This document shows, piece after piece, positions 1-64,000 of a stretch of DNA of 64,000 nt. The translations under genes and the position numbers were made by a program. Where the stretch lies: positions 310,001 to 374,000 of the forward strand of contig NZ_VOHE01000001.1 of the NCBI RefSeq assembly GCF_007859305.1, written 5' to 3'. Within the stretch, counting starts at the first letter, position 1; the number at the start of each line of letters is the position of its first letter. A model generated the notes under the pieces. It did not search any database. It was not told the origin of the DNA and saw nothing but the letters and a program-made list of their open reading frames with translations. This DNA comes from Luteimonas wenzhouensis (lineage in GTDB: Bacteria; Pseudomonadota; Gammaproteobacteria; Xanthomonadales; Xanthomonadaceae).

Positions 1-387
1 GTCGCCGGCGGGCGCACGCCCAACGAGGTCGCCGCCGACATCCAGGAGAAGCTGGGCGCCTACGTGCGCGACCCGCAGGTGGCGGTGATCCTCACCCAGC
101 TGCGCAGCCACGAGTACCTGTCGCGGGTGCGCGTGACCGGCGCGGTCCGCCAGCCGGTGTCGATCCCCTACCGCCAGGGCATGACCGTGCTCGACGCGGT
201 CCTGGCCGCCGGCGGCGTGACCGAGTTCGCCGCGCCCGATCGCGCCGACCTGTTCCGCCGCAACGACGACGCCAGCACCACCACCTACGCGGTGCGGCTC
301 GACCGGATCCTGAACCGCGGCGACCTGTCGACCAATTACTCCGTCGCCCCGGGCGACGTCATCACCGTTCCGGAGCGCACGTTCTGA
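1..387 (+). CDS. Polysaccharide export outer-membrane protein (Wza/SLBB type), 3' part
   Basis: The reading frame is open from the first base of the window, so the gene begins to the left; 128 codons and the TGA stop are visible. The visible part starts in the tail of the export domain (...GRTPNEVAADIQEKLGAYVRDPQVAVIL) and then shows one SLBB-like unit (RVTGAVRQPVSIPYRQGMTVLDAVLAAGG). It ends in VAPGDVITVPERTF, a typical C-terminus for exopolysaccharide export lipoproteins. Known role of the family: the outer-membrane channel of Wzx/Wzy export. Its stop overlaps the ATG of the chain-length gene by one base (TGATG), so the two are translationally coupled. Signal peptide and lipobox, if present, lie outside the window. 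Confidence 0.85.
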   Translation, partial: VAGGRTPNEVAADIQEKLGAYVRDPQVAVILTQLRSHEYLSRVRVTGAVRQPVSIPYRQGMTVLDAVLAAGGVTEFAAPDRADLFRRNDDASTTTYAVRLDRILNRGDLSTNYSVAPGDVITVPERTF

Positions 388-1970
388 TGTCATCCACTTC
401 GCTCCCCGCGCCCCGCGCGCCGCTCCAGGCGCGCAAGGTCGATGCCCCGCAGCCCGACGAGCTGCTCGTCATCCTGTTCAAGGAGGCGCGCAAGCGGGTG
501 GTCGCGATCGCGGCCACCTTCGCCGCGGTGATGCTGCTGACGCTGTTCGTGGGGCTGCAGATCATCCCCCGCAACTACACCTCCTCGATCACGATCCTCG
601 CCCAGGACAGCGACATCATCCAGCCGCTGCTCGAGGGCCGCGCCGTGCCCACCGGCGTGTCCGACCGCGCCGGCCGGGCGCGCCAGATCCTCTACAGCAA
701 GCGCGTGCTCGACCGGATCATCGAGGTCGGCGGCTGGGACGAGCAGAAGATGAGCGCGATCCAGCGCGACAAGCTGATGGAGGACATCCGCAACAACACC
801 GTCATCAGCATCCCGCGCGGCGACCTGGTGCAGATCGACTACCGCGACACCGACCCGGAACGCGCGTTCCTCGTCGCCGACGCCTTCGGCACCCTGTTCA
901 TCGAGGAGACCCTCGCGGCCAAGGCGCGGGAAAGCCGCGAGGCCTACGAGTTCATCGACAAGCAGGTCAACGAGTACCACGCCAAGCTGACCGAAGCCGA
1001 GCGGAACCTGCAGGATTACCGCTCGCGCAACGCCGACGCCCAGCCGGGGAGCGCCGCGGACGTCAATGCCCGCATCACCTCGCTGCGCAGCCAGGTCGAG
1101 CAGGCGCGGATGGAGCTGCTCGAGCAGCAGTCGCGGGAGGCCTCGATCGCGGCGCAGCTGTCGGGCGAGTCCGCGGTGACCGCCGCGCACACCCGCGAGA
1201 ACCTCTACAACACCCAGCTGATCGAACTGCGCGCCGAGCTCGACCGGCTGATGCTGACCTACACCGAGCGCCATCCCGACGTGGTCCGGGTGCGCCACCA
1301 GATCGAGGACGTGCAGCGCGCGCTGGCCGCCGAGCAGCAGCGGCGCTCCCAGGGCGGCGGCGGCCTGCAGTCCGAGGACGCCCAGCTCAACCCGCTGTAC
1401 AACGAGCTGCGCAGCCAGCTGGCGCAGGCACGGCGCGAGGCGGCGGCAATCCGTTCGCGCATGGGCGTGGCCCAGTCCCTGCTCGACCAGGAGCTCGACC
1501 GCAGCCGCCGCATCGCCGCGTCCGAGAGCGTGCTGGCCGAGCTGACCCGTGACTACGAAGTGAACCGCGAGATCTACCAGGACCTGCTGCGCCGGCGCGA
1601 GAACGCGCGCGTGTCGATGGGCCTGGACCAGGAAAACCGCGGCCTGACCCTGCGCGTGCAGGATCCGGCGACGATGCCGCTGCGGCCGAGCGGGCTGCGC
1701 TTCATGCACATCGCCGCCGCGGGCGCGGTGCTCGCGGTCGGGCTGCCGATCGGGCTGCTGGTGCTGCTGGCCCGCTTCGACCCCAGGGTGCGCTCGCCGC
1801 GCCAGATCCCGCAGCGCACCGGCTACCCGCTGCTGACCGTGATCCCGGCCTACCCGACCCCGGGCGAGCGCAGGCGGCAGTCGTTCCGGCTGGTGCTGAG
1901 CGGGGCCATGGTCTGCAGCGTGTTCGTGGTCTACGCGCTGGTCTTCGCCCTCAAGGTCGCTACCTCGTGA
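387..1970 (+). CDS. Polysaccharide chain-length determinant protein (Wzz/GNVR family, XrtA-associated type)
   Basis: A 527-residue inner-membrane co-polymerase. The N-terminal Wzz segment has a membrane helix near residues 36-56 (IAATFAAVMLLTLFVGL). A long Glu/Arg/Gln-rich periplasmic coiled coil occupies about residues 170-410. A GNVR-like motif (TRDYEVNREIYQDLL) sits near 395, and two C-terminal membrane helices follow at about 440-465 and 503-522. The family sets the chain length of Wzy-made polymer and works with the export protein and a BY kinase, which are the genes on either side. It starts on the ATG overlapping the upstream stop, and its stop lies 8 bases before the next ATG. Length and architecture fit the exosortase-type chain-length family; that subfamily call is recall, not a search. 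Confidence 0.9.
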   Translation: MSSTSLPAPRAPLQARKVDAPQPDELLVILFKEARKRVVAIAATFAAVMLLTLFVGLQIIPRNYTSSITILAQDSDIIQPLLEGRAVPTGVSDRAGRARQILYSKRVLDRIIEVGGWDEQKMSAIQRDKLMEDIRNNTVISIPRGDLVQIDYRDTDPERAFLVADAFGTLFIEETLAAKARESREAYEFIDKQVNEYHAKLTEAERNLQDYRSRNADAQPGSAADVNARITSLRSQVEQARMELLEQQSREASIAAQLSGESAVTAAHTRENLYNTQLIELRAELDRLMLTYTERHPDVVRVRHQIEDVQRALAAEQQRRSQGGGGLQSEDAQLNPLYNELRSQLAQARREAAAIRSRMGVAQSLLDQELDRSRRIAASESVLAELTRDYEVNREIYQDLLRRRENARVSMGLDQENRGLTLRVQDPATMPLRPSGLRFMHIAAAGAVLAVGLPIGLLVLLARFDPRVRSPRQIPQRTGYPLLTVIPAYPTPGERRRQSFRLVLSGAMVCSVFVVYALVFALKVATS

Positions 1971-1978
1971 GGGCCCGC

Positions 1979-2743
1979 ATGCAACTCGATTCCCGCCAGG
2001 ACAGCCAGATGAATGCAATCCCAGACGACGCGGCCGAGCCCCGCGGCCCCGCGACGTCGCGGTCGATCGTCCGCGCCACGGAGCCGCAGGCACTGACCAC
2101 CCGCGCCCTCGAAGAGCGGCGCCTGATCCACCGCAACGATTCGGCACGGGTCCAGGCCGATGCGTTCCGCGACCTGCGCACGCGCCTGCTGGCCCTGCGC
2201 GGCGACACCAACTTCGTGACCCTGGTGGCGCCGGTCGCCGCCGGCTGCGGCGCCAGCTTCGTGGCCCGCAACCTGGCCGCGGCCTTCGCCTTCGACGAGA
2301 CCAAGATCGCGACCCTCGTCGACTGCGACGCGCTGCACCCCGCGCAGCACACGGCTCTCGGCCTGGACGCGGCCGGCGGCGGGCTGATGGACTACATCGA
2401 AGGCACCGCCAGCGACCTGCAGCAGGTGCACTACCGGACCGGCCTGCCGCGCCTGTACCTGGTGCCCGGCGGCAGCGTGCGCGAGATCACCGGCGAGTCG
2501 TTCTCGTCGCTGCGCATGCGCACCCTGATCGATTCGCTGCGCAGCAGCCACTCCAACCGCTACGTGGTCCTGGACAGCCCGCCGGTGCTGCGCTCGCCGG
2601 ACGCGCGGATCCTGTCCGACCTCGCCGACCTGGTCGTGCTGGTGGCCGGTTACGGGCGCGTGACCACCGACCAGATCGAGAAGGCCGCCTCCAACTTCGA
2701 CCCGGAGAAGCTGGCGGGCGTCGTCTTCAACGACATCCACTGA
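1979..2743 (+). CDS. BY-kinase-like ATPase (CpsD/CapB family) with degenerate Walker A
   Basis: A 254-residue cytoplasmic P-loop protein of the bacterial tyrosine-kinase family that partners Wzz-type proteins. Visible motifs: a P-loop region (TLVAPVAAGCGASFVARNLA) at about residues 80-100, a Walker A' (TLVDCDALHP) near 120, and a Walker B (YVVLDSPPVL) near 200. The P-loop reads G-C-G-A-S, so the usual Lys before Ser/Thr is Ala, and no C-terminal tyrosine cluster is visible. It may therefore be a regulatory, kinase-dead partner rather than an active autokinase. The ATG at 1979 is preceded by GAGG at good spacing; an in-frame GTG at 1967 would overlap the upstream gene and is the alternative start. 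Confidence 0.8.
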   Translation: MQLDSRQDSQMNAIPDDAAEPRGPATSRSIVRATEPQALTTRALEERRLIHRNDSARVQADAFRDLRTRLLALRGDTNFVTLVAPVAAGCGASFVARNLAAAFAFDETKIATLVDCDALHPAQHTALGLDAAGGGLMDYIEGTASDLQQVHYRTGLPRLYLVPGGSVREITGESFSSLRMRTLIDSLRSSHSNRYVVLDSPPVLRSPDARILSDLADLVVLVAGYGRVTTDQIEKAASNFDPEKLAGVVFNDIH

Positions 2744-2759
2744 CGCCACGGACAGTCCC

Positions 2760-4064
2760 ATGAAGACCCGCCCCATCCGCACGACCCTGCTCGCCGTCGC
2801 GATGGTGGGTACCGTTCCCGGGACCGCGCACGCGGTCCGGATCGACTACACCATCGAGGCCGGCGTTGAACGCGACGACAACGTGACCCTCGCGGCCCAG
2901 GACCAGGTCGAGGAGACGATCGCCCGCGCCGGCTTCGGCTTCGCGCTCGAGGAGGAAACCTCGGTCCTGCACGCCAGCGTGGTCGGGCGGGCCGACCATC
3001 GCCGCTATGGCGACGCCTACGGCAGCATGACCGACCGCATGCTGGAAGGCCGCCTGGCCTGGCACGCGGTGCCCGAGCGCCTGACCCTGGTGGCCGAGGA
3101 TTCCTACGGCGTCGAGACCATCGACCGCACCGCACCCGGCTCGCCGGACAACCGGCAGCAGGTGAACGTGTTCGCGATCGGCCCCGACCTGCACTTCGGG
3201 CTGGGCCCGGCGCAGCGCGGTATCGCGGAGTTCCGCTACATCAACAGCAATGCCGAGGTCACCGACCAGTTCAACTCCGACCGGCTGCTGGCCTCGGTGG
3301 CCATGGTCCGCGCGCTCGACCCGACTCGCGAGCTGTCCTGGAACGTGCGTGCGCAGGAGGTCGACTTCGACGACGACTTCGTGGCCCGCGACCACCGCCG
3401 CTACGAAGCCTTCGTGGGATACGCCCACCGGCTGCGCCGCTTCGACATGCAGGTGGACGCCGGCTGGGCCCACCTCGACTATGACGACGGCCAGACCCGC
3501 AGCGAACCCCTGCTGCGCGCGGAGTTCGGCTGGGCCGGGAGCGAACGCAGCCGGGTGTCGCTGGCGCTCGCGAACCAGTTCTCCGACGCCGCCGCCGCCG
3601 CGCTCGACCGCATCGGCGAGGGCGGCGGGATCCCCGGTTCGGTCGGCACGGGCACCTCGACCATCAACCCCTATGCGTACCGGGAACGGTCGGCGGCGCT
3701 GCGCTACGAGTTTACCGGGGTGCGCCTGAGCGCCTCGCTCGGCGGCTTCGTGCAGCGGCTCGACTACGTGGACCAGGCCGGCGCCAACGAGGAGGGCCGC
3801 GGCATCGCCGCCGGACTGCGCTACCGGCTGCGCCCCGACCTGGTGTTCAGCACGGCGGCCAGCGTGAGCCGGATCGAGTTCGGCGCGCCCGAGATCCGGA
3901 CCGAGACCGACCGGCTGTACACGATCGGCCTCGACAAGGCGTGGAACCGCCACTGGCACAGCAGCCTCACCGTCTCGCACTACCAGCGCGACTCCAGCCT
4001 GGCCGGGGTCGACGAGTTCGACCAGAACGTCGTCTATCTCAACCTGAGCTACCGCAACCGATGA
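2760..4064 (+). CDS. Outer-membrane beta-barrel protein of the exopolysaccharide locus
   Basis: A 434-residue exported protein. The N-terminus is a clear signal peptide (charged KTRPIR, hydrophobic TTLLAVAMVGTVPG, cleavage after AHA near residue 23). The mature part is alternating amphipathic strands rich in Tyr, Arg and Asp (for example RIDYTIEAGVERDDNVTLA, ending VVYLNLSYRNR), as in beta-barrels. Exosortase-type exopolysaccharide operons regularly carry a barrel of this size right after the tyrosine-kinase-like gene, which is its position here. A role in secretion of the polymer is inferred from that context. The stop overlaps the next ATG (ATGA). Confidence 0.75.
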   Translation: MKTRPIRTTLLAVAMVGTVPGTAHAVRIDYTIEAGVERDDNVTLAAQDQVEETIARAGFGFALEEETSVLHASVVGRADHRRYGDAYGSMTDRMLEGRLAWHAVPERLTLVAEDSYGVETIDRTAPGSPDNRQQVNVFAIGPDLHFGLGPAQRGIAEFRYINSNAEVTDQFNSDRLLASVAMVRALDPTRELSWNVRAQEVDFDDDFVARDHRRYEAFVGYAHRLRRFDMQVDAGWAHLDYDDGQTRSEPLLRAEFGWAGSERSRVSLALANQFSDAAAAALDRIGEGGGIPGSVGTGTSTINPYAYRERSAALRYEFTGVRLSASLGGFVQRLDYVDQAGANEEGRGIAAGLRYRLRPDLVFSTAASVSRIEFGAPEIRTETDRLYTIGLDKAWNRHWHSSLTVSHYQRDSSLAGVDEFDQNVVYLNLSYRNR

Positions 4065-4915
4065 CCGTGGCCACGGACAAGCCGCGCGCCTCGCTGCGGC
4101 ACTGGCTGGCCACCTCGCCGCACCCGTCCGCGGCGCTGGCGAGGCGCTTGCGCGGCGGCCTGCGCGGGTTCACGCTGCCGGCGCCGCGGCTCGTGGTGCG
4201 ACCCTACCTGTGGCTGTTCCTGGGACTGCGCGCGCTGGTGTTCGGGTTCCGCCGGCTGTTTATCGCCGAACCGTTGTTCAAGGCCTATTGCACCCGGCTC
4301 GGCCGCAACGTCACCACCGGCATCTACGTGCCCTGGATCCAGGGCAAGGGCGACCTGGAGGTCGGCGACGGGGTCCACGTCAGCGGCAAGCTGTCGGTGG
4401 CCTTCGCCGCCCGATTCGCCGCCCGCCCGCGGCTGGTGATCGGCGCCGGCACCGACATCGCCCACGACTGCCGGATCGTGGTCGGCAAGGAAGTGCGGAT
4501 CGGCGCGGGGGTGGAGCTGGCCGGCGGCGTCACCATCCGCGACTCGGGCGGCCATCCGGCCGATCCGGCGCGCCGCGCGGCGGGGGCCCCGCCCGACGAA
4601 TCCGACGTCAAGCCGGTGGAGATCCAGGACAACGCCTGGATCGGCTCCAATGTGCTGATCCTGCCCGGCAGCGTGGTCGGCGAAGGCAGCATCGTGTCGG
4701 CGCATTCGGTGGTGGCCGGGACGGTCGCGCCCTACACCATCGTGGCCGGCAACCCGGCGCGCCGCGTCGGCACCCTCGTTCCGCCGCCCGGCCGGGCCCA
4801 CCTGGCGCCGCCGGCACCGCCGACGCTGCGCGCGGCCGGCGCCAGGCCGGCACCGGCCGCGGCAGACGCGGACGCCGCCGCCCCGGGCAAGCGGAGCCAG
4901 GCCACCGGGGCCTGA
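4061..4915 (+). CDS. Hexapeptide-repeat (left-handed beta-helix) acyltransferase
   Basis: A 284-residue protein starting at the ATG that overlaps the previous stop. An N-terminal stretch of about 80 residues contains a hydrophobic segment (LWLFLGLRALVFGF). A left-handed beta-helix follows at about residues 85-245, with hexapeptide repeats (IGAGTDIAHDCRIVVGKEVRI, IGSNVLILPGSVVGEGSIVS) and the closing TIVAGNPARRVG typical of maltose/serine-type O-acetyltransferases. The last 35 residues are an Ala/Pro-rich tail. Likely role: O-acetylation of a sugar in the exopolysaccharide; substrate unknown. It ends the first co-oriented operon of the locus. Confidence 0.8.
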   Translation: MTVATDKPRASLRHWLATSPHPSAALARRLRGGLRGFTLPAPRLVVRPYLWLFLGLRALVFGFRRLFIAEPLFKAYCTRLGRNVTTGIYVPWIQGKGDLEVGDGVHVSGKLSVAFAARFAARPRLVIGAGTDIAHDCRIVVGKEVRIGAGVELAGGVTIRDSGGHPADPARRAAGAPPDESDVKPVEIQDNAWIGSNVLILPGSVVGEGSIVSAHSVVAGTVAPYTIVAGNPARRVGTLVPPPGRAHLAPPAPPTLRAAGARPAPAAADADAAAPGKRSQATGA

Positions 4916-5057
4916 CCCACGCCGTCCACCGCGTCGCCAGCCCCGAACGTCGCGCCGGTGTGCCCGGCCTGCACGGCCCGGTCGCCGGCGCCGACTGCAG
5001 GCCGAGGAATGCCCCGCGTCCGGGGGCAGGTTCCTTCGGGCCTGTCTGGCTTCCGGT

Positions 5058-6290
5058 TCAGACCAGCGCTTCGGCCACGTCGGGATGGCTGAGGAACCCG
5101 CGCGGGCTGGCGCTGCGGCCGTAGGCGCCCGACTGGAAGACCACCACCAGGTCGCCGGCCTCCGCCCGGTGCAGTTCCATGCGGTCGGCCAGCAGGTCCA
5201 TCGGCGTGCACAGCGGGCCGACCACGCTCGCGGTTTCGGTGCCCAGGTCGGTGCGGTTGATCGCGACCGGGTAGTTGCGCCGGATCACCTGGCCGAAGTT
5301 GCCGGTCGCCGCCAGATGGTGGTGCATGCCGCCATCGACGACAAGGAACACCTGCCCGCGCGAAACCTTGCGGTCGACCACCCGGCTGACGTAGAGCCCG
5401 GCCTCGCCCACCAGGTAGCGGCCGAGTTCGATCACGATGTGCGCGCCCGGCCAGTCGGACGGCAGCCGCTGCGCCAGTCCGCCCAGGTTGTCGATCACGG
5501 GCCCGAGGTCGAGCGCCGCCTCGCCCGGCGTGTACGGGATGCCGAAACCGCCGCCGAGGTTGAGGCTGCGCACCGGGGCCGGCAGCAGGTCCTGCCACTC
5601 CAGCGCCTGCTCGTAGCACCTGCGCTGGGCCTCGACGATTGCGGCGTGGCGCAGGTTCTGCGAGCCGGCGAACATGTGGAAGCCTTCGAAACCGAGGCCC
5701 GCGACCGCGATCTCGCGCAGCAGCTCCGGCACCAGTTCGGCATCGACGCCGAACTGGCGCGCGCCGCCGCTCATCTTCATCCCCGAGGCCTTGAGCTCGA
5801 ACGGCAGGTTCACCCGCACTGCGACCCGTGGCTTCAGGCCGAGGCGTTCGCCGGCACGCGCAAGCACGCCGATCTCGCGGAACGACTCGACGTTGACCAG
5901 GATCCCGGCGGCGACCGCCTGCGCGAGTTCGGCATCGGACTTGCCGGGCCCGGCGAAACTGACGCGCTCCGGGGCCATTCCGCTGTCGAGCGCGACCCGC
6001 AGTTCGCCGGCCGAGGCCACGTCCAGTCCGTCGACGAGACCGGCGACGTGGCACACCAGCGCCGGCATCGGGTTGGCCTTCATCGCGTAATGCAGTTGCA
6101 CCCCGGACGGCAAGCGCTCGCGCAGCCCGCGCACGCGCGCGGTGACGCGGGCGCGGTCATACAGGTAGCACGGCGTGCCGCCGACCGCCGCCACCACCCG
6201 CGACAGTGGTTGCCCTGCGACCAGCAGTTCGCCGTCCGCATCGCGCTGCCACGCCCCCGCGGGGTCTCCCGTCTCCGCTTTCACGTCCAC
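5058..6290 (-). CDS. PLP-dependent decarboxylase, exosortase A system-associated type
   Basis: A 410-residue fold-type III (alanine-racemase/ornithine-DAP decarboxylase-like) enzyme. The PLP lysine lies in HYAMKANPMP near residue 69. The phosphate-binding glycine loop is LGGGFGIPY near 245, the Cys-containing active-site loop is GPLCTPMDLLAD near 352, and the C-terminal barrel closes with FQSGAYGRSAS. It belongs with the group carrying diaminopimelate/ornithine decarboxylases. The substrate cannot be read; exosortase A loci carry a dedicated member together with an acyl ligase and an ACP, both present here at 15400-17243. It starts on GTG. The stretch 4916-5057 between it and the convergent acyltransferase holds no gene. 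Confidence 0.85.
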   Translation of the reverse strand: MDVKAETGDPAGAWQRDADGELLVAGQPLSRVVAAVGGTPCYLYDRARVTARVRGLRERLPSGVQLHYAMKANPMPALVCHVAGLVDGLDVASAGELRVALDSGMAPERVSFAGPGKSDAELAQAVAAGILVNVESFREIGVLARAGERLGLKPRVAVRVNLPFELKASGMKMSGGARQFGVDAELVPELLREIAVAGLGFEGFHMFAGSQNLRHAAIVEAQRRCYEQALEWQDLLPAPVRSLNLGGGFGIPYTPGEAALDLGPVIDNLGGLAQRLPSDWPGAHIVIELGRYLVGEAGLYVSRVVDRKVSRGQVFLVVDGGMHHHLAATGNFGQVIRRNYPVAINRTDLGTETASVVGPLCTPMDLLADRMELHRAEAGDLVVVFQSGAYGRSASPRGFLSHPDVAEALV

Positions 6291-6372
6291 ACCACTCCGT
6301 CAGGCGACGGCGCCGGGCGCCGCCGCGGTTGTACACCGATGCCGCCGCGCGGCGCGCGGCGGCGACCGGCCC

Positions 6373-7650
6373 TCAGACCAGGGCCAGCAGCACCTTGACC
6401 ACCACGAACAGCCCCGCCGCCGTGGCCACGCCGATGACCGGCCAACGCCCCAGGTGTTCGCGCAGTTCCAGCGCGGGCAGCTGCGGATGGCGGTCGCGCA
6501 CGCCGCAGAAGTGGGCCACCACCACCGCCGCCAGCAGGTACAGCAGGATCACGTAGCTGCGGCTGAGGAAGAAGGCCGCGGTGAAGAAACCGACCAGCGA
6601 GGCCAGCAGCGTCAGCGCGATGCGCCAGTCCTCGTACCACTCCCACGCCTGCTCCTCCTCGCCCTCCACGTAGCCCGGGTCGTGGCGCAGGATCCGGACC
6701 ATCATCCAGAAGCAGTAGCCCACAAAGGCCAGCCACACGGTGAGCCCGACGATCCCGTTCTCGGCCAGTACCAGGACCAGCGAGTTGTGGGCGGTGAGGT
6801 AATGGTACTCGGTGAACCGGCCGGTGCCGACCCCGAACACCGGGCTCGACTGGAACATCAGCAGGCCCTCGTACCAGGCCTCCACGCGCCCCAGCGCGGA
6901 TTCTTCCTGGACGTCGATCTCGCTCACCCGCGAGGGCATCAGCAGCAGGCCCACCAGCGCGGCCCCGGCCAGGGTCCCGGCCGCGAACACGCCCCGGCGC
7001 ACCAGCACCCAGATCCCGATCATCGCGATCACCGACAGCAGCGCGCCGCGCGAATGGGTCAGGTACACGCCATACAGCAGCAGCAGGCACAGCGACCACC
7101 AGAACAGCCGGCGCAGGCCCATCAGCCCGCCGCGCGAACCCAGGTAGGCGGCCATCGGCATGCACAGCACGAACAGCATGCCCAGGTCGTTGGGATCGCT
7201 GAAGATGCCCAGGTACTGGATACGGCCGTCGCCCACCAGTTCGGCGCCGGTCCAGCCGACCCCGGTCGCGGCCTGGCCGGCGCCGTGCAGGGCCAGGACC
7301 GAGGCCGACAGCGTGAACACCGCCATCGCCGCCACCACCCGTTCGCGCGAGTCGAGCGCATTGGCCAGCAGGAAGAACGAGACCACGATCGCCGCGAACT
7401 CGCTGAACTGCTGCAGCGCCCCGCCGCTCCAGCCGGTGAGCAGCACCGACAGGCAGGTCACCGCCAGGAACGCCAGCAGCAGCAGGTACTGCGGCGCGTC
7501 GAAGCGCTTGTTGCGCGAGAGCAGCCACACCCCCAGCCCCAGCACCAGCGCCAGCGGCAGCAGCGGCACTCCGGCCAGCGGCCATTGCGGGTACTCCTGG
7601 GGCCGGATCAGCACCAGCAGCAGGTAGACCATGATCAGGACGAAGAGCAC
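6373..7650 (-). CDS. O-antigen ligase / Wzy-like polymerase, polytopic membrane protein
   Basis: A 425-residue protein with about 11-12 hydrophobic helices from the first residue (LFVLIMVYLLLVLI) to the end (VIGVATAAGLFVVVKVLLAL). The Wzy_C region has the family signature THSRGALLSV near residue 200 and a large periplasmic loop with GVGTGRFTEYHYLTAHNSL, whose His-Asn-Ser is conserved in O-antigen ligases and polymerases. Function: polymerisation or ligation of lipid-linked repeat units in the periplasm; which of the two cannot be decided from sequence. The start is GTG at 7650 with GGAGG upstream; an ATG six codons further in is the alternative. Confidence 0.85.
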   Translation of the reverse strand: MLFVLIMVYLLLVLIRPQEYPQWPLAGVPLLPLALVLGLGVWLLSRNKRFDAPQYLLLLAFLAVTCLSVLLTGWSGGALQQFSEFAAIVVSFFLLANALDSRERVVAAMAVFTLSASVLALHGAGQAATGVGWTGAELVGDGRIQYLGIFSDPNDLGMLFVLCMPMAAYLGSRGGLMGLRRLFWWSLCLLLLYGVYLTHSRGALLSVIAMIGIWVLVRRGVFAAGTLAGAALVGLLLMPSRVSEIDVQEESALGRVEAWYEGLLMFQSSPVFGVGTGRFTEYHYLTAHNSLVLVLAENGIVGLTVWLAFVGYCFWMMVRILRHDPGYVEGEEEQAWEWYEDWRIALTLLASLVGFFTAAFFLSRSYVILLYLLAAVVVAHFCGVRDRHPQLPALELREHLGRWPVIGVATAAGLFVVVKVLLALV

Positions 7651-7710
7651 GGCCTCAGCTCCTCCCCGGACCGGCAGGCCGGCGCGACGCCGGCACGGAC
7701 ATGGCGACCA

Positions 7711-9255
7711 TCACTGCAGCCCCGTGGCCCAGCGCCGCAGCGGTCCGGACACGCGTCCGTGGACCGCGGGATAGCGCTCCAGGAACTCGAGCAGGTGGGC
7801 CACGTCGGACGCGCGCCAGGCGTCGAACACGACCGTGGCGGCGAGGAACAGCAGCGCGAACACGACCCCCGCCACCAGTTCGGTCCACATCCCGGGCATC
7901 GCCAGCACCAGCGCGCACGCGAGCGCGCCAGCCAGCAGCGCGCAGCCGCCCAGCCGCAGGAATTCGCGCCATGGGATGCGCAGCGCCAGGCGCCGCGAGA
8001 TCAATGCCGCGACCAGCGCGAAGACCAGCAGCCGCGAGGCGGCGTGCGACGCGATCGCGCCTGCCAGGCCCCACCGTGGCACCAGCGCGAACGCGAAGCC
8101 CGCGGTGATCACCAGCGACAGCACCGCGAACACCACCCGCATGCGCTGGTTGTCGGTGGTCGAGAGCAGCGAGTTGAAGGCGGCCTCGCCCAGGGTCAGC
8201 CCGCCAACCACCACCATCACCCGCAGCGCGAACACGACCGCCTCGTACTGTTCGCCGTACATCAGCAGCACGCCCGGGCGCGCGACCAGCACCCCGACCC
8301 CGATCAGCAGCAGCCCCATGAACAGGCAGTAGCGCAGGCAGTTGGCCATGATCTCGTTCACCCGCGCAGTCCCGCCCTCGCCGAACCCGTGGGCCATGAC
8401 CGGCATCATCACCGTCACCAACCCCGAGGCCAGCAGGTCCACGCCACCGCGGCTGAGCGCGGCCGCGATCGCGAAGAAGCCCACCTCCGCGGTGCCGACG
8501 GTGGCGTTGAGGAGGTAGGTCTCGATCGACATGTGGCTGAAGGTGTAGGCCAGCACCAGCACCACCGTCCACAGCAGGTGGCGCCGCACCTGGGCCTCGA
8601 GGGCCGGATCGGGCGGATCCATCCGCGCGCGCATGCCGCCCTTGCGCAGCATGGTGCGCGAGATCGCCATGTGCCCGGCGCTGACCAGCACGAACGCGCA
8701 CAGGTAGGCGATGAGCGGCGCGCGCAGCGCCACCAGCACCAGCACCAGCACCAGGTTCAGGAAACTCATCGCCACCGTGGCCCGCGCCTCGACGTCGAAG
8801 CGGCCGTAGCCCTTGGCGATGGAGGCATCGAAGATGTAGACCGCCTTGGACAGCCCCGCGGCCAGCGCCACCAGCACGAACCAGGCCAGCGGCCCCTCCC
8901 AGCCGTCGGGCGCCAGCCAGCGCGCGGCGACGATGAACCCGAGCGCCACCAGCACCATGCACGCGACCTGGCGCCGCAACAGCCAGCCGTGCACCCGCCG
9001 CGCCGCGTCGGGCGACTTGCGCCCGAGCGATTCGGACACGAAGCGGATCGAGGTGGAAGTGAGGCCGTTGTTGGCGATTGCCAGCAGGATGCCCGCCATC
9101 CACACCACGTAGGCGTAACGCCCGAAATCGTCCGGCCCCAGGTGGCGCGCGATGACGATGCTGACCAGCAGGCCGACCGCGTAGGTGACGTAGGTCGATC
9201 CCATGATCATCACCGCCGCGCGGATCGCCGCGGCACCGCTGAACTGCTGACTCAT
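7711..9255 (-). CDS. Wzx-type polysaccharide flippase (MATE/MVF-like)
   Basis: A 514-residue polytopic protein with about 12-14 membrane helices. It begins MSQQFSGAAAIRAAVMIM and has the early polar motif SIVIARHLGPDDFGRYAYVV that is characteristic of the polysaccharide-biosynthesis flippase family. Role: flipping undecaprenyl-linked repeat units to the periplasmic face, upstream of the Wzy-like protein encoded by the next gene on the same strand, 60 nt away. The ATG at 9255 was preferred over an open upstream extension of 14 codons because homologs start close to the first helix. A 200-nt divergent gap (9256-9455) separates it from a glycosyltransferase and must hold both promoters. Confidence 0.87.
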   Translation of the reverse strand: MSQQFSGAAAIRAAVMIMGSTYVTYAVGLLVSIVIARHLGPDDFGRYAYVVWMAGILLAIANNGLTSTSIRFVSESLGRKSPDAARRVHGWLLRRQVACMVLVALGFIVAARWLAPDGWEGPLAWFVLVALAAGLSKAVYIFDASIAKGYGRFDVEARATVAMSFLNLVLVLVLVALRAPLIAYLCAFVLVSAGHMAISRTMLRKGGMRARMDPPDPALEAQVRRHLLWTVVLVLAYTFSHMSIETYLLNATVGTAEVGFFAIAAALSRGGVDLLASGLVTVMMPVMAHGFGEGGTARVNEIMANCLRYCLFMGLLLIGVGVLVARPGVLLMYGEQYEAVVFALRVMVVVGGLTLGEAAFNSLLSTTDNQRMRVVFAVLSLVITAGFAFALVPRWGLAGAIASHAASRLLVFALVAALISRRLALRIPWREFLRLGGCALLAGALACALVLAMPGMWTELVAGVVFALLFLAATVVFDAWRASDVAHLLEFLERYPAVHGRVSGPLRRWATGLQ

Positions 9256-9455
9256 GAAGCGCCCTGTTTGGATGGCTCCGCCCCCCGTTGGCGCCAAGCG
9301 CCCGCGACCGCGGCCTGATCACAACAACGAGATCCACGCGCGCCTGCGGCCACCCCGGGGGGCCCCGTGGCCGGTCGGCCGCGCGTCCTGCGTAACAAGG
9401 GCTGGCCACGACCCGCGCGCGGCCGACGCCCTCCATCCCTGGCAACCCGGTTCGC

Positions 9456-10580
9456 ATGGATCGTCCCCGGCTCCACGGCATCGTGCATGTCGTCAATTCG
9501 CTCGACTTCGGCGGCCTGGAACGCGTGGTGGCCGACCTCGCGATCGAGCAGCGCACGCGCGGGATGGCGGTGAGCGTGTTCAGCATCTGCGAGACCGGGG
9601 GCTTCCGCGACGCGCTGGAGGCGGCCGGGGTGCCGGTGCTGGTGGGCGGCAAGCGCCGGACCCTGGACCTGGGCGTGCTGCACCGGCTGCGCCGCGCGAC
9701 GGCCGACGCCGACCTGGTCCACAGCCACAACTTCGTGCCCAACTACTACGCGGCCACCGCGCTGTTCGGGCGCCGGTCCCCGCCCGTGCTGGTCAACACC
9801 TGCCACAACATGGGCACCCGCCTGGACAACCGGCGCCTGCGCACGCTCTACCGCTGGTCGCTGCGCCACACCGCGCGCGTGGCGATGGTCGGAGAACAGG
9901 TGCGGCGGCGGTTCGTCGACGACGCGATCGTGCCGCCAACGCTGGCGGCGACGGTGCTCAACGGCATCCCGGTGCAGCGCTTCGACGGCGGGGGCCAGGC
10001 GCGCGAACGCGCCCGTGCCCGGCTCGGGATCGAGCCCGGGGTGCCACTGCTCGGCTGCGTCGGCCGGCTGGTGGGGCTGAAGAACCACCGCCTGCTGCTG
10101 GGCTGCCTGCCGGCCCTGGCGGCCACCCACCCCGGGGTGCGCCTGGTCCTGGTCGGCGACGGGCCGCTGGAGGCGGCGCTGCGGATCGAGGCCCGCGCGC
10201 TCGGCGTGGCCGACCGGGTACTGTTCGCGGGCGCCCGCGACGACGTGCCGGCCCTGCTGCCGGCGCTGGACGTGTTCGTGCTGCCCTCGCTGACCGAAGG
10301 CCTGTCGATCGCCCTGCTCGAGGCCTGCGCCGCGGGCCTGGCGGTGGTGGCATCGGACGTGGGCGGGAACCCCGAGATCGTGCGCGACGCACAGACCGGG
10401 CGGCTGTTCGCCAGCGGCGACGGCGACGGCCTGCGCAACCTGCTCGACGAGCTGCTCGCCGACGCAACGCAACGCGCCCGCCTGGGCGCGGCCGCGCGCG
10501 ACTGGGTGCTCGGCCACGCCTCGGTCGGGGCGATGGCCGACGGCTACGAGCGCCTGTACCGCGAGGCGCTCGCCGCCTGA
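9456..10580 (+). CDS. Glycosyltransferase family 4 (GT-B fold)
   Basis: A 374-residue GT-B enzyme. The N-terminal acceptor domain begins GIVHVVNSLDFGGLERVV, the usual glycine-rich loop. The C-terminal nucleotide-sugar domain has LLGCVGRLVGLKNHRLLL, the donor motif LPSLTEGLSIALLEACAAG (the E-x7-E pair), and ASDVGGNPEIV. Predicted role: transfer of one sugar of the exopolysaccharide repeat unit at the inner face of the cytoplasmic membrane; donor and linkage unknown. It is a single plus-strand gene between minus-strand genes, and its stop lies only 13 nt from the convergent stop of the beta-helix/deacetylase gene. Confidence 0.88.
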   Translation: MDRPRLHGIVHVVNSLDFGGLERVVADLAIEQRTRGMAVSVFSICETGGFRDALEAAGVPVLVGGKRRTLDLGVLHRLRRATADADLVHSHNFVPNYYAATALFGRRSPPVLVNTCHNMGTRLDNRRLRTLYRWSLRHTARVAMVGEQVRRRFVDDAIVPPTLAATVLNGIPVQRFDGGGQARERARARLGIEPGVPLLGCVGRLVGLKNHRLLLGCLPALAATHPGVRLVLVGDGPLEAALRIEARALGVADRVLFAGARDDVPALLPALDVFVLPSLTEGLSIALLEACAAGLAVVASDVGGNPEIVRDAQTGRLFASGDGDGLRNLLDELLADATQRARLGAAARDWVLGHASVGAMADGYERLYREALAA

Positions 10581-10593
10581 CCGGTGACCCGCC

Positions 10594-13374
10594 TCAGCCG
10601 TTGGCCACCCGCCGCTGCGCGGCGTCCGCCACGCCATAGCCCGGGCGCGGCACCAGGTAGTCGCGGTACTGCCCGGGATCTCCGTCCAGCCCTGCCTCGG
10701 CGGCCTTGGCGATGTTGTAGGCCTCGCGCGCACTCACGTAGTGCAGCTTCCACTCGCGGCCGTCGTTGTAGCGGGTCTCGAGGTAGGTGTGGGCCTCGTC
10801 CATCGCCTTGCCGAGCAGCGCGTCCATGTCCTCGTCCTCGGCGCCGTGGGTGTGGATCTTGACGAAGATCCATTCCGGCCGGCCCTCGACGTGGATGCCG
10901 GTCTGGACCCAGGCATCGATGCGGTCGCGGGTGGCCGGCGCCACCGCGCGGATGTCCGAGTTCTCGATCCGCGGCAGCAGCCCCCACTTGCGCGACTTCC
11001 AGCGGAAGCCCAGCGGCCCCTGGATGATCATCAGGTCGCCCTCGCTCCGGCCGCCCACCTTCACCCGCGGCCCGGTCTCGTGCGACCTCGGCCGCGCCGG
11101 GTCGTCCTTGGCGTAGTAGATCCGGTTCACCGTCCGGGTCTGGCAGGGGTCGGGCGCGGCCGGCAGGGTGAAGTCGGCGTAGCAGCCGGTTTCGCGCAGC
11201 ACGGTCAGTTCGTTGTCCACGCCGCAGTGGCGGCCCGTCGGATGGCTGTTGTCCAGCGCCCAGTTGCCGTGGATGAACGCCCAGCGCGGCTGGCCGGTGG
11301 CCGGATCGCGTGGCAGCGCGTCGTGGCGCGTGGCCAGCAGTTCGGTGAATCGGGCAAGCGTCTGGCGCAGGTTGTCCTCGGTGTCGTTGTCGTGGTGGAG
11401 GTGGATCTCGATCTCCCCCAGTCCCTGCCGGCACAGCTCCACCAGCGCGTCCAGGTGCTCCTCCCGGTATTCCTCCTCGGGGTAGAAGAAGGTGTGGACG
11501 GGGGGCCGGCCGTCGGCGTCGCGGTGCCCTTCGCACAGCTTCGGCAGGTCGCGGCGCCAGCGCTCCACCCGCGCGCGCTCGCGCTCCAGGCCCGGCGTGC
11601 CCCAGCCCGGCTCGTAGTGGTCGACGAAGCAGAACAGCAGGTGCCGGGTGGTGCCCGGCGGCACCGGCGCGCGCCAGTCCTGGCGCATCCAGGCGAACAG
11701 CCAGCCGGTCACGTTGCGCCTGCGCGCCACCACCAGGGCGGGAACGAGGACGGCCAGGGCGAGCAGGCCCGCCCCCAGCAACGCCAGCCGCATCGGCGTG
11801 ATCCAGCCGGCGGCGCGTGGCCATGCGTTTCCAAGCCGGGCCAGTCCCGACAGCGTGACGATGGCGGTGTCGTCCGCCAGCTCGCGCAGCCCGTCGCGGG
11901 ATGCCGGATGGCCCGGCGGGATCCTGTGCGCGACCGGGGCGGCCGCGGCGGCCGCCCCGGCGCCCGCCTCGTATGCGCCGATGGTGGGCGCGGTCGGCGA
12001 ACGCCCCTCGCCCTCGATGTCCTCGCCCAGGCCCGGCAGCGGCGTGCCGGCGCCGACCACGGCGCTCCCGTCCAGCGGACGGCCGCGCGCGTCGACCTCG
12101 ACCGCCGCCTGCACGCTGTGCACGTCCACGCCCATGGCCTGGCGCCAGCGCTCCAGGCTGGAGACCGGCAGCGCCAGCGGCGAGTCCGGCCGGTGGTCGA
12201 AGAAGCGGCACGGGCGCGACCCGCGCGGGTAGGCGTTGTAGTCCATCCGCGGCGCGCCGGCCAGCGCCGACAGCCCGCCCAGCTCGGGCGACCAGCGGAT
12301 CTCCACGCAGTTGCCGCCGTCCTGCACCACCAGGTTGTTCACCACGGTGGCCCCGGTGTTCGGCGGCCGCCCGGCCTCGCCGTGCCAGTCCTGGAAGACG
12401 ATGCCGAAGAACAGCGCCGCCTGGCCCTCGCGCGCGGCGTCGATGATGGTGTTGTGCGCGACCACCGTGTCGAGGGTGGCGTACAGGCCGATGCCGGCGT
12501 AGCGGGTATTGCGCACCACGTTGTTGCGGACCACGCCGCGGATCGCCTCGTGGTAGCCCGGGTTGGCCTCGAGGTCGAAGAAGTCGACGCTGGTGTCGAA
12601 GCCGGCGAGGATGCCGGCGTCGCCGGTGTTCTCGATCCGGTTGCGCTGGACCACCACGTCGCGCGCGCCGCCCTTGAAGTACAGGCCGGTGGTGGCGGTG
12701 TCGTGGATGTAGCTGTCCTCGACCACCATGCCGTCGCCGTTGACGTTGTCGATGCCGTCGGCGTTGCTCGGGTCGCGACGGCCGGTGCCGTGGATCTCGA
12801 CGCGACGGATGGTCACGCGGCGCGAGCGCGGGGTGATCTTGATCCCGTCGCGGCCGGTGTCGCGGACCAGCAGATCCTCCAGCACCACGTCCGAGGCACC
12901 GGCATCGCTGTCGGGGCCGCCCTGGTACCAGTTGGTCTGCAGCATCACGCCGTAGTAGTGGCCACCGCTGATCTCGAGGTTGGACAGCACGCTGCCGGAG
13001 GCGTCCGGGTCGATCTGCACGGTGACCGAGTCGGGTGTGTCCAGGTCGCAATGGATGTGGGCCCGCCCGCCGCCGGGCGCCGAGCGCAGGGTCAGCCGCA
13101 CCCGCAGCCGCACGTCGCACTCGTCGTAGCGCCCCTGTCCCGGGCGCGCGTCCAGTTCGACCACGTCCCCGGGCGAGACCAGCCCCCACTCGGGGTCGAT
13201 CACGCGCCGGATGGTCCGGAACGGGCGTTCGGCCGAACCGTTCCCGTGGGTGTCGCTGCCGGCGCCCGAGACGTGCCAGGTGCGGGCCGCGGCGGGAGCG
13301 GCCCAGGCGGCGGCGCACGCCACCAGGCAGGCGAGCAGCAGGCGGCGGGATCGGTGGTGTGTTGGCGTGGTCAT
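10594..13374 (-). CDS. Fusion protein: secreted parallel beta-helix, membrane helix, deacetylase-like domain
   Basis: A 926-residue protein with an unusual layout. Residues 1-31 form a signal peptide (RRLLLACLVACAAAWAAPAAA). Residues about 35-510 are a right-handed parallel beta-helix with coil repeats such as GLYFKGGARDVVVQRNRIEN. A single membrane helix at about 528-552 (ALLGAGLLALAVLVPALVVA followed by RRR) fits a cytoplasmic C-terminus. Residues about 570-915 resemble polysaccharide deacetylases: FCFVDHYEPGW, HTFFYPEEEY, EIEIHLHHDND and FIHGNWALDNS supply Asp/His candidates. The beta-helix half is a paralog of the protein at 18967-20601. Likely roles are polysaccharide binding, cleavage or epimerisation, and deacetylation. 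No frameshift is seen, so the fusion looks genuine. Confidence 0.75.
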   Translation of the reverse strand: MTTPTHHRSRRLLLACLVACAAAWAAPAAARTWHVSGAGSDTHGNGSAERPFRTIRRVIDPEWGLVSPGDVVELDARPGQGRYDECDVRLRVRLTLRSAPGGGRAHIHCDLDTPDSVTVQIDPDASGSVLSNLEISGGHYYGVMLQTNWYQGGPDSDAGASDVVLEDLLVRDTGRDGIKITPRSRRVTIRRVEIHGTGRRDPSNADGIDNVNGDGMVVEDSYIHDTATTGLYFKGGARDVVVQRNRIENTGDAGILAGFDTSVDFFDLEANPGYHEAIRGVVRNNVVRNTRYAGIGLYATLDTVVAHNTIIDAAREGQAALFFGIVFQDWHGEAGRPPNTGATVVNNLVVQDGGNCVEIRWSPELGGLSALAGAPRMDYNAYPRGSRPCRFFDHRPDSPLALPVSSLERWRQAMGVDVHSVQAAVEVDARGRPLDGSAVVGAGTPLPGLGEDIEGEGRSPTAPTIGAYEAGAGAAAAAAPVAHRIPPGHPASRDGLRELADDTAIVTLSGLARLGNAWPRAAGWITPMRLALLGAGLLALAVLVPALVVARRRNVTGWLFAWMRQDWRAPVPPGTTRHLLFCFVDHYEPGWGTPGLERERARVERWRRDLPKLCEGHRDADGRPPVHTFFYPEEEYREEHLDALVELCRQGLGEIEIHLHHDNDTEDNLRQTLARFTELLATRHDALPRDPATGQPRWAFIHGNWALDNSHPTGRHCGVDNELTVLRETGCYADFTLPAAPDPCQTRTVNRIYYAKDDPARPRSHETGPRVKVGGRSEGDLMIIQGPLGFRWKSRKWGLLPRIENSDIRAVAPATRDRIDAWVQTGIHVEGRPEWIFVKIHTHGAEDEDMDALLGKAMDEAHTYLETRYNDGREWKLHYVSAREAYNIAKAAEAGLDGDPGQYRDYLVPRPGYGVADAAQRRVANG
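12589..12768 (-). repeat. Duplicated beta-helix coding segment, copy 1
   Basis: This part of the fusion gene matches 19873-20052 at a constant offset of 7284 bases without indels. Runs of 62 identical bases (12589-12650) and 59 identical bases (12710-12768) lie inside it. Both copies are in the same orientation. Confidence 0.85.
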
Positions 13375-13566
13375 GCGGCGCGGGTGCTCCGGAGGGTTGC
13401 GCGTGGATGCCGGCACCCGTGGCGCCGCTTCCCTGGGAACTGGAACGCGATCGGGTGGCGCCGGCGGACACGGCGTCCGCCCATGCGGGCTTTCCGCGTA
13501 TACCCCGGACGGACGACACGCCCCGGCGACCGGCGCCGGCGCACCGCAGGGGGACGGAGGACGGCC

Positions 13567-14562
13567 TTGAAAAAGCGCATCGCGGCCAGGATCCTGGCGC
13601 TCAGCGGCCTCGGCCGCCTGCTCGCGGCGGTGGCACCGCCGTCGGGGATCCTGATCCTCAACTACCACCGCATCGGCGACGGCAGCAGCTCGCCCTACGA
13701 CCGCGAGCTGTGGAGCGCGGACGCCGAGGCCTTCGACGCGCAGATGGCGCGCCTGGCGCGGGACTGCGACGTGATCTCGCCCGCCGACATCGACACGGTG
13801 GCCGGGCGTCGCGGTCGCCACGTGCTGGTCACCTTCGACGACGGCTACCTGGACAACTACGAGGTGGCCTACCCGATCCTGCGCCGGCACGGCCTGCCCG
13901 CCACCTTCTTCATCGCCACCGGCTTCATCGACCGCCCGCGCCTGCCCTGGTGGGACGAGATCGCCTGGCGCATCCGCACCACCGCGGCCGCGCGGCTGGA
14001 CCTGCGGCCATGGCTGCCCGAACCGCTGGCCCCGACACGCGGCCCCGACGCCGCCATCGGCGCGATCCTTCGAGCCTACAAGGCGCTTCCGGCCGACGAG
14101 GCCGCCCGCATGCTCGAACGCCTGCGCGCCGAAACCGGCCAGGAGACGCCCGAACGCGTCGACGGCCTGTGGATGGACTGGAACCAGATCCGGGAAATGG
14201 CCGCCGGCGGGATGACCATCGGCGGCCACACCGTCGACCACCCGGTGCTCTCGCGCCTGCCGCTCGAACGCCAGCGCGATGAGATCGAGACCTGCGCGGC
14301 GCGGATCCTTGCCGAGACCGGCCGGCCGATGCACTACTTCGCCTATCCGGTAGGCAGCACCTGGGCGTTCGACGAGGGCACCCGCGCATGCCTGGAGGCG
14401 GTGGGCGTCAAGCGCGCGTTCTCGTACTACGGCGGCCACGCGGCCGTGGACTCGCCGCGCTTCGATACCCCGCGCATGGCGATGGAGCGCTACGTCGGCA
14501 TGCACGACCTGGGCGCCATGCTCTGGATGCCGCGCCTGTTCTGCAAGTTCGATCCCGCCTGA
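13567..14562 (+). CDS. Polysaccharide deacetylase (NodB homology, CE4)
   Basis: A 331-residue protein with the NodB fold. Motif 1 is HVLVTFDDGYLDNY (catalytic Asp and metal Asp) near residue 82. Motif 2 is IGGHTVDHPVLS with the two metal-binding His near residues 220-224. Later motifs are HYFAYPVGS and KRAFSYYGG. The start is a TTG at 13567 directly behind a strong GGAGG (13556-13560); there is no ATG before conserved sequence. Role: removal of N-acetyl (or O-acetyl) groups from the polymer or a lipid-linked intermediate. No signal peptide is obvious, so action at the cytoplasmic face is possible. The 192-nt divergent gap upstream (13375-13566) carries the promoters. Confidence 0.88.
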   Translation: MKKRIAARILALSGLGRLLAAVAPPSGILILNYHRIGDGSSSPYDRELWSADAEAFDAQMARLARDCDVISPADIDTVAGRRGRHVLVTFDDGYLDNYEVAYPILRRHGLPATFFIATGFIDRPRLPWWDEIAWRIRTTAAARLDLRPWLPEPLAPTRGPDAAIGAILRAYKALPADEAARMLERLRAETGQETPERVDGLWMDWNQIREMAAGGMTIGGHTVDHPVLSRLPLERQRDEIETCAARILAETGRPMHYFAYPVGSTWAFDEGTRACLEAVGVKRAFSYYGGHAAVDSPRFDTPRMAMERYVGMHDLGAMLWMPRLFCKFDPA

Positions 14563-14578
14563 AGCGCTGGCGGCGGGC

Positions 14579-15355
14579 ATGAGCGCGCAGATCGACTTCC
14601 TCGCCCTGTACCGCGAGCTCGGGATCGACCCGACCTGCTCGCCCGAGGCGTTCAAGCATGCCTACCGGCGGCGCGTGTCCGAACTGCACCCCGACCGCGG
14701 CAGCGAAGGCCACGCCGGCGAGGAGGCGTTGAAAGTACTCAACCTGGGCTACGCGGCGGCGCTCGAGTTCTTCCAGGCCCACGGCCGCTTCCCCGGCGCA
14801 CCACCCGCCCCGGCCGCGGCCCGCCGCCCGGCGCCCGCGCCGTCGGCGGGCGCCGCAGCGACGGCGCGTCCGCCCCGCCGCGACGCCGGGACCGCCCCGC
14901 CGGCCGGGGTGGCGGCCTCCGCAACCACGGCGCCGGGCCAGCGGCGCTGGCTGAGTGGCGTGCTGGTGGCCCTGGTCGCGCTGGTGCTGGCCGCCCAGCT
15001 GGCCGGTCGCGGCGACGAAGGGACCGCCGCGCCCGCGGACGCCGCACGCGCGGGCGCCGCGGCCCCGGACGCGGATGACACGGCCGCCGGCGCCGTTCCG
15101 GCCCTGTGGATCGGCATGAGCGCGCGGGAGGCGCTGGACGCCCTGGGCACGCCCACCGACACCACCGAGGACGGCAGGCTGTGGCACTACGGCCCTTCGT
15201 GGATCCGCCTGTCCTGCCGCGAGGTGGTGGACTGGTACAGCTCCCCGCTCAAGCCGCTCGGCCACTCGCCCATGCATCCGGACGGCGATCCGGACCCGCT
15301 GGACGCGGAACGCGGCATCGCCTGCCTGGAGCTCGATCCGGCGGCGCATCGCTGA
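14579..15355 (+). CDS. Membrane-anchored J-domain protein
   Basis: A 258-residue protein, 16 nt after the deacetylase and probably co-transcribed with it. Residues 7-65 form a DnaJ J-domain with the HPD triad at 37-39 (SELHPDRGS). An Ala/Pro-rich linker (about 75-118) and one membrane helix (WLSGVLVALVALVLAAQLA, about 122-140) follow. After the helix, about 80 residues contain LWIGMSAREALDALGTPTDT, which resembles the GMS-x2-E-V-x2-LLG-x-P pattern of small BamE/SmpA-like domains. Predicted topology: J-domain in the cytoplasm to recruit DnaK, C-terminal domain in the periplasm. A role in assembly of the polysaccharide machinery is inference from context only. Confidence 0.75.
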   Translation: MSAQIDFLALYRELGIDPTCSPEAFKHAYRRRVSELHPDRGSEGHAGEEALKVLNLGYAAALEFFQAHGRFPGAPPAPAAARRPAPAPSAGAAATARPPRRDAGTAPPAGVAASATTAPGQRRWLSGVLVALVALVLAAQLAGRGDEGTAAPADAARAGAAAPDADDTAAGAVPALWIGMSAREALDALGTPTDTTEDGRLWHYGPSWIRLSCREVVDWYSSPLKPLGHSPMHPDGDPDPLDAERGIACLELDPAAHR

Positions 15356-15399
15356 CGCCGGGGCCACGCGACGGATGGCCGGCGCGGGGACCCGGACCG

Positions 15400-16986
15400 T
15401 CAGGCCGGCGCCTCGTCCTCCTCCGGCAGCGCGCGCCCCTCGGCCTCGGCCTGGAGCACGCTGCGGCGGATCTTCCCGGTGCTGGTCTTGGGCAGCGAGT
15501 CGCGGAACTCCACCGTGCGCGGGACCATGAACTCCTCCAGGTGCGCGCGGCAGTGGGCGAGGATCGCGCGCGCGTCGGGCGCATCGCCATCGCGCACCAC
15601 GATCGCCTTGAGCGCGTGGCCCATCACCGGGTCGGGCACGCCCACCAGCGCCGCCTCGCGCACGCCGGGCAGCGCGTACAGCACGTTCTCGACTTCCTTG
15701 GGGCTGACCTTCTCGCCGCGGGTCTTGAGGATGTCGTCCTTGCGGCCGACGAAGTACAGGAAGCCCTCCTCGTCCATCCGGAACAGGTCGCCGGTGTGCA
15801 GCACCTTCTCCCAGGGATAGCGGCCCGGGCGCAGGGTCTTGGCCGTGGCCTCCTCGTTGCGCCAGTAGCCCTGCATCACGTGGCCGCCGCGCACCACCAG
15901 CTCGCCGATCGTGCCGGGCGGCACCGGACGGCCCTCGTCGTCGGCCACCCACACCTCGGTCCCCGGGATCGCGATGCCGACGCTGTCCGGGCGCCTGGCC
16001 AGCTGCTCGGGCGGCAGCCAGGTGCAGCGCTTGGACTCGGTCATGCCGTACATCGAGTACACCTTCGCGTTCGGGAACAGTTCCTGCAGCTTGAAGATGT
16101 GGGCAGGCGGCAGCGCCGCGGCGGTGTTGGTGATGTAGCGCACGCTCTGCGCCCAGGCCGGGTCGAAATTGCGGATCTGCACGATCAGGGCGGCCATGGT
16201 CGGGACCAGCGGGAATCCGGTCACTTTCTCCGCGGCCAGCAGCGGCAGCACCTTCTGCGGGAACGCGAACGACTTCTCCAGCACCAGGGTGGCGCCCATC
16301 TTCACGCACATCAGCAGCTGGTACAGGCCGTAGTCGAACGACAGCGGCAGCACGCTCAGCACCACGTCGTCCTCGTTCGACTCGAGGTAGGTGGTGATCG
16401 AGCTGGCGGCGTGCTCGATGTTCTTGTGCGTCATCATGACGCCCTTGGGGTTGCCGGTGGACCCCGAGGTGTAGACCAGCATGGCCAGGTCGATGTCGAT
16501 CCCGGCCGGGCGCGCCGCGGCGCAGCCCGGGGCGGCCACGGCATTGAACGCGTCCCACGGCACCGCCGCCGCCGGCGCATCGCCCGGCAGGCCGTCCACC
16601 ACCACCACCTTGCGCACGCTCGGCGCGCGCGCGGCGGCGGCGAACGCCACCGCGGCCAGGCTGGCCTGGGTCACCAGCACCGAGGCCTCGCAGTTGTTGA
16701 GCACGAAGGCCAGCTTGTCGGTCTTGGTGGTCGGGTTGATCACGCTGAACACGCCGCCGGCGCGCAGCGTGCCGAAGATCGCCACCGCGGTCTCGACGCG
16801 GTTGTCGAGGAACACCACGCAGCGCTCGCCGTTGGCGAACGCGGCGTGTTCCACCAGTCCGTCGGCAAAGCGGCTGGCCGCGGCGTCGAACTGGGCGTAG
16901 CTGGTCCTCGCCCCGGCCTGGACGATCGCGGGATGGTCCGGCCGCCGGGCCGCCGCCAGGCTCAGGTGGTGCTCGTAGCGGTTCAT
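15400..16986 (-). CDS. AMP-forming acyl-CoA ligase, exosortase A system-associated type
   Basis: A 528-residue member of the ANL superfamily. Motif A3 is VYTSGSTGNPKGVMMTH near residue 170, A5 is MYGMTESKRCTWLPP near 310, and A7/A8 are LHTGDLFRMDEEGFLYFVGR and ILKTRGEKVSPKEVE near 390-430. The C-terminal catalytic lysine lies in LPKTSTGKIRR. It would activate a carboxylic acid as the adenylate and load it on CoA or, more likely here, on the ACP encoded immediately upstream (ATGA overlap at 16983-16986). Exosortase A loci carry such a ligase with an ACP and the PLP decarboxylase (here at 5058-6290). Substrate unknown. Confidence 0.87.
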   Translation of the reverse strand: MNRYEHHLSLAAARRPDHPAIVQAGARTSYAQFDAAASRFADGLVEHAAFANGERCVVFLDNRVETAVAIFGTLRAGGVFSVINPTTKTDKLAFVLNNCEASVLVTQASLAAVAFAAAARAPSVRKVVVVDGLPGDAPAAAVPWDAFNAVAAPGCAAARPAGIDIDLAMLVYTSGSTGNPKGVMMTHKNIEHAASSITTYLESNEDDVVLSVLPLSFDYGLYQLLMCVKMGATLVLEKSFAFPQKVLPLLAAEKVTGFPLVPTMAALIVQIRNFDPAWAQSVRYITNTAAALPPAHIFKLQELFPNAKVYSMYGMTESKRCTWLPPEQLARRPDSVGIAIPGTEVWVADDEGRPVPPGTIGELVVRGGHVMQGYWRNEEATAKTLRPGRYPWEKVLHTGDLFRMDEEGFLYFVGRKDDILKTRGEKVSPKEVENVLYALPGVREAALVGVPDPVMGHALKAIVVRDGDAPDARAILAHCRAHLEEFMVPRTVEFRDSLPKTSTGKIRRSVLQAEAEGRALPEEDEAPA

Positions 16987-17243
16987 GCGGCGGTCCCGGC
17001 CCCGTCGAGCTTGCGCTCGGCATAGGCGGCGATGCCGGCGATGCTGCCCAGGTTCTCCGGCAGCACGTCCTCGTCGTCGACCACGAAGCCGAACGTCTCC
17101 TCCAGCCAGGTCACCAGGGTCAGGACCCCGATCGAGTCGATGATGCCCGCTTCGAGCAGGTCCATCTCGGGGGTCGGGTCGGTCCCGTCGCCGGGGAAGT
17201 TGGCGACGATGAATTCATGGATGAGCTCTTGCGTGGAGGCCAT
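16983..17243 (-). CDS. Acyl carrier protein
   Basis: An 86-residue acidic four-helix carrier protein. The phosphopantetheine attachment site is the Ser of GIIDSIGVLTLV near residue 37; the expected acidic helix II follows (EETFGFVVDDEDVLPENLGS). It is the first gene of a two-gene unit with the acyl ligase, whose start overlaps its stop. The pair probably holds an acyl or aminoacyl group as a thioester for transfer in the exosortase-type pathway. The phosphopantetheinyl transferase at 42360-43121 could modify it. Confidence 0.88.
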   Translation of the reverse strand: MASTQELIHEFIVANFPGDGTDPTPEMDLLEAGIIDSIGVLTLVTWLEETFGFVVDDEDVLPENLGSIAGIAAYAERKLDGAGTAA

Positions 17244-17353
17244 GCGGATGTCTGGTCTGGGAGGGAGGGCACGGGCGGCACGCCGGCGGGCGGATGCGCC
17301 GAGCCCGGATTGGAACAGATTGTGGGCGGGGACGGAACCGCGGGCGGGCGCGC

Positions 17354-18751
17354 TCAGCGCGCGCCGCGCCTGAACAACACGACCTCGACCGTCTGCAGCA
17401 GGATCATGAAGTCGAACACCAGGCCGTGGTTCTTGACGTAGAACAGGTCGAACTTCAGCTTCTCCCGCGCATCGTCCACCGAGGCCCCGTAGGGATAGCG
17501 CAGCTGGGCCCAGCCGGTCAGCCCCGGCTTCACCGAGTGGCGGACGTTGTAGTAGCGGATCTGCCCGTTGAGCTGGTCGACGAACTGCGGCCGCTCCGGC
17601 CGCGGGCCGACGAAGCTCATGTCCCCGGCCAGGACGTTGAACAGCTGCGGCAGCTCGTCAAGCCGGGTCATGCGGATGAAGCGGCCCACGCGGGTGGTGC
17701 GGTCGTCGTTGCTCTTGGCCCAGACCGGCACCCCGTCCTTCTCGGCGTCGGTGCGCATGCTGCGGAACTTGACCAGGTCGAAGGTGCGCCCGCCCTCGCC
17801 CACCCGGGTCTGGCGGTAGAGGATCGGCGATCCGGATTCGAGCCAGACCGCCAGCGCCACGGCCAGCATCACCGGCCAGGCCACCAGCAGCAGCACCAGT
17901 GCGGCGGCGATGTCGAAGGCGCGCTTGGTGATCCGGCGCGGGAAGGAGTGGTCGAAGCCGCCGGAGAACACCAGCGTGGACGGGTCCGCGATCTCGAGCT
18001 TGATCAGCCCCGCTTCGCGCTCGAAGAACGCGGGGAGGTCGACGATCGACACGCCCATCTGCGCACACTGCAGGATCTGCTCCATCGGCAGGCCGCCACG
18101 ACGCTCGTCCGGCGCGACCACGATCTCGTGGGCGTGGTGGTGCAGCGCGGCCTGGTACAGGGTGCGGCCTTCCAGCGGCACCAGCAGCCCGGGCGCGACC
18201 ACCTGCGGCTGGCCCTCGATCGGGATGAAGCCGATCACGGTGAACGCCTTGCGGTCGCTGCGCCGCCGCAGCCGGCGGTTGATCAGGTCGGCGTTGTTGC
18301 CGGCGCCCAGGATCAGGATCCGGCGCTTGAACGCCTCGACCCCGAACAGCCCGTACACCAGCAGGCGCAGGGTGCAGATCAGGACGAAGCCGATCGCCAG
18401 CGAGATCGCCAGCACGCCGCGGCCGATGTAGGTGGCCGGTACCAGGTAGTACAGCACCAGCAGGCCGACGCCGCCGAAGGCGAAGCCCAGGCCGATGCGC
18501 AGCATCAGGTCGATGCGGTTGTGCCGCACGTGCGGCTGGTAGAGGCCGAACGCCGCCATGGCGCCGGTGACGAACAGCGCCACCAGCAACGTACGCACCG
18601 GCGCGGTCTCGACGAACAGGCCGCGGCTGGCGGGATCGTCGATGAAACGCAGCCAGACGGCCACCGTCACCGACAGCAGCAGCACCGCCAGTTCGAGCAG
18701 CCACAGCAGCCGGACGGTGCGGTTGGCCCGGCTCGCGAACGCGCCCCTCAT
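17354..18751 (-). CDS. Undecaprenyl-phosphate sugar-1-phosphate transferase (polyprenyl glycosylphosphotransferase, XrtA-associated type)
   Basis: A 465-residue initiating transferase. Four to five N-terminal membrane helices (residues about 12-125) are followed by a cytoplasmic NAD-like domain (RRILILGAGNNADLINRRL). The C-terminal catalytic part begins with the helix-hairpin ITKRAFDIAAALVLLLVAWPVMLAVAL. It carries SPILYRQTRVGEGGRTFDLVKFRSM, the Asp-Glu of RLDELPQLFNVLAGDMSFVGPRPERP, and KPGLTGWAQLRYPYGAS. Function: transfer of the first sugar phosphate onto undecaprenyl phosphate, starting the repeat unit. The context matches the EpsB-like family of exosortase loci. The start at 18751 lies just before the first helix. 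Confidence 0.9.
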   Translation of the reverse strand: MRGAFASRANRTVRLLWLLELAVLLLSVTVAVWLRFIDDPASRGLFVETAPVRTLLVALFVTGAMAAFGLYQPHVRHNRIDLMLRIGLGFAFGGVGLLVLYYLVPATYIGRGVLAISLAIGFVLICTLRLLVYGLFGVEAFKRRILILGAGNNADLINRRLRRRSDRKAFTVIGFIPIEGQPQVVAPGLLVPLEGRTLYQAALHHHAHEIVVAPDERRGGLPMEQILQCAQMGVSIVDLPAFFEREAGLIKLEIADPSTLVFSGGFDHSFPRRITKRAFDIAAALVLLLVAWPVMLAVALAVWLESGSPILYRQTRVGEGGRTFDLVKFRSMRTDAEKDGVPVWAKSNDDRTTRVGRFIRMTRLDELPQLFNVLAGDMSFVGPRPERPQFVDQLNGQIRYYNVRHSVKPGLTGWAQLRYPYGASVDDAREKLKFDLFYVKNHGLVFDFMILLQTVEVVLFRRGAR

Positions 18752-18966
18752 GGGGCCTCCCCACGGCGGTCGATCCGCCGATTTCCGGTCCCGCAGCGAT
18801 GGTGTCCTGGGTACATGCCTGCCTCGCCCCCCGTTGCGTAGCTTCCAGCGACCCACGGGCCGGCCGGGCCGTTCCGTGGTCGCAGGATCCAACGCATTCC
18901 GCGCCACCGGCAGGACACGCCGGCGGACGCGGGCGGGGGCGCAGGCGCAGGCGGCGCGGCGCCGGG

Positions 18967-20601
18967 TCAGTGGCGGGCGCGGTGCTCGCGCGGTCGCGAC
19001 TGGCGCTCGTACCAGTCGCGCAGCCGGGACCACAGGCCCAGGACCGGTGGCGCGATCCGCACTGTGGCCGGCAGCGCCGCGGCCGGGCGCGCGGGTGCCG
19101 GCGCGGCGGCGGCGGCCGGGGCGGGCGTGGCCGCAACCGGCCTCGCCGGAGCCGCCGCCGACCGCGGCGCGGCCGCCTGCGCGATGGACGGCGGCGCCAG
19201 CGGTTGCGAGCCGGTGCTGCGACGCCCCGATGGCGGCGAGGTAGGCGGCGGCGGCGATCCACCGCCCACCTCGTCGGCGCCCAGGTCGTACGGGGCCCTG
19301 CGGGCCTGACCGTCGATGTCGTCGGTCACCTCGGCCAGCACGGTCCCGGCATCGATCGCCGGGCTGCCTGCGGGCAGGTGGCCGTCGGCGGTCACGCTGT
19401 AGTTCGCCTGCTTGCTGTTGGCATCGACGTTCAGCGCATTGCGCCACTGCGACAGGTTGCCCTGGCTGAAGGCCGTGGCCGGCCGGTTGTCGCGGAAGAC
19501 GCAGCCGTTGCCGTAGCCGTTCCAGTCGGTGCCCGGGGAACCGCTCAGGCCCGACAGCCCGCCCAGCTCGTTCGAGTACCGGATCTCCACGCAGCGGTTG
19601 TTGCTCTGGATGATCAGGTTGTTGACGACCTTGGGATTGACGTTGGCAGGCCGCTTGGCTTGGGGTTCCCAGTCCTGGAAGGTGACGCCGAAGTAGATCG
19701 CCGAGTGCCCGCCGCTCGCCGCGTTGACGATCGTGTTGTTGGCCACGACGGTGTTCTTCGAGGCATACAGGCCGATGCCCGCGTAGCGCGTGTTGCGCAC
19801 GACGTTGTTGCGCACGATGCCGTCGATGGCCTCGTAGTAGTCCGGGTTCACCCGCAGGTCGAAGTACTCCGGGCTGGTGTCGAAGCCGGCGAGGATGCCG
19901 GCGTCGCCGGTGTTCTCGATCCGGTTGCGCTGGATCACCACGTTGCGGGCGCCGCCCTTGAAGTACAGGCCGGTGGTGGCGGTGTTGTGGATATAGCTGT
20001 CCTCGACCACCATGCCGTCGCCGTTGACGTTGTCGATGCCGTCGGCGTTGCTGTCGTCGCGACGGCCGGTGTTGCGGATCTCGACCCGGCGGATGATGGC
20101 GCGGTTCGACTTGGGCGTGATCTTGATGCCGTCGCGGCCGGTATCGCGGATCAGCAGGTCCTCCATCACCACGTCCGAGGCGCCGGTCGCCGACGCGGGG
20201 CCGCCCTGGTACCAGTCGGTCTGGAGCATGATTCCGTAGTAGTAGCCGCCGCTGATCTCCAGGTTGGCGATGCGACTGCCGGAGGCGCCCGGATCCACCT
20301 GGATGCCGACCGAGTTGGCGGTCGACGTGCTGCAGGCAATGTGGGCCCGCTGGCCCGACGGCGAGCGCAGGGTCAGCCGGTGGCGCAGGCGCACGCACTC
20401 GTTGTAGGTGCCGTTGAGGACGGTGACGGTGTCGCCGGCGCGCGATGCCGAGATGGCGCGGCCGATGGTCCGGTAGGGACGCGCGCTGCTGCCGTCGGCG
20501 CTGGAATCGTTGCCGGAGGTGGAGACGAAGAGTTCGGCCGACCACGCCGGGGCGCTGGCCAGAGCCAGGACCAGGGCGGTCGTCAGGGTGCTGCGTGGCA
20601 T
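18967..20601 (-). CDS. Secreted right-handed parallel beta-helix protein
   Basis: A 544-residue exported protein. The start at 20601 (MPRSTLTTALVLALASAPAWSAELF) gives a signal peptide ending at about residue 21, with GAGGGA upstream. Residues about 25-440 form a parallel beta-helix with Asn-rich turns (VQRNRIENTGDAGILAG, NNVVRNTRYAGIGLYA). The C-terminal 90 residues are Ala/Pro-rich and low complexity. It is paralogous to residues 35-510 of the fusion protein at 10594-13374, with long identical DNA stretches, but lacks the membrane helix and the deacetylase-like part. Parallel beta-helix proteins in such loci can be lyases, C5-epimerases or binding proteins; no catalytic residues could be assigned. 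Confidence 0.8.
   Translation of the reverse strand: MPRSTLTTALVLALASAPAWSAELFVSTSGNDSSADGSSARPYRTIGRAISASRAGDTVTVLNGTYNECVRLRHRLTLRSPSGQRAHIACSTSTANSVGIQVDPGASGSRIANLEISGGYYYGIMLQTDWYQGGPASATGASDVVMEDLLIRDTGRDGIKITPKSNRAIIRRVEIRNTGRRDDSNADGIDNVNGDGMVVEDSYIHNTATTGLYFKGGARNVVIQRNRIENTGDAGILAGFDTSPEYFDLRVNPDYYEAIDGIVRNNVVRNTRYAGIGLYASKNTVVANNTIVNAASGGHSAIYFGVTFQDWEPQAKRPANVNPKVVNNLIIQSNNRCVEIRYSNELGGLSGLSGSPGTDWNGYGNGCVFRDNRPATAFSQGNLSQWRNALNVDANSKQANYSVTADGHLPAGSPAIDAGTVLAEVTDDIDGQARRAPYDLGADEVGGGSPPPPTSPPSGRRSTGSQPLAPPSIAQAAAPRSAAAPARPVAATPAPAAAAAPAPARPAAALPATVRIAPPVLGLWSRLRDWYERQSRPREHRARH
19873..20052 (-). repeat. Duplicated beta-helix coding segment, copy 2
   Basis: Second copy of the segment at 12589-12768, inside the stand-alone beta-helix gene. 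Identical runs are 19873-19934 and 19994-20052. As direct repeats the two copies flank the deacetylase, J-domain, ligase, ACP and sugar-transferase genes. Confidence 0.85.
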
Positions 20602-20759
20602 CGGGGGAATCCCTCGGGCTGTGGCTGTTGCGAGTGCGTTTTCCCCCTGGTTTCCGCGCACCGGCCTCTCGCCCGGCGCACGGCCCGGCGAAATGTGTCA
20701 CGGCAAAGCTGAACGCGCGAGCCACGGGCGCAAAAGGCCGCCTGCAGCCGCCAGCGCGT

Positions 20760-20794
20760 ACCGGGCTCACGACCCGGGTGTGACCGGGCTCACG
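20760..20794. repeat. Twelve-base direct repeat, possible regulator site
   Basis: The sequence accgggctcacg occurs at 20760-20771 and again at 20783-20794. The copies are 23 bases apart start to start, about two helical turns. They lie between the GT2 stop and the beta-helix gene start (20602-20834, otherwise without a gene). Such spacing suits a dimeric activator, but chance is hard to exclude at this GC content. Confidence 0.25.
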
Positions 20795-20834
20795 CGGCTG
20801 CGCAGGCGCCCGGCCGGCCCGGACGGCGGACCCG

Positions 20835-21578
20835 TCAGATCCGCTTGCGCACCGCCTGGGCCGCGTAGTGGGCGAAGTACCAGCCCGCGCGCACGATCCC
20901 CAGCCGCTCGCTCTCGCGGTAGATCCGCCACTGCCAGCGCGCCGCGCGCAGCTTGTTGGCCGACAGCGACCCCGGGCGCACCAGGTACGAGGCGAGGATC
21001 CGTTCGGGCGGCGCGCACACCGCCTGTCCCGCCATCCGCACCACCTGCAGCCAGAACGCGTAGTCCTCGTGGCCCATCCGGCTGAAGCGCGGCTCGCCGA
21101 TCGCGCGGTCGTAGATCCCGGTCAGGTTGCCGATGCAGTTGCCCTTGAGCATCCGCGCGTAGCCCGCCCGTGGCGGCGGCCGGACCCGCGACAGGACCCG
21201 TCCCGCCGCGTCCACGCGTTCGTACGCCGCGTAGCCGACCGCGGCCCCTTCCGTGCGCATGGCCGCCAGCTGGATGGCGAGCTTGTCCGGGTACCAGCGG
21301 TCGTCACTGTCGAGGAAGGCGATGTAGCGTCCCGTGGCGGCCTCGATGCCGGCGTTGCGGGCGGCGGCGACGCCGGCGTTGCGCGGCTGCCGGATCGGCA
21401 CCACCCGCGGGTCCTCCGCGGCCAGGCGCTGGACCACGTCCCAGGTGCCGTCGGTGGAACAGTCGTCGACCACCAGCAGTTCGACGTCGGCGTGGGTCTG
21501 CGCCAGCGCCGAGCGCATGGAGGCCTCCAGCGTCGCGGTCGCGTTGTAGGCGGGCATCACCACGCTCACCCGGTCCAT
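20835..21578 (-). CDS. Glycosyltransferase family 2 (GT-A fold)
   Basis: A 247-residue enzyme beginning VSVVMPAYNATATLEASM, the classic GT2 start, with VDDCSTDGTWDVVQ near residue 35 and the metal-binding FLDSDDRWYPDKLA (DxD-like) near 84. Its N-terminal 100 residues cover the nucleotide-sugar domain; there are no membrane helices. The start at 21578 is preceded by GGGGAAG; an in-frame ATG at 21611 is the alternative. Predicted to add a sugar to the growing lipid-linked repeat unit. It is the first gene of the minus-strand group read leftwards and is divergent from the acetyltransferase at 21722. Confidence 0.87.
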   Translation of the reverse strand: MDRVSVVMPAYNATATLEASMRSALAQTHADVELLVVDDCSTDGTWDVVQRLAAEDPRVVPIRQPRNAGVAAARNAGIEAATGRYIAFLDSDDRWYPDKLAIQLAAMRTEGAAVGYAAYERVDAAGRVLSRVRPPPRAGYARMLKGNCIGNLTGIYDRAIGEPRFSRMGHEDYAFWLQVVRMAGQAVCAPPERILASYLVRPGSLSANKLRAARWQWRIYRESERLGIVRAGWYFAHYAAQAVRKRI

Positions 21579-21721
21579 CCGCAGCTTCCCCTGTCCGGTC
21601 GTCCACCTCATGAACGCGGAATGCGGGCGGAACCGGGCACGCGCACGGCGCCCGCGGCCGGAAACCGCGGCGCGATGCGTTCACTGGGGGACGCGTTCCG
21701 GCCACCGCCGGCGGGAGAAGC

Positions 21722-22255
21722 ATGCTGTTCGTCGACGATCTCAAGGCCAAGTCCAGGTGGTGCTACGGCGACGACCGTCCGCGCAACCTGCTCAAGACGC
21801 TGCTCACCGACGGCACCTTCGCCATGGCCTGCTACCGCGCCATGCAGTGGTCGCAGCGGCACCGGCTGGCGCCGCTGGCGATGCTGTTCAACAAGCTCAA
21901 CGCCTTCTTCGGCCAGTGCATCATCGGCCGCGGCGCCGAGTTCGGGCCCTGCTTCGTGCTGATCCACAGCCAGGGCGTGGTGATCAACGGCAGCGTGCGC
22001 GGCGGCGCGCACGTCTACGTCGAGCACCAGGTGACGATCGGCGCGGAGAAGCAGGCCTCGCCGGTGCTGGGCAGCCACGTGTTCCTCGGCGCGGGCGCCA
22101 AGGTGGTGGGCGCGGTCGCGCTGGGCGACTACTGCCGCGTCGGCGCCAACGCCGTGGTGGTGCACGACGTCCCGGCGGGGGCGACGGTCGGCGGGATCCC
22201 GGCCCGCGTCCTGCGCCAGCGCGAGCCCGGCCCGGGCGTCGGCGAACCGGGCTGA
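21722..22255 (+). CDS. Serine O-acetyltransferase-like (hexapeptide) acetyltransferase
   Basis: A 177-residue protein resembling the CysE/serine-acetyltransferase branch of left-handed beta-helix enzymes. The N-terminal 60 residues are helical (RPRNLLKTLLTDGTFAMAC). Then come hexapeptide repeats with IIGRGAEFGPCFVLIHSQGVVI (catalytic-type His), HVYVEHQVTIGAE, VFLGAGAKVVGAVALGDYCRVGANAVV, and the closing VGGIPARVLR. In this setting it more likely acetylates a sugar or lipid-linked glycan than serine. It is the first gene of a plus-strand operon with two glycosyltransferases and a sugar dehydrogenase. Confidence 0.82.
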   Translation: MLFVDDLKAKSRWCYGDDRPRNLLKTLLTDGTFAMACYRAMQWSQRHRLAPLAMLFNKLNAFFGQCIIGRGAEFGPCFVLIHSQGVVINGSVRGGAHVYVEHQVTIGAEKQASPVLGSHVFLGAGAKVVGAVALGDYCRVGANAVVVHDVPAGATVGGIPARVLRQREPGPGVGEPG

Positions 22256-22440
22256 CCGCCGCGCCGCGCTGTCCGGATCCCGCGCATGGCGACGTTGTCC
22301 GGAGACAGCGATGCCGTTGGCGTGGACACGCGCCAGCGTCGCGGCGGCACCGCCATCGCGCACCACGCCGCGCCGCCCCGGCCGGAACCCGCCCACCCTG
22401 CGCCGCCGCGCCCCGGCGCGGCGTCCACACCCCGCACCGC

Positions 22441-23637
22441 ATGAGAATCCTCGCCCTCACCAACCTCTACCCGAACCCGCTGCAGCCGCACCGGGCCGCG
22501 TTCAACCGCCACCGCTTCCGGTTCCTCGCCGAAACGAACGAACTGCGGCTGGTCGCGCCGGTGTCCTGGCGCGAGGAATGGGCGCTGCGCGGACGCGGCG
22601 CGAAGATCCCCCGGGGGCGCCGCACCACCTGCGACGGCATCCCGGTCGAACATCCGCGCTACTGGTACACGCCCGGCGTGCTGCGCAGCCAGTACGGGCG
22701 CTTCTTCCAGGCCAGCGTCGCCGGGGCGTTCGCGCGCGCGGTGCACGAGCTGGCACCGGACGTGGTGCTCGCGACCTGGGCCTATCCCGACGGCTGGGCC
22801 GCGGTGCGACTGGCGCGCCGCCATGGGCTGCCGGTGGTGGTGCTGGTGCACGGCAGCGACGTGCGGCGGATGGACGAATTCCCGGCCCGCGCCCGCGGCA
22901 CCCGCGAGGCGCTGCGCTCGGCCGACGGGGTGATCGCGGTATCGGCCGACCTGGCCGCGCGCGTGGTCGCGCTGGGCGCCGAGCCGGACCGGGTCGCGAC
23001 CATCCTCGACGGCGTCGACCGCAGCCTGTTCCACCCGGGCGACCGCGACGCGGCCCGGCGCGGCGTCGGTTTCGACGACGGCCGGCGCCACCTGCTGTTC
23101 ATCGGCAACCTGCTTCCGGTCAAGGGCGTCGACGTCCTGTTGCAGGCCTGCCAGGCGCTCGCCGCGCAGCGCGACGACTGGTGCCTGCACCTGGTGGGCG
23201 ACGGCGCCGAGCGCGCGCGCCTGGAGGCGCAGGCGCAGTCCCTGGGGCTCTCCGGGCGCGTGCGCTTCCACGGCAGCCGCGCCCACGCCGAGCTGCCGGC
23301 GTGGCTGCGCGCGGCCGACCTGTTCGTGCTGCCCAGCCGTTCGGAGGGCATTCCCAACGTGCTGCTGGAAGCATCGGCCTGCGGGACGCCCTACGTGGCC
23401 AGCGACGTCGGCGGCATTCCCGAGATCGCCTCGCTGGGCGCCGGCATCCTGGTCCCGCCCGAGCAGCCCGCGGCGCTGGCCGAGGCGATCGGCCGCGGCC
23501 TCGACGCGCCGCCGCCGGCACCGGCCACCGGGCCGCGCGACCGCCGCGAGGCCGTGGCCGAGATCGCGCGTTTCCTCCGCCACAGCGCCGACCGCGCGCG
23601 CGTCTCGCGCCTGCTGTCCCCATCCGCCGCCGGTTGA
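22441..23637 (+). CDS. Glycosyltransferase family 4
   Basis: A 398-residue GT-B enzyme starting MRILALTNLYPNPLQPHRAA, a frequent GT4 N-terminus. The acceptor side has VVLVHGSDVRRMDEF. The donor side has HLLFIGNLLPVKGVDVLLQA, HLVGDGAERARLEAQA, the E-x7-E pair in LPSRSEGIPNVLLEASACG, and ASDVGGIPEIA. Role: sugar transfer to the exopolysaccharide repeat unit; donor unknown. The 185 nt before it (22256-22440) contain no gene I can support. Confidence 0.88.
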   Translation: MRILALTNLYPNPLQPHRAAFNRHRFRFLAETNELRLVAPVSWREEWALRGRGAKIPRGRRTTCDGIPVEHPRYWYTPGVLRSQYGRFFQASVAGAFARAVHELAPDVVLATWAYPDGWAAVRLARRHGLPVVVLVHGSDVRRMDEFPARARGTREALRSADGVIAVSADLAARVVALGAEPDRVATILDGVDRSLFHPGDRDAARRGVGFDDGRRHLLFIGNLLPVKGVDVLLQACQALAAQRDDWCLHLVGDGAERARLEAQAQSLGLSGRVRFHGSRAHAELPAWLRAADLFVLPSRSEGIPNVLLEASACGTPYVASDVGGIPEIASLGAGILVPPEQPAALAEAIGRGLDAPPPAPATGPRDRREAVAEIARFLRHSADRARVSRLLSPSAAG

Positions 23638-23699
23638 CGTTCGAACGGACAGACCCTTCGGCAAGGGCGCACCGCGCCCGCGCATCCGCGAGCACACCC

Positions 23700-24998
23700 A
23701 TGCCCGACACCAGCGGCCAGCCGCGCCTGAAGATCCTGTTCCTGCACAAGCAGATCCTGTTCCCGCGCGACACCGGCGGGAAGATCCGCGTGCTGAACCT
23801 GCTCAAGCACCTGGCGCGCTGGCACGACGTGACCTACGTATGCAACCTGCGCCGGGGCGAGGAAGCGTTCCTGCCCGAGATGGAGGCGCTCGGCATGAAG
23901 GTCGAGGCGGTGCCGGGCGAGGTCTCCCCGCACGGCAGCGCCGGCTTCTACCTCGGCGCGCTCGCCAACCTCGCCTCCTCGCGTCCCTACGCCGTCGACC
24001 GCAACTACGATCCCGCGCTGCGGCGCCGGATCGCGGACCTGCTGCGCCGCGAGGCCTTCGATCTGGTGATCTGCGACACCGTGCAGATGGTGCGCCACCT
24101 CGCCGGGCTCGAACTGCCGCCCTCGATCCTGTTCCAGCACAACGTGGAGGCGCAGATCCTCGAGCGCCACGCGGAGGTCACCAGCGGCGCCCTGATGCGC
24201 GCCTACATGCGCAACCAGTACCGCCGCATGGCCGCGTTCGAGGCCGCGTGCGGCAACCACTTCGACCACGTGATCGCGGTCAGCCGCCAGGACGCGCGGA
24301 TCTTCGCCGAGCGTTATGGCTGGCGCGACGTCGACGCGATCGACACCGCGGTCGACACCGAACTGTTCGAGCCGCGTCCCGGGGACGAGGTCGAGGGCCG
24401 GGTGATGTTCCTCGGCTCGATGGACTGGCTGCCCAACCAGGACGGCATGCGCTGGTTCTGCGAGGAGGTCTGGCCGCGCGTGCGCGAACGCCGTCCCGAC
24501 GCGACCTTCCAGATCGTCGGCCGCAACCCGCCGCCGTCGGTGCGCGCGCTGGCCGAGCGCCCCGGGATCGAGGTCACCGGTTCGGTGCCGGACGTGCGCC
24601 CCTACCTGGCCGCGGCCTCGGTGGTGGTGGTGCCGCTGCTCGTCGGCGGCGGCACCCGGCTGAAGATCTACGAGGCGATGGCGATGGCACGGGCCACGGT
24701 CAGCACCACGATCGGCGCCGAGGGCCTGCCGGTCGAGCCCGGCACCCATTACCTGCAGGCCGACGATCCGGAGGCGTTCGCCGCCGACGTGCTGCGCCTT
24801 CTCGACGACGCGGATCTGCGGCGCCGGATCGGCGACGCCGCCGACGCCTTCGTCCGCGCGCACTACGGCAGCGAGCCGATCGCCCGCCAGTTCGAGGCGA
24901 TCTGCCTGGACGTGCTCGCGCGCGTCCGCGAGCGCGGCAGCGTGCGCCGGGCCACGCCCCACCCTTTCCTTTCCAGTAGCGAGCCACTGAAATCATGA
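23700..24998 (+). CDS. Glycosyltransferase (GT4-like), PEP-CTERM/exosortase-associated type
   Basis: A 432-residue GT-B protein. It begins LKILFLHKQILFPRDTGGKIRVLNLLKHL and shows CDTVQMVRHLAGLELPPSILFQHNVE, then MFLGSMDWLPNQDGMRWFCE and ATFQIVGRNPPPSVR. The donor motif is VPLLVGGGTRLKIYEAMAMA, with the acidic pair replaced in part by RLKIYE, and AEGLPVEPGTHYLQADD follows. This pattern (MDW-PN-DGM, GGGTRLKI-EA) is what I recall for the sugar transferase that accompanies exosortase A loci. The last four bases overlap the dehydrogenase start (ATGA). Confidence 0.85.
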   Translation: MPDTSGQPRLKILFLHKQILFPRDTGGKIRVLNLLKHLARWHDVTYVCNLRRGEEAFLPEMEALGMKVEAVPGEVSPHGSAGFYLGALANLASSRPYAVDRNYDPALRRRIADLLRREAFDLVICDTVQMVRHLAGLELPPSILFQHNVEAQILERHAEVTSGALMRAYMRNQYRRMAAFEAACGNHFDHVIAVSRQDARIFAERYGWRDVDAIDTAVDTELFEPRPGDEVEGRVMFLGSMDWLPNQDGMRWFCEEVWPRVRERRPDATFQIVGRNPPPSVRALAERPGIEVTGSVPDVRPYLAAASVVVVPLLVGGGTRLKIYEAMAMARATVSTTIGAEGLPVEPGTHYLQADDPEAFAADVLRLLDDADLRRRIGDAADAFVRAHYGSEPIARQFEAICLDVLARVRERGSVRRATPHPFLSSSEPLKS

Positions 24999-26320
24999 GC
25001 AATGTTGCGGTGTTCGGCCTGGGCTACGTCGGTTGCGTGACCGGCGCCTGCCTGGCCAGGGACGGTCACTCCGTCATCGGCGTCGACATCGACGCGGACA
25101 AGGTGGCCGAGATCAACGCCGGCCAGGCCCCGATCCGGGAAAACGGCCTGGACGAGCTGGTCGCCGGGCAGGTGGCCGCCGGCCGCCTGGCCGCCACCAC
25201 CGACACCGCCGAAGCGGTGGCGAAGTCCGAGATCGCGATGATCGCGGTCGGCACGCCGTCGATGGACGACGGCAGCGTGACCACCCACGTGCTCGAGGCC
25301 GTCATCCGCTCGATCGGCAAGGCGCTGCGCGCCGCGCCCAAGTCCTACCACGTGGTGATCCGCTCGACCCTGCTGCCGGGCCTGCTGGAGACCCAGATGC
25401 GGCCGGCGCTGGACGAGGAGCTGGGCCCCGGCTTCCCGGCCGAAGTGGTCCTGTGCAACAACCCCGAGTTCCTGCGCGAGGGCTCGGCGCTCAAGGACTA
25501 CTACCACCCGCCGTACGTGCTGGTCGGCGCGGAGGACGAGGCGCACGCCCGGCCGGTGCTGGACCTGTACGCCGCGGTTGAGGCCGGCAAGCACGTCACC
25601 GACCCGCGCACCGCGGCGCTGGTGAAGTACGCCTGCAACAACTTCCACGCGGTCAAGGTGGCGTTCGCCAACGAGATCGGCGCGGTCGCCAAGGCGATGG
25701 GGGCCGACGGCCACGCGGTGATGCGCCTGGTCTGCGAGGACACCAAGCTCAACATCTCGCCGGCCTACATGCGCCCGGGCTTCGCCTTCGGCGGCTCCTG
25801 CCTGCCCAAGGACCTGCGCGCGATCAACCGTTTCGCCGAGCACGCGGCGCTGCGCCTGAACCTGCTGCCTTCGGTGATGGCCTCGAACGAGAACCAGCTC
25901 AAGCGCGCGCTGAAGATGGTGCGCGACGAGGGCAGCCGCAAGATCGGCCTGGTCGGCCTGAGCTTCAAGAACGGCACCGACGACCTGCGCGAGAGCCCGA
26001 TGGTCGAGATGGTGGAGACGCTCACCGGCTGGGGCTACTCGGTGAAGATCTACGATCCCAACGTCAGCCTCGGCCGCCTGCGCGGCCGCAACCTGAGCTA
26101 CATCGACCGCCACCTGCCGCACCTGGCGCAGATGCTGGTGTCGGAACCGGAGGAAGTCCTCGAGCACGCCGAGCTGCTGCTGCTGTGCACCGACGTGGCC
26201 AACGCCCACGACTGGCGCGGGCAGGCGAAAGGCCGGGTGTTCGACCTGCGCACCGACCTCGCCCGTCCGGTCGAGCCGGCGCCCGAGGCGCCACGACAGC
26301 GGGCCGTCGCTGCCGCCTGA
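24995..26320 (+). CDS. NDP-sugar 6-dehydrogenase (GDP-mannose/UDP-glucose type)
   Basis: A 441-residue enzyme. The N-terminal Rossmann fold starts NVAVFGLGYVGCVTGACLA. MIAVGTPS lies near residue 85 and the catalytic Lys region is VKYACNNFHAVKVAFANEIG near 210. The catalytic Cys is in GFAFGGSCLPKDLRAI near 262-275, and the C-terminal domain has VGLSFKNGTDDLRESPMVEM. It oxidises the C6 alcohol of a nucleotide sugar to the uronic acid in two NAD steps. The FGGSCLPKD form and ASNENQ helix look closer to AlgD-type GDP-mannose dehydrogenases than to classic UDP-glucose enzymes, but the substrate is uncertain. It supplies an acidic sugar for the polymer and ends the operon. Confidence 0.88.
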   Translation: MSNVAVFGLGYVGCVTGACLARDGHSVIGVDIDADKVAEINAGQAPIRENGLDELVAGQVAAGRLAATTDTAEAVAKSEIAMIAVGTPSMDDGSVTTHVLEAVIRSIGKALRAAPKSYHVVIRSTLLPGLLETQMRPALDEELGPGFPAEVVLCNNPEFLREGSALKDYYHPPYVLVGAEDEAHARPVLDLYAAVEAGKHVTDPRTAALVKYACNNFHAVKVAFANEIGAVAKAMGADGHAVMRLVCEDTKLNISPAYMRPGFAFGGSCLPKDLRAINRFAEHAALRLNLLPSVMASNENQLKRALKMVRDEGSRKIGLVGLSFKNGTDDLRESPMVEMVETLTGWGYSVKIYDPNVSLGRLRGRNLSYIDRHLPHLAQMLVSEPEEVLEHAELLLLCTDVANAHDWRGQAKGRVFDLRTDLARPVEPAPEAPRQRAVAAA

Positions 26321-26677
26321 GCCGCGGCGCACAGACCGGTCCCACCTTGCGCGCCCCCGGAACGGGGGCGCGCCGGCATCCGGCCAGGCGATTCCGGGGC
26401 CGGCACCGGGTCCTGGCCGCAGGCGGTCAAGCGCCTGAGACCGCACCGATCGCCGTCGCGCGTCGATGCACGACGCATCCGGGCGTCCCCGCCGGGCGGC
26501 GGTTTGCTGCCGCGCGGGGCTGGCTCCACCAGCAGACGGCTGCCCGGTCGCACGGCGATGCGGGCCGCCCCGGGCCGTCCACCCGTTCGATCCGGAACCT
26601 CGTGGCGCGGGATCGCGGATGTCCGCCGGGAGCAGGCCGCGCCCGACGCGGGGCGCTCGCGGATCAATCGCCGCGGA
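26321..26677. other. Convergent intergenic region without a gene
   Basis: This 357-nt stretch lies between the stop of the sugar dehydrogenase and the convergent stop of the alpha/beta hydrolase. Apart from the inverted repeat at 26349-26373 I see no gene, RNA or mobile-element sequence in it. It marks the join between the exopolysaccharide genes and the peptide-synthetase operon. Confidence 0.6.
26349..26373. terminator. GC-rich hairpin, possible terminator
   Basis: Perfect 11-bp inverted repeat gcgcgcccccg / cgggggcgcgc with a three-base loop (gaa), 28 nt after the dehydrogenase stop. There is no T-run behind it, so Rho-independent termination is uncertain; the position between convergent operons fits. 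Confidence 0.45.
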
Positions 26678-27550
26678 TCAATCAGGGAAGCGCGCCTGCA
26701 TCCAGTCCTGCAGGCAGGCGAACAGCTTCTCGCGGTGCCTGCGCACGTAGAAGGTGTGGTCGCACTCGGGCCAGTACTCGGTGGCCATGTTCGACGAGCG
26801 CATCACCGGGCCGAAAGCCTCCAGCGCCTGGCGGCGGTGGTTGTGGTACGAGGCCACCCCGCCGGTATACAGCAGCAGGACCTGGCAGCCGCGCGCGTCC
26901 AGCGCCAGCAGCCGCCTGCTCGCCTCGTCGCGCGTGGGGAAGTCGCGCAGGTCGTCGTTGCCGACCGCGCGCGGCGGCTCGCGCCGCGGCACCAGGCGCC
27001 GCCACAGCGCCCGCAGTACGCGCAAGGGATTGAGCAGGCGCGGCAGGTAGTGGCGCAACTTGTGCCCGCGGGTGCGGTAGCTGACCCCGTCGAGCAGGAC
27101 CAGTCCGGCGACCCGGGGCTCGAGCGGCGCGATGTTGAAGCTGTCGTCGGCGCCCGAGCAGATGCCGCCGAGCACGAACCGGCGCACGCCGGCCTCGCGT
27201 TCGAGCAGGGCCATCGCCGCGCGCACCTCGTCGCGCTTGCGGTTGTCGCTGTGCTGGCTCGACAGCGGGCTGTCGCCCAGCCCCGACTGGTCGAAGCGCA
27301 GCACCACGTAGCCCTCCGCGGCCAGGCGGCGCGCCATCTGCACGTAGAGCCGGAACGGCCCCATGCGGTGCACCAGGCCGGCGTTGAGCAGGATCAGCGC
27401 GGTCGCGCGCGGGGCGCGGCCGGCCGGGAGCGTCGCGACGCCGACCAGGCCGTCGCCGAAGCGGTGGACGCGCTCCTCGTAGCCGCGGTCGGACGGCGCG
27501 GACGTGTCGTGCGCCGCTGCGGGCAAGGGCACGGCGGCATGGAGGTTCAT
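26678..27550 (-). CDS. Alpha/beta hydrolase, exosortase A system-associated hydrolase type
   Basis: A 290-residue alpha/beta hydrolase. An oxyanion-region strand (ALILLNAGLVHRMGPFRLYV) and VLRFDQSGLGDSP are followed by the nucleophile elbow FVLGGICSGADDSFN, which reads G-x-C-x-G and so puts Cys in the nucleophile position. The catalytic His is in ECDHTFYVRRHRE near the C-terminus. Exosortase A loci often carry two small hydrolases of this kind with a Cys elbow. It is the last gene of the peptide-synthetase operon, and its ATG overlaps the NRPS stop (ATGA at 27547-27550). It may act as the releasing or editing type II thioesterase of the assembly line. That role is inferred. Confidence 0.75.
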   Translation of the reverse strand: MNLHAAVPLPAAAHDTSAPSDRGYEERVHRFGDGLVGVATLPAGRAPRATALILLNAGLVHRMGPFRLYVQMARRLAAEGYVVLRFDQSGLGDSPLSSQHSDNRKRDEVRAAMALLEREAGVRRFVLGGICSGADDSFNIAPLEPRVAGLVLLDGVSYRTRGHKLRHYLPRLLNPLRVLRALWRRLVPRREPPRAVGNDDLRDFPTRDEASRRLLALDARGCQVLLLYTGGVASYHNHRRQALEAFGPVMRSSNMATEYWPECDHTFYVRRHREKLFACLQDWMQARFPD

Positions 27551-30500
27551 GCGGGCATCTCCTGGATCAGGGCGGCGACCTCGGCCACGCTGCGCCGCGG
27601 GAACACCTGCGCCTCGAACCGCGAGGCATCGTCCCAGTCGGGCATGTCGGAGGCCTGCAGCACCACGTGCGTGGCCTCGAGGCCGGCCTCGCGCTGGGCG
27701 GCGACGAAGGCCTCCGCCCCGTCCATGGCCTCGGCCCAGGTCACCACGGTCACACGGCTGCCGGCCGGCAGCACGGCCTGGCGGAAATCGAGCGCTTCCA
27801 GCGCGGCCGGCAGCCCGGGCGACAGGTCGAAGCCCAGCAGTTCGTCCGCGGCCACCGGAGCCCGGCCTTCGCGCAGGTAGCGCCCTGCCGCGGTCAGCTG
27901 GACGCGGTGCTGGCCGCGCCATCGCGCCAGCAGCCGCGCGCCCGACAGGCACGGATCCCACAGCACCAGGTCCACGGCCTGGCCGCGCGCCAGCGCCGCG
28001 TGCAGCACCGGCAGGCTGGCGCTGCGCAGGGCGAGGATCCTGGGGTCGCCGCCGATGAACGCCTGCGCCCGGCCCAGGTCGCCGGCCATCCCCTCGAGGG
28101 TCAGCTCGGCCGAATCGCCCGCGGACTCGCCGCTGCCGTACCAGTCGAAGCGCAGCGCCTGCCCGCCGGACGCGGCCAGCGCGTCGCACACCGTCCACAG
28201 GGCGCGCTGGCAGACCACGCCTTCCTGCAGCAGGGGCGCGGGCACCAGCAGCGGACGCCCGGCGCGGGCGTCGGCCCTGGCATGGTGCATGCCGAACAGC
28301 CGCCGCGGCGCGTCGCCGAAGTACAGCGCGCGCTCGCCGCGCACGACCTGGGCGACGGACGGGGGCGGCACCGCAGCGGGCGCCGGCACGGCCGGCGCCG
28401 GCGCACCGGGCAGCGACTGCAGTGGCAGTTCGGCGGCGAGGTGGGCCAGGGTCTGGGTCGCCAGCGGCATCAGCCGGATGCGGTGTCCGGTCTCGCGCGC
28501 CACGCGGCTGGCCATCTTCGCCGCCAGCATCGAGTGGCCGCCCAGGTCGAAGAAGTTGTCCTGCGGGCCGGCTTCCACGCCGAGCAGCGCGGTCCACAGC
28601 TCGGCCAGGTACTGCACGCGCGGGTCGGCATGGCGGCCGCCACCCGTGGCCGCCGCGGCCGGCGTGGCCTGCGCCGGCGCCGGCAGCGACTTGCGGTCGA
28701 CCTTGCCGTTGGGCAGCAGCGGCAGTGCGTCCATCGCCACCACGTGCTGCGGGACCATGTAGGCCGGCAGCGTGCGCCGGAGCGCGGCCTGCAGCGCGGC
28801 CTCGTCGGGGCCGGCACCGGCACGCGCCAGGTACACCACCAGGCGCTGGTCGCCCGGTTGGTCTTCGCGCACCACGGCCACCGCGCGCGACACCCCCGGC
28901 TGCGCCTCCACCACCGCCTCGATCTCGCCGAGCTCGATGCGGTGGCCGCGCAGCTTGACCTGGAAGTCCATCCGGCCCAGGTGCTCGATCACGCCGTCCT
29001 GGCGCCAGCGGGCGCGGTCGCCGGTGCGGTACAGGCGCGGCGGCAGGCCGGTGTCGTGGTCGACCGGGGCGACGTGGTCGGGAATGAACTTCTCGGCGGT
29101 CAGTTCCTCGCGGCCGAGGTAGCCCAGGGTCACGCCGGCGCCGCCGATGCACAGTTCGCCCGCCACGCCCGGCGGGCAGACCTGGCCGCGCGCGTCCAGG
29201 ACCCACACGGTGGTGTTGGCGATCGGCCGCCCGACGTGGATGTCGGGGGCGTCGCCCGGCGCGGCCTCGATCCGGGCGCAGGTGGACCACACCGTGGTCT
29301 CGGTGGGGCCGTACACGTTCCACAGTTCCGCCCCCGCCGCAAGCAGGCGCGAGGCCAGTTCGGCCGACATCGGCTCGCCGCCGCACAGCGCGCGGAACTT
29401 CCCCTGCGCACGCCAGCCCGCGTCCAGCAGCAGGTGCCAGGTGGACGGCGTGGCCTGCAGCACGGTGACCGATTCACGTGCGAGCAGCGCGGCGAGCTCG
29501 TCGCCCTCGAGCGCCTGTTCGCGCGCGGCCAGCACGATCGTCGCGCCCACCGCCAGCGGCAGGAACAGCTCCAGCACCGAGATGTCGAACGAGGTCGTGG
29601 TGACCGCGAGCAGCACGTCGTCCGCGTCCAGGCCGGGCGCCTCGCGCATGCTGTCGAGGAAGTTGAGCACCGCGCCGTGCGGCACCGCCACGCCCTTGGG
29701 CTTGCCGGTGGAGCCGGAGGTGTAGATCACATAGGCGGCCGCCTCGCGCCCGACCGGGTCGGCGGCGTCGTGCACGGCCGCGGCCGCGTCGATCACCGCC
29801 GCATCCGCGTCGAGCAGCACCAGCCGCCCGCGCTCCAGCCCCAGCGGATCGGCCAGCGCGCCCTCGGCCACCACCTGGGCCAGGCCGGCGTCGCTGGCCA
29901 TGTAGGCCAGGCGGTCGGCCGGATAGGCCGGGTCGAGCGGCACGTAGGCCGCGCCGCAGCGCCATGTCGCCAGCAGCGTGGCGAGCAGGTCGGGCGAGCG
30001 CTCCAGGCACACGCCGACCCGGTCTCCCGGCCGCACGCCGCGCGCGCGCAGGGCGCCGGCGATGCGCGCGGCGCGCGCGTGCAGCTGCGCGTAGGTCAGC
30101 GCCGTCGTGCCGAAGCGCAGCGCCACCTGGTCCGGCGTGCGCGCCGCCTGCGCGGCGAGCAGGCCATGGGCCGAGCGGTAGGGCGGCAGCGGCCGGGTGG
30201 TGGAGTTCCACTCGGCCAGGCGCGCGCGGTCGGACGGGGACAGCAGGTTGGCATCGCCGATGGCCTGGGCCGGGTCCTGGCACAGCGAGCGCAGCAGCGC
30301 CTCGAAGCGCTCGGCGATCGCACGCGCCCCCGCGGCGGTGATGATGTCGGCGTTGTAGCCCATCGCCCCCGACAGCCCGGCCGGATGCTCCAGAAACCAG
30401 ATGCCCAGGTCGTTGGCCATCCCCTTCTGGAACATCAGCAGGTGTTCGTGGGACAGGTCGCCCCAGTTGAGGTTCCTCGCGCGCACGTCCTGGAACGAGA

Positions 30501-33500
30501 ACACCGCCTGGTACACCGGCGAGCGCGAGGGATCACGCGGCACCTGGAGTTCGCGCACCAGCCGTTCGAACGGCAGGTCGGGATACTCGAACGCCTCCAC
30601 CACGCCGGCCTTGACCTCCTCGACCAGGCGCAGGAACGGCATCGACGGGTCGAGCCTGCGGCGCAGCGGCAGCAGGTTGACGAAGAAGCCCATCACCTTC
30701 TCGAGGGCCTCGGTGGGGCGGTTGCGGAACGGCAGTCCCACCACCAGGTCGTCCTGGCCGCTGAGCCGGTGCAGCAGCACGTAGTAGGCCGCCAGCAGGG
30801 TCATGAACAGCGTGGCGCCGGCCCGGGTTCCGACCTGGCGCAGGGCCTCGGTGGTGGCCAGGTCCACGTGCACCCAGTCGGTGCCGCCGGTGCCGCTGGC
30901 CTTGGCCGGCCGCGGCAGATCCTCGGGCAGGCGCAGCGGTTCTGTCGCACCGTCCAGGTGCCGCTTCCAGAACTCCAGGTGGCGGTCCACCGCCCCGCCC
31001 GCGAGCGCGTCCGCGCGCCAGGCCGCATATTCGGTGTAGGTGGTCTCCAGCGGCGGCAGCGGCGAGGGCCGGCCGGCGGCGAAGGCCTCGTACAGCGCCG
31101 ACATCTCGGTGTAGAGGATGTCGAACGACCACCCGTCCCAGATCACGTGGTGGGTCATGAAGTACAGGACGTGGTCGTCCTCGGCCAGCCGGTACAGCCG
31201 GGCCCGGAACAGCGGCGCGCGGTCGAGCTGGAACGGCACCGCGGTCTGCGCCTCGAGGTCGTCGTACAGCGCACGCATGCGCGCGTCCTCGGGCAGGTGC
31301 GACAGGTCGAGCGGTGGCAGCAGCGGCACGTCGACCTCGTCGAGCACCTTCTGCCGGGGGCCATCGTCGTCCTCGACGATGATGGTGCGCAGCGCCGGCT
31401 GGCGACGCACCATCTCGGCGAAGGCGCGGGCGAAGGCCTGCTCGTCCATCGGCCCGCGCAGGCGGTGCGCCGACGGGGTGTTCCAGGTCACGCCGCCCGG
31501 CTCGATCTGCTCGAGGATCCACAGCCGCTCCTGCATCGGGGTGAGTGGCGCGGTGGATGGATCGGCGAGCTTCGGGATCGTCGGCGCGGCGGCCTGCGCG
31601 ACGCCGGCGCGGGCGCGCAGCAGCTCGCTGAGCTGGCGCGCGGTCGGCGCGTCGAACAGCTGGCGCAGTGACACCGTGGTCGCCAGTTCGCGCCCCAGGC
31701 GCGCGCACAGCTGCGCGGCCAGCAGCGAGTGCCCGCCTGATTCGAAGAACCCGTCGTCCATGCCCAGCTGCGGGCGGCCGAGGATCTGCCGCATCGCGCC
31801 GAGCACCTGCGCCTGCAGCGCATCCTCGGGCGGCGTGACCGCCGCCGGCACTTCGGGCTGGGCCGCGGCGATGGGCGCCGGCAGCGACTTGCGGTCGACC
31901 TTGCCGTTGGGCAGCAGCGGGATCGCGTCCAGGCGCACGAAGTGTTGCGGCACCATGTAGTCGGGCAGGCTTGCCCTGAGGTGCGCGACCAGATCGGCGT
32001 CGGACGCCCCATGCCCCGGTGCCGGCACGACATAGGCCACCAGGCGCACGTCGCCCGGCCGGTCCTCGCGCGCCATCGCCACCGCCCGCGCCACGCCCGG
32101 GTGGACGAGCAGCTGGCTCTCGATCTCGCCCAGTTCGATGCGGTAGCCGCGCACCTTGACCTGGAAGTCGAGCCGGCCCATGTGCTCGAGCTGGCCGTCC
32201 GTGCGCCAGCGGCCGCGGTCACCGGTGCGGTACAGCAGCGGCTGCGCGATGCCGGTGCCGAAGCCACGGCTGGCGTCGGCGAAGGCGTCGGGCAGGAAGC
32301 GTTCGGCGGTCAGCTCCGGGCGCGCCAGGTAGCCCAGGGTGACGCCTTCGCCACCGATGCAGATCTCGCCCGGCACGCCCAGCGGGCATGGCTGGCCGTG
32401 CTCGTCGAGGATCCAGACCTGGGTGTTGGCGATCGGGCGGCCGATGTGGATGTCCGGCAGCGCGCCGGCGGCGGCCGGCTGCACGCAGGTGGCGGTCGAC
32501 CAGACCGTGGTCTCGGTCGGCCCGTACAGGTTCCACAGCTCGCCGCAACGCGCCAGCAGCGCCTGGGCCAGGTCCGGCGGCAGCGGTTCGCCTCCGCACA
32601 TCGCCTTGAAGCCGGCGCTACCCTGCCAGCCGGCCTCGAGCAGCAGGCGCCAGGTGGCGGGCGTGGCCTGCATCGCCGTGATGCCGGCCTCGCGCAGCAG
32701 GTCGACCAGGGCCAGGCCGTCGATCGCGCTCTCACGCCCGGCAAGCACGATCTCGCCACCCACGCTCAGCGGCAGCATCAGTTCCAGCACCGCGATGTCG
32801 AACGACAGCGTGGTCACCGCCAGCAGGCGGTCCTGCGCGTCCAGCCCGGGCTCGGACTGCATCGAGGCGATGAAGTTCGATACCGCCCGGTGCGGCACCA
32901 CCACGCCCTTCGGGCGGCCGGTGGAGCCGGAGGTGTAGATGACGTAGGCCGGGGACTCGGGATCGGCCGCGCCGGCGTCGCGGCCCAGCCGCGTGGCCGG
33001 CAGCGCCTCGAGCTCGTCGGCCAGGGCATCGAGCGCCAGCACCGGCCGCCCGCGCAGGTCGAAGCGCGCGGCATGGGCCTGCTGGGTGACCAGCGCGGCC
33101 AGGCCGGCATCGCCGGCCATGTAGGCCAGGCGGTCCGCGGGGAAGCCGGGGTCGAGCGGCACGTAGCCGGCGCCGGACTTCAGGATGCCCAGCAGTGCGG
33201 CAACCATGTCGGTGCCGCGGTCCATGGCCAGACCGACCAGGGCGCCCTTCTGCACGCCGTGCCCGCGCAGCAGGCGGGCGATCCGGTTGGCACGCGCTTC
33301 GAGTGCGGCGTAGTCCAGGCAGCCGTCCGGAGCGCTCAGGGCGAGGCGCGACGGTTCCCGGTCGCACTGCCGTTCGAACAGCTCGTGCATCCGGCACTCG
33401 CGGTCGAACGGCGTCGGCGCCGGCTGCAGCGCGGCCAGCTCGGCGAACAGTGCGCAATCCACCAGCGGCAGCCGCGCGATGGGCTCGTCGGGCGCCTCGC

Positions 33501-34836
33501 AGGCCTTGCGCAGCAGGCACTCGAACGCCGACAGCCAGCGGCGCACGGTCGCGGCATCGAACAGGTCGGTGTTGTACTGGGTTTCCAGCCGCAGCCGCCC
33601 TTCCACCTGCACCGCGTTGATCGACAGCTCGAAGTTCTCGTAGCTGCGCGGGTTGGTGGTGAAGTCGAGCTCCAGGCCCGGGAAACCGCTGCGCTCCTGG
33701 TCCAGCGCCTGGTCGATGTTGAACATCACGCTGACCAGCGGCAGGCGTGCGGGATCGCGCGCCATGTGCAGCTTCTTGAGCAGCGTGCCGAAGGTGTAGC
33801 GCTGGTGTTCGATCGCGTCCAGCAGCAGGGTCTGCGCGCCATCGAGCACGTGGGCGAAGCTCTGCTCGGGCGCGAGCTCGAACTTCAGCGGCAGCAGATT
33901 GACGCAGTGCCCGACCAGGTGCTCGTGGCCGTCCACCGACTGTCCCGCGGCCGGGATACCCACCACCACCTCGGATTGCCCGGCCACGCGCGACATCAGG
34001 GTCGCGAACGCACCCAGCAAGGTGGCGAACAGGCTGGCACCGCGGCGCGCGCCCATGCGCCGCACCGCGGACACGAGCTCGGCGTCGAGCACGTAGTCCT
34101 CGCGCCGCGAGGAGAAAGTGCGCCGGGCCGGTCGCGGCCGGTCGGTGGGAAGGTCGAGCACCGGCGGGGCGCCGGCGAACCGGGACAGCCAGTACTGCTC
34201 GTCCTCGACGCTCCCCGGCGAACCGGGGCGCATCGCCTCGGCCAGTGCGTAGTCGGCGAAGCTCTCGGCCGGCGGCAGCGCGGAAGCGGCCTCGTCGCCG
34301 CGCGCATAGGCCGTCCCCAGCTCCCGCACCAGCACCCACCACGACCAGCCATCGCACACGATGTGATGCGCGTGCATCAGCAGCACGTGTTCCTGCGGCG
34401 ACAGCTTCAGCAGCTCGGCCCGGAACAGCCGCCCCTGGGCGAGGGCGAACGCGGTCTCCACGCCGGCACGGCGGCGCTGGGCCAGCGCGGCCTCGCGCCC
34501 GGCCTGCGGCAGCTGCGACAGGTCGACGACCTCCAGCGGCAGCGGCGCCGGCTCGAGCACGCAGAACGTTTCCCCGTCGGGACCGAAACTGGCGCGCAGC
34601 GCGTCGTGGCGGTCGACCACCAGCTGCAGCGCACGCTGGAGCCGGGCCACGTCCAGCGGCCCGCGCAGCTGCAGCGAAACCGACTCGTTGTAGGCCAGCG
34701 ACGCGTCCTCACCCAGCTGCGCCGCCAGCCACAGCTCGCGCTGCGGCTCGGTGGTCGGGACCACCCGCGCCAGCGCCCCGCCCGCGAACGGGTCGTAGTC
34801 GACCGCGCTCACGTTCCTCCCGCGCCCGTCCGCCAT
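27547..34836 (-). CDS. Two-module NRPS (C-A-T-C-A-T) with C-terminal alpha/beta-hydrolase-like domain
   Basis: A 2429-residue synthetase. C1 has HHIVCDGWS at residue 157. A1 has YTSGSTGRPKG near 634 with pocket residues read by hand as D-I-L-Q-M-G-L-V-W-K. T1 has its Ser at 1037 (FFESGGHSLL). C2 has HHVIWDGWS at 1229. A2 has YTSGSTGKPKG near 1705 with pocket D-I-L-Q-L-G-V-V-W-K, and T2 has its Ser at 2102 (FFDLGGHSML). Both pockets resemble the published glycine signature. No epimerase or methyltransferase domain is present. Residues about 2160-2429 form an alpha/beta-hydrolase-like domain (LRFDWYGSGESAGDSAEL) in place of a thioesterase; the elbow region ILALRSASLP lacks G-x-S/C-x-G. It starts 5 nt after the upstream PKS stop. 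Product unknown. Confidence 0.92.
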   Translation of the reverse strand: MADGRGRNVSAVDYDPFAGGALARVVPTTEPQRELWLAAQLGEDASLAYNESVSLQLRGPLDVARLQRALQLVVDRHDALRASFGPDGETFCVLEPAPLPLEVVDLSQLPQAGREAALAQRRRAGVETAFALAQGRLFRAELLKLSPQEHVLLMHAHHIVCDGWSWWVLVRELGTAYARGDEAASALPPAESFADYALAEAMRPGSPGSVEDEQYWLSRFAGAPPVLDLPTDRPRPARRTFSSRREDYVLDAELVSAVRRMGARRGASLFATLLGAFATLMSRVAGQSEVVVGIPAAGQSVDGHEHLVGHCVNLLPLKFELAPEQSFAHVLDGAQTLLLDAIEHQRYTFGTLLKKLHMARDPARLPLVSVMFNIDQALDQERSGFPGLELDFTTNPRSYENFELSINAVQVEGRLRLETQYNTDLFDAATVRRWLSAFECLLRKACEAPDEPIARLPLVDCALFAELAALQPAPTPFDRECRMHELFERQCDREPSRLALSAPDGCLDYAALEARANRIARLLRGHGVQKGALVGLAMDRGTDMVAALLGILKSGAGYVPLDPGFPADRLAYMAGDAGLAALVTQQAHAARFDLRGRPVLALDALADELEALPATRLGRDAGAADPESPAYVIYTSGSTGRPKGVVVPHRAVSNFIASMQSEPGLDAQDRLLAVTTLSFDIAVLELMLPLSVGGEIVLAGRESAIDGLALVDLLREAGITAMQATPATWRLLLEAGWQGSAGFKAMCGGEPLPPDLAQALLARCGELWNLYGPTETTVWSTATCVQPAAAGALPDIHIGRPIANTQVWILDEHGQPCPLGVPGEICIGGEGVTLGYLARPELTAERFLPDAFADASRGFGTGIAQPLLYRTGDRGRWRTDGQLEHMGRLDFQVKVRGYRIELGEIESQLLVHPGVARAVAMAREDRPGDVRLVAYVVPAPGHGASDADLVAHLRASLPDYMVPQHFVRLDAIPLLPNGKVDRKSLPAPIAAAQPEVPAAVTPPEDALQAQVLGAMRQILGRPQLGMDDGFFESGGHSLLAAQLCARLGRELATTVSLRQLFDAPTARQLSELLRARAGVAQAAAPTIPKLADPSTAPLTPMQERLWILEQIEPGGVTWNTPSAHRLRGPMDEQAFARAFAEMVRRQPALRTIIVEDDDGPRQKVLDEVDVPLLPPLDLSHLPEDARMRALYDDLEAQTAVPFQLDRAPLFRARLYRLAEDDHVLYFMTHHVIWDGWSFDILYTEMSALYEAFAAGRPSPLPPLETTYTEYAAWRADALAGGAVDRHLEFWKRHLDGATEPLRLPEDLPRPAKASGTGGTDWVHVDLATTEALRQVGTRAGATLFMTLLAAYYVLLHRLSGQDDLVVGLPFRNRPTEALEKVMGFFVNLLPLRRRLDPSMPFLRLVEEVKAGVVEAFEYPDLPFERLVRELQVPRDPSRSPVYQAVFSFQDVRARNLNWGDLSHEHLLMFQKGMANDLGIWFLEHPAGLSGAMGYNADIITAAGARAIAERFEALLRSLCQDPAQAIGDANLLSPSDRARLAEWNSTTRPLPPYRSAHGLLAAQAARTPDQVALRFGTTALTYAQLHARAARIAGALRARGVRPGDRVGVCLERSPDLLATLLATWRCGAAYVPLDPAYPADRLAYMASDAGLAQVVAEGALADPLGLERGRLVLLDADAAVIDAAAAVHDAADPVGREAAAYVIYTSGSTGKPKGVAVPHGAVLNFLDSMREAPGLDADDVLLAVTTTSFDISVLELFLPLAVGATIVLAAREQALEGDELAALLARESVTVLQATPSTWHLLLDAGWRAQGKFRALCGGEPMSAELASRLLAAGAELWNVYGPTETTVWSTCARIEAAPGDAPDIHVGRPIANTTVWVLDARGQVCPPGVAGELCIGGAGVTLGYLGREELTAEKFIPDHVAPVDHDTGLPPRLYRTGDRARWRQDGVIEHLGRMDFQVKLRGHRIELGEIEAVVEAQPGVSRAVAVVREDQPGDQRLVVYLARAGAGPDEAALQAALRRTLPAYMVPQHVVAMDALPLLPNGKVDRKSLPAPAQATPAAAATGGGRHADPRVQYLAELWTALLGVEAGPQDNFFDLGGHSMLAAKMASRVARETGHRIRLMPLATQTLAHLAAELPLQSLPGAPAPAVPAPAAVPPPSVAQVVRGERALYFGDAPRRLFGMHHARADARAGRPLLVPAPLLQEGVVCQRALWTVCDALAASGGQALRFDWYGSGESAGDSAELTLEGMAGDLGRAQAFIGGDPRILALRSASLPVLHAALARGQAVDLVLWDPCLSGARLLARWRGQHRVQLTAAGRYLREGRAPVAADELLGFDLSPGLPAALEALDFRQAVLPAGSRVTVVTWAEAMDGAEAFVAAQREAGLEATHVVLQASDMPDWDDASRFEAQVFPRRSVAEVAALIQEMPA

Positions 34837-34841
34837 GCCGT

Positions 34842-42299
<7,458 letters not shown>

Positions 42300-42359
42300 C
42301 CGCCGGTTCCTGCACTGCAAACGGGATCAGGGACGGCACAAGGCCAGCCCGGCACGCGC

Positions 42360-43121
42360 TCAGCGGTCCGCCAGCGGCTCCAGCAGGCAGGGGGCAGCGT
42401 CGGGCACCGAGGCCAGGGCCAGCACCCAGCCACGCCCACCGTCCAGTGCCTGCAGCCGGACCGCACGCCCGCCGAACACGGGACCGGGCAGCGGCAGCGC
42501 GACACCTTCGGGAGCCTGGAACCGGTCCATTTCCAGTTCCAGCCCGATCCCCGCGGCCTTGAGCAGGGCCTCCTTGCGCACCCAGAGCCGGAGCAGTGCG
42601 TGACCGCGCGCGTCGGCCGCGGCGGGCAGCGCGCGGCGCTCGAGCGGGTGCGCCACCCGTTCCTCCAGTTCGGGCATGTCCCGGGCCCGGTCGGCAGGTT
42701 CCAGGTCGACGCCGACCGGACCGGTGGCGGTCAGCGCCAGCGCTGCCCGCTCGCCGGCGTGGCTGAGGCTGGTGTGCAGGCGGGCATCGGCCAGGCAGGG
42801 GCGGCCGCGTTCGTCGCGCGCCAGCTCCACCCGGGCCGGCGGCAGCCCCAGCAGCTCGGCGATCCACAGCCGCTGCAGGGCGTAGGCCGCGAGCAGGGCG
42901 TCCCGGTTGCCGGGGATCCGCTGCCGCGTCGCGCGCGCCGCGGCCTCGGCGCCGACCAGCGCCTCGATCCCCTCGAGCAGCGGCCGCCAGGCCCCGAGGT
43001 CGAACACCGCCACCGCAACCCCGGTCTCCAGGTTGATCCGCCGTCGCGCACCGGGCCTGCGGGCGAACGCCAGCGCGAACGGGTGCTGCTCGGACGGTTG
43101 CGGGGCACGTTGCCAGGGCAT
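42360..43121 (-). CDS. 4'-phosphopantetheinyl transferase (Sfp/HetI type)
   Basis: A 253-residue enzyme with the Sfp-family motifs: HTSLSHAGERAALALT near residue 118, GPVGVDLEPADRARDM with the Mg-binding Asp/Glu near 135-140, and LWVRKEALLKAAGIGL (W-x2-KEA) near 188. It transfers phosphopantetheine from CoA to carrier domains. It is the first gene of the minus-strand operon, 60 nt ahead of the megasynthase, so it probably activates the four carrier domains there, and perhaps also the free ACP at 16983-17243. The ATG at 43121 was chosen; an open extension upstream has low-complexity Arg-rich coding and was not used. Confidence 0.9.
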   Translation of the reverse strand: MPWQRAPQPSEQHPFALAFARRPGARRRINLETGVAVAVFDLGAWRPLLEGIEALVGAEAAARATRQRIPGNRDALLAAYALQRLWIAELLGLPPARVELARDERGRPCLADARLHTSLSHAGERAALALTATGPVGVDLEPADRARDMPELEERVAHPLERRALPAAADARGHALLRLWVRKEALLKAAGIGLELEMDRFQAPEGVALPLPGPVFGGRAVRLQALDGGRGWVLALASVPDAAPCLLEPLADR

Positions 43122-43236
43122 CGCACGGCATCGTCGCAGCCGCCGCCTGGGGCGGCAAGCGCCGCCGGCGGGGGATGGACGAACCGGCTGCCGGGCCACG
43201 CCGGTCGTGGCTTGCGCGGCGCGCTAAGATGGAGCG

Positions 43237-43932
43237 ATGGAACCATCCGACCTCGTCGCGCTCTTCGACCAGCAGGCCGCCGGCTACGACCGGCAATGGG
43301 CGAAGACCGCGCCCATTCGCGACTGCCTGTACTTCCTGCTCGAACCGTTGCTCGCCCCGCTTCCGGCCGAGGCCCGCGTGTTGTGCGTGGGAGTGGGCAC
43401 CGGCCAGGAGATGGCGCACCTGGCGGCGGCCCATCCCGGCTGGTCGTTCACCGCGGTGGAACCTTCCGGCGCGATGCTCGAGGCCTGCCGCCAGCGCGCG
43501 GACGCGGACGGATTCGCGACGCGCTGCCGTTTCCACCACGGCTTCCTCGAGACGCTGCCGGCCGATGCCCCCTACGATGCGGCGACCTGCTTCCTGGTCT
43601 CGCAGTTCATCACCGCGCGCGCCGAACGGGTGCGGTTCTTCTCGGGCATCGCTTCGCGGCTGCGGCCTGGCGGCCTGCTGGCCAGCACCGACCTGGCCGC
43701 CGACACCGCCGCGCCCGGCTACGACGTGCTGCTGCCCGCGTGGCTGCGGATGATGGCCGCCGCCGAGGTGGCGCCCGAGGCGATCGAACGCATCCGGCTC
43801 GCCTACTCGACCGACGTGGCGGTGCTGCCGCCGGGACAGGTGGAGGCGATGCTCGCCGACGCCGGGTTCGACGCGCCGACGCGCTTCTTCCAGGCCGGAC
43901 TGATCCACGGCTGGATCTCGCGCAGGCCCTAG
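43237..43932 (+). CDS. Class I SAM-dependent methyltransferase
   Basis: A 231-residue methyltransferase. It begins DLVALFDQQAAGYDRQWA, a common start of small-molecule methyltransferases. Motif I is VLCVGVGTGQEMAHLA near residue 50, motif II has FTAVEPSGAMLEACRQ near 75, and motif IV/V are CFLVSQFI and LRPGGLLASTDLA near 120-150. The acceptor is not recognisable. It is divergent from the phosphopantetheinyl transferase (115 nt apart) and could tailor the peptide product, or be an unrelated housekeeping enzyme. A hairpin terminator follows at 43981-44000. Confidence 0.8.
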   Translation: MEPSDLVALFDQQAAGYDRQWAKTAPIRDCLYFLLEPLLAPLPAEARVLCVGVGTGQEMAHLAAAHPGWSFTAVEPSGAMLEACRQRADADGFATRCRFHHGFLETLPADAPYDAATCFLVSQFITARAERVRFFSGIASRLRPGGLLASTDLAADTAAPGYDVLLPAWLRMMAAAEVAPEAIERIRLAYSTDVAVLPPGQVEAMLADAGFDAPTRFFQAGLIHGWISRRP

Positions 43933-43980
43933 GGCGCCGCCGCGCCGCGGACGCGGCCGGCCTGCACGCGGGCATGAAAA

Positions 43981-44000
43981 AACCGGCCCTGGGGCCGGTT
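43981..44000. terminator. Bidirectional intrinsic terminator
   Basis: Inverted repeat aaccggccc / gggccggtt (9 bp, loop tg, or 8 bp with loop ctgg). An A-run precedes it and ttctt follows, so it can stop transcription from the methyltransferase on the plus strand and from the tRNA-Arg on the minus strand. Confidence 0.7.
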
Positions 44001-44013
44001 CTTCATTGCTGCT

Positions 44014-44090
44014 TGGCGCGCCCGGAAGGATTCGAACCTCCGACCCCCAAGTTCGTAGCCTGGTGCTCTATCCAGCTGAGCTACGGGCGC
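44014..44090 (-). tRNA. tRNA-Arg (anticodon ACG)
   Basis: A 77-nt cloverleaf on the minus strand including an encoded CCA. The acceptor stem is GCGCCCG/CGGGCGC, the D arm AGCTCAGCTGGATAGAGC, the anticodon loop CTACGAA (anticodon ACG, reading CGN via inosine), and the T arm has GGTTCGAATCC. It is downstream of tRNA-Ser and csrA on the same strand. Confidence 0.95.
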
Positions 44091-44168
44091 GTGGCAGAAG
44101 CGGAATTGTGCCGACTCGGATGCCCTGTCGTCAATGCATGCCCGACGGATGTCCGCGTTGGCCGGAAC

Positions 44169-44261
44169 TGGCGGAGACTGAGGGATTCGAACCCTCGATG
44201 GAGCTTTTGACCCCATACTCCCTTAGCAGGGGAGCCCCTTCGGCCTCTCGGGCAAGTCTCC
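44169..44261 (-). tRNA. tRNA-Ser (anticodon GCT)
   Basis: A 93-nt class II tRNA with encoded CCA. The acceptor stem is GGAGACT, the anticodon loop CTGCTAA (anticodon GCT, reading AGC/AGU), and there is a long variable arm as expected for serine. The T arm has GGTTCGAATCC. It lies between csrA and tRNA-Arg. Confidence 0.95.
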
Positions 44262-44341
44262 GGAAAGCTCGTCGTGCGGCGCGGATGCGCTGCACGACAG
44301 GGGGCGAAGGATACCGGAGCCGCCACCCGTGCGGCAAATCC

Positions 44342-44551
44342 TCAGCCCCCCGTGCCCGCGTCGGGCTCGCGCTGGCCTTCGTCGCCCTCGCCGCGGCGGA
44401 TGCGCTGGTAAATCTCTTCGCGGTGCACGGCCACGTCCTTCGGCGCCGTGATGCCGATGCGCACCTGGTTCCCCTTGACGCCGAGGACGGTCACGGTGAC
44501 CGAGTCGCCGATCATCAGGGTCTCGCCGACGCGGCGGGTCAGAATCAACAT
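44342..44551 (-). CDS. csrA: Carbon storage regulator CsrA
   Basis: A 69-residue RNA-binding regulator starting [16 protein letters not shown], with [16 protein letters not shown] and [16 protein letters not shown] matching CsrA over its full core. Arg/Leu residues at both ends of the core ([12 protein letters not shown]) are the RNA-binding surface. It has GGAGA eight bases before the ATG. CsrA binds GGA motifs in mRNA leaders and commonly controls exopolysaccharide and biofilm genes. Its place directly after alaS is conserved in many gammaproteobacteria. An A/T-richer stretch at about 44610-44655 is the likely promoter area. Confidence 0.96.
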
Positions 44552-44706
44552 CTTGGAAATCTCCGTTGGCCAGTGGCCAGGTCCTGAAACGCCACCGGCC
44601 ACAGGCTTCGAACTGCGGCCAACATTCGTTTCAAACTGAACAAACGTGAAGCATGTAGGGGACCGGTCTCCCGGTCAACCGCAACAAGTCATGGCCGGTT
44701 CCCACG

Positions 44707-47361
<2,655 letters not shown>

Positions 47362-47556
47362 GACGGGCCTGGGGGACGGCCGGGCGGTCTGGTCCTTCCC
47401 GCGACACTCCGACACGAGGCCCATGGCCAGGGCAGACAACCCGGTAAAGCGGCCAGATTAGCAAACCCGCCGCCCGCAGTCGCCGGGGCTGGCCTGTCGC
47501 GACGGGCCCGGGCGCGCGTGGCGACTGCCCGCGAGCCGTCCGGCCTGCCCTGCGGG

Positions 47557-48048
47557 CTAGACGTCCGGGTCGAACGGGTCGAACCGGGTCGCCGCGCGGA
47601 TGGCCTCGCCGTCGAATCCGCGCCGGGCGAGCAGGTCGGCGGCCTTGCGCCGCTGCGCCAGGTCCCTGGGGCCTTCCTCGCCGAACCGCCGACGCACCAG
47701 GTCGCGCGCAAGCTCGATCCAGTCGCCCTCGAACGTTGCCATGGCCAGCTCGATGGCCTCGCCGTCGAGCCCATGGGTGCCGAGTTCGGCGCGGATGTGG
47801 CGGGGACCGTAGCCGGCCGAGGCGCGGCTGCGCACCAGCGATTCGGCGAAACGCGCATCGTCCTGCCAGCCGGCCGCGGCCAGTTTCTCCACCGCCGCCC
47901 TCGCCTCCTCGGGCTCGACGCCGCGGGCGCCCAGCTTGCGGATCAGTTCCCGGCGCGAGTGCTCGCGCCGGGTCAGCAGGCCGAGCGCGCGCTGGACCGG
48001 GGTTTGCGGCTGGCGCGGGCGCCGCCGCTTCGGCGCGTGGTCGCTCAT
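47557..48048 (-). CDS. recX: Regulatory protein RecX
   Basis: A 163-residue helical protein with the RecX repeats: [99 protein letters not shown]. It modulates RecA filament growth and recombinase activity. It sits two genes behind recA on the same strand; its ATG overlaps the stop of the small ABM-domain gene (ATGA at 48045-48048). The stop is TAG at 47557-47559. Confidence 0.93.
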
Positions 48049-48347
48049 GCCGCCGGGGCGAGCCCGTGCCCACCCACGGGACGGGTCTCGGTGTGCTGGC
48101 CGAAGGCGGCGATCAGCGGCTTGCCGCGGGCGATCGCGCCGCGCACCGCGGGCAGCGCCAGCGAGGCGCGGTAGCGCCCGGCACTGTCCCGGCCCTCGGT
48201 GATCCACACCACGTCGGGGTTGCCGGGGCCTTCGGCCACCACGTCGCTGAGGCGGCCCGGCGTCGAATCCATGTTCTCGAGCAGGATCGCCACGGTTTCA
48301 TCGCGCCGGCCCGTCCGGGCCCTGGCGCTTCCGATCAGTCCGTACAT
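48045..48347 (-). CDS. Small ABM-domain protein (putative quinol monooxygenase)
   Basis: A 100-residue protein starting [21 protein letters not shown] with [21 protein letters not shown] and a C-terminal [12 protein letters not shown]. The length and ferredoxin-like pattern (short strand, helix, DVV-strand ending in a His/Glu motif) suggest an antibiotic-biosynthesis-monooxygenase/YgiN-type dimeric alpha+beta barrel. The reaction is unknown. It lies between recA and recX, overlapping recX by 4 nt, so it is probably co-transcribed with them. AAGGG precedes the ATG. Confidence 0.7.
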
Positions 48348-48546
48348 CTCCCCGCCCTTCGCGCCCGCGTCCCGGGCCCGTCGGCCATGATCACGCCGAC
48401 CGCCGCTGCCGGCACGTGGCATCGCGCCGGCCGGGACGCCACGCCGCCGATCCGGAAACACCCCGGCCCACATGCCGCGACCCGTCCCCGGCACGAGGGA
48501 GGGTCGCGGGAGGAGGCCGTCCCTGGCCGCGAAGTCCTGACAGGCC

Positions 48547-49587
<1,041 letters not shown>

Positions 49588-49747
49588 CGTGCTGGTCCTT
49601 GTCATGTTGAATTCGTGTTGGATGCATCCTTGCAGGCGCCCATCGCAAAAGCTGCGACGTGGGCGCCACGGCCGATCCTGGCGCCGCCCGGGCGGTGCGG
49701 CTGCCGGGCCAGGACGGCGGGCGCCGTGGGAAAACCCCGCACGGCGG

Positions 49748-50389
49748 TCACCGGTTTGGCCTCACCAGGCCGCAGTACAGGCCCTCGATGGCGAAGTCCT
49801 GGTCGGGCAGCACCTCGATCGGGGCGTGGTCGGGGTTGCGCGGCAGCAGCCGGATGCGGTCCTTGCCGATCTTCAGCAGCTTCACGGTGATGGCATCGTC
49901 CACCCGCGCCACCACGATCTGGCCGCTGCGCGCGTCGCGGGTGCGGTGCACGCCGATCAGGTCGCCGTCGAAGATGCCCTCGTCGATCATCGAGTCGCCC
50001 TTGACCTTGAGCAGGTAGTCGGGTGCCGGCGAGAACAGCACGCGGTCGAGCACGACGAAGTCGTCCGAGCCGATGTCGGCGCCGATCGGCAACCCCGCCG
50101 CCACCTGCCCGAGCACCGGCAGACGCAGGGCGTCGTCGTTGCCGGACGGCAGGTCCAGCGGCCGCTGCGCGGTGGCGACCGGCCGGGTCAGGCGGATGCC
50201 GCGGGCACGGCCCGGGACCCGCTCGATCGCGCCGGCGGACTCCAGCGCCTCGAGGTGGTACTGGGCGGCGCGGACGCTGCTGAAGCCGAGGGCCCGGGCG
50301 ATCTCGGCCTGCGAGGGCGGCACGCCCTCGGCCTCGATCCGCTCCGCGATCAGTTCGAGGATGGCCTGCTGGGTATCGGTCAGCGTCAT
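49748..50389 (-). CDS. lexA: SOS repressor LexA
   Basis: A 213-residue repressor-protease. The N-terminal winged helix has [19 protein letters not shown] and [24 protein letters not shown]. The cleavage site is Ala-Gly in [12 protein letters not shown]. The protease dyad is Ser in [12 protein letters not shown] and Lys in [10 protein letters not shown]. It represses SOS genes until RecA filaments trigger its cleavage. The palindromic box just upstream of its ATG (50392-50410) indicates autoregulation. The lexA-recA-recX order fits Xanthomonadaceae. Confidence 0.96.
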
Positions 50390-50391
50390 GA

Positions 50392-50410
50392 TTAGTAGTA
50401 ATACTACTAA
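50392..50410. promoter_or_regulatory. LexA-binding SOS box
   Basis: Perfect 19-nt palindrome ttagtagtaatactactaa, which matches TTAG-N6-TACTA, the operator described for Xanthomonadaceae LexA. It ends two bases before the lexA ATG, so bound repressor would block the start region of its own gene. It is one of the few A/T-rich spots in the window. Confidence 0.92.
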
Positions 50411-50436
50411 CCGGCGCCCCGCGCAACCGCCCCGTC

Positions 50437-52122
50437 CTATTTCCGGCGCCCGCCCCGCCAGATCGAGAACAGCACCCAGAGCCCGCCCGCCGCAGCGCCG
50501 ATGAAGCCGATCGTGCCCAGCACCCGCAGCCCGCTGCTGCTCACCCCGCCGGCGCTGTTGAGCACGATCGAGGAGCCGACGATCAGGGCCGCGGTCACCA
50601 CGCCCAGGGTCAGCCGGCTCACCGCGCGGTCGACCTGGTCGCCGAAGGCCTTGAGCGCGTCCACCTCCACCTGCACCCGCATCCGCCCGCGCCGGGCCGC
50701 GCGCAGCAGGCGGTGCAGGTCGCGCGGCATGTCGCGCAGCAGGTCGAAGGCGTTGAGGGCCGCGCGCCTGCCGCGCCGGGCCAGCATCGACGGCCGGTAG
50801 CGCGCCAGCAGGGCGCGCTCCAGGAACGGCCGCGCCTCGGTGGCCATGTCGAAGTCCGGGTCGAGGCGGCGGCCCAGGCCCTCCAGGGTCAGGAAGGTCT
50901 TGATCATCAGCGCCAGGTCCGGCGGCAGGACCAGTGCGTGGCTGCGCAGGATCGCGGCCACGTCGCCGAGCATCGCCCCGATCCGCAGGTCCTTCAGCGG
51001 CACCCCGCGGTACTGGGCGACGAAACGTTCGACCGCTTCCTGCAGGCGCGCCTCGTCGATGTCGGGGTTGTCGCCGGTCCATTCGACCAGCACGTCGGCC
51101 ACCGCCTCGGCGTCCTGGTCCACCAGCCCGTGCAGCAGGCGCACGATCTGGAACCGGCGTGGCTCGGACACGTGGCCGACCATGCCGAAGTCGATCACCC
51201 CGATCGCGCCGCCGGGCATGTAGAAGATGTTGCCGGGGTGCGGGTCGGCGTGGAAGAAGCCGTCCTCGAGCACCATCTTGAGCACGATCCCGGCCCCCGT
51301 GCGTGCCAGCTCCGCGCGGTCGAGCCCGGCGGCGTCCACTGCCGCCAGGTCATTGCCGGGAATGCCCTCCAGCCGTTCCTGGACGTTGAGCCGCTCGCTG
51401 GTCCACTGCCAGTAGACCTTCGGCACCACCATCCGCGGATCGCCCTGGAAGTTGCGCGCGACGCGCTCGGCGTTGCGGCATTCGGCGGCGAAATCGAGCT
51501 CGCGCAGCAGCGACGCGGCGAACTGCCGAAGCATCTCCGCCGGATGGAACCGGGCCAGCTCCGGCATCTGCTTCTCGACGATCACCGCCACGTGGCGCAG
51601 CAGGCGCAGGTCGGCTTCGACCACCTCGCGGATGCCCGGCCGCCGCACCTTGAGCACCACCGCGGTGCCGTCGTGCAGGCGCGCGGCATGGGCCTGCGCC
51701 AGCGAGGCCGCCGCCATCGGCACGTGCGCGAGTTCGGCGAACACGCTATCGGGATCGGCGCCGAGGTCCTCCTCCAGCTGCGGGCGGACCCGTTCGAAGT
51801 CCACTGCCGGAACCGCGTTCTGCAGCGCCGAGAGCTCCTCGATCCAGCGCGGCGGCAGCAGGTCGACGCGGGTGGCGAGCACCTGCCCGAGCTTGACGTA
51901 GGTCGGGCCCAGGTCCTGCAGGGCGGCACGCACGCGTGCGGCGGTGTCGAGCTGCAGCAGGCCCGCTTCCACCGCGTGCCAGTGCACCAGCCGCCCCGCC
52001 CGCTCCAGCGCGCCGGCCAGGCCGATGCGGCGGGCCACGTCGCCGAAGCCGTAGCGCACCAGGACCCGCGCGATCTCCTGCAGGCGCCCGAGGTCGCGGA
52101 CCGTGCCCAGCGCCTCCCACAT
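50437..52122 (-). CDS. UbiB/ABC1-family protein kinase-like ATPase
   Basis: A 561-residue atypical kinase. It shows the family motif GPTYVKLGQVLATRVDLLP (KxGQ) near residue 75, the Ala-rich P-loop MAAASLAQAHAARL, the ATP-binding Lys in VVLKVRRPG, the catalytic FFHADPHPGNIFYMPGG near 288, and metal-binding VIDFGMVGH near 308. Two C-terminal membrane helices (about 500-555) anchor it. UbiB supports ubiquinone synthesis and lipid handling; some paralogs have other roles and the gene lies outside a ubi operon, so ubiB is not assigned. It lies head-on behind pncC on the same strand. Confidence 0.88.
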   Translation of the reverse strand: MWEALGTVRDLGRLQEIARVLVRYGFGDVARRIGLAGALERAGRLVHWHAVEAGLLQLDTAARVRAALQDLGPTYVKLGQVLATRVDLLPPRWIEELSALQNAVPAVDFERVRPQLEEDLGADPDSVFAELAHVPMAAASLAQAHAARLHDGTAVVLKVRRPGIREVVEADLRLLRHVAVIVEKQMPELARFHPAEMLRQFAASLLRELDFAAECRNAERVARNFQGDPRMVVPKVYWQWTSERLNVQERLEGIPGNDLAAVDAAGLDRAELARTGAGIVLKMVLEDGFFHADPHPGNIFYMPGGAIGVIDFGMVGHVSEPRRFQIVRLLHGLVDQDAEAVADVLVEWTGDNPDIDEARLQEAVERFVAQYRGVPLKDLRIGAMLGDVAAILRSHALVLPPDLALMIKTFLTLEGLGRRLDPDFDMATEARPFLERALLARYRPSMLARRGRRAALNAFDLLRDMPRDLHRLLRAARRGRMRVQVEVDALKAFGDQVDRAVSRLTLGVVTAALIVGSSIVLNSAGGVSSSGLRVLGTIGFIGAAAGGLWVLFSIWRGGRRK

Positions 52123-52150
52123 CAGCCTGCGCCCCCGGCCGCCATCGCCG

Positions 52151-52681
52151 CTACTCCAGCACGCGCCCGACGCCCGCCAGCGCGGCGGCCACGGTCTGCC
52201 GGCGCACCGCCTCGCGGTCGCCGGCGAAGTGGAACAGCTCGGCGCGGGCGTAGTCGCCGCGGCGCTTCCACGCGATCCAGACCGTGCCGACCGGCTTGTC
52301 CGGGCTGCCGCCGCCGGGGCCGGCGATCCCGGTCACCGCCACCGCCACCGTGGCGCCCGAATGCACCAGCGCGCCGGAGACCATCTCGATCGCGGTCTCG
52401 CGGCTGACCGCACCGTGGACCTCGAGCGTGTTCGGATGCACGCCCAGCATCGCCTGCTTGGCCTCGTAGCTGTACACCGCCATGCCGCAGTCGAACCACT
52501 CCGACGAGCCGGCGATGTCGGTCACCACCTTCGAGATCCAGCCGCCGGTGCAGCTTTCCGCGGTCGCCAGCATGTGGCGGCCGGCGCGCAGCCGTTCGCC
52601 CACGTCCACCGCGATGCGGTGCAGCGCCTGGTCGTCGGGAACCTGTGTGGCCATGGGCATCGCCGGGACGGGAGGGTCCAT
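52151..52681 (-). CDS. pncC: Nicotinamide-nucleotide amidohydrolase (CinA C-terminal family)
   Basis: A 176-residue protein covering only the CinA C-terminal domain: HMLATAESCTGGWISKVVTDIAGSSEWF with the catalytic Ser near residue 43, then GMAVYSYEAKQAMLGV, EMVSGALVHSGATVAVAVTGIAGPGGGSPDKPVGTVWIA. It deamidates NMN to NaMN in pyridine-nucleotide recycling. Several in-frame ATGs occur at the 5' end (52681, 52660, 52654). 52681 has GGGAG very close, so the exact start is uncertain. Confidence 0.92.
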   Translation of the reverse strand: MDPPVPAMPMATQVPDDQALHRIAVDVGERLRAGRHMLATAESCTGGWISKVVTDIAGSSEWFDCGMAVYSYEAKQAMLGVHPNTLEVHGAVSRETAIEMVSGALVHSGATVAVAVTGIAGPGGGSPDKPVGTVWIAWKRRGDYARAELFHFAGDREAVRRQTVAAALAGVGRVLE

Positions 52682-52803
52682 TGTCTCCCAAGATCGCGGC
52701 GCTGTCGGCAGGGGGTCGCGGGCCGGTGGGCGGCCCGTCGCGGGGCGCGGTCGGCTCGCCGCCGCGGACCCGGCCTGCCCGGCGCCATGCAGCGGCGGAG
52801 CGC

Positions 52804-52840
52804 GAAAAAAGCCCGCCCACCTCCCGGTGCGCGGGCGGGA
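52804..52840 (-). terminator. Intrinsic terminator of the TonB-dependent receptor gene
   Basis: On the minus strand a CCCGCCC/GGGCGGG stem (52833-52839 with 52812-52818) is followed by a run of six T (complement of 52805-52810), 17 nt past the receptor stop. This is a good Rho-independent terminator. Confidence 0.8.
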
Positions 52841-52855
52841 CCGGTCGCCTGCGCC

Positions 52856-55525
52856 TCAGTAGCGCACGCGCAGGGTCATGCCGTACATGCGCGGCGCGCC
52901 CAGGAACGCGTTGTACGTGTTGAACGGGTTGCCCGGATCCGGGAACAACGCCTGCAGCGGGCCGTCGAAGCCGACCTGGACGTATTCGGTGTCGGTGATG
53001 TTGGTGCCCCACAGCTCCAGCATCCAGCGACCGTCGCTGCGGCCGATGCCCAGGCGCGCGTTGACGATGCTGTAACCGTCCTGCTCCTTCTCCACGTCCA
53101 GGTCCGAGCCGGTGTTGTAGTCGCCCATGAACTTGGCGCCGATGTTGAACCGGCCCACCAGGTTCGAGGCCATGTCCCATTCGTAGGTCACCGAGGCCGA
53201 GCCCGACCACTCCGGGGCGAACGGCATGGTCGAGCCGGGCAGCTTGTACAGCGCGCCGGACTGGCTGGCCGGCGTGCGCTCGACGAAGTCGCCGCCCGGG
53301 ATGTCGTCGCCGAAGGTCGTGTCGGCGTACATCAGCCCGCCCTGCAGCATCAGGCCGGGCACGGCGGCCGGCTGCCACAGCAGTTCGGCGTCCAGGCCCG
53401 ATGAGGTCACTTCGGGGATCGAGCGGACCACGAAGCTGGTGCCCAGGAAGCTGTTGAGCTGGAAGTCCTCGTATTCCTGGTGGAACAGGGTCGCGTTCAG
53501 CACCAGGCTGCCGCCGGCCCAGTTGGTCTTGGCACCGAGCTCGTAGCTGTCGACGAACTCGGCCGGGAACGAGGTGTCCACCACCGGCTGGATGCCCGCG
53601 CCGCTGATCGACCGGCCGTCGGACGACTGCACCCGGTCGAGGTTGAAGCCGCCGCCCTTGTAGCCGCGCGCGGCCGAGACGTAGGTCATCACGTTCTCGT
53701 TCCAGCGATAGGCCGCCTTGAGCGTGCCCGACCACTCCTTCTCTTCGCTGTCCTGGAAGGTATCGCCGCCGAGCAGGTTGCCGTTGGCGTCGCGCCGCAT
53801 CACGTGCAGCGGGTTGGTCCAGGGCAGGCAGCTGTAGCCGACGATCTGTTGCGCAGCGCCGCCGATGATCGCGGCGCGGGTGTCGGCGTCCAGCATCGCC
53901 AGCCCGGGAATCCTCTGCATCAACGCACCGCCCACGCGCGCGGCCGGGTCGGCCAGCATCGCGCCGCAGCCGACGCTGCCGTTGGGGTTGCTGTAGCGCG
54001 AGGCCAGCTCCTTGTCCTCGCGCGTGTAGCGCAGGCCCAAGGTCACATCGAGCGCATCGGTGGCGTGCCAGGTGTTGTTGGTGAACAGCGCCAGGCTCTT
54101 CGCGTTCTGGTGGTAGCGGTCGTGCGCCCCCAGGCCGGCGAAGTTGGTCCCGAACGGCTGGCCGCTGACCTGCGACAGGAACAGGTGCGGGTCGTCCATG
54201 TCGACCGGCATCGGCGCGAGCTGCGCGGCCAGGCTGCCCAGCACCAGCTGGGTGATCAGGGTCGAGACATAGGGCTCGTACTGGGCGCCGACGCGGTAGG
54301 TCTCGGTGCGGTCGAGGTCCTCGTCGGAGTAGAACAGGCCCACCATCCAGTCAACCCGGTCGGTCGAGCCGGTCAGCCGGAGTTCCTGGCTGAAGGTCCT
54401 GAAGCCGGTGAACGATTCGTCCTCGCTCGGGTTGCGGTAGAGGACGTCGGCCGTGCTGAAGTCGTAGTCCAGGCCGTTGATCGACTGCCAGTCGCGCAGG
54501 CCGGTGATCGAGGTCACGGTGGCGTCGCCGGCCCAGCCGGTGTTCCAGTTGATCTCGAGCGAGACGCCCTTGTCCTTGATGTCCTGGGTGGTGGGCCGGT
54601 TGCTGTAGGCCACCCGGTCGAACGGATCGGAACCCGGCAGGGCCACCGCCGGCCGGCCGCCGTTCACCGCGGCGAGCACCAGGGCGCTGCTGCCCACCAC
54701 CGTCTGCACCGCGGTGCAGCAGTTCTCCTCGCGGCTGGTGTAGTCGGCCGAGAACAGGATGTCGAGCGAATCGGCCGGCTCGAACAGGAGCTTGCCGCGC
54801 AGGGTGTGGAAGTTCTGGTCGTAATCGTCGGCTTCCGCGCGCGGTCCCGCGCCGCGCTCGACGTGCATCCAGCCGTCGCGCTCGCGCTTGGCCGCGTAGA
54901 TGCTGAAGGCGGCGTTCTCGCCAAGGGCGTCGTTGTAGCTGCCGGCCAGGCCGGTTGCCCCGTAGTTGCCGACGGTGACCTCGCCCTCCACGCTCTGGGT
55001 GTAGCTCGGGCGGCGGGTGACCACGTTGATCACGCCGGCCGAGGTGTTCTTGCCGAACACCGTGCCCTGCGGGCCCTTGAGCACCTCGATCCGCTCGACC
55101 TGGCCCAGGTCGCCGAAGCCGACGCTGTTACGCGGCCGGTACACGCCGTCGATGACGATACCCACCGACGACTCCAGGCCGACGTTGTCGCCGACCGTGC
55201 CGATGCCGCGGATGCGCGCGGTGGTGATCGCCTCGCTCTGGGTGCTGGTGACGGTCAGGCCGGGCACCAGGATCTGCATGTCCTTGATGTCGCGCACGCC
55301 GGTGTCCTGCAGCAACTGCTCGTCCAGCGCGGTTACCGAGATCGGCACGTCCTGCAGCGCTTCCTCGCGCTTTTGCGCGGTCACCGTGAGGGTGGCCAGG
55401 GTCTTCGCTTCGTCCTGCCGCTGCCCCTCCGCGGACTCCTGGGCGAACGCCGGCACGGCCAGGGAGGCGATCGCCGAGAGCACCGCGATGGCCAGGGTAT
55501 TGCGCTGTGGATGGCGTGCAGCCAT
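52856..55525 (-). CDS. TonB-dependent outer-membrane receptor
   Basis: An 889-residue receptor. The signal peptide ([18 protein letters not shown]) is followed by a TonB-box-like [22 protein letters not shown] and the plug with [22 protein letters not shown] and [29 protein letters not shown] long beta-barrel ends in [10 protein letters not shown], with the final aromatic residue expected of outer-membrane proteins. The KREE...DVPISV opening is typical of the large sphingomonad/xanthomonad receptor group whose substrates are mostly unknown. The ATG at 55525 has GGGGGGA six bases upstream. The gap 55526-55815 holds its promoter; an A/T-richer patch at about 55640-55680 is the best candidate. 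Confidence 0.93.
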
Positions 55526-55815
55526 GTGTGGTCCCCCCAATGATGAATGGCAAGACGTGGATACGACGCAGCCCCTTGGCCCGTACTCCGGGACTCGGGA
55601 CGGATCGGCCCGCGTGGGGGGACTGGCCGCTGTCCGTCATGACAGTTGCGAACGAAAACCTAACACAAATCCCCGGTTTGGGAAGGGCCGTCCGGGCGTC
55701 CTGCGCCCGGCGCTCCGGCAGGCGCCCGCCGGAGGCGACCGCGGTGGCGACCTTGCCACCGCGTTCGCCGGCGCCACTTTCGACGGCCGCCCCCCGCCGG
55801 CGCACAATAGCGTCC

Positions 55816-57264
55816 GTGAACGCCAGCCCCCCCACCGTACGACCGCCCGCCGCCCCCCAACGCCCCCGCCGGGACACGCGCCTGGCCGAGGACTGGGAAC
55901 GGCGCCTGGGCGCGGTCGCGCCCGTGCGTGGGCTGCTGGAGGAGATCCGCGCCGACGGCCTGGCCGTGCTCGCCGACCACTTCTACGGCGACATGCTCGA
56001 CGACCCCCGCGCCGCCCGCTACCTCAGCCCGGAACAGGTGCGCGAACGGCTCAAGCCGTCCCTGCAGCGCTGGCTGCGCGACCTGCTGGCCGCCGGCATC
56101 GGGGACCTGGACACCCTGTACGCCCAGCAGCAGCACGTCGGCCACGTACACGCCCGCATCGGGGTCCCGGTGGACCTGGTCTACCGCGGCGGCCGCATGC
56201 TCAAGGACGGACTGCGCGCGGCGATCCGTGCCCGGGCCGACGGCGAAGCCGCGGCGCTGGAGGCGATCGAAGCGGTCGACAGCCTGCTCGACATCGCCTT
56301 CGAGACCATGACCCGCGCCTATGCCCGCTCGCGCGAGGACGCCGGAGCGGTCGACGGGTCGTTCCGGCTGTTCTCGCTGATCCAGAACATCGGCACCGAG
56401 CGCGAGCGCCAGCGCGCCTTGCTGCTGGCCTGGGAGAACGCGGTCCTGTACGCGCTGACCGCCGAGCAGCCCGGCCCGACCCAGGCCCTGCTGATCAGCC
56501 GCTCGGAGTTCGGCCTGTGGTTCCTGCACAAGGGCCTGGCCAGCTTCGGCGACACCGCCGAGACGCGCGAGGTGGCCGCCATCTCCGGCCGCATCGACCA
56601 GGCCCTGCACGAACGCCTGCCCGGCGCCGACGCGGCCGCGCGGCGCGCCCTGCTGGAGGACCTGCGTGCCTGGGCCGAGGAGATCCGCAGCCTGGTGGGG
56701 ATGCTGTTCGAGGGCATCGGCGACCTCGAGTCGGGCCGCGACGCGCTCACCCGCCTGCTCAACCGCCGCTTCCTGCCGACCATCCTGCGGCGCGAAATCT
56801 CGCTGCACGCCAACACCGGCCGCCAGTTCGCGGTGCTGATGCTGGACCTGGACCACTTCAAGGCCATCAACGACACCCACGGCCACGAGACCGGCGATCG
56901 CGCCCTGCAGCACGTGGCCGCCCTGCTGGTCGACAACACCCGCGGCAGCGACTACCTGTTCCGCTACGGCGGCGAGGAGTTCGTGGTGGTCCTGGGCTCG
57001 GTGGGCGAGACCGAGGCGCTGGGTATCGCCGAAGGCCTGCGCCGCGCGATCGCCGAGTCGCCGCTGACGCTCGCCGACGGCGGCCGGCTGGACCTGACCG
57101 CCAGCATCGGCGTGGCCCTGCAGGACGGCCATCCCGACTACGAGCGCGTGCTGGCGCGCGCCGACGCGGCCATGTACCAGGCCAAGCGCGGGGGTCGCGA
57201 CCGGGTGGTGCTGGCCGTCAAGGGCATGCCCGAGCCGCCGGGCGCGCGCGCGTTGCGCTACTGA
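55816..57264 (+). CDS. Globin-coupled diguanylate cyclase (DosC-like)
   Basis: A 482-residue signalling protein. Residues about 20-165 resemble a globin-coupled sensor (protoglobin) domain. The proximal heme His would be His112 in [18 protein letters not shown] linker of about 150 residues follows, then a GGDEF domain with [21 protein letters not shown] and [11 protein letters not shown] (GGEEF at 385-389). An RxxD inhibition site (RGSD) lies exactly five residues before GGEEF, so feedback inhibition by c-di-GMP is expected. It would make c-di-GMP in response to oxygen or another heme ligand. The GTG at 55816 is the likely start; no ATG precedes the conserved part in a sensible place. Confidence 0.85.
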
Positions 57265-57332
57265 CCTGCCCGCGCCGGCGCGCCGGCATACACTTGTCGC
57301 TTCCGTCCTTCCCTTCCGCCGAGGCCGTCTCG

Positions 57333-59951
57333 TTGCAGCGCCCCGACCCCGACCGTTCCCCGACCCCGGGCAAGGCCACCGAACACACGCCGCTGATGCG
57401 CCAGTACTTCGCCGCCAAGGCGGAGCATCCGGACGTGTTGCTGTTCTTCCGGATGGGCGACTTCTACGAACTCTTCTACGACGACGCGCGCAAGGCCGCG
57501 CGGCTGCTGGACATTACCCTCACCCAGCGCGGCAGCTCCGGTGGGCAGCCGATCCCGATGGCGGGCGTGCCGCACCATTCCGCCGAAGGCTACCTGGCGC
57601 GCCTGGTGGCGCTGGGCGAGTCGGTGGCGATCTGCGAGCAGATCGGCGACCCGGCCACCAGCAAGGGCCTGGTCGAGCGCAAGGTGGTGCGGATCGTCAC
57701 CCCCGGCACGGTCACCGACGAGGCCCTGCTCCACGAGCGCCGCGACACCCTGCTGCTGGGGCTGGCGCGCGGCAAGTCCGGATACGGCCTGGCCTGGGCC
57801 GATCTGGCCGGCGGGCGTTTCCTGGTCAACGAAGTCGCCACCGACGAGCAGCTCGAAGCCGAGTTCGCGCGCCTGGAGCCGGCCGAGGTGCTGCTGCCCG
57901 ACGAGGAAGGCTGGCCGGCGTTCCTGGCCGATCGCAGCGGCGTGCGTCGGCGCCCGCCGTGGCTGTTCGATCCCGATTCGTCGCGGCGCCAGCTGCTGCG
58001 CTTCTTCGGCCTGCACGACCTGTCCGGCTTCGGCATCGAGGACAGGCCGCTGGCGGTGGCCGCGGCCGGCGCGCTGCTGGGCTACGTCGAGGAGACCCAG
58101 AAGCAGCGCCTGCCGCACCTGACCTCGATCGCGGTCGAGAGCGGCGACGGTGCGATCGCGATGAACGCGGCCACCCGCCGCCACCTCGAACTCGATACCC
58201 GGGTCGACGGCGAGACCCGCCACACCCTGCTCGGCGTGCTCGACTCCACCGTCTCGCCGATGGGCGGGCGCCTGCTGCGCCGCTGGCTGCACCGGCCGCT
58301 GCGCGACCGCGAGGTGCTGCGCCTGCGCCACGACGCGGTCGCGACCCTGGTCGACCACCGCGCCGACGAGGCGCTGCGCGAGCGATTCCGCGCGCTCGGC
58401 GACCTCGAGCGCATCCTCTCGCGCATCGCCCTGCGTTCGGCGCGGCCGCGCGACCTGTCCACGCTGCGCGACGGCCTGGCCATGCTGCCGGCGCTGCGCG
58501 AGGTGCTGGCGCCGCTGGATTCGCCGCGCCTGCGCGAACTCTCGGAGCAGATCGGCGAGCACGCGGCCGAGGCCCACCTGCTGGCCCAGGCCCTGGTCGA
58601 GCAGCCGCCGGTGCTGGCGCGCGACGGCGGCGTGTTCGCCGATGGCTACGACGCCGAGCTCGACGAACTGCGCCAGCTCAGCAGCAGCGCCGACCGCTTC
58701 CTGGTGGAACTGGAGGCGCGCGAGCGCGAGGCCACCGGGATCCCGACCCTCAAGGTCGGCTACAACCGCGTGCACGGCTACTTCATCGAGATCAGCAAGG
58801 GCCAGTCGGCGAAGGCGCCCGCGCACTACACCCGGCGCCAGACCCTGACCGGCGCCGAGCGCTACATCACCGAAGAGCTCAAGCAGTTCGAGGACAAGGT
58901 GCTCTCGGCGCGCGAGCGCGCCCTGGCCCGCGAGCGGCTGCTGTACGAACAGCTGCTCGACGCGCTGAACGCCAGGCTCGAGCCGCTGCGCCGCTGCGCG
59001 GCGGCGCTGAGCGAGCTCGACGTGCTGGCCGCCTTCGCCGAGCGCGCCCAGTCGCTGGACTGGTCGCGCCCGCTGCTCACCGCCGAGCCCGGCATCCGCA
59101 TCGAGCGCGGCCGCCACCCGGTGGTCGAGGCGGTGCGCGAGGAACCCTTCGAACCCAACGACCTGGTGCTCGGCGAGGACCGCCGCATGCTGGTGATCAC
59201 CGGCCCGAACATGGGCGGCAAGAGCACCTACATGCGCCAGAACGCGCTGATCGTGCTGCTCGCCCACATCGGCAGCTTCGTGCCGGCGGCGTGCGCGGAG
59301 ATCGGCCCGATCGACCGCATCCTCACCCGCATCGGCGCCGGCGACGACCTCGCCAGGGGCCAGTCGACCTTCATGGTCGAGATGGCCGAGACCAGCTACA
59401 TCCTGCACCACGCCACCGACCAGTCGCTGGTGCTGATGGACGAGATCGGACGCGGCACCTCGACCTACGACGGCCTGGCCCTGGCCGAGGCCTGCGCCCG
59501 CCACCTCGCCGCGCGCAACCGCAGCTACACGCTGTTCGCCACCCACTACTTCGAGCTGACGTCGCTGGCCACGCCCGGCAGCGGCATCGCCAACGTGCAC
59601 CTGGACGCGGTCGAGCACCACGACGCGAACGGCAACGACGTGCTGGTGTTCATGCACGCGGTCAAGGACGGCCCCGCCAACCGCAGCTTCGGCCTGCAGG
59701 TGGCGGCGCTGGCGGGGCTGCCGAAGGCGGTGATCCGCGATGCGCGGGCGCGGCTGGCCGAGCTCGAGCAGCGGTCGCAGGACTCGCCGCCGGCCGCGCC
59801 GCTGTCGCCGGAGCGGATCGAGGAGCCGCAGCAGTTCGGGCTGTTCCAGTCGTCCTCGGCCGCGCTCGACGCACTGGCGGCGATCGATCCCGACGAGCTG
59901 ACCCCGAAACAGGCGCTGGAGGCGCTGTACCGGCTCAAGGCCCTGGCCTGA
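57333..59951 (+). CDS. mutS: DNA mismatch repair protein MutS
   Basis: An 872-residue mismatch-recognition ATPase (E. coli 853). The N-terminus [21 protein letters not shown] and [13 protein letters not shown], with the mismatch-intercalating Phe and Glu of F-x-E, match E. coli MutS. The ATPase has Walker [17 protein letters not shown], the signature [13 protein letters not shown], and Walker [17 protein letters not shown]. The start is a TTG at 57333 with GAGG eight bases upstream. The first in-frame ATG (57396) would cut into the conserved N-terminus and was rejected. Confidence 0.96.
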
Positions 59952-60149
59952 GCCGGACCCCGGCGTTCCCGGCGGAGATCGGGCCGCCGGCGGCGGCGCG
60001 GGCCCGATCGTCCGGGCACGGTGCGTCCCGCCCGCGCCAGCGTGGCGCCTGCGGCCGGTGCCCGGCACGAGGACCCCTGGCGCCTTCCGGGCGGAGCGAA
60101 GCGCTACAGTAGGCGCCCCGCGCAGCGCGCGCGTCCCCGGAGAAGTGCG

Positions 60150-60773
60150 ATGTCCAGTTCCCTGACCGAGCAGCTGTTCCAGCAACTCCAGGGCGCGCCG
60201 CTGCAGCAGATCGCGCAGCAGCTGGGCGCCGGGCAGGACCAGACCGCCACCGCCGTGGGCGCCGCGCTGCCCCTGCTGCTCGGCGCGCTCGGCCGCAATG
60301 CCAGCCAGCCGCAGGGGGCCGAGGCGCTGTTCGGCGCACTGCAGAAGGATTTCTCCGGCGCCGGCGACCTCGGCGGCCTGCTCGGCGCCGTGCTCGGCGG
60401 CGCGCAGTCGCGGCAGACCAACGGCGCCGGCATCCTCGGCCACGTGCTCGGTGGCCAGCTGCCGCGCGCGGAGGCCGGCCTCGGCCAGGCCACCGGCCTG
60501 GGCAACGACAAGGCCGGGCAGCTGATGCGCATCCTCGCGCCGATCGTGCTGGCCTTCCTCGCCCGCCAGGTGTTCCAGGGCAAGGGCGAGGCGCAGGCGG
60601 CCGATCCCCAGGCGCTGGGCTCGATCCTGGGCCGTGAACAGCAGCAGGTCCGCCAGCAGGGCGGCCTCGGCGGCGGGCTGCTGGGCGCGGTGCTCGACCA
60701 GGACGGCGACGGCGAACTCGGCCTCGGCGACCTGCTGAAGATCGGCGGCGGACTGCTGGGGGGCAAGCGCTGA
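60150..60773 (+). CDS. YidB-like protein (DUF937)
   Basis: A 207-residue, Gly/Ala/Gln/Leu-rich protein starting SLTEQLFQQLQGAPLQQIAQQLG. It has repeated GLLGAVLGG segments, a hydrophobic helix LMRILAPIVLAFLARQVF near 130, and a C-terminal DQDGDGELGLGDLLKI that looks like an EF-hand-style Ca-binding loop. This matches DUF937/YidB proteins of unknown function. GGAGAAG precedes the ATG. The 198 nt between mutS and this gene contain no gene. Confidence 0.8.
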   Translation: MSSSLTEQLFQQLQGAPLQQIAQQLGAGQDQTATAVGAALPLLLGALGRNASQPQGAEALFGALQKDFSGAGDLGGLLGAVLGGAQSRQTNGAGILGHVLGGQLPRAEAGLGQATGLGNDKAGQLMRILAPIVLAFLARQVFQGKGEAQAADPQALGSILGREQQQVRQQGGLGGGLLGAVLDQDGDGELGLGDLLKIGGGLLGGKR

Positions 60774-60876
60774 ATCGGATGTCGATGCAGGCCCGGCGTG
60801 CGTCCATCGGTGCCGGCGCGCCCCCCTCCTGGCCTCCCCCCGCGAGCGGAGGGAGGAGAACCACGCCGCCGATCGC

Positions 60877-62073
60877 ATGAGCGCCGGGCTGCCTCCATCC
60901 GTAGACGTCGTGGTGATCGGCGCCGGCGCGGCCGGCCTGATGTGCGCGATCGCCGCGGGCGCGCGCGGGCGCCGCGTGCTGGTGCTCGACCACGCCAACA
61001 AGGTCGGCAAGAAGATCCTGATGTCCGGCGGCGGGCGCTGCAACTTCACCAACACCGGCACCTCGCCCGCCAACTTCATCTCGGCCAACCCGCATTTCTG
61101 CAAGTCGGCGCTGGCCCGCTACACGCCCGCCGATTTCATCGCGATGGTCGACGCGCACCGCATCGCCTGGCATGAGAAGGAGCTCGGCCAGCTGTTCTGT
61201 GACGAGTCCTCGAAGCTCATCGTGCGCATGCTGCTCGACGAAGCGGCGGCGGTGCAGGCGCAGGTGCGCACCCATTGCACGGTCGAGGAGATCGTGCACG
61301 ATGGCGACCGGCGCTTCCGCCTGCGCACCACGCTCGGCACGCTGGAATGCGAATCGCTGGTGGTCGCCACCGGCGGGCTGTCGATCCCCAGCATGGGCGC
61401 GACCGGCTTCGGCTACGAGATCGCGCGCCGGTTCGGCCACGCCGTGCTGGCCACGCGGGCCGGGCTGGTGCCGCTCACACTCTCCGGCAAGCACCTGGAA
61501 CGGCTGCAGGACCTGGCCGGCGTGTCGCTGGAGGTGGACGCGCGGTGCAACGGCATGGCCTTCCGCAACCGCATGCTGGTCACCCACCGTGGCGTCAGCG
61601 GGCCGGCGATCCTGCAGATCTCCTCCTACTGGCAGCCCGGCGACGACCTGCGCCTGGACCTGCTCCCCGACCGCGACATCCTGGACTGGCTGTCCTCGCG
61701 CCAGCGCGAACGCCCCGACGCCGAGTTGCGCAGCGTGCTGGCCGACGTCCTGCCCCGCCGCTTTGCCCAGCGCCTGTGCGAGGTCTGGCTGCCCAGCCGG
61801 CCGCTGAAGCAGTACGGGCCGGGGCAACTGCGGGAGGTGGCCGCCCTGCTCCAGGCATGGCCGCTGGTGGCCAGCGGCACCGAGGGCTATCGCACCGCCG
61901 AAGTCACCCTGGGCGGCGTGGATACCGACGGCCTGTCCTCGGCAACGATGATGTCGAAGCACGTGCCGGGCCTGTTCTTCATCGGCGAGGTGGTGGACGT
62001 GACCGGCTGGCTGGGCGGCTACAACTTCCAATGGGCCTGGGCATCGGGCCGGGCCGCGGGACAGGCCTGCTGA
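60877..62073 (+). CDS. NAD(P)/FAD-dependent oxidoreductase, HI0933/YhiN family
   Basis: A 398-residue flavoprotein. The N-terminal dinucleotide fold is VVVIGAGAAGLMCAIAAGARG. The family motif KILMSGGGRCNFTNTG is near residue 50, LVVATGGLSIPSMGATG near 165, and the C-terminal FAD loop reads TLGGVD...GLFFIGEVVDVTGWLGGYNFQWAWASG. These hallmarks define the HI0933/YhiN (BaiN-like) family, whose reaction is not established for most members. It is a separate unit between yidB-like and katG. Confidence 0.88.
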   Translation: MSAGLPPSVDVVVIGAGAAGLMCAIAAGARGRRVLVLDHANKVGKKILMSGGGRCNFTNTGTSPANFISANPHFCKSALARYTPADFIAMVDAHRIAWHEKELGQLFCDESSKLIVRMLLDEAAAVQAQVRTHCTVEEIVHDGDRRFRLRTTLGTLECESLVVATGGLSIPSMGATGFGYEIARRFGHAVLATRAGLVPLTLSGKHLERLQDLAGVSLEVDARCNGMAFRNRMLVTHRGVSGPAILQISSYWQPGDDLRLDLLPDRDILDWLSSRQRERPDAELRSVLADVLPRRFAQRLCEVWLPSRPLKQYGPGQLREVAALLQAWPLVASGTEGYRTAEVTLGGVDTDGLSSATMMSKHVPGLFFIGEVVDVTGWLGGYNFQWAWASGRAAGQAC

Positions 62074-62173
62074 TCGCGACGATCGAGGCAGTGCATCGCC
62101 GCAGGTGTCGATAGAGGGCACCAATCGCCCCGTTCACATCATTCGATTTCCCTAACCGACGACCGCCTTCTAA

Positions 62174-64000
<1,827 letters not shown>

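Follow-up and report, generated by a model that had tools for sequence, protein, structure and literature searches.

A modular nonribosomal peptide-polyketide line kept among exopolysaccharide genes in Luteimonas wenzhouensis and its relatives suggests a peptide-decorated polymer

In Luteimonas wenzhouensis and many of its relatives, a nonribosomal peptide-polyketide (NRPS-PKS) assembly line is kept within a set of exopolysaccharide (EPS) genes, which suggests that the polymer carries a peptide decoration. All coordinates are positions in the window, the stretch of 64,000 nucleotides of L. wenzhouensis DNA that was analysed. Gene calls from codon-position GC, together with Pfam, confirm the minus-strand operon at 26678-43121 that a preliminary description of this DNA had claimed, consisting of a PPTase gene, NRPS1 (half-C-A-T-KS-AT-ACP-aminotransferase), NRPS2 (C-A-T-C-A-T-hydrolase-like) and a hydrolase gene:

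42360-43121, minus strand, 4'-phosphopantetheinyl transferase (PPTase; ACPS domain PF01648, E 2.7e-13)
34842-42320, minus strand, NRPS1: half-C, A (Pro-type), T, KS, AT, ACP and class-III aminotransferase (Pfam and sequence)
41676-42269, minus strand, half-C of NRPS1: only the C-lobe of a condensation domain, no HHxxxDG (from sequence; placed by comparison with relatives)
40035-41567, minus strand, starter A domain of NRPS1, code DVQFIAHVV (PF00501; code read from alignment)
38436-39716, minus strand, ketosynthase of NRPS1 (PF00109/PF02801)
37266-38147, minus strand, acyltransferase of NRPS1 (PF00698; motifs GHSVGE and HAFH in the sequence)
34995-36314, minus strand, aminotransferase domain of NRPS1, MycA type (PF00202)
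27547-34836, minus strand, NRPS2: C-A-T-C-A-T and a hydr2-like domain (Pfam: two C, two A, two T)
27550-28341, minus strand, hydr2-like alpha/beta-hydrolase domain of NRPS2 with Arg at the nucleophile place, a pseudo-hydrolase (residue alignment; fold model)
26678-27550, minus strand, hydr1-like alpha/beta hydrolase, last gene of the operon (TIGR03100, 88 bits; Cys131, His265, Asp154)

NRPS2 and the hydrolase gene overlap by 4 bases, and NRPS1 and NRPS2 are spaced by 5 bases. The gap between the PPTase gene and NRPS1 is ~40-90 bases, varying with the start codon chosen: the true start of NRPS1 is probably 42299, 42275 or 42266 (gene call: about 42299). For the PPTase, the start candidates are 43121 (ATG) or an internal GTG. 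Within NRPS1, Pfam identified the AMP-binding domain, the ketosynthase, the acyltransferase, the carriers and the class-III aminotransferase, with no Condensation match for the N-terminal C-lobe; no classic thioesterase domain was found by Pfam in the window's operon.

The A-domain residues fit the order of building blocks proposed earlier (Pro, malonate with amination, Gly, Gly), provided that the codes have the meanings we assume. The starter code is taken to specify proline, the HAFH motif of the acyltransferase presumably marks the malonyl type, and both A-domain codes of NRPS2 are taken as Gly-type, their last position being shifted by the alignment and V-W read by eye. The aminotransferase, which follows KS-AT-ACP, is expected to set the beta-amino group: its best PDB match is 6kfm, mycosubtilin synthase subunit A (E 4.2e-127), and it contains the motif TYGKVVGGG, whose lysine we take to be the PLP lysine. 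For the starter A domain, the search among solved structures was uninformative, as the alignments shown were near-copies of linear gramicidin synthase and the prolyl-carrier ligase 6o6e appeared only at 2.9e-63. Starter A domains differ within the family, in contrast to the conserved KS-AT-aminotransferase core. The starter codes, presumably Pro, Val-type, Thr-type and others, vary between species; therefore, a series of such decorations may exist.

The operon had also been described as directly abutting EPS genes. An EPS locus does adjoin it; the only abutting gene, however, is a UDP-glucose 6-dehydrogenase gene on the plus strand, convergent with the operon:

25010-26320, plus strand, UDP-glucose 6-dehydrogenase (UGDH; TIGR03026 over cut-off)
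23700-24998, plus strand, glycosyltransferase, TIGR03087-like (below cut-off)
17354-18751, minus strand, EpsB, initiating polyprenyl glycosylphosphotransferase (TIGR03013, 540 bits, cut-off 393)
15400-17243, minus strand, ACP and TIGR03098-like ligase (ligase 477 bits, below the cut-off of 592)
7711-9213, minus strand, polysaccharide flippase, Wzx type (PF01943 Polysacc_synt, 40.2 bits, gathering 28.2)
6373-7650, minus strand, O-antigen-ligase-like protein (PF04932 Wzy_C over gathering; TIGR03097 68 bits, below the cut-off of 188)
5058-6197, minus strand, PLP decarboxylase (TIGR03099, 557 bits, cut-off 478)
387-2743, plus strand, chain-length protein (TIGR03007, 363 bits versus 279) and TIGR03018-like tyrosine kinase (below cut-off)

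Among the components named previously as XrtA-type ligase, ACP, decarboxylase and sugar transferase, EpsB and the decarboxylase exceed the cut-offs of their families, as does the chain-length protein, but the ligase does not reach that of TIGR03098. The organism's own genome yielded no exosortase A gene; the label "exosortase A-type" therefore rests on the resemblance of the EPS genes.

The single, convergent neighbour in the window would fit an ordinary hybrid cluster that had landed beside an EPS locus by chance. This is very improbable in view of the distribution of the line, which was found in 40 of the 198 family genomes, with EpsB (TIGR03013) at most 25 kb away in 33. The association of the operon with EPS genes is hence borne out within the Lysobacterales. 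EpsB is present in 39/40 genomes with the line versus 30/158 without it. The linkage was seen in several local orders, in two Lysobacterales families and in Methylibium, where the line lies back to back with EpsB, the chain-length protein and the kinase. For example, in Luteibacter sp. OK325, the line is followed by a glycosyltransferase, a deacetylase and an O-ligase, and in genome G022, the linkage recurs with another local order. On the ketosynthase tree, the EPS label can be explained by 7 changes, compared with ~27 in shuffles, a difference to be read with the fact that relatedness alone also clusters labels.

Of the 37 Lysobacteraceae neighbourhoods that were mapped, 28 have EpsB upstream of the line on its own strand (≤12 kb). 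A flippase, named by Pfam in three examples, follows downstream on that strand (≤10 kb) in 25; in 10, the gap from hydr1 to the flippase is 1-56 bases. The map left out G084, G119 and G004 (no KS-AT match in the stretch), all three with a downstream flippase. Seven of the 40 line-bearing genomes were not fetched (G120, G067, G171, G135, G086, G033 and G112), and among 22 loci, four were viewed on one side only (G003, G005, G057 and G061; G057 shows part of an NRPS). Many Lysobacteraceae loci sit at one site beside alaS, so the linkage is partly an inherited position. EpsB and NRPS1 are separated in many loci by a DnaJ-like gene on the opposite strand, so that EpsB and the line may be transcribed separately. 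In one genome (G013), 690 kb separate the line from EpsB.

A different picture emerged in Variovorax. EPS markers were found in none of the 21 loci with the line, which keep hydr2 and hydr1; these markers were derived from the window and its kin, so that unrelated polysaccharide genes would be missed, and six of these loci span less than 16 kb. EpsB was over the cut-off in 0/13 Variovorax genomes searched. The product can therefore exist without this kind of EPS. Homologues lying mostly far from EPS genes, the pattern that would have counted against the original proposal, are thus seen in one clade, Variovorax. This exception, illustrated by Variovorax sp. WS11, in which the line and the hydrolases have folB, a phosphatase gene, LysR and an RND gene as neighbours, favours a free small molecule (a signal, a metallophore or an antibiotic) that hydr1/hydr2 would release, acting together as an unusual kind of thioesterase; the siting in EPS loci would then reflect the same conditions of use or a shared surface-gene site at which such genes collect. 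In agreement with such a release, one locus encodes a C-A-T-TE protein whose thioesterase is of the classic type, and similar proteins were matched in others. We consider a free product rather unlikely, however, because EPS genes, the flippase among them, are interspersed on the strand of the line in 25 of the 37 Lysobacteraceae neighbourhoods, and because the two hydrolases match the pair of exosortase EPS loci.

The preliminary description called the last gene of the operon an exosortase-type hydrolase. Its best family is indeed TIGR03100 (hydr1), but its score of 88 bits is under the cut-off of 168, which is exceeded in none of 70 family genomes. The C-terminus of NRPS2 was modelled as an alpha/beta hydrolase, and fold searches with both hydrolase models returned generic alpha/beta hydrolases. 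TIGR03101 (hydr2) is not among the 25 families listed for the window's fused domain; its counterparts score 93.9 bits in Variovorax and 67.7 bits in Methylibium (cut-off 202.75). Profiles of the line-linked hydrolases recover the canonical ones with E 1e-25 to 1e-38, and the catalytic residues agree. The hydr1 Cys nucleophile is present in 63/63 distinct line-linked and 16/16 canonical sequences, and the His in 62/63 and 15/16 (one gap each). Arg occupies the nucleophile place of hydr2 in 58/60 distinct line-linked sequences and 16/16 canonical ones; the two exceptions, L116 and L137, both have Gly. The totals of 63 and 60 are distinct sequences, the raw 75 and 70 rows having included genomes duplicated across both collections.

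The canonical loci have the order carrier-hydr2-hydr1 in 16/16 cases, read in 16 of 20 genomes (G284, G313, G350 and G459 left out). The carrier profile was seeded from matches in these same 16 loci, which makes its E-values look better than they should; with the window's ACP as the sole query, the carrier was recovered in 7/16. In the window's operon, the last T domain occupies the carrier's place in this order. The genes beside a ligase-ACP pair in the metagenome-assembled genome G219 were considered as hydr1/hydr2 and rejected, being NAD synthase and others.

Exosortase A (TIGR03109) was found in 0/198 family genomes at E 1e-15, the organism's own included, while the model is over its cut-off in 2/32 and 17/20 other genomes. 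Of the earlier idea that the peptide works with the polymer or the exosortase pathway, the polymer part is favoured by the EpsB linkage, and the involvement of exosortase is rejected. A co-occurrence with the ligase-ACP-decarboxylase trio is likewise not supported as a general rule, judged on the decarboxylase, the only member counted: TIGR03099 occurs in 10 of 70 genomes searched, four with the aminotransferase-bearing line (G000, G028, G022 and G067) and six without it (G003, G094, G123, G133, G185 and G194). The peptide could also end on another surface target (for instance a lipid, a protein or the lipid carrier), as an anchor or a chain-end cap instead of a repeat-unit decoration, since the locus encodes an initiating transferase, a flippase and an O-ligase-like protein, all of which act on lipid-linked glycans. 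We regard this as improbable; the absence of exosortase A from the 198 genomes makes an anchor of the exosortase-sorting type unlikely.

Our preferred reading, for which we see roughly even chances, is that hydr1/hydr2 transfer a peptide of a Pro-derived beta-amino acid and two glycines to a lipid-linked EPS unit. The short cationic peptide that the operon would assemble on its last carrier domain is most probably 3-amino-3-(pyrrolidin-2-yl)propanoyl-Gly-Gly. The hydr1-type Cys enzyme, partnered by the fused hydr2-type pseudo-hydrolase, would take it off the carrier, and the pair would hand it, by transfer instead of hydrolysis, to an amino or hydroxyl group of the lipid-linked unit in the cytoplasm, before export by the flippase and polymerase. 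The assembly line would thus be an expanded version of the carrier-hydr2-hydr1 module, which has a single ACP in canonical exosortase A loci. The broader proposition, that Lysobacterales EPS bear nonribosomal beta-amino peptides and that hydr1/hydr2 constitute an uncharacterised carrier-to-glycan transferase (Cys hydrolase plus Arg pseudo-hydrolase), is advanced tentatively, at slightly less than an even chance. If true, hydr1/hydr2 in classical exosortase A loci would transfer a single ACP-bound residue, giving both a function that can be tested; their NCBIfam models are typed "hypoth_equivalog". Modular NRPS-PKS chemistry would be joined with secreted polysaccharides, normally separate fields, and polymers with positively charged, unusual peptides are predicted.

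A literature search, with most subscription journals outside its scope, found no published account of such a system, and the terms tried were absent from the text of Haft 2006 (PMC1569441) covered by a word search. The closest known loci are the XrtA EPS loci, with ACP, hydr2 (TIGR03101), hydr1 (TIGR03100), ligase (TIGR03098) and decarboxylase (TIGR03099). The window has the same EpsB, chain-length, kinase and glycosyltransferase families, and the carrier-hydr2-hydr1 order and the Cys and Arg residues are common to both. In contrast, no exosortase was found for the window, the role of carrier falls to the last domain of a multimodular NRPS-PKS, its hydr2 is fused to that domain, and its hydr1, below the cut-off, has Asp where 16 canonical members have Asn. 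Among solved structures, the window's aminotransferase is closest to that of the mycosubtilin synthase MycA, but the line differs from MycA-type lines by its location in an EPS locus and its lack of a classic thioesterase domain. In MycA, as in NRPS1, the aminotransferase follows KS-AT-ACP; its starter is a fatty acid, whereas in NRPS1 an A domain loads an amino acid as the starter. Glycans bearing acyl groups that derive from a carrier offer a further parallel: in the modified viosamine of Pseudomonas syringae flagellin, an ACP-bound acyl is moved to a sugar, as single acyl groups and with no modular peptide line.

Genes called in the window by codon-position GC and then scanned against Pfam and NCBIfam bear out the operon anatomy given in the preliminary description. 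The operon spans 26678-43121:

minus strand: PPTase (Pfam/NCBIfam)
minus strand: NRPS1, with half-C, A, T, KS, AT, ACP and aminotransferase (Pfam/NCBIfam and sequence)
minus strand: NRPS2, C-A-T-C-A-T followed by an alpha/beta-hydrolase-like domain (Pfam/NCBIfam and sequence)
minus strand: separate hydrolase gene, distinct from the NRPS2 domain (Pfam/NCBIfam)

Neighbouring genes overlap by 4 bases at the tightest junction; the widest gap is 40-90 bases, according to which start is chosen for NRPS1. By eye, the KS motifs (Cys and both His), the AT motifs (GHSVGE and HAFH), the aminotransferase motif TYGKVVGGG and the carrier serines seem intact, and both C domains of NRPS2 carry HHxxxDG. NRPS1 looks like the starter protein of the line, because its N-terminal C-lobe lacks HHxxxDG. 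The closest solved structure to the aminotransferase is mycosubtilin synthase subunit A (E 4.2e-127). The starter A domain has the code DVQFIAHVV, which we take to specify Pro, and the other two have DILQ-type codes, presumably for Gly. The predicted chain is Pro, a malonate extension, amination at the beta carbon, then Gly and Gly; A-domain codes and domain order thus lead to the same Pro-derived beta-amino acid-Gly-Gly as had been proposed. Among named relatives, Luteimonas sp. J29 (locus L081) was the closest found, at 99% in the aminotransferase. The window also has a methyltransferase gene (43237-43932) divergent from the PPTase gene; among 32 neighbourhoods it is present only in genome G028. 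In several Lysobacter loci, including L053, L045 and L061, the final module of NRPS2 reads C-T or C-T-T and yielded no adenylation domain; its carrier may be loaded in trans.

Within the family, the aminotransferase was matched at E 1e-60 or better in 44 of 198 genomes, and the 40 below 1e-150 were counted as bearing the line. EpsB, the polyprenyl glycosylphosphotransferase initiating exopolysaccharide (EPS) synthesis (TIGR03013), was found in 69/198 genomes: 39 of the 40 line bearers versus 30 of the 158 others (p = 3e-21, hypergeometric test ignoring kinship among genomes). The two lie less than 25 kb apart in 33 of the 40. In five genomes they are on separate contigs (G084, G089, G119, G120, G135). 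G013 has 690 kb between them, and G176 shows EpsB only as a cut fragment at a contig edge.

Gene order was read in 37 neighbourhoods, from 30 of the 40 line genomes (window included) and seven relatives without the aminotransferase. A same-strand EpsB lies no more than 12 kb upstream of the line in 28/37, and a same-strand flippase no more than 10 kb downstream in 25/37, ten of these with a gap of only 1-56 bases after the hydrolase gene. Pfam identified the flippase as PF01943 in three examples. EpsB and NRPS1 are often separated by a DnaJ-like gene on the opposite strand. The window genome has EpsB and the flippase (PF01943) at other places in the same locus, as does G028 for EpsB.

Other genes recur around the line. 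In the window, tRNA-Arg and tRNA-Ser are followed by alaS, recX, recA and lexA (44014-44261 and 44707-50389). The alaS site may be an exchange place for surface-gene sets, because AlaRS recurs in 18/32 line-bearing neighbourhoods and 9/22 without the aminotransferase. Genome G158 has an extra C-A-T-TE protein between the hydrolase and the flippase (L023:2300-5893), with matches in G191, G056 and G231; similar NRPS genes are present in some other loci. It also encodes a GINT1_N-family protein (PF24793; L023:8610-10493), with a same-strand match 3' of the hydrolase in 14/40 rows; in G056 this ORF continues, by eye, into an apparent GT2 domain. In Luteibacter sp. OK325, two proteins without a Pfam match (1114 and 738 aa; L209:5956-9300 and L209:9342-11558) lie between EpsB and NRPS1.

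Among 22 inspected of the 30 EpsB genomes without the aminotransferase, a related line containing KS and AT lies beside EpsB in G063, G015, G190, G101, G048, G005 and, diverged, G011. No KS-AT line was seen in the remainder of the 22, apart from G057, an undecided case. Because seven EpsB-linked lines carry KS and AT without a full aminotransferase, the family can evidently dispense with the amination step.

The proposed tie to the exosortase itself is not supported: the exosortase A model TIGR03109 has no match in any of the 198 family genomes. This absence is credible, because the same model matches over cut-off in 2/32 and 17/20 other genomes. What the window locus encodes is exosortase A-type EPS machinery minus the exosortase.

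What the line does share with exosortase A loci is their hydrolase pair, hydr1 (TIGR03100) and hydr2 (TIGR03101). The separate hydrolase of the window matches TIGR03100 below cut-off, and the Variovorax and Methylibium counterparts of the domain fused to NRPS2 match TIGR03101, also below cut-off. TIGR03100 is matched over cut-off in 20 of 229 genomes of the window's class, and exosortase A is matched in 18 of those 20, in 17 of them above its cut-off. Of the 20 loci, 16 were read, and in all 16 carrier, hydr2 and hydr1 follow one another on one strand; in the window, the terminal T domain is likewise followed by the fused hydr2-like domain and then the hydr1-like gene. L235, a locus from a genome without an exosortase match, has carrier and ligase-like domain in one ORF.

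The hydr1 nucleophile is Cys in 63/63 distinct line-linked and 16/16 canonical proteins. In hydr2, its place is taken by Arg in 58/60 distinct line-linked and 16/16 canonical sequences, and by Gly in L116 and Methylibium L137. Residue 154 (window hydrolase numbering) is a clean marker dividing the two hydr1 groups, being Asp in 63/63 line-linked and Asn in 16/16 canonical proteins. Structure models of the hydr1-like protein and of the fused hydr2-like domain both show an alpha/beta-hydrolase fold (pLDDT 87 and 88; Foldseek). Pairing a nucleophilic Cys with an inactive partner would fit a transfer reaction. G003, G123, G133, G185 and G194 have the decarboxylase TIGR03099 but no hydr1 match at 1e-12, so in these five this component of the exosortase set seems to do without the usual hydrolase.

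Beyond the family, 80 loci out of 129 relatives were retained from a scan of genome contigs, at least 10 being genomes already in the family count. EPS markers derived from the window and its kin were sought within the fetched 3-21 kb of each locus and found in 40/80, three of which (L109, L120, L122) rest on a single weak match each.

Loci with EPS markers near the line, by group
Dyella 4/4, Frateuria 1/1, Luteibacter 8/8, Luteimonas 2/2, Lysobacter 8/8, Pseudoxanthomonas 5/5
Rhodanobacter 2/4, Mizugakiibacter 0/1, Dokdonella 1/1
Lysobacteraceae and Lysobacterales MAGs 2/4
Methylibium 1/1, Ideonella 1/1, Rhodocyclaceae MAGs 2/2, betaproteobacterial MAG 1/1
Other MAGs 2/9 (gamma 1/4, proteobacterial 1/2, Pseudomonadota 0/2, Planctomycetota 0/1)
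Variovorax 0/21, Xenophilus 0/2
Piscinibacter 0/1, Vitreoscilla 0/1, Lautropia 0/1, Rubrivivax 0/1, Burkholderiales MAG 0/1

In the marker-negative Burkholderiales MAG (G219), the contig with the line also bears EpsB, ~50 kb away from it, and a true exosortase A, ~36 kb away; the three are spread over ~60 kb (G219:C5:1360001-1440000, L201-L204). In the two marker-negative Rhodanobacter loci, EpsB is 12-14 kb off by coordinates, provided that line and EpsB were located on one and the same contig. A quick KS tree with 94 rows requires 7 changes of the EPS label, which we set partly from coordinates, versus ~27 when labels are shuffled. A deep Lysobacteraceae branch (G100, G022, G011) is likewise EPS-linked.

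The strongest counter-argument is Variovorax. EpsB is over cut-off in none of the 13 Variovorax genomes searched, and the line of Variovorax sp. WS11, together with its hydrolases, is flanked by folB/phosphatase and LysR/RND genes; six of the 21 Variovorax loci span less than 16 kb. The co-location with EPS genes stands for the family and is not seen in these Variovorax loci. Given these loci, the KS tree and the deep branch, the EPS link is wider than one shallow clade, yet not obligatory.

The strongest argument for a role in EPS synthesis is twofold: glycan genes are interspersed with the line in more than one local arrangement, and the enzymes predicted to release its product are homologous to the pair kept beside a lone ACP in exosortase EPS loci. 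The gene set, its order and linkage, the conserved residues and the homology of the release pair are established. In the most likely mechanism, the A domains would choose Pro, Gly and Gly, and the chain would be aminated at the beta position. The Cys would then attack the peptidyl thioester, with an acceptor that would sit on a lipid-linked sugar, and the flippase and O-ligase would handle export. There is a real chance that the line reveals the function of hydr1 and hydr2. No description of such an assembly was found in the open-licence literature searched; its parts are individually of known kinds, and the novelty lies in their combination, a modular NRPS-PKS feeding the hydr2/hydr1 pair within EPS loci.
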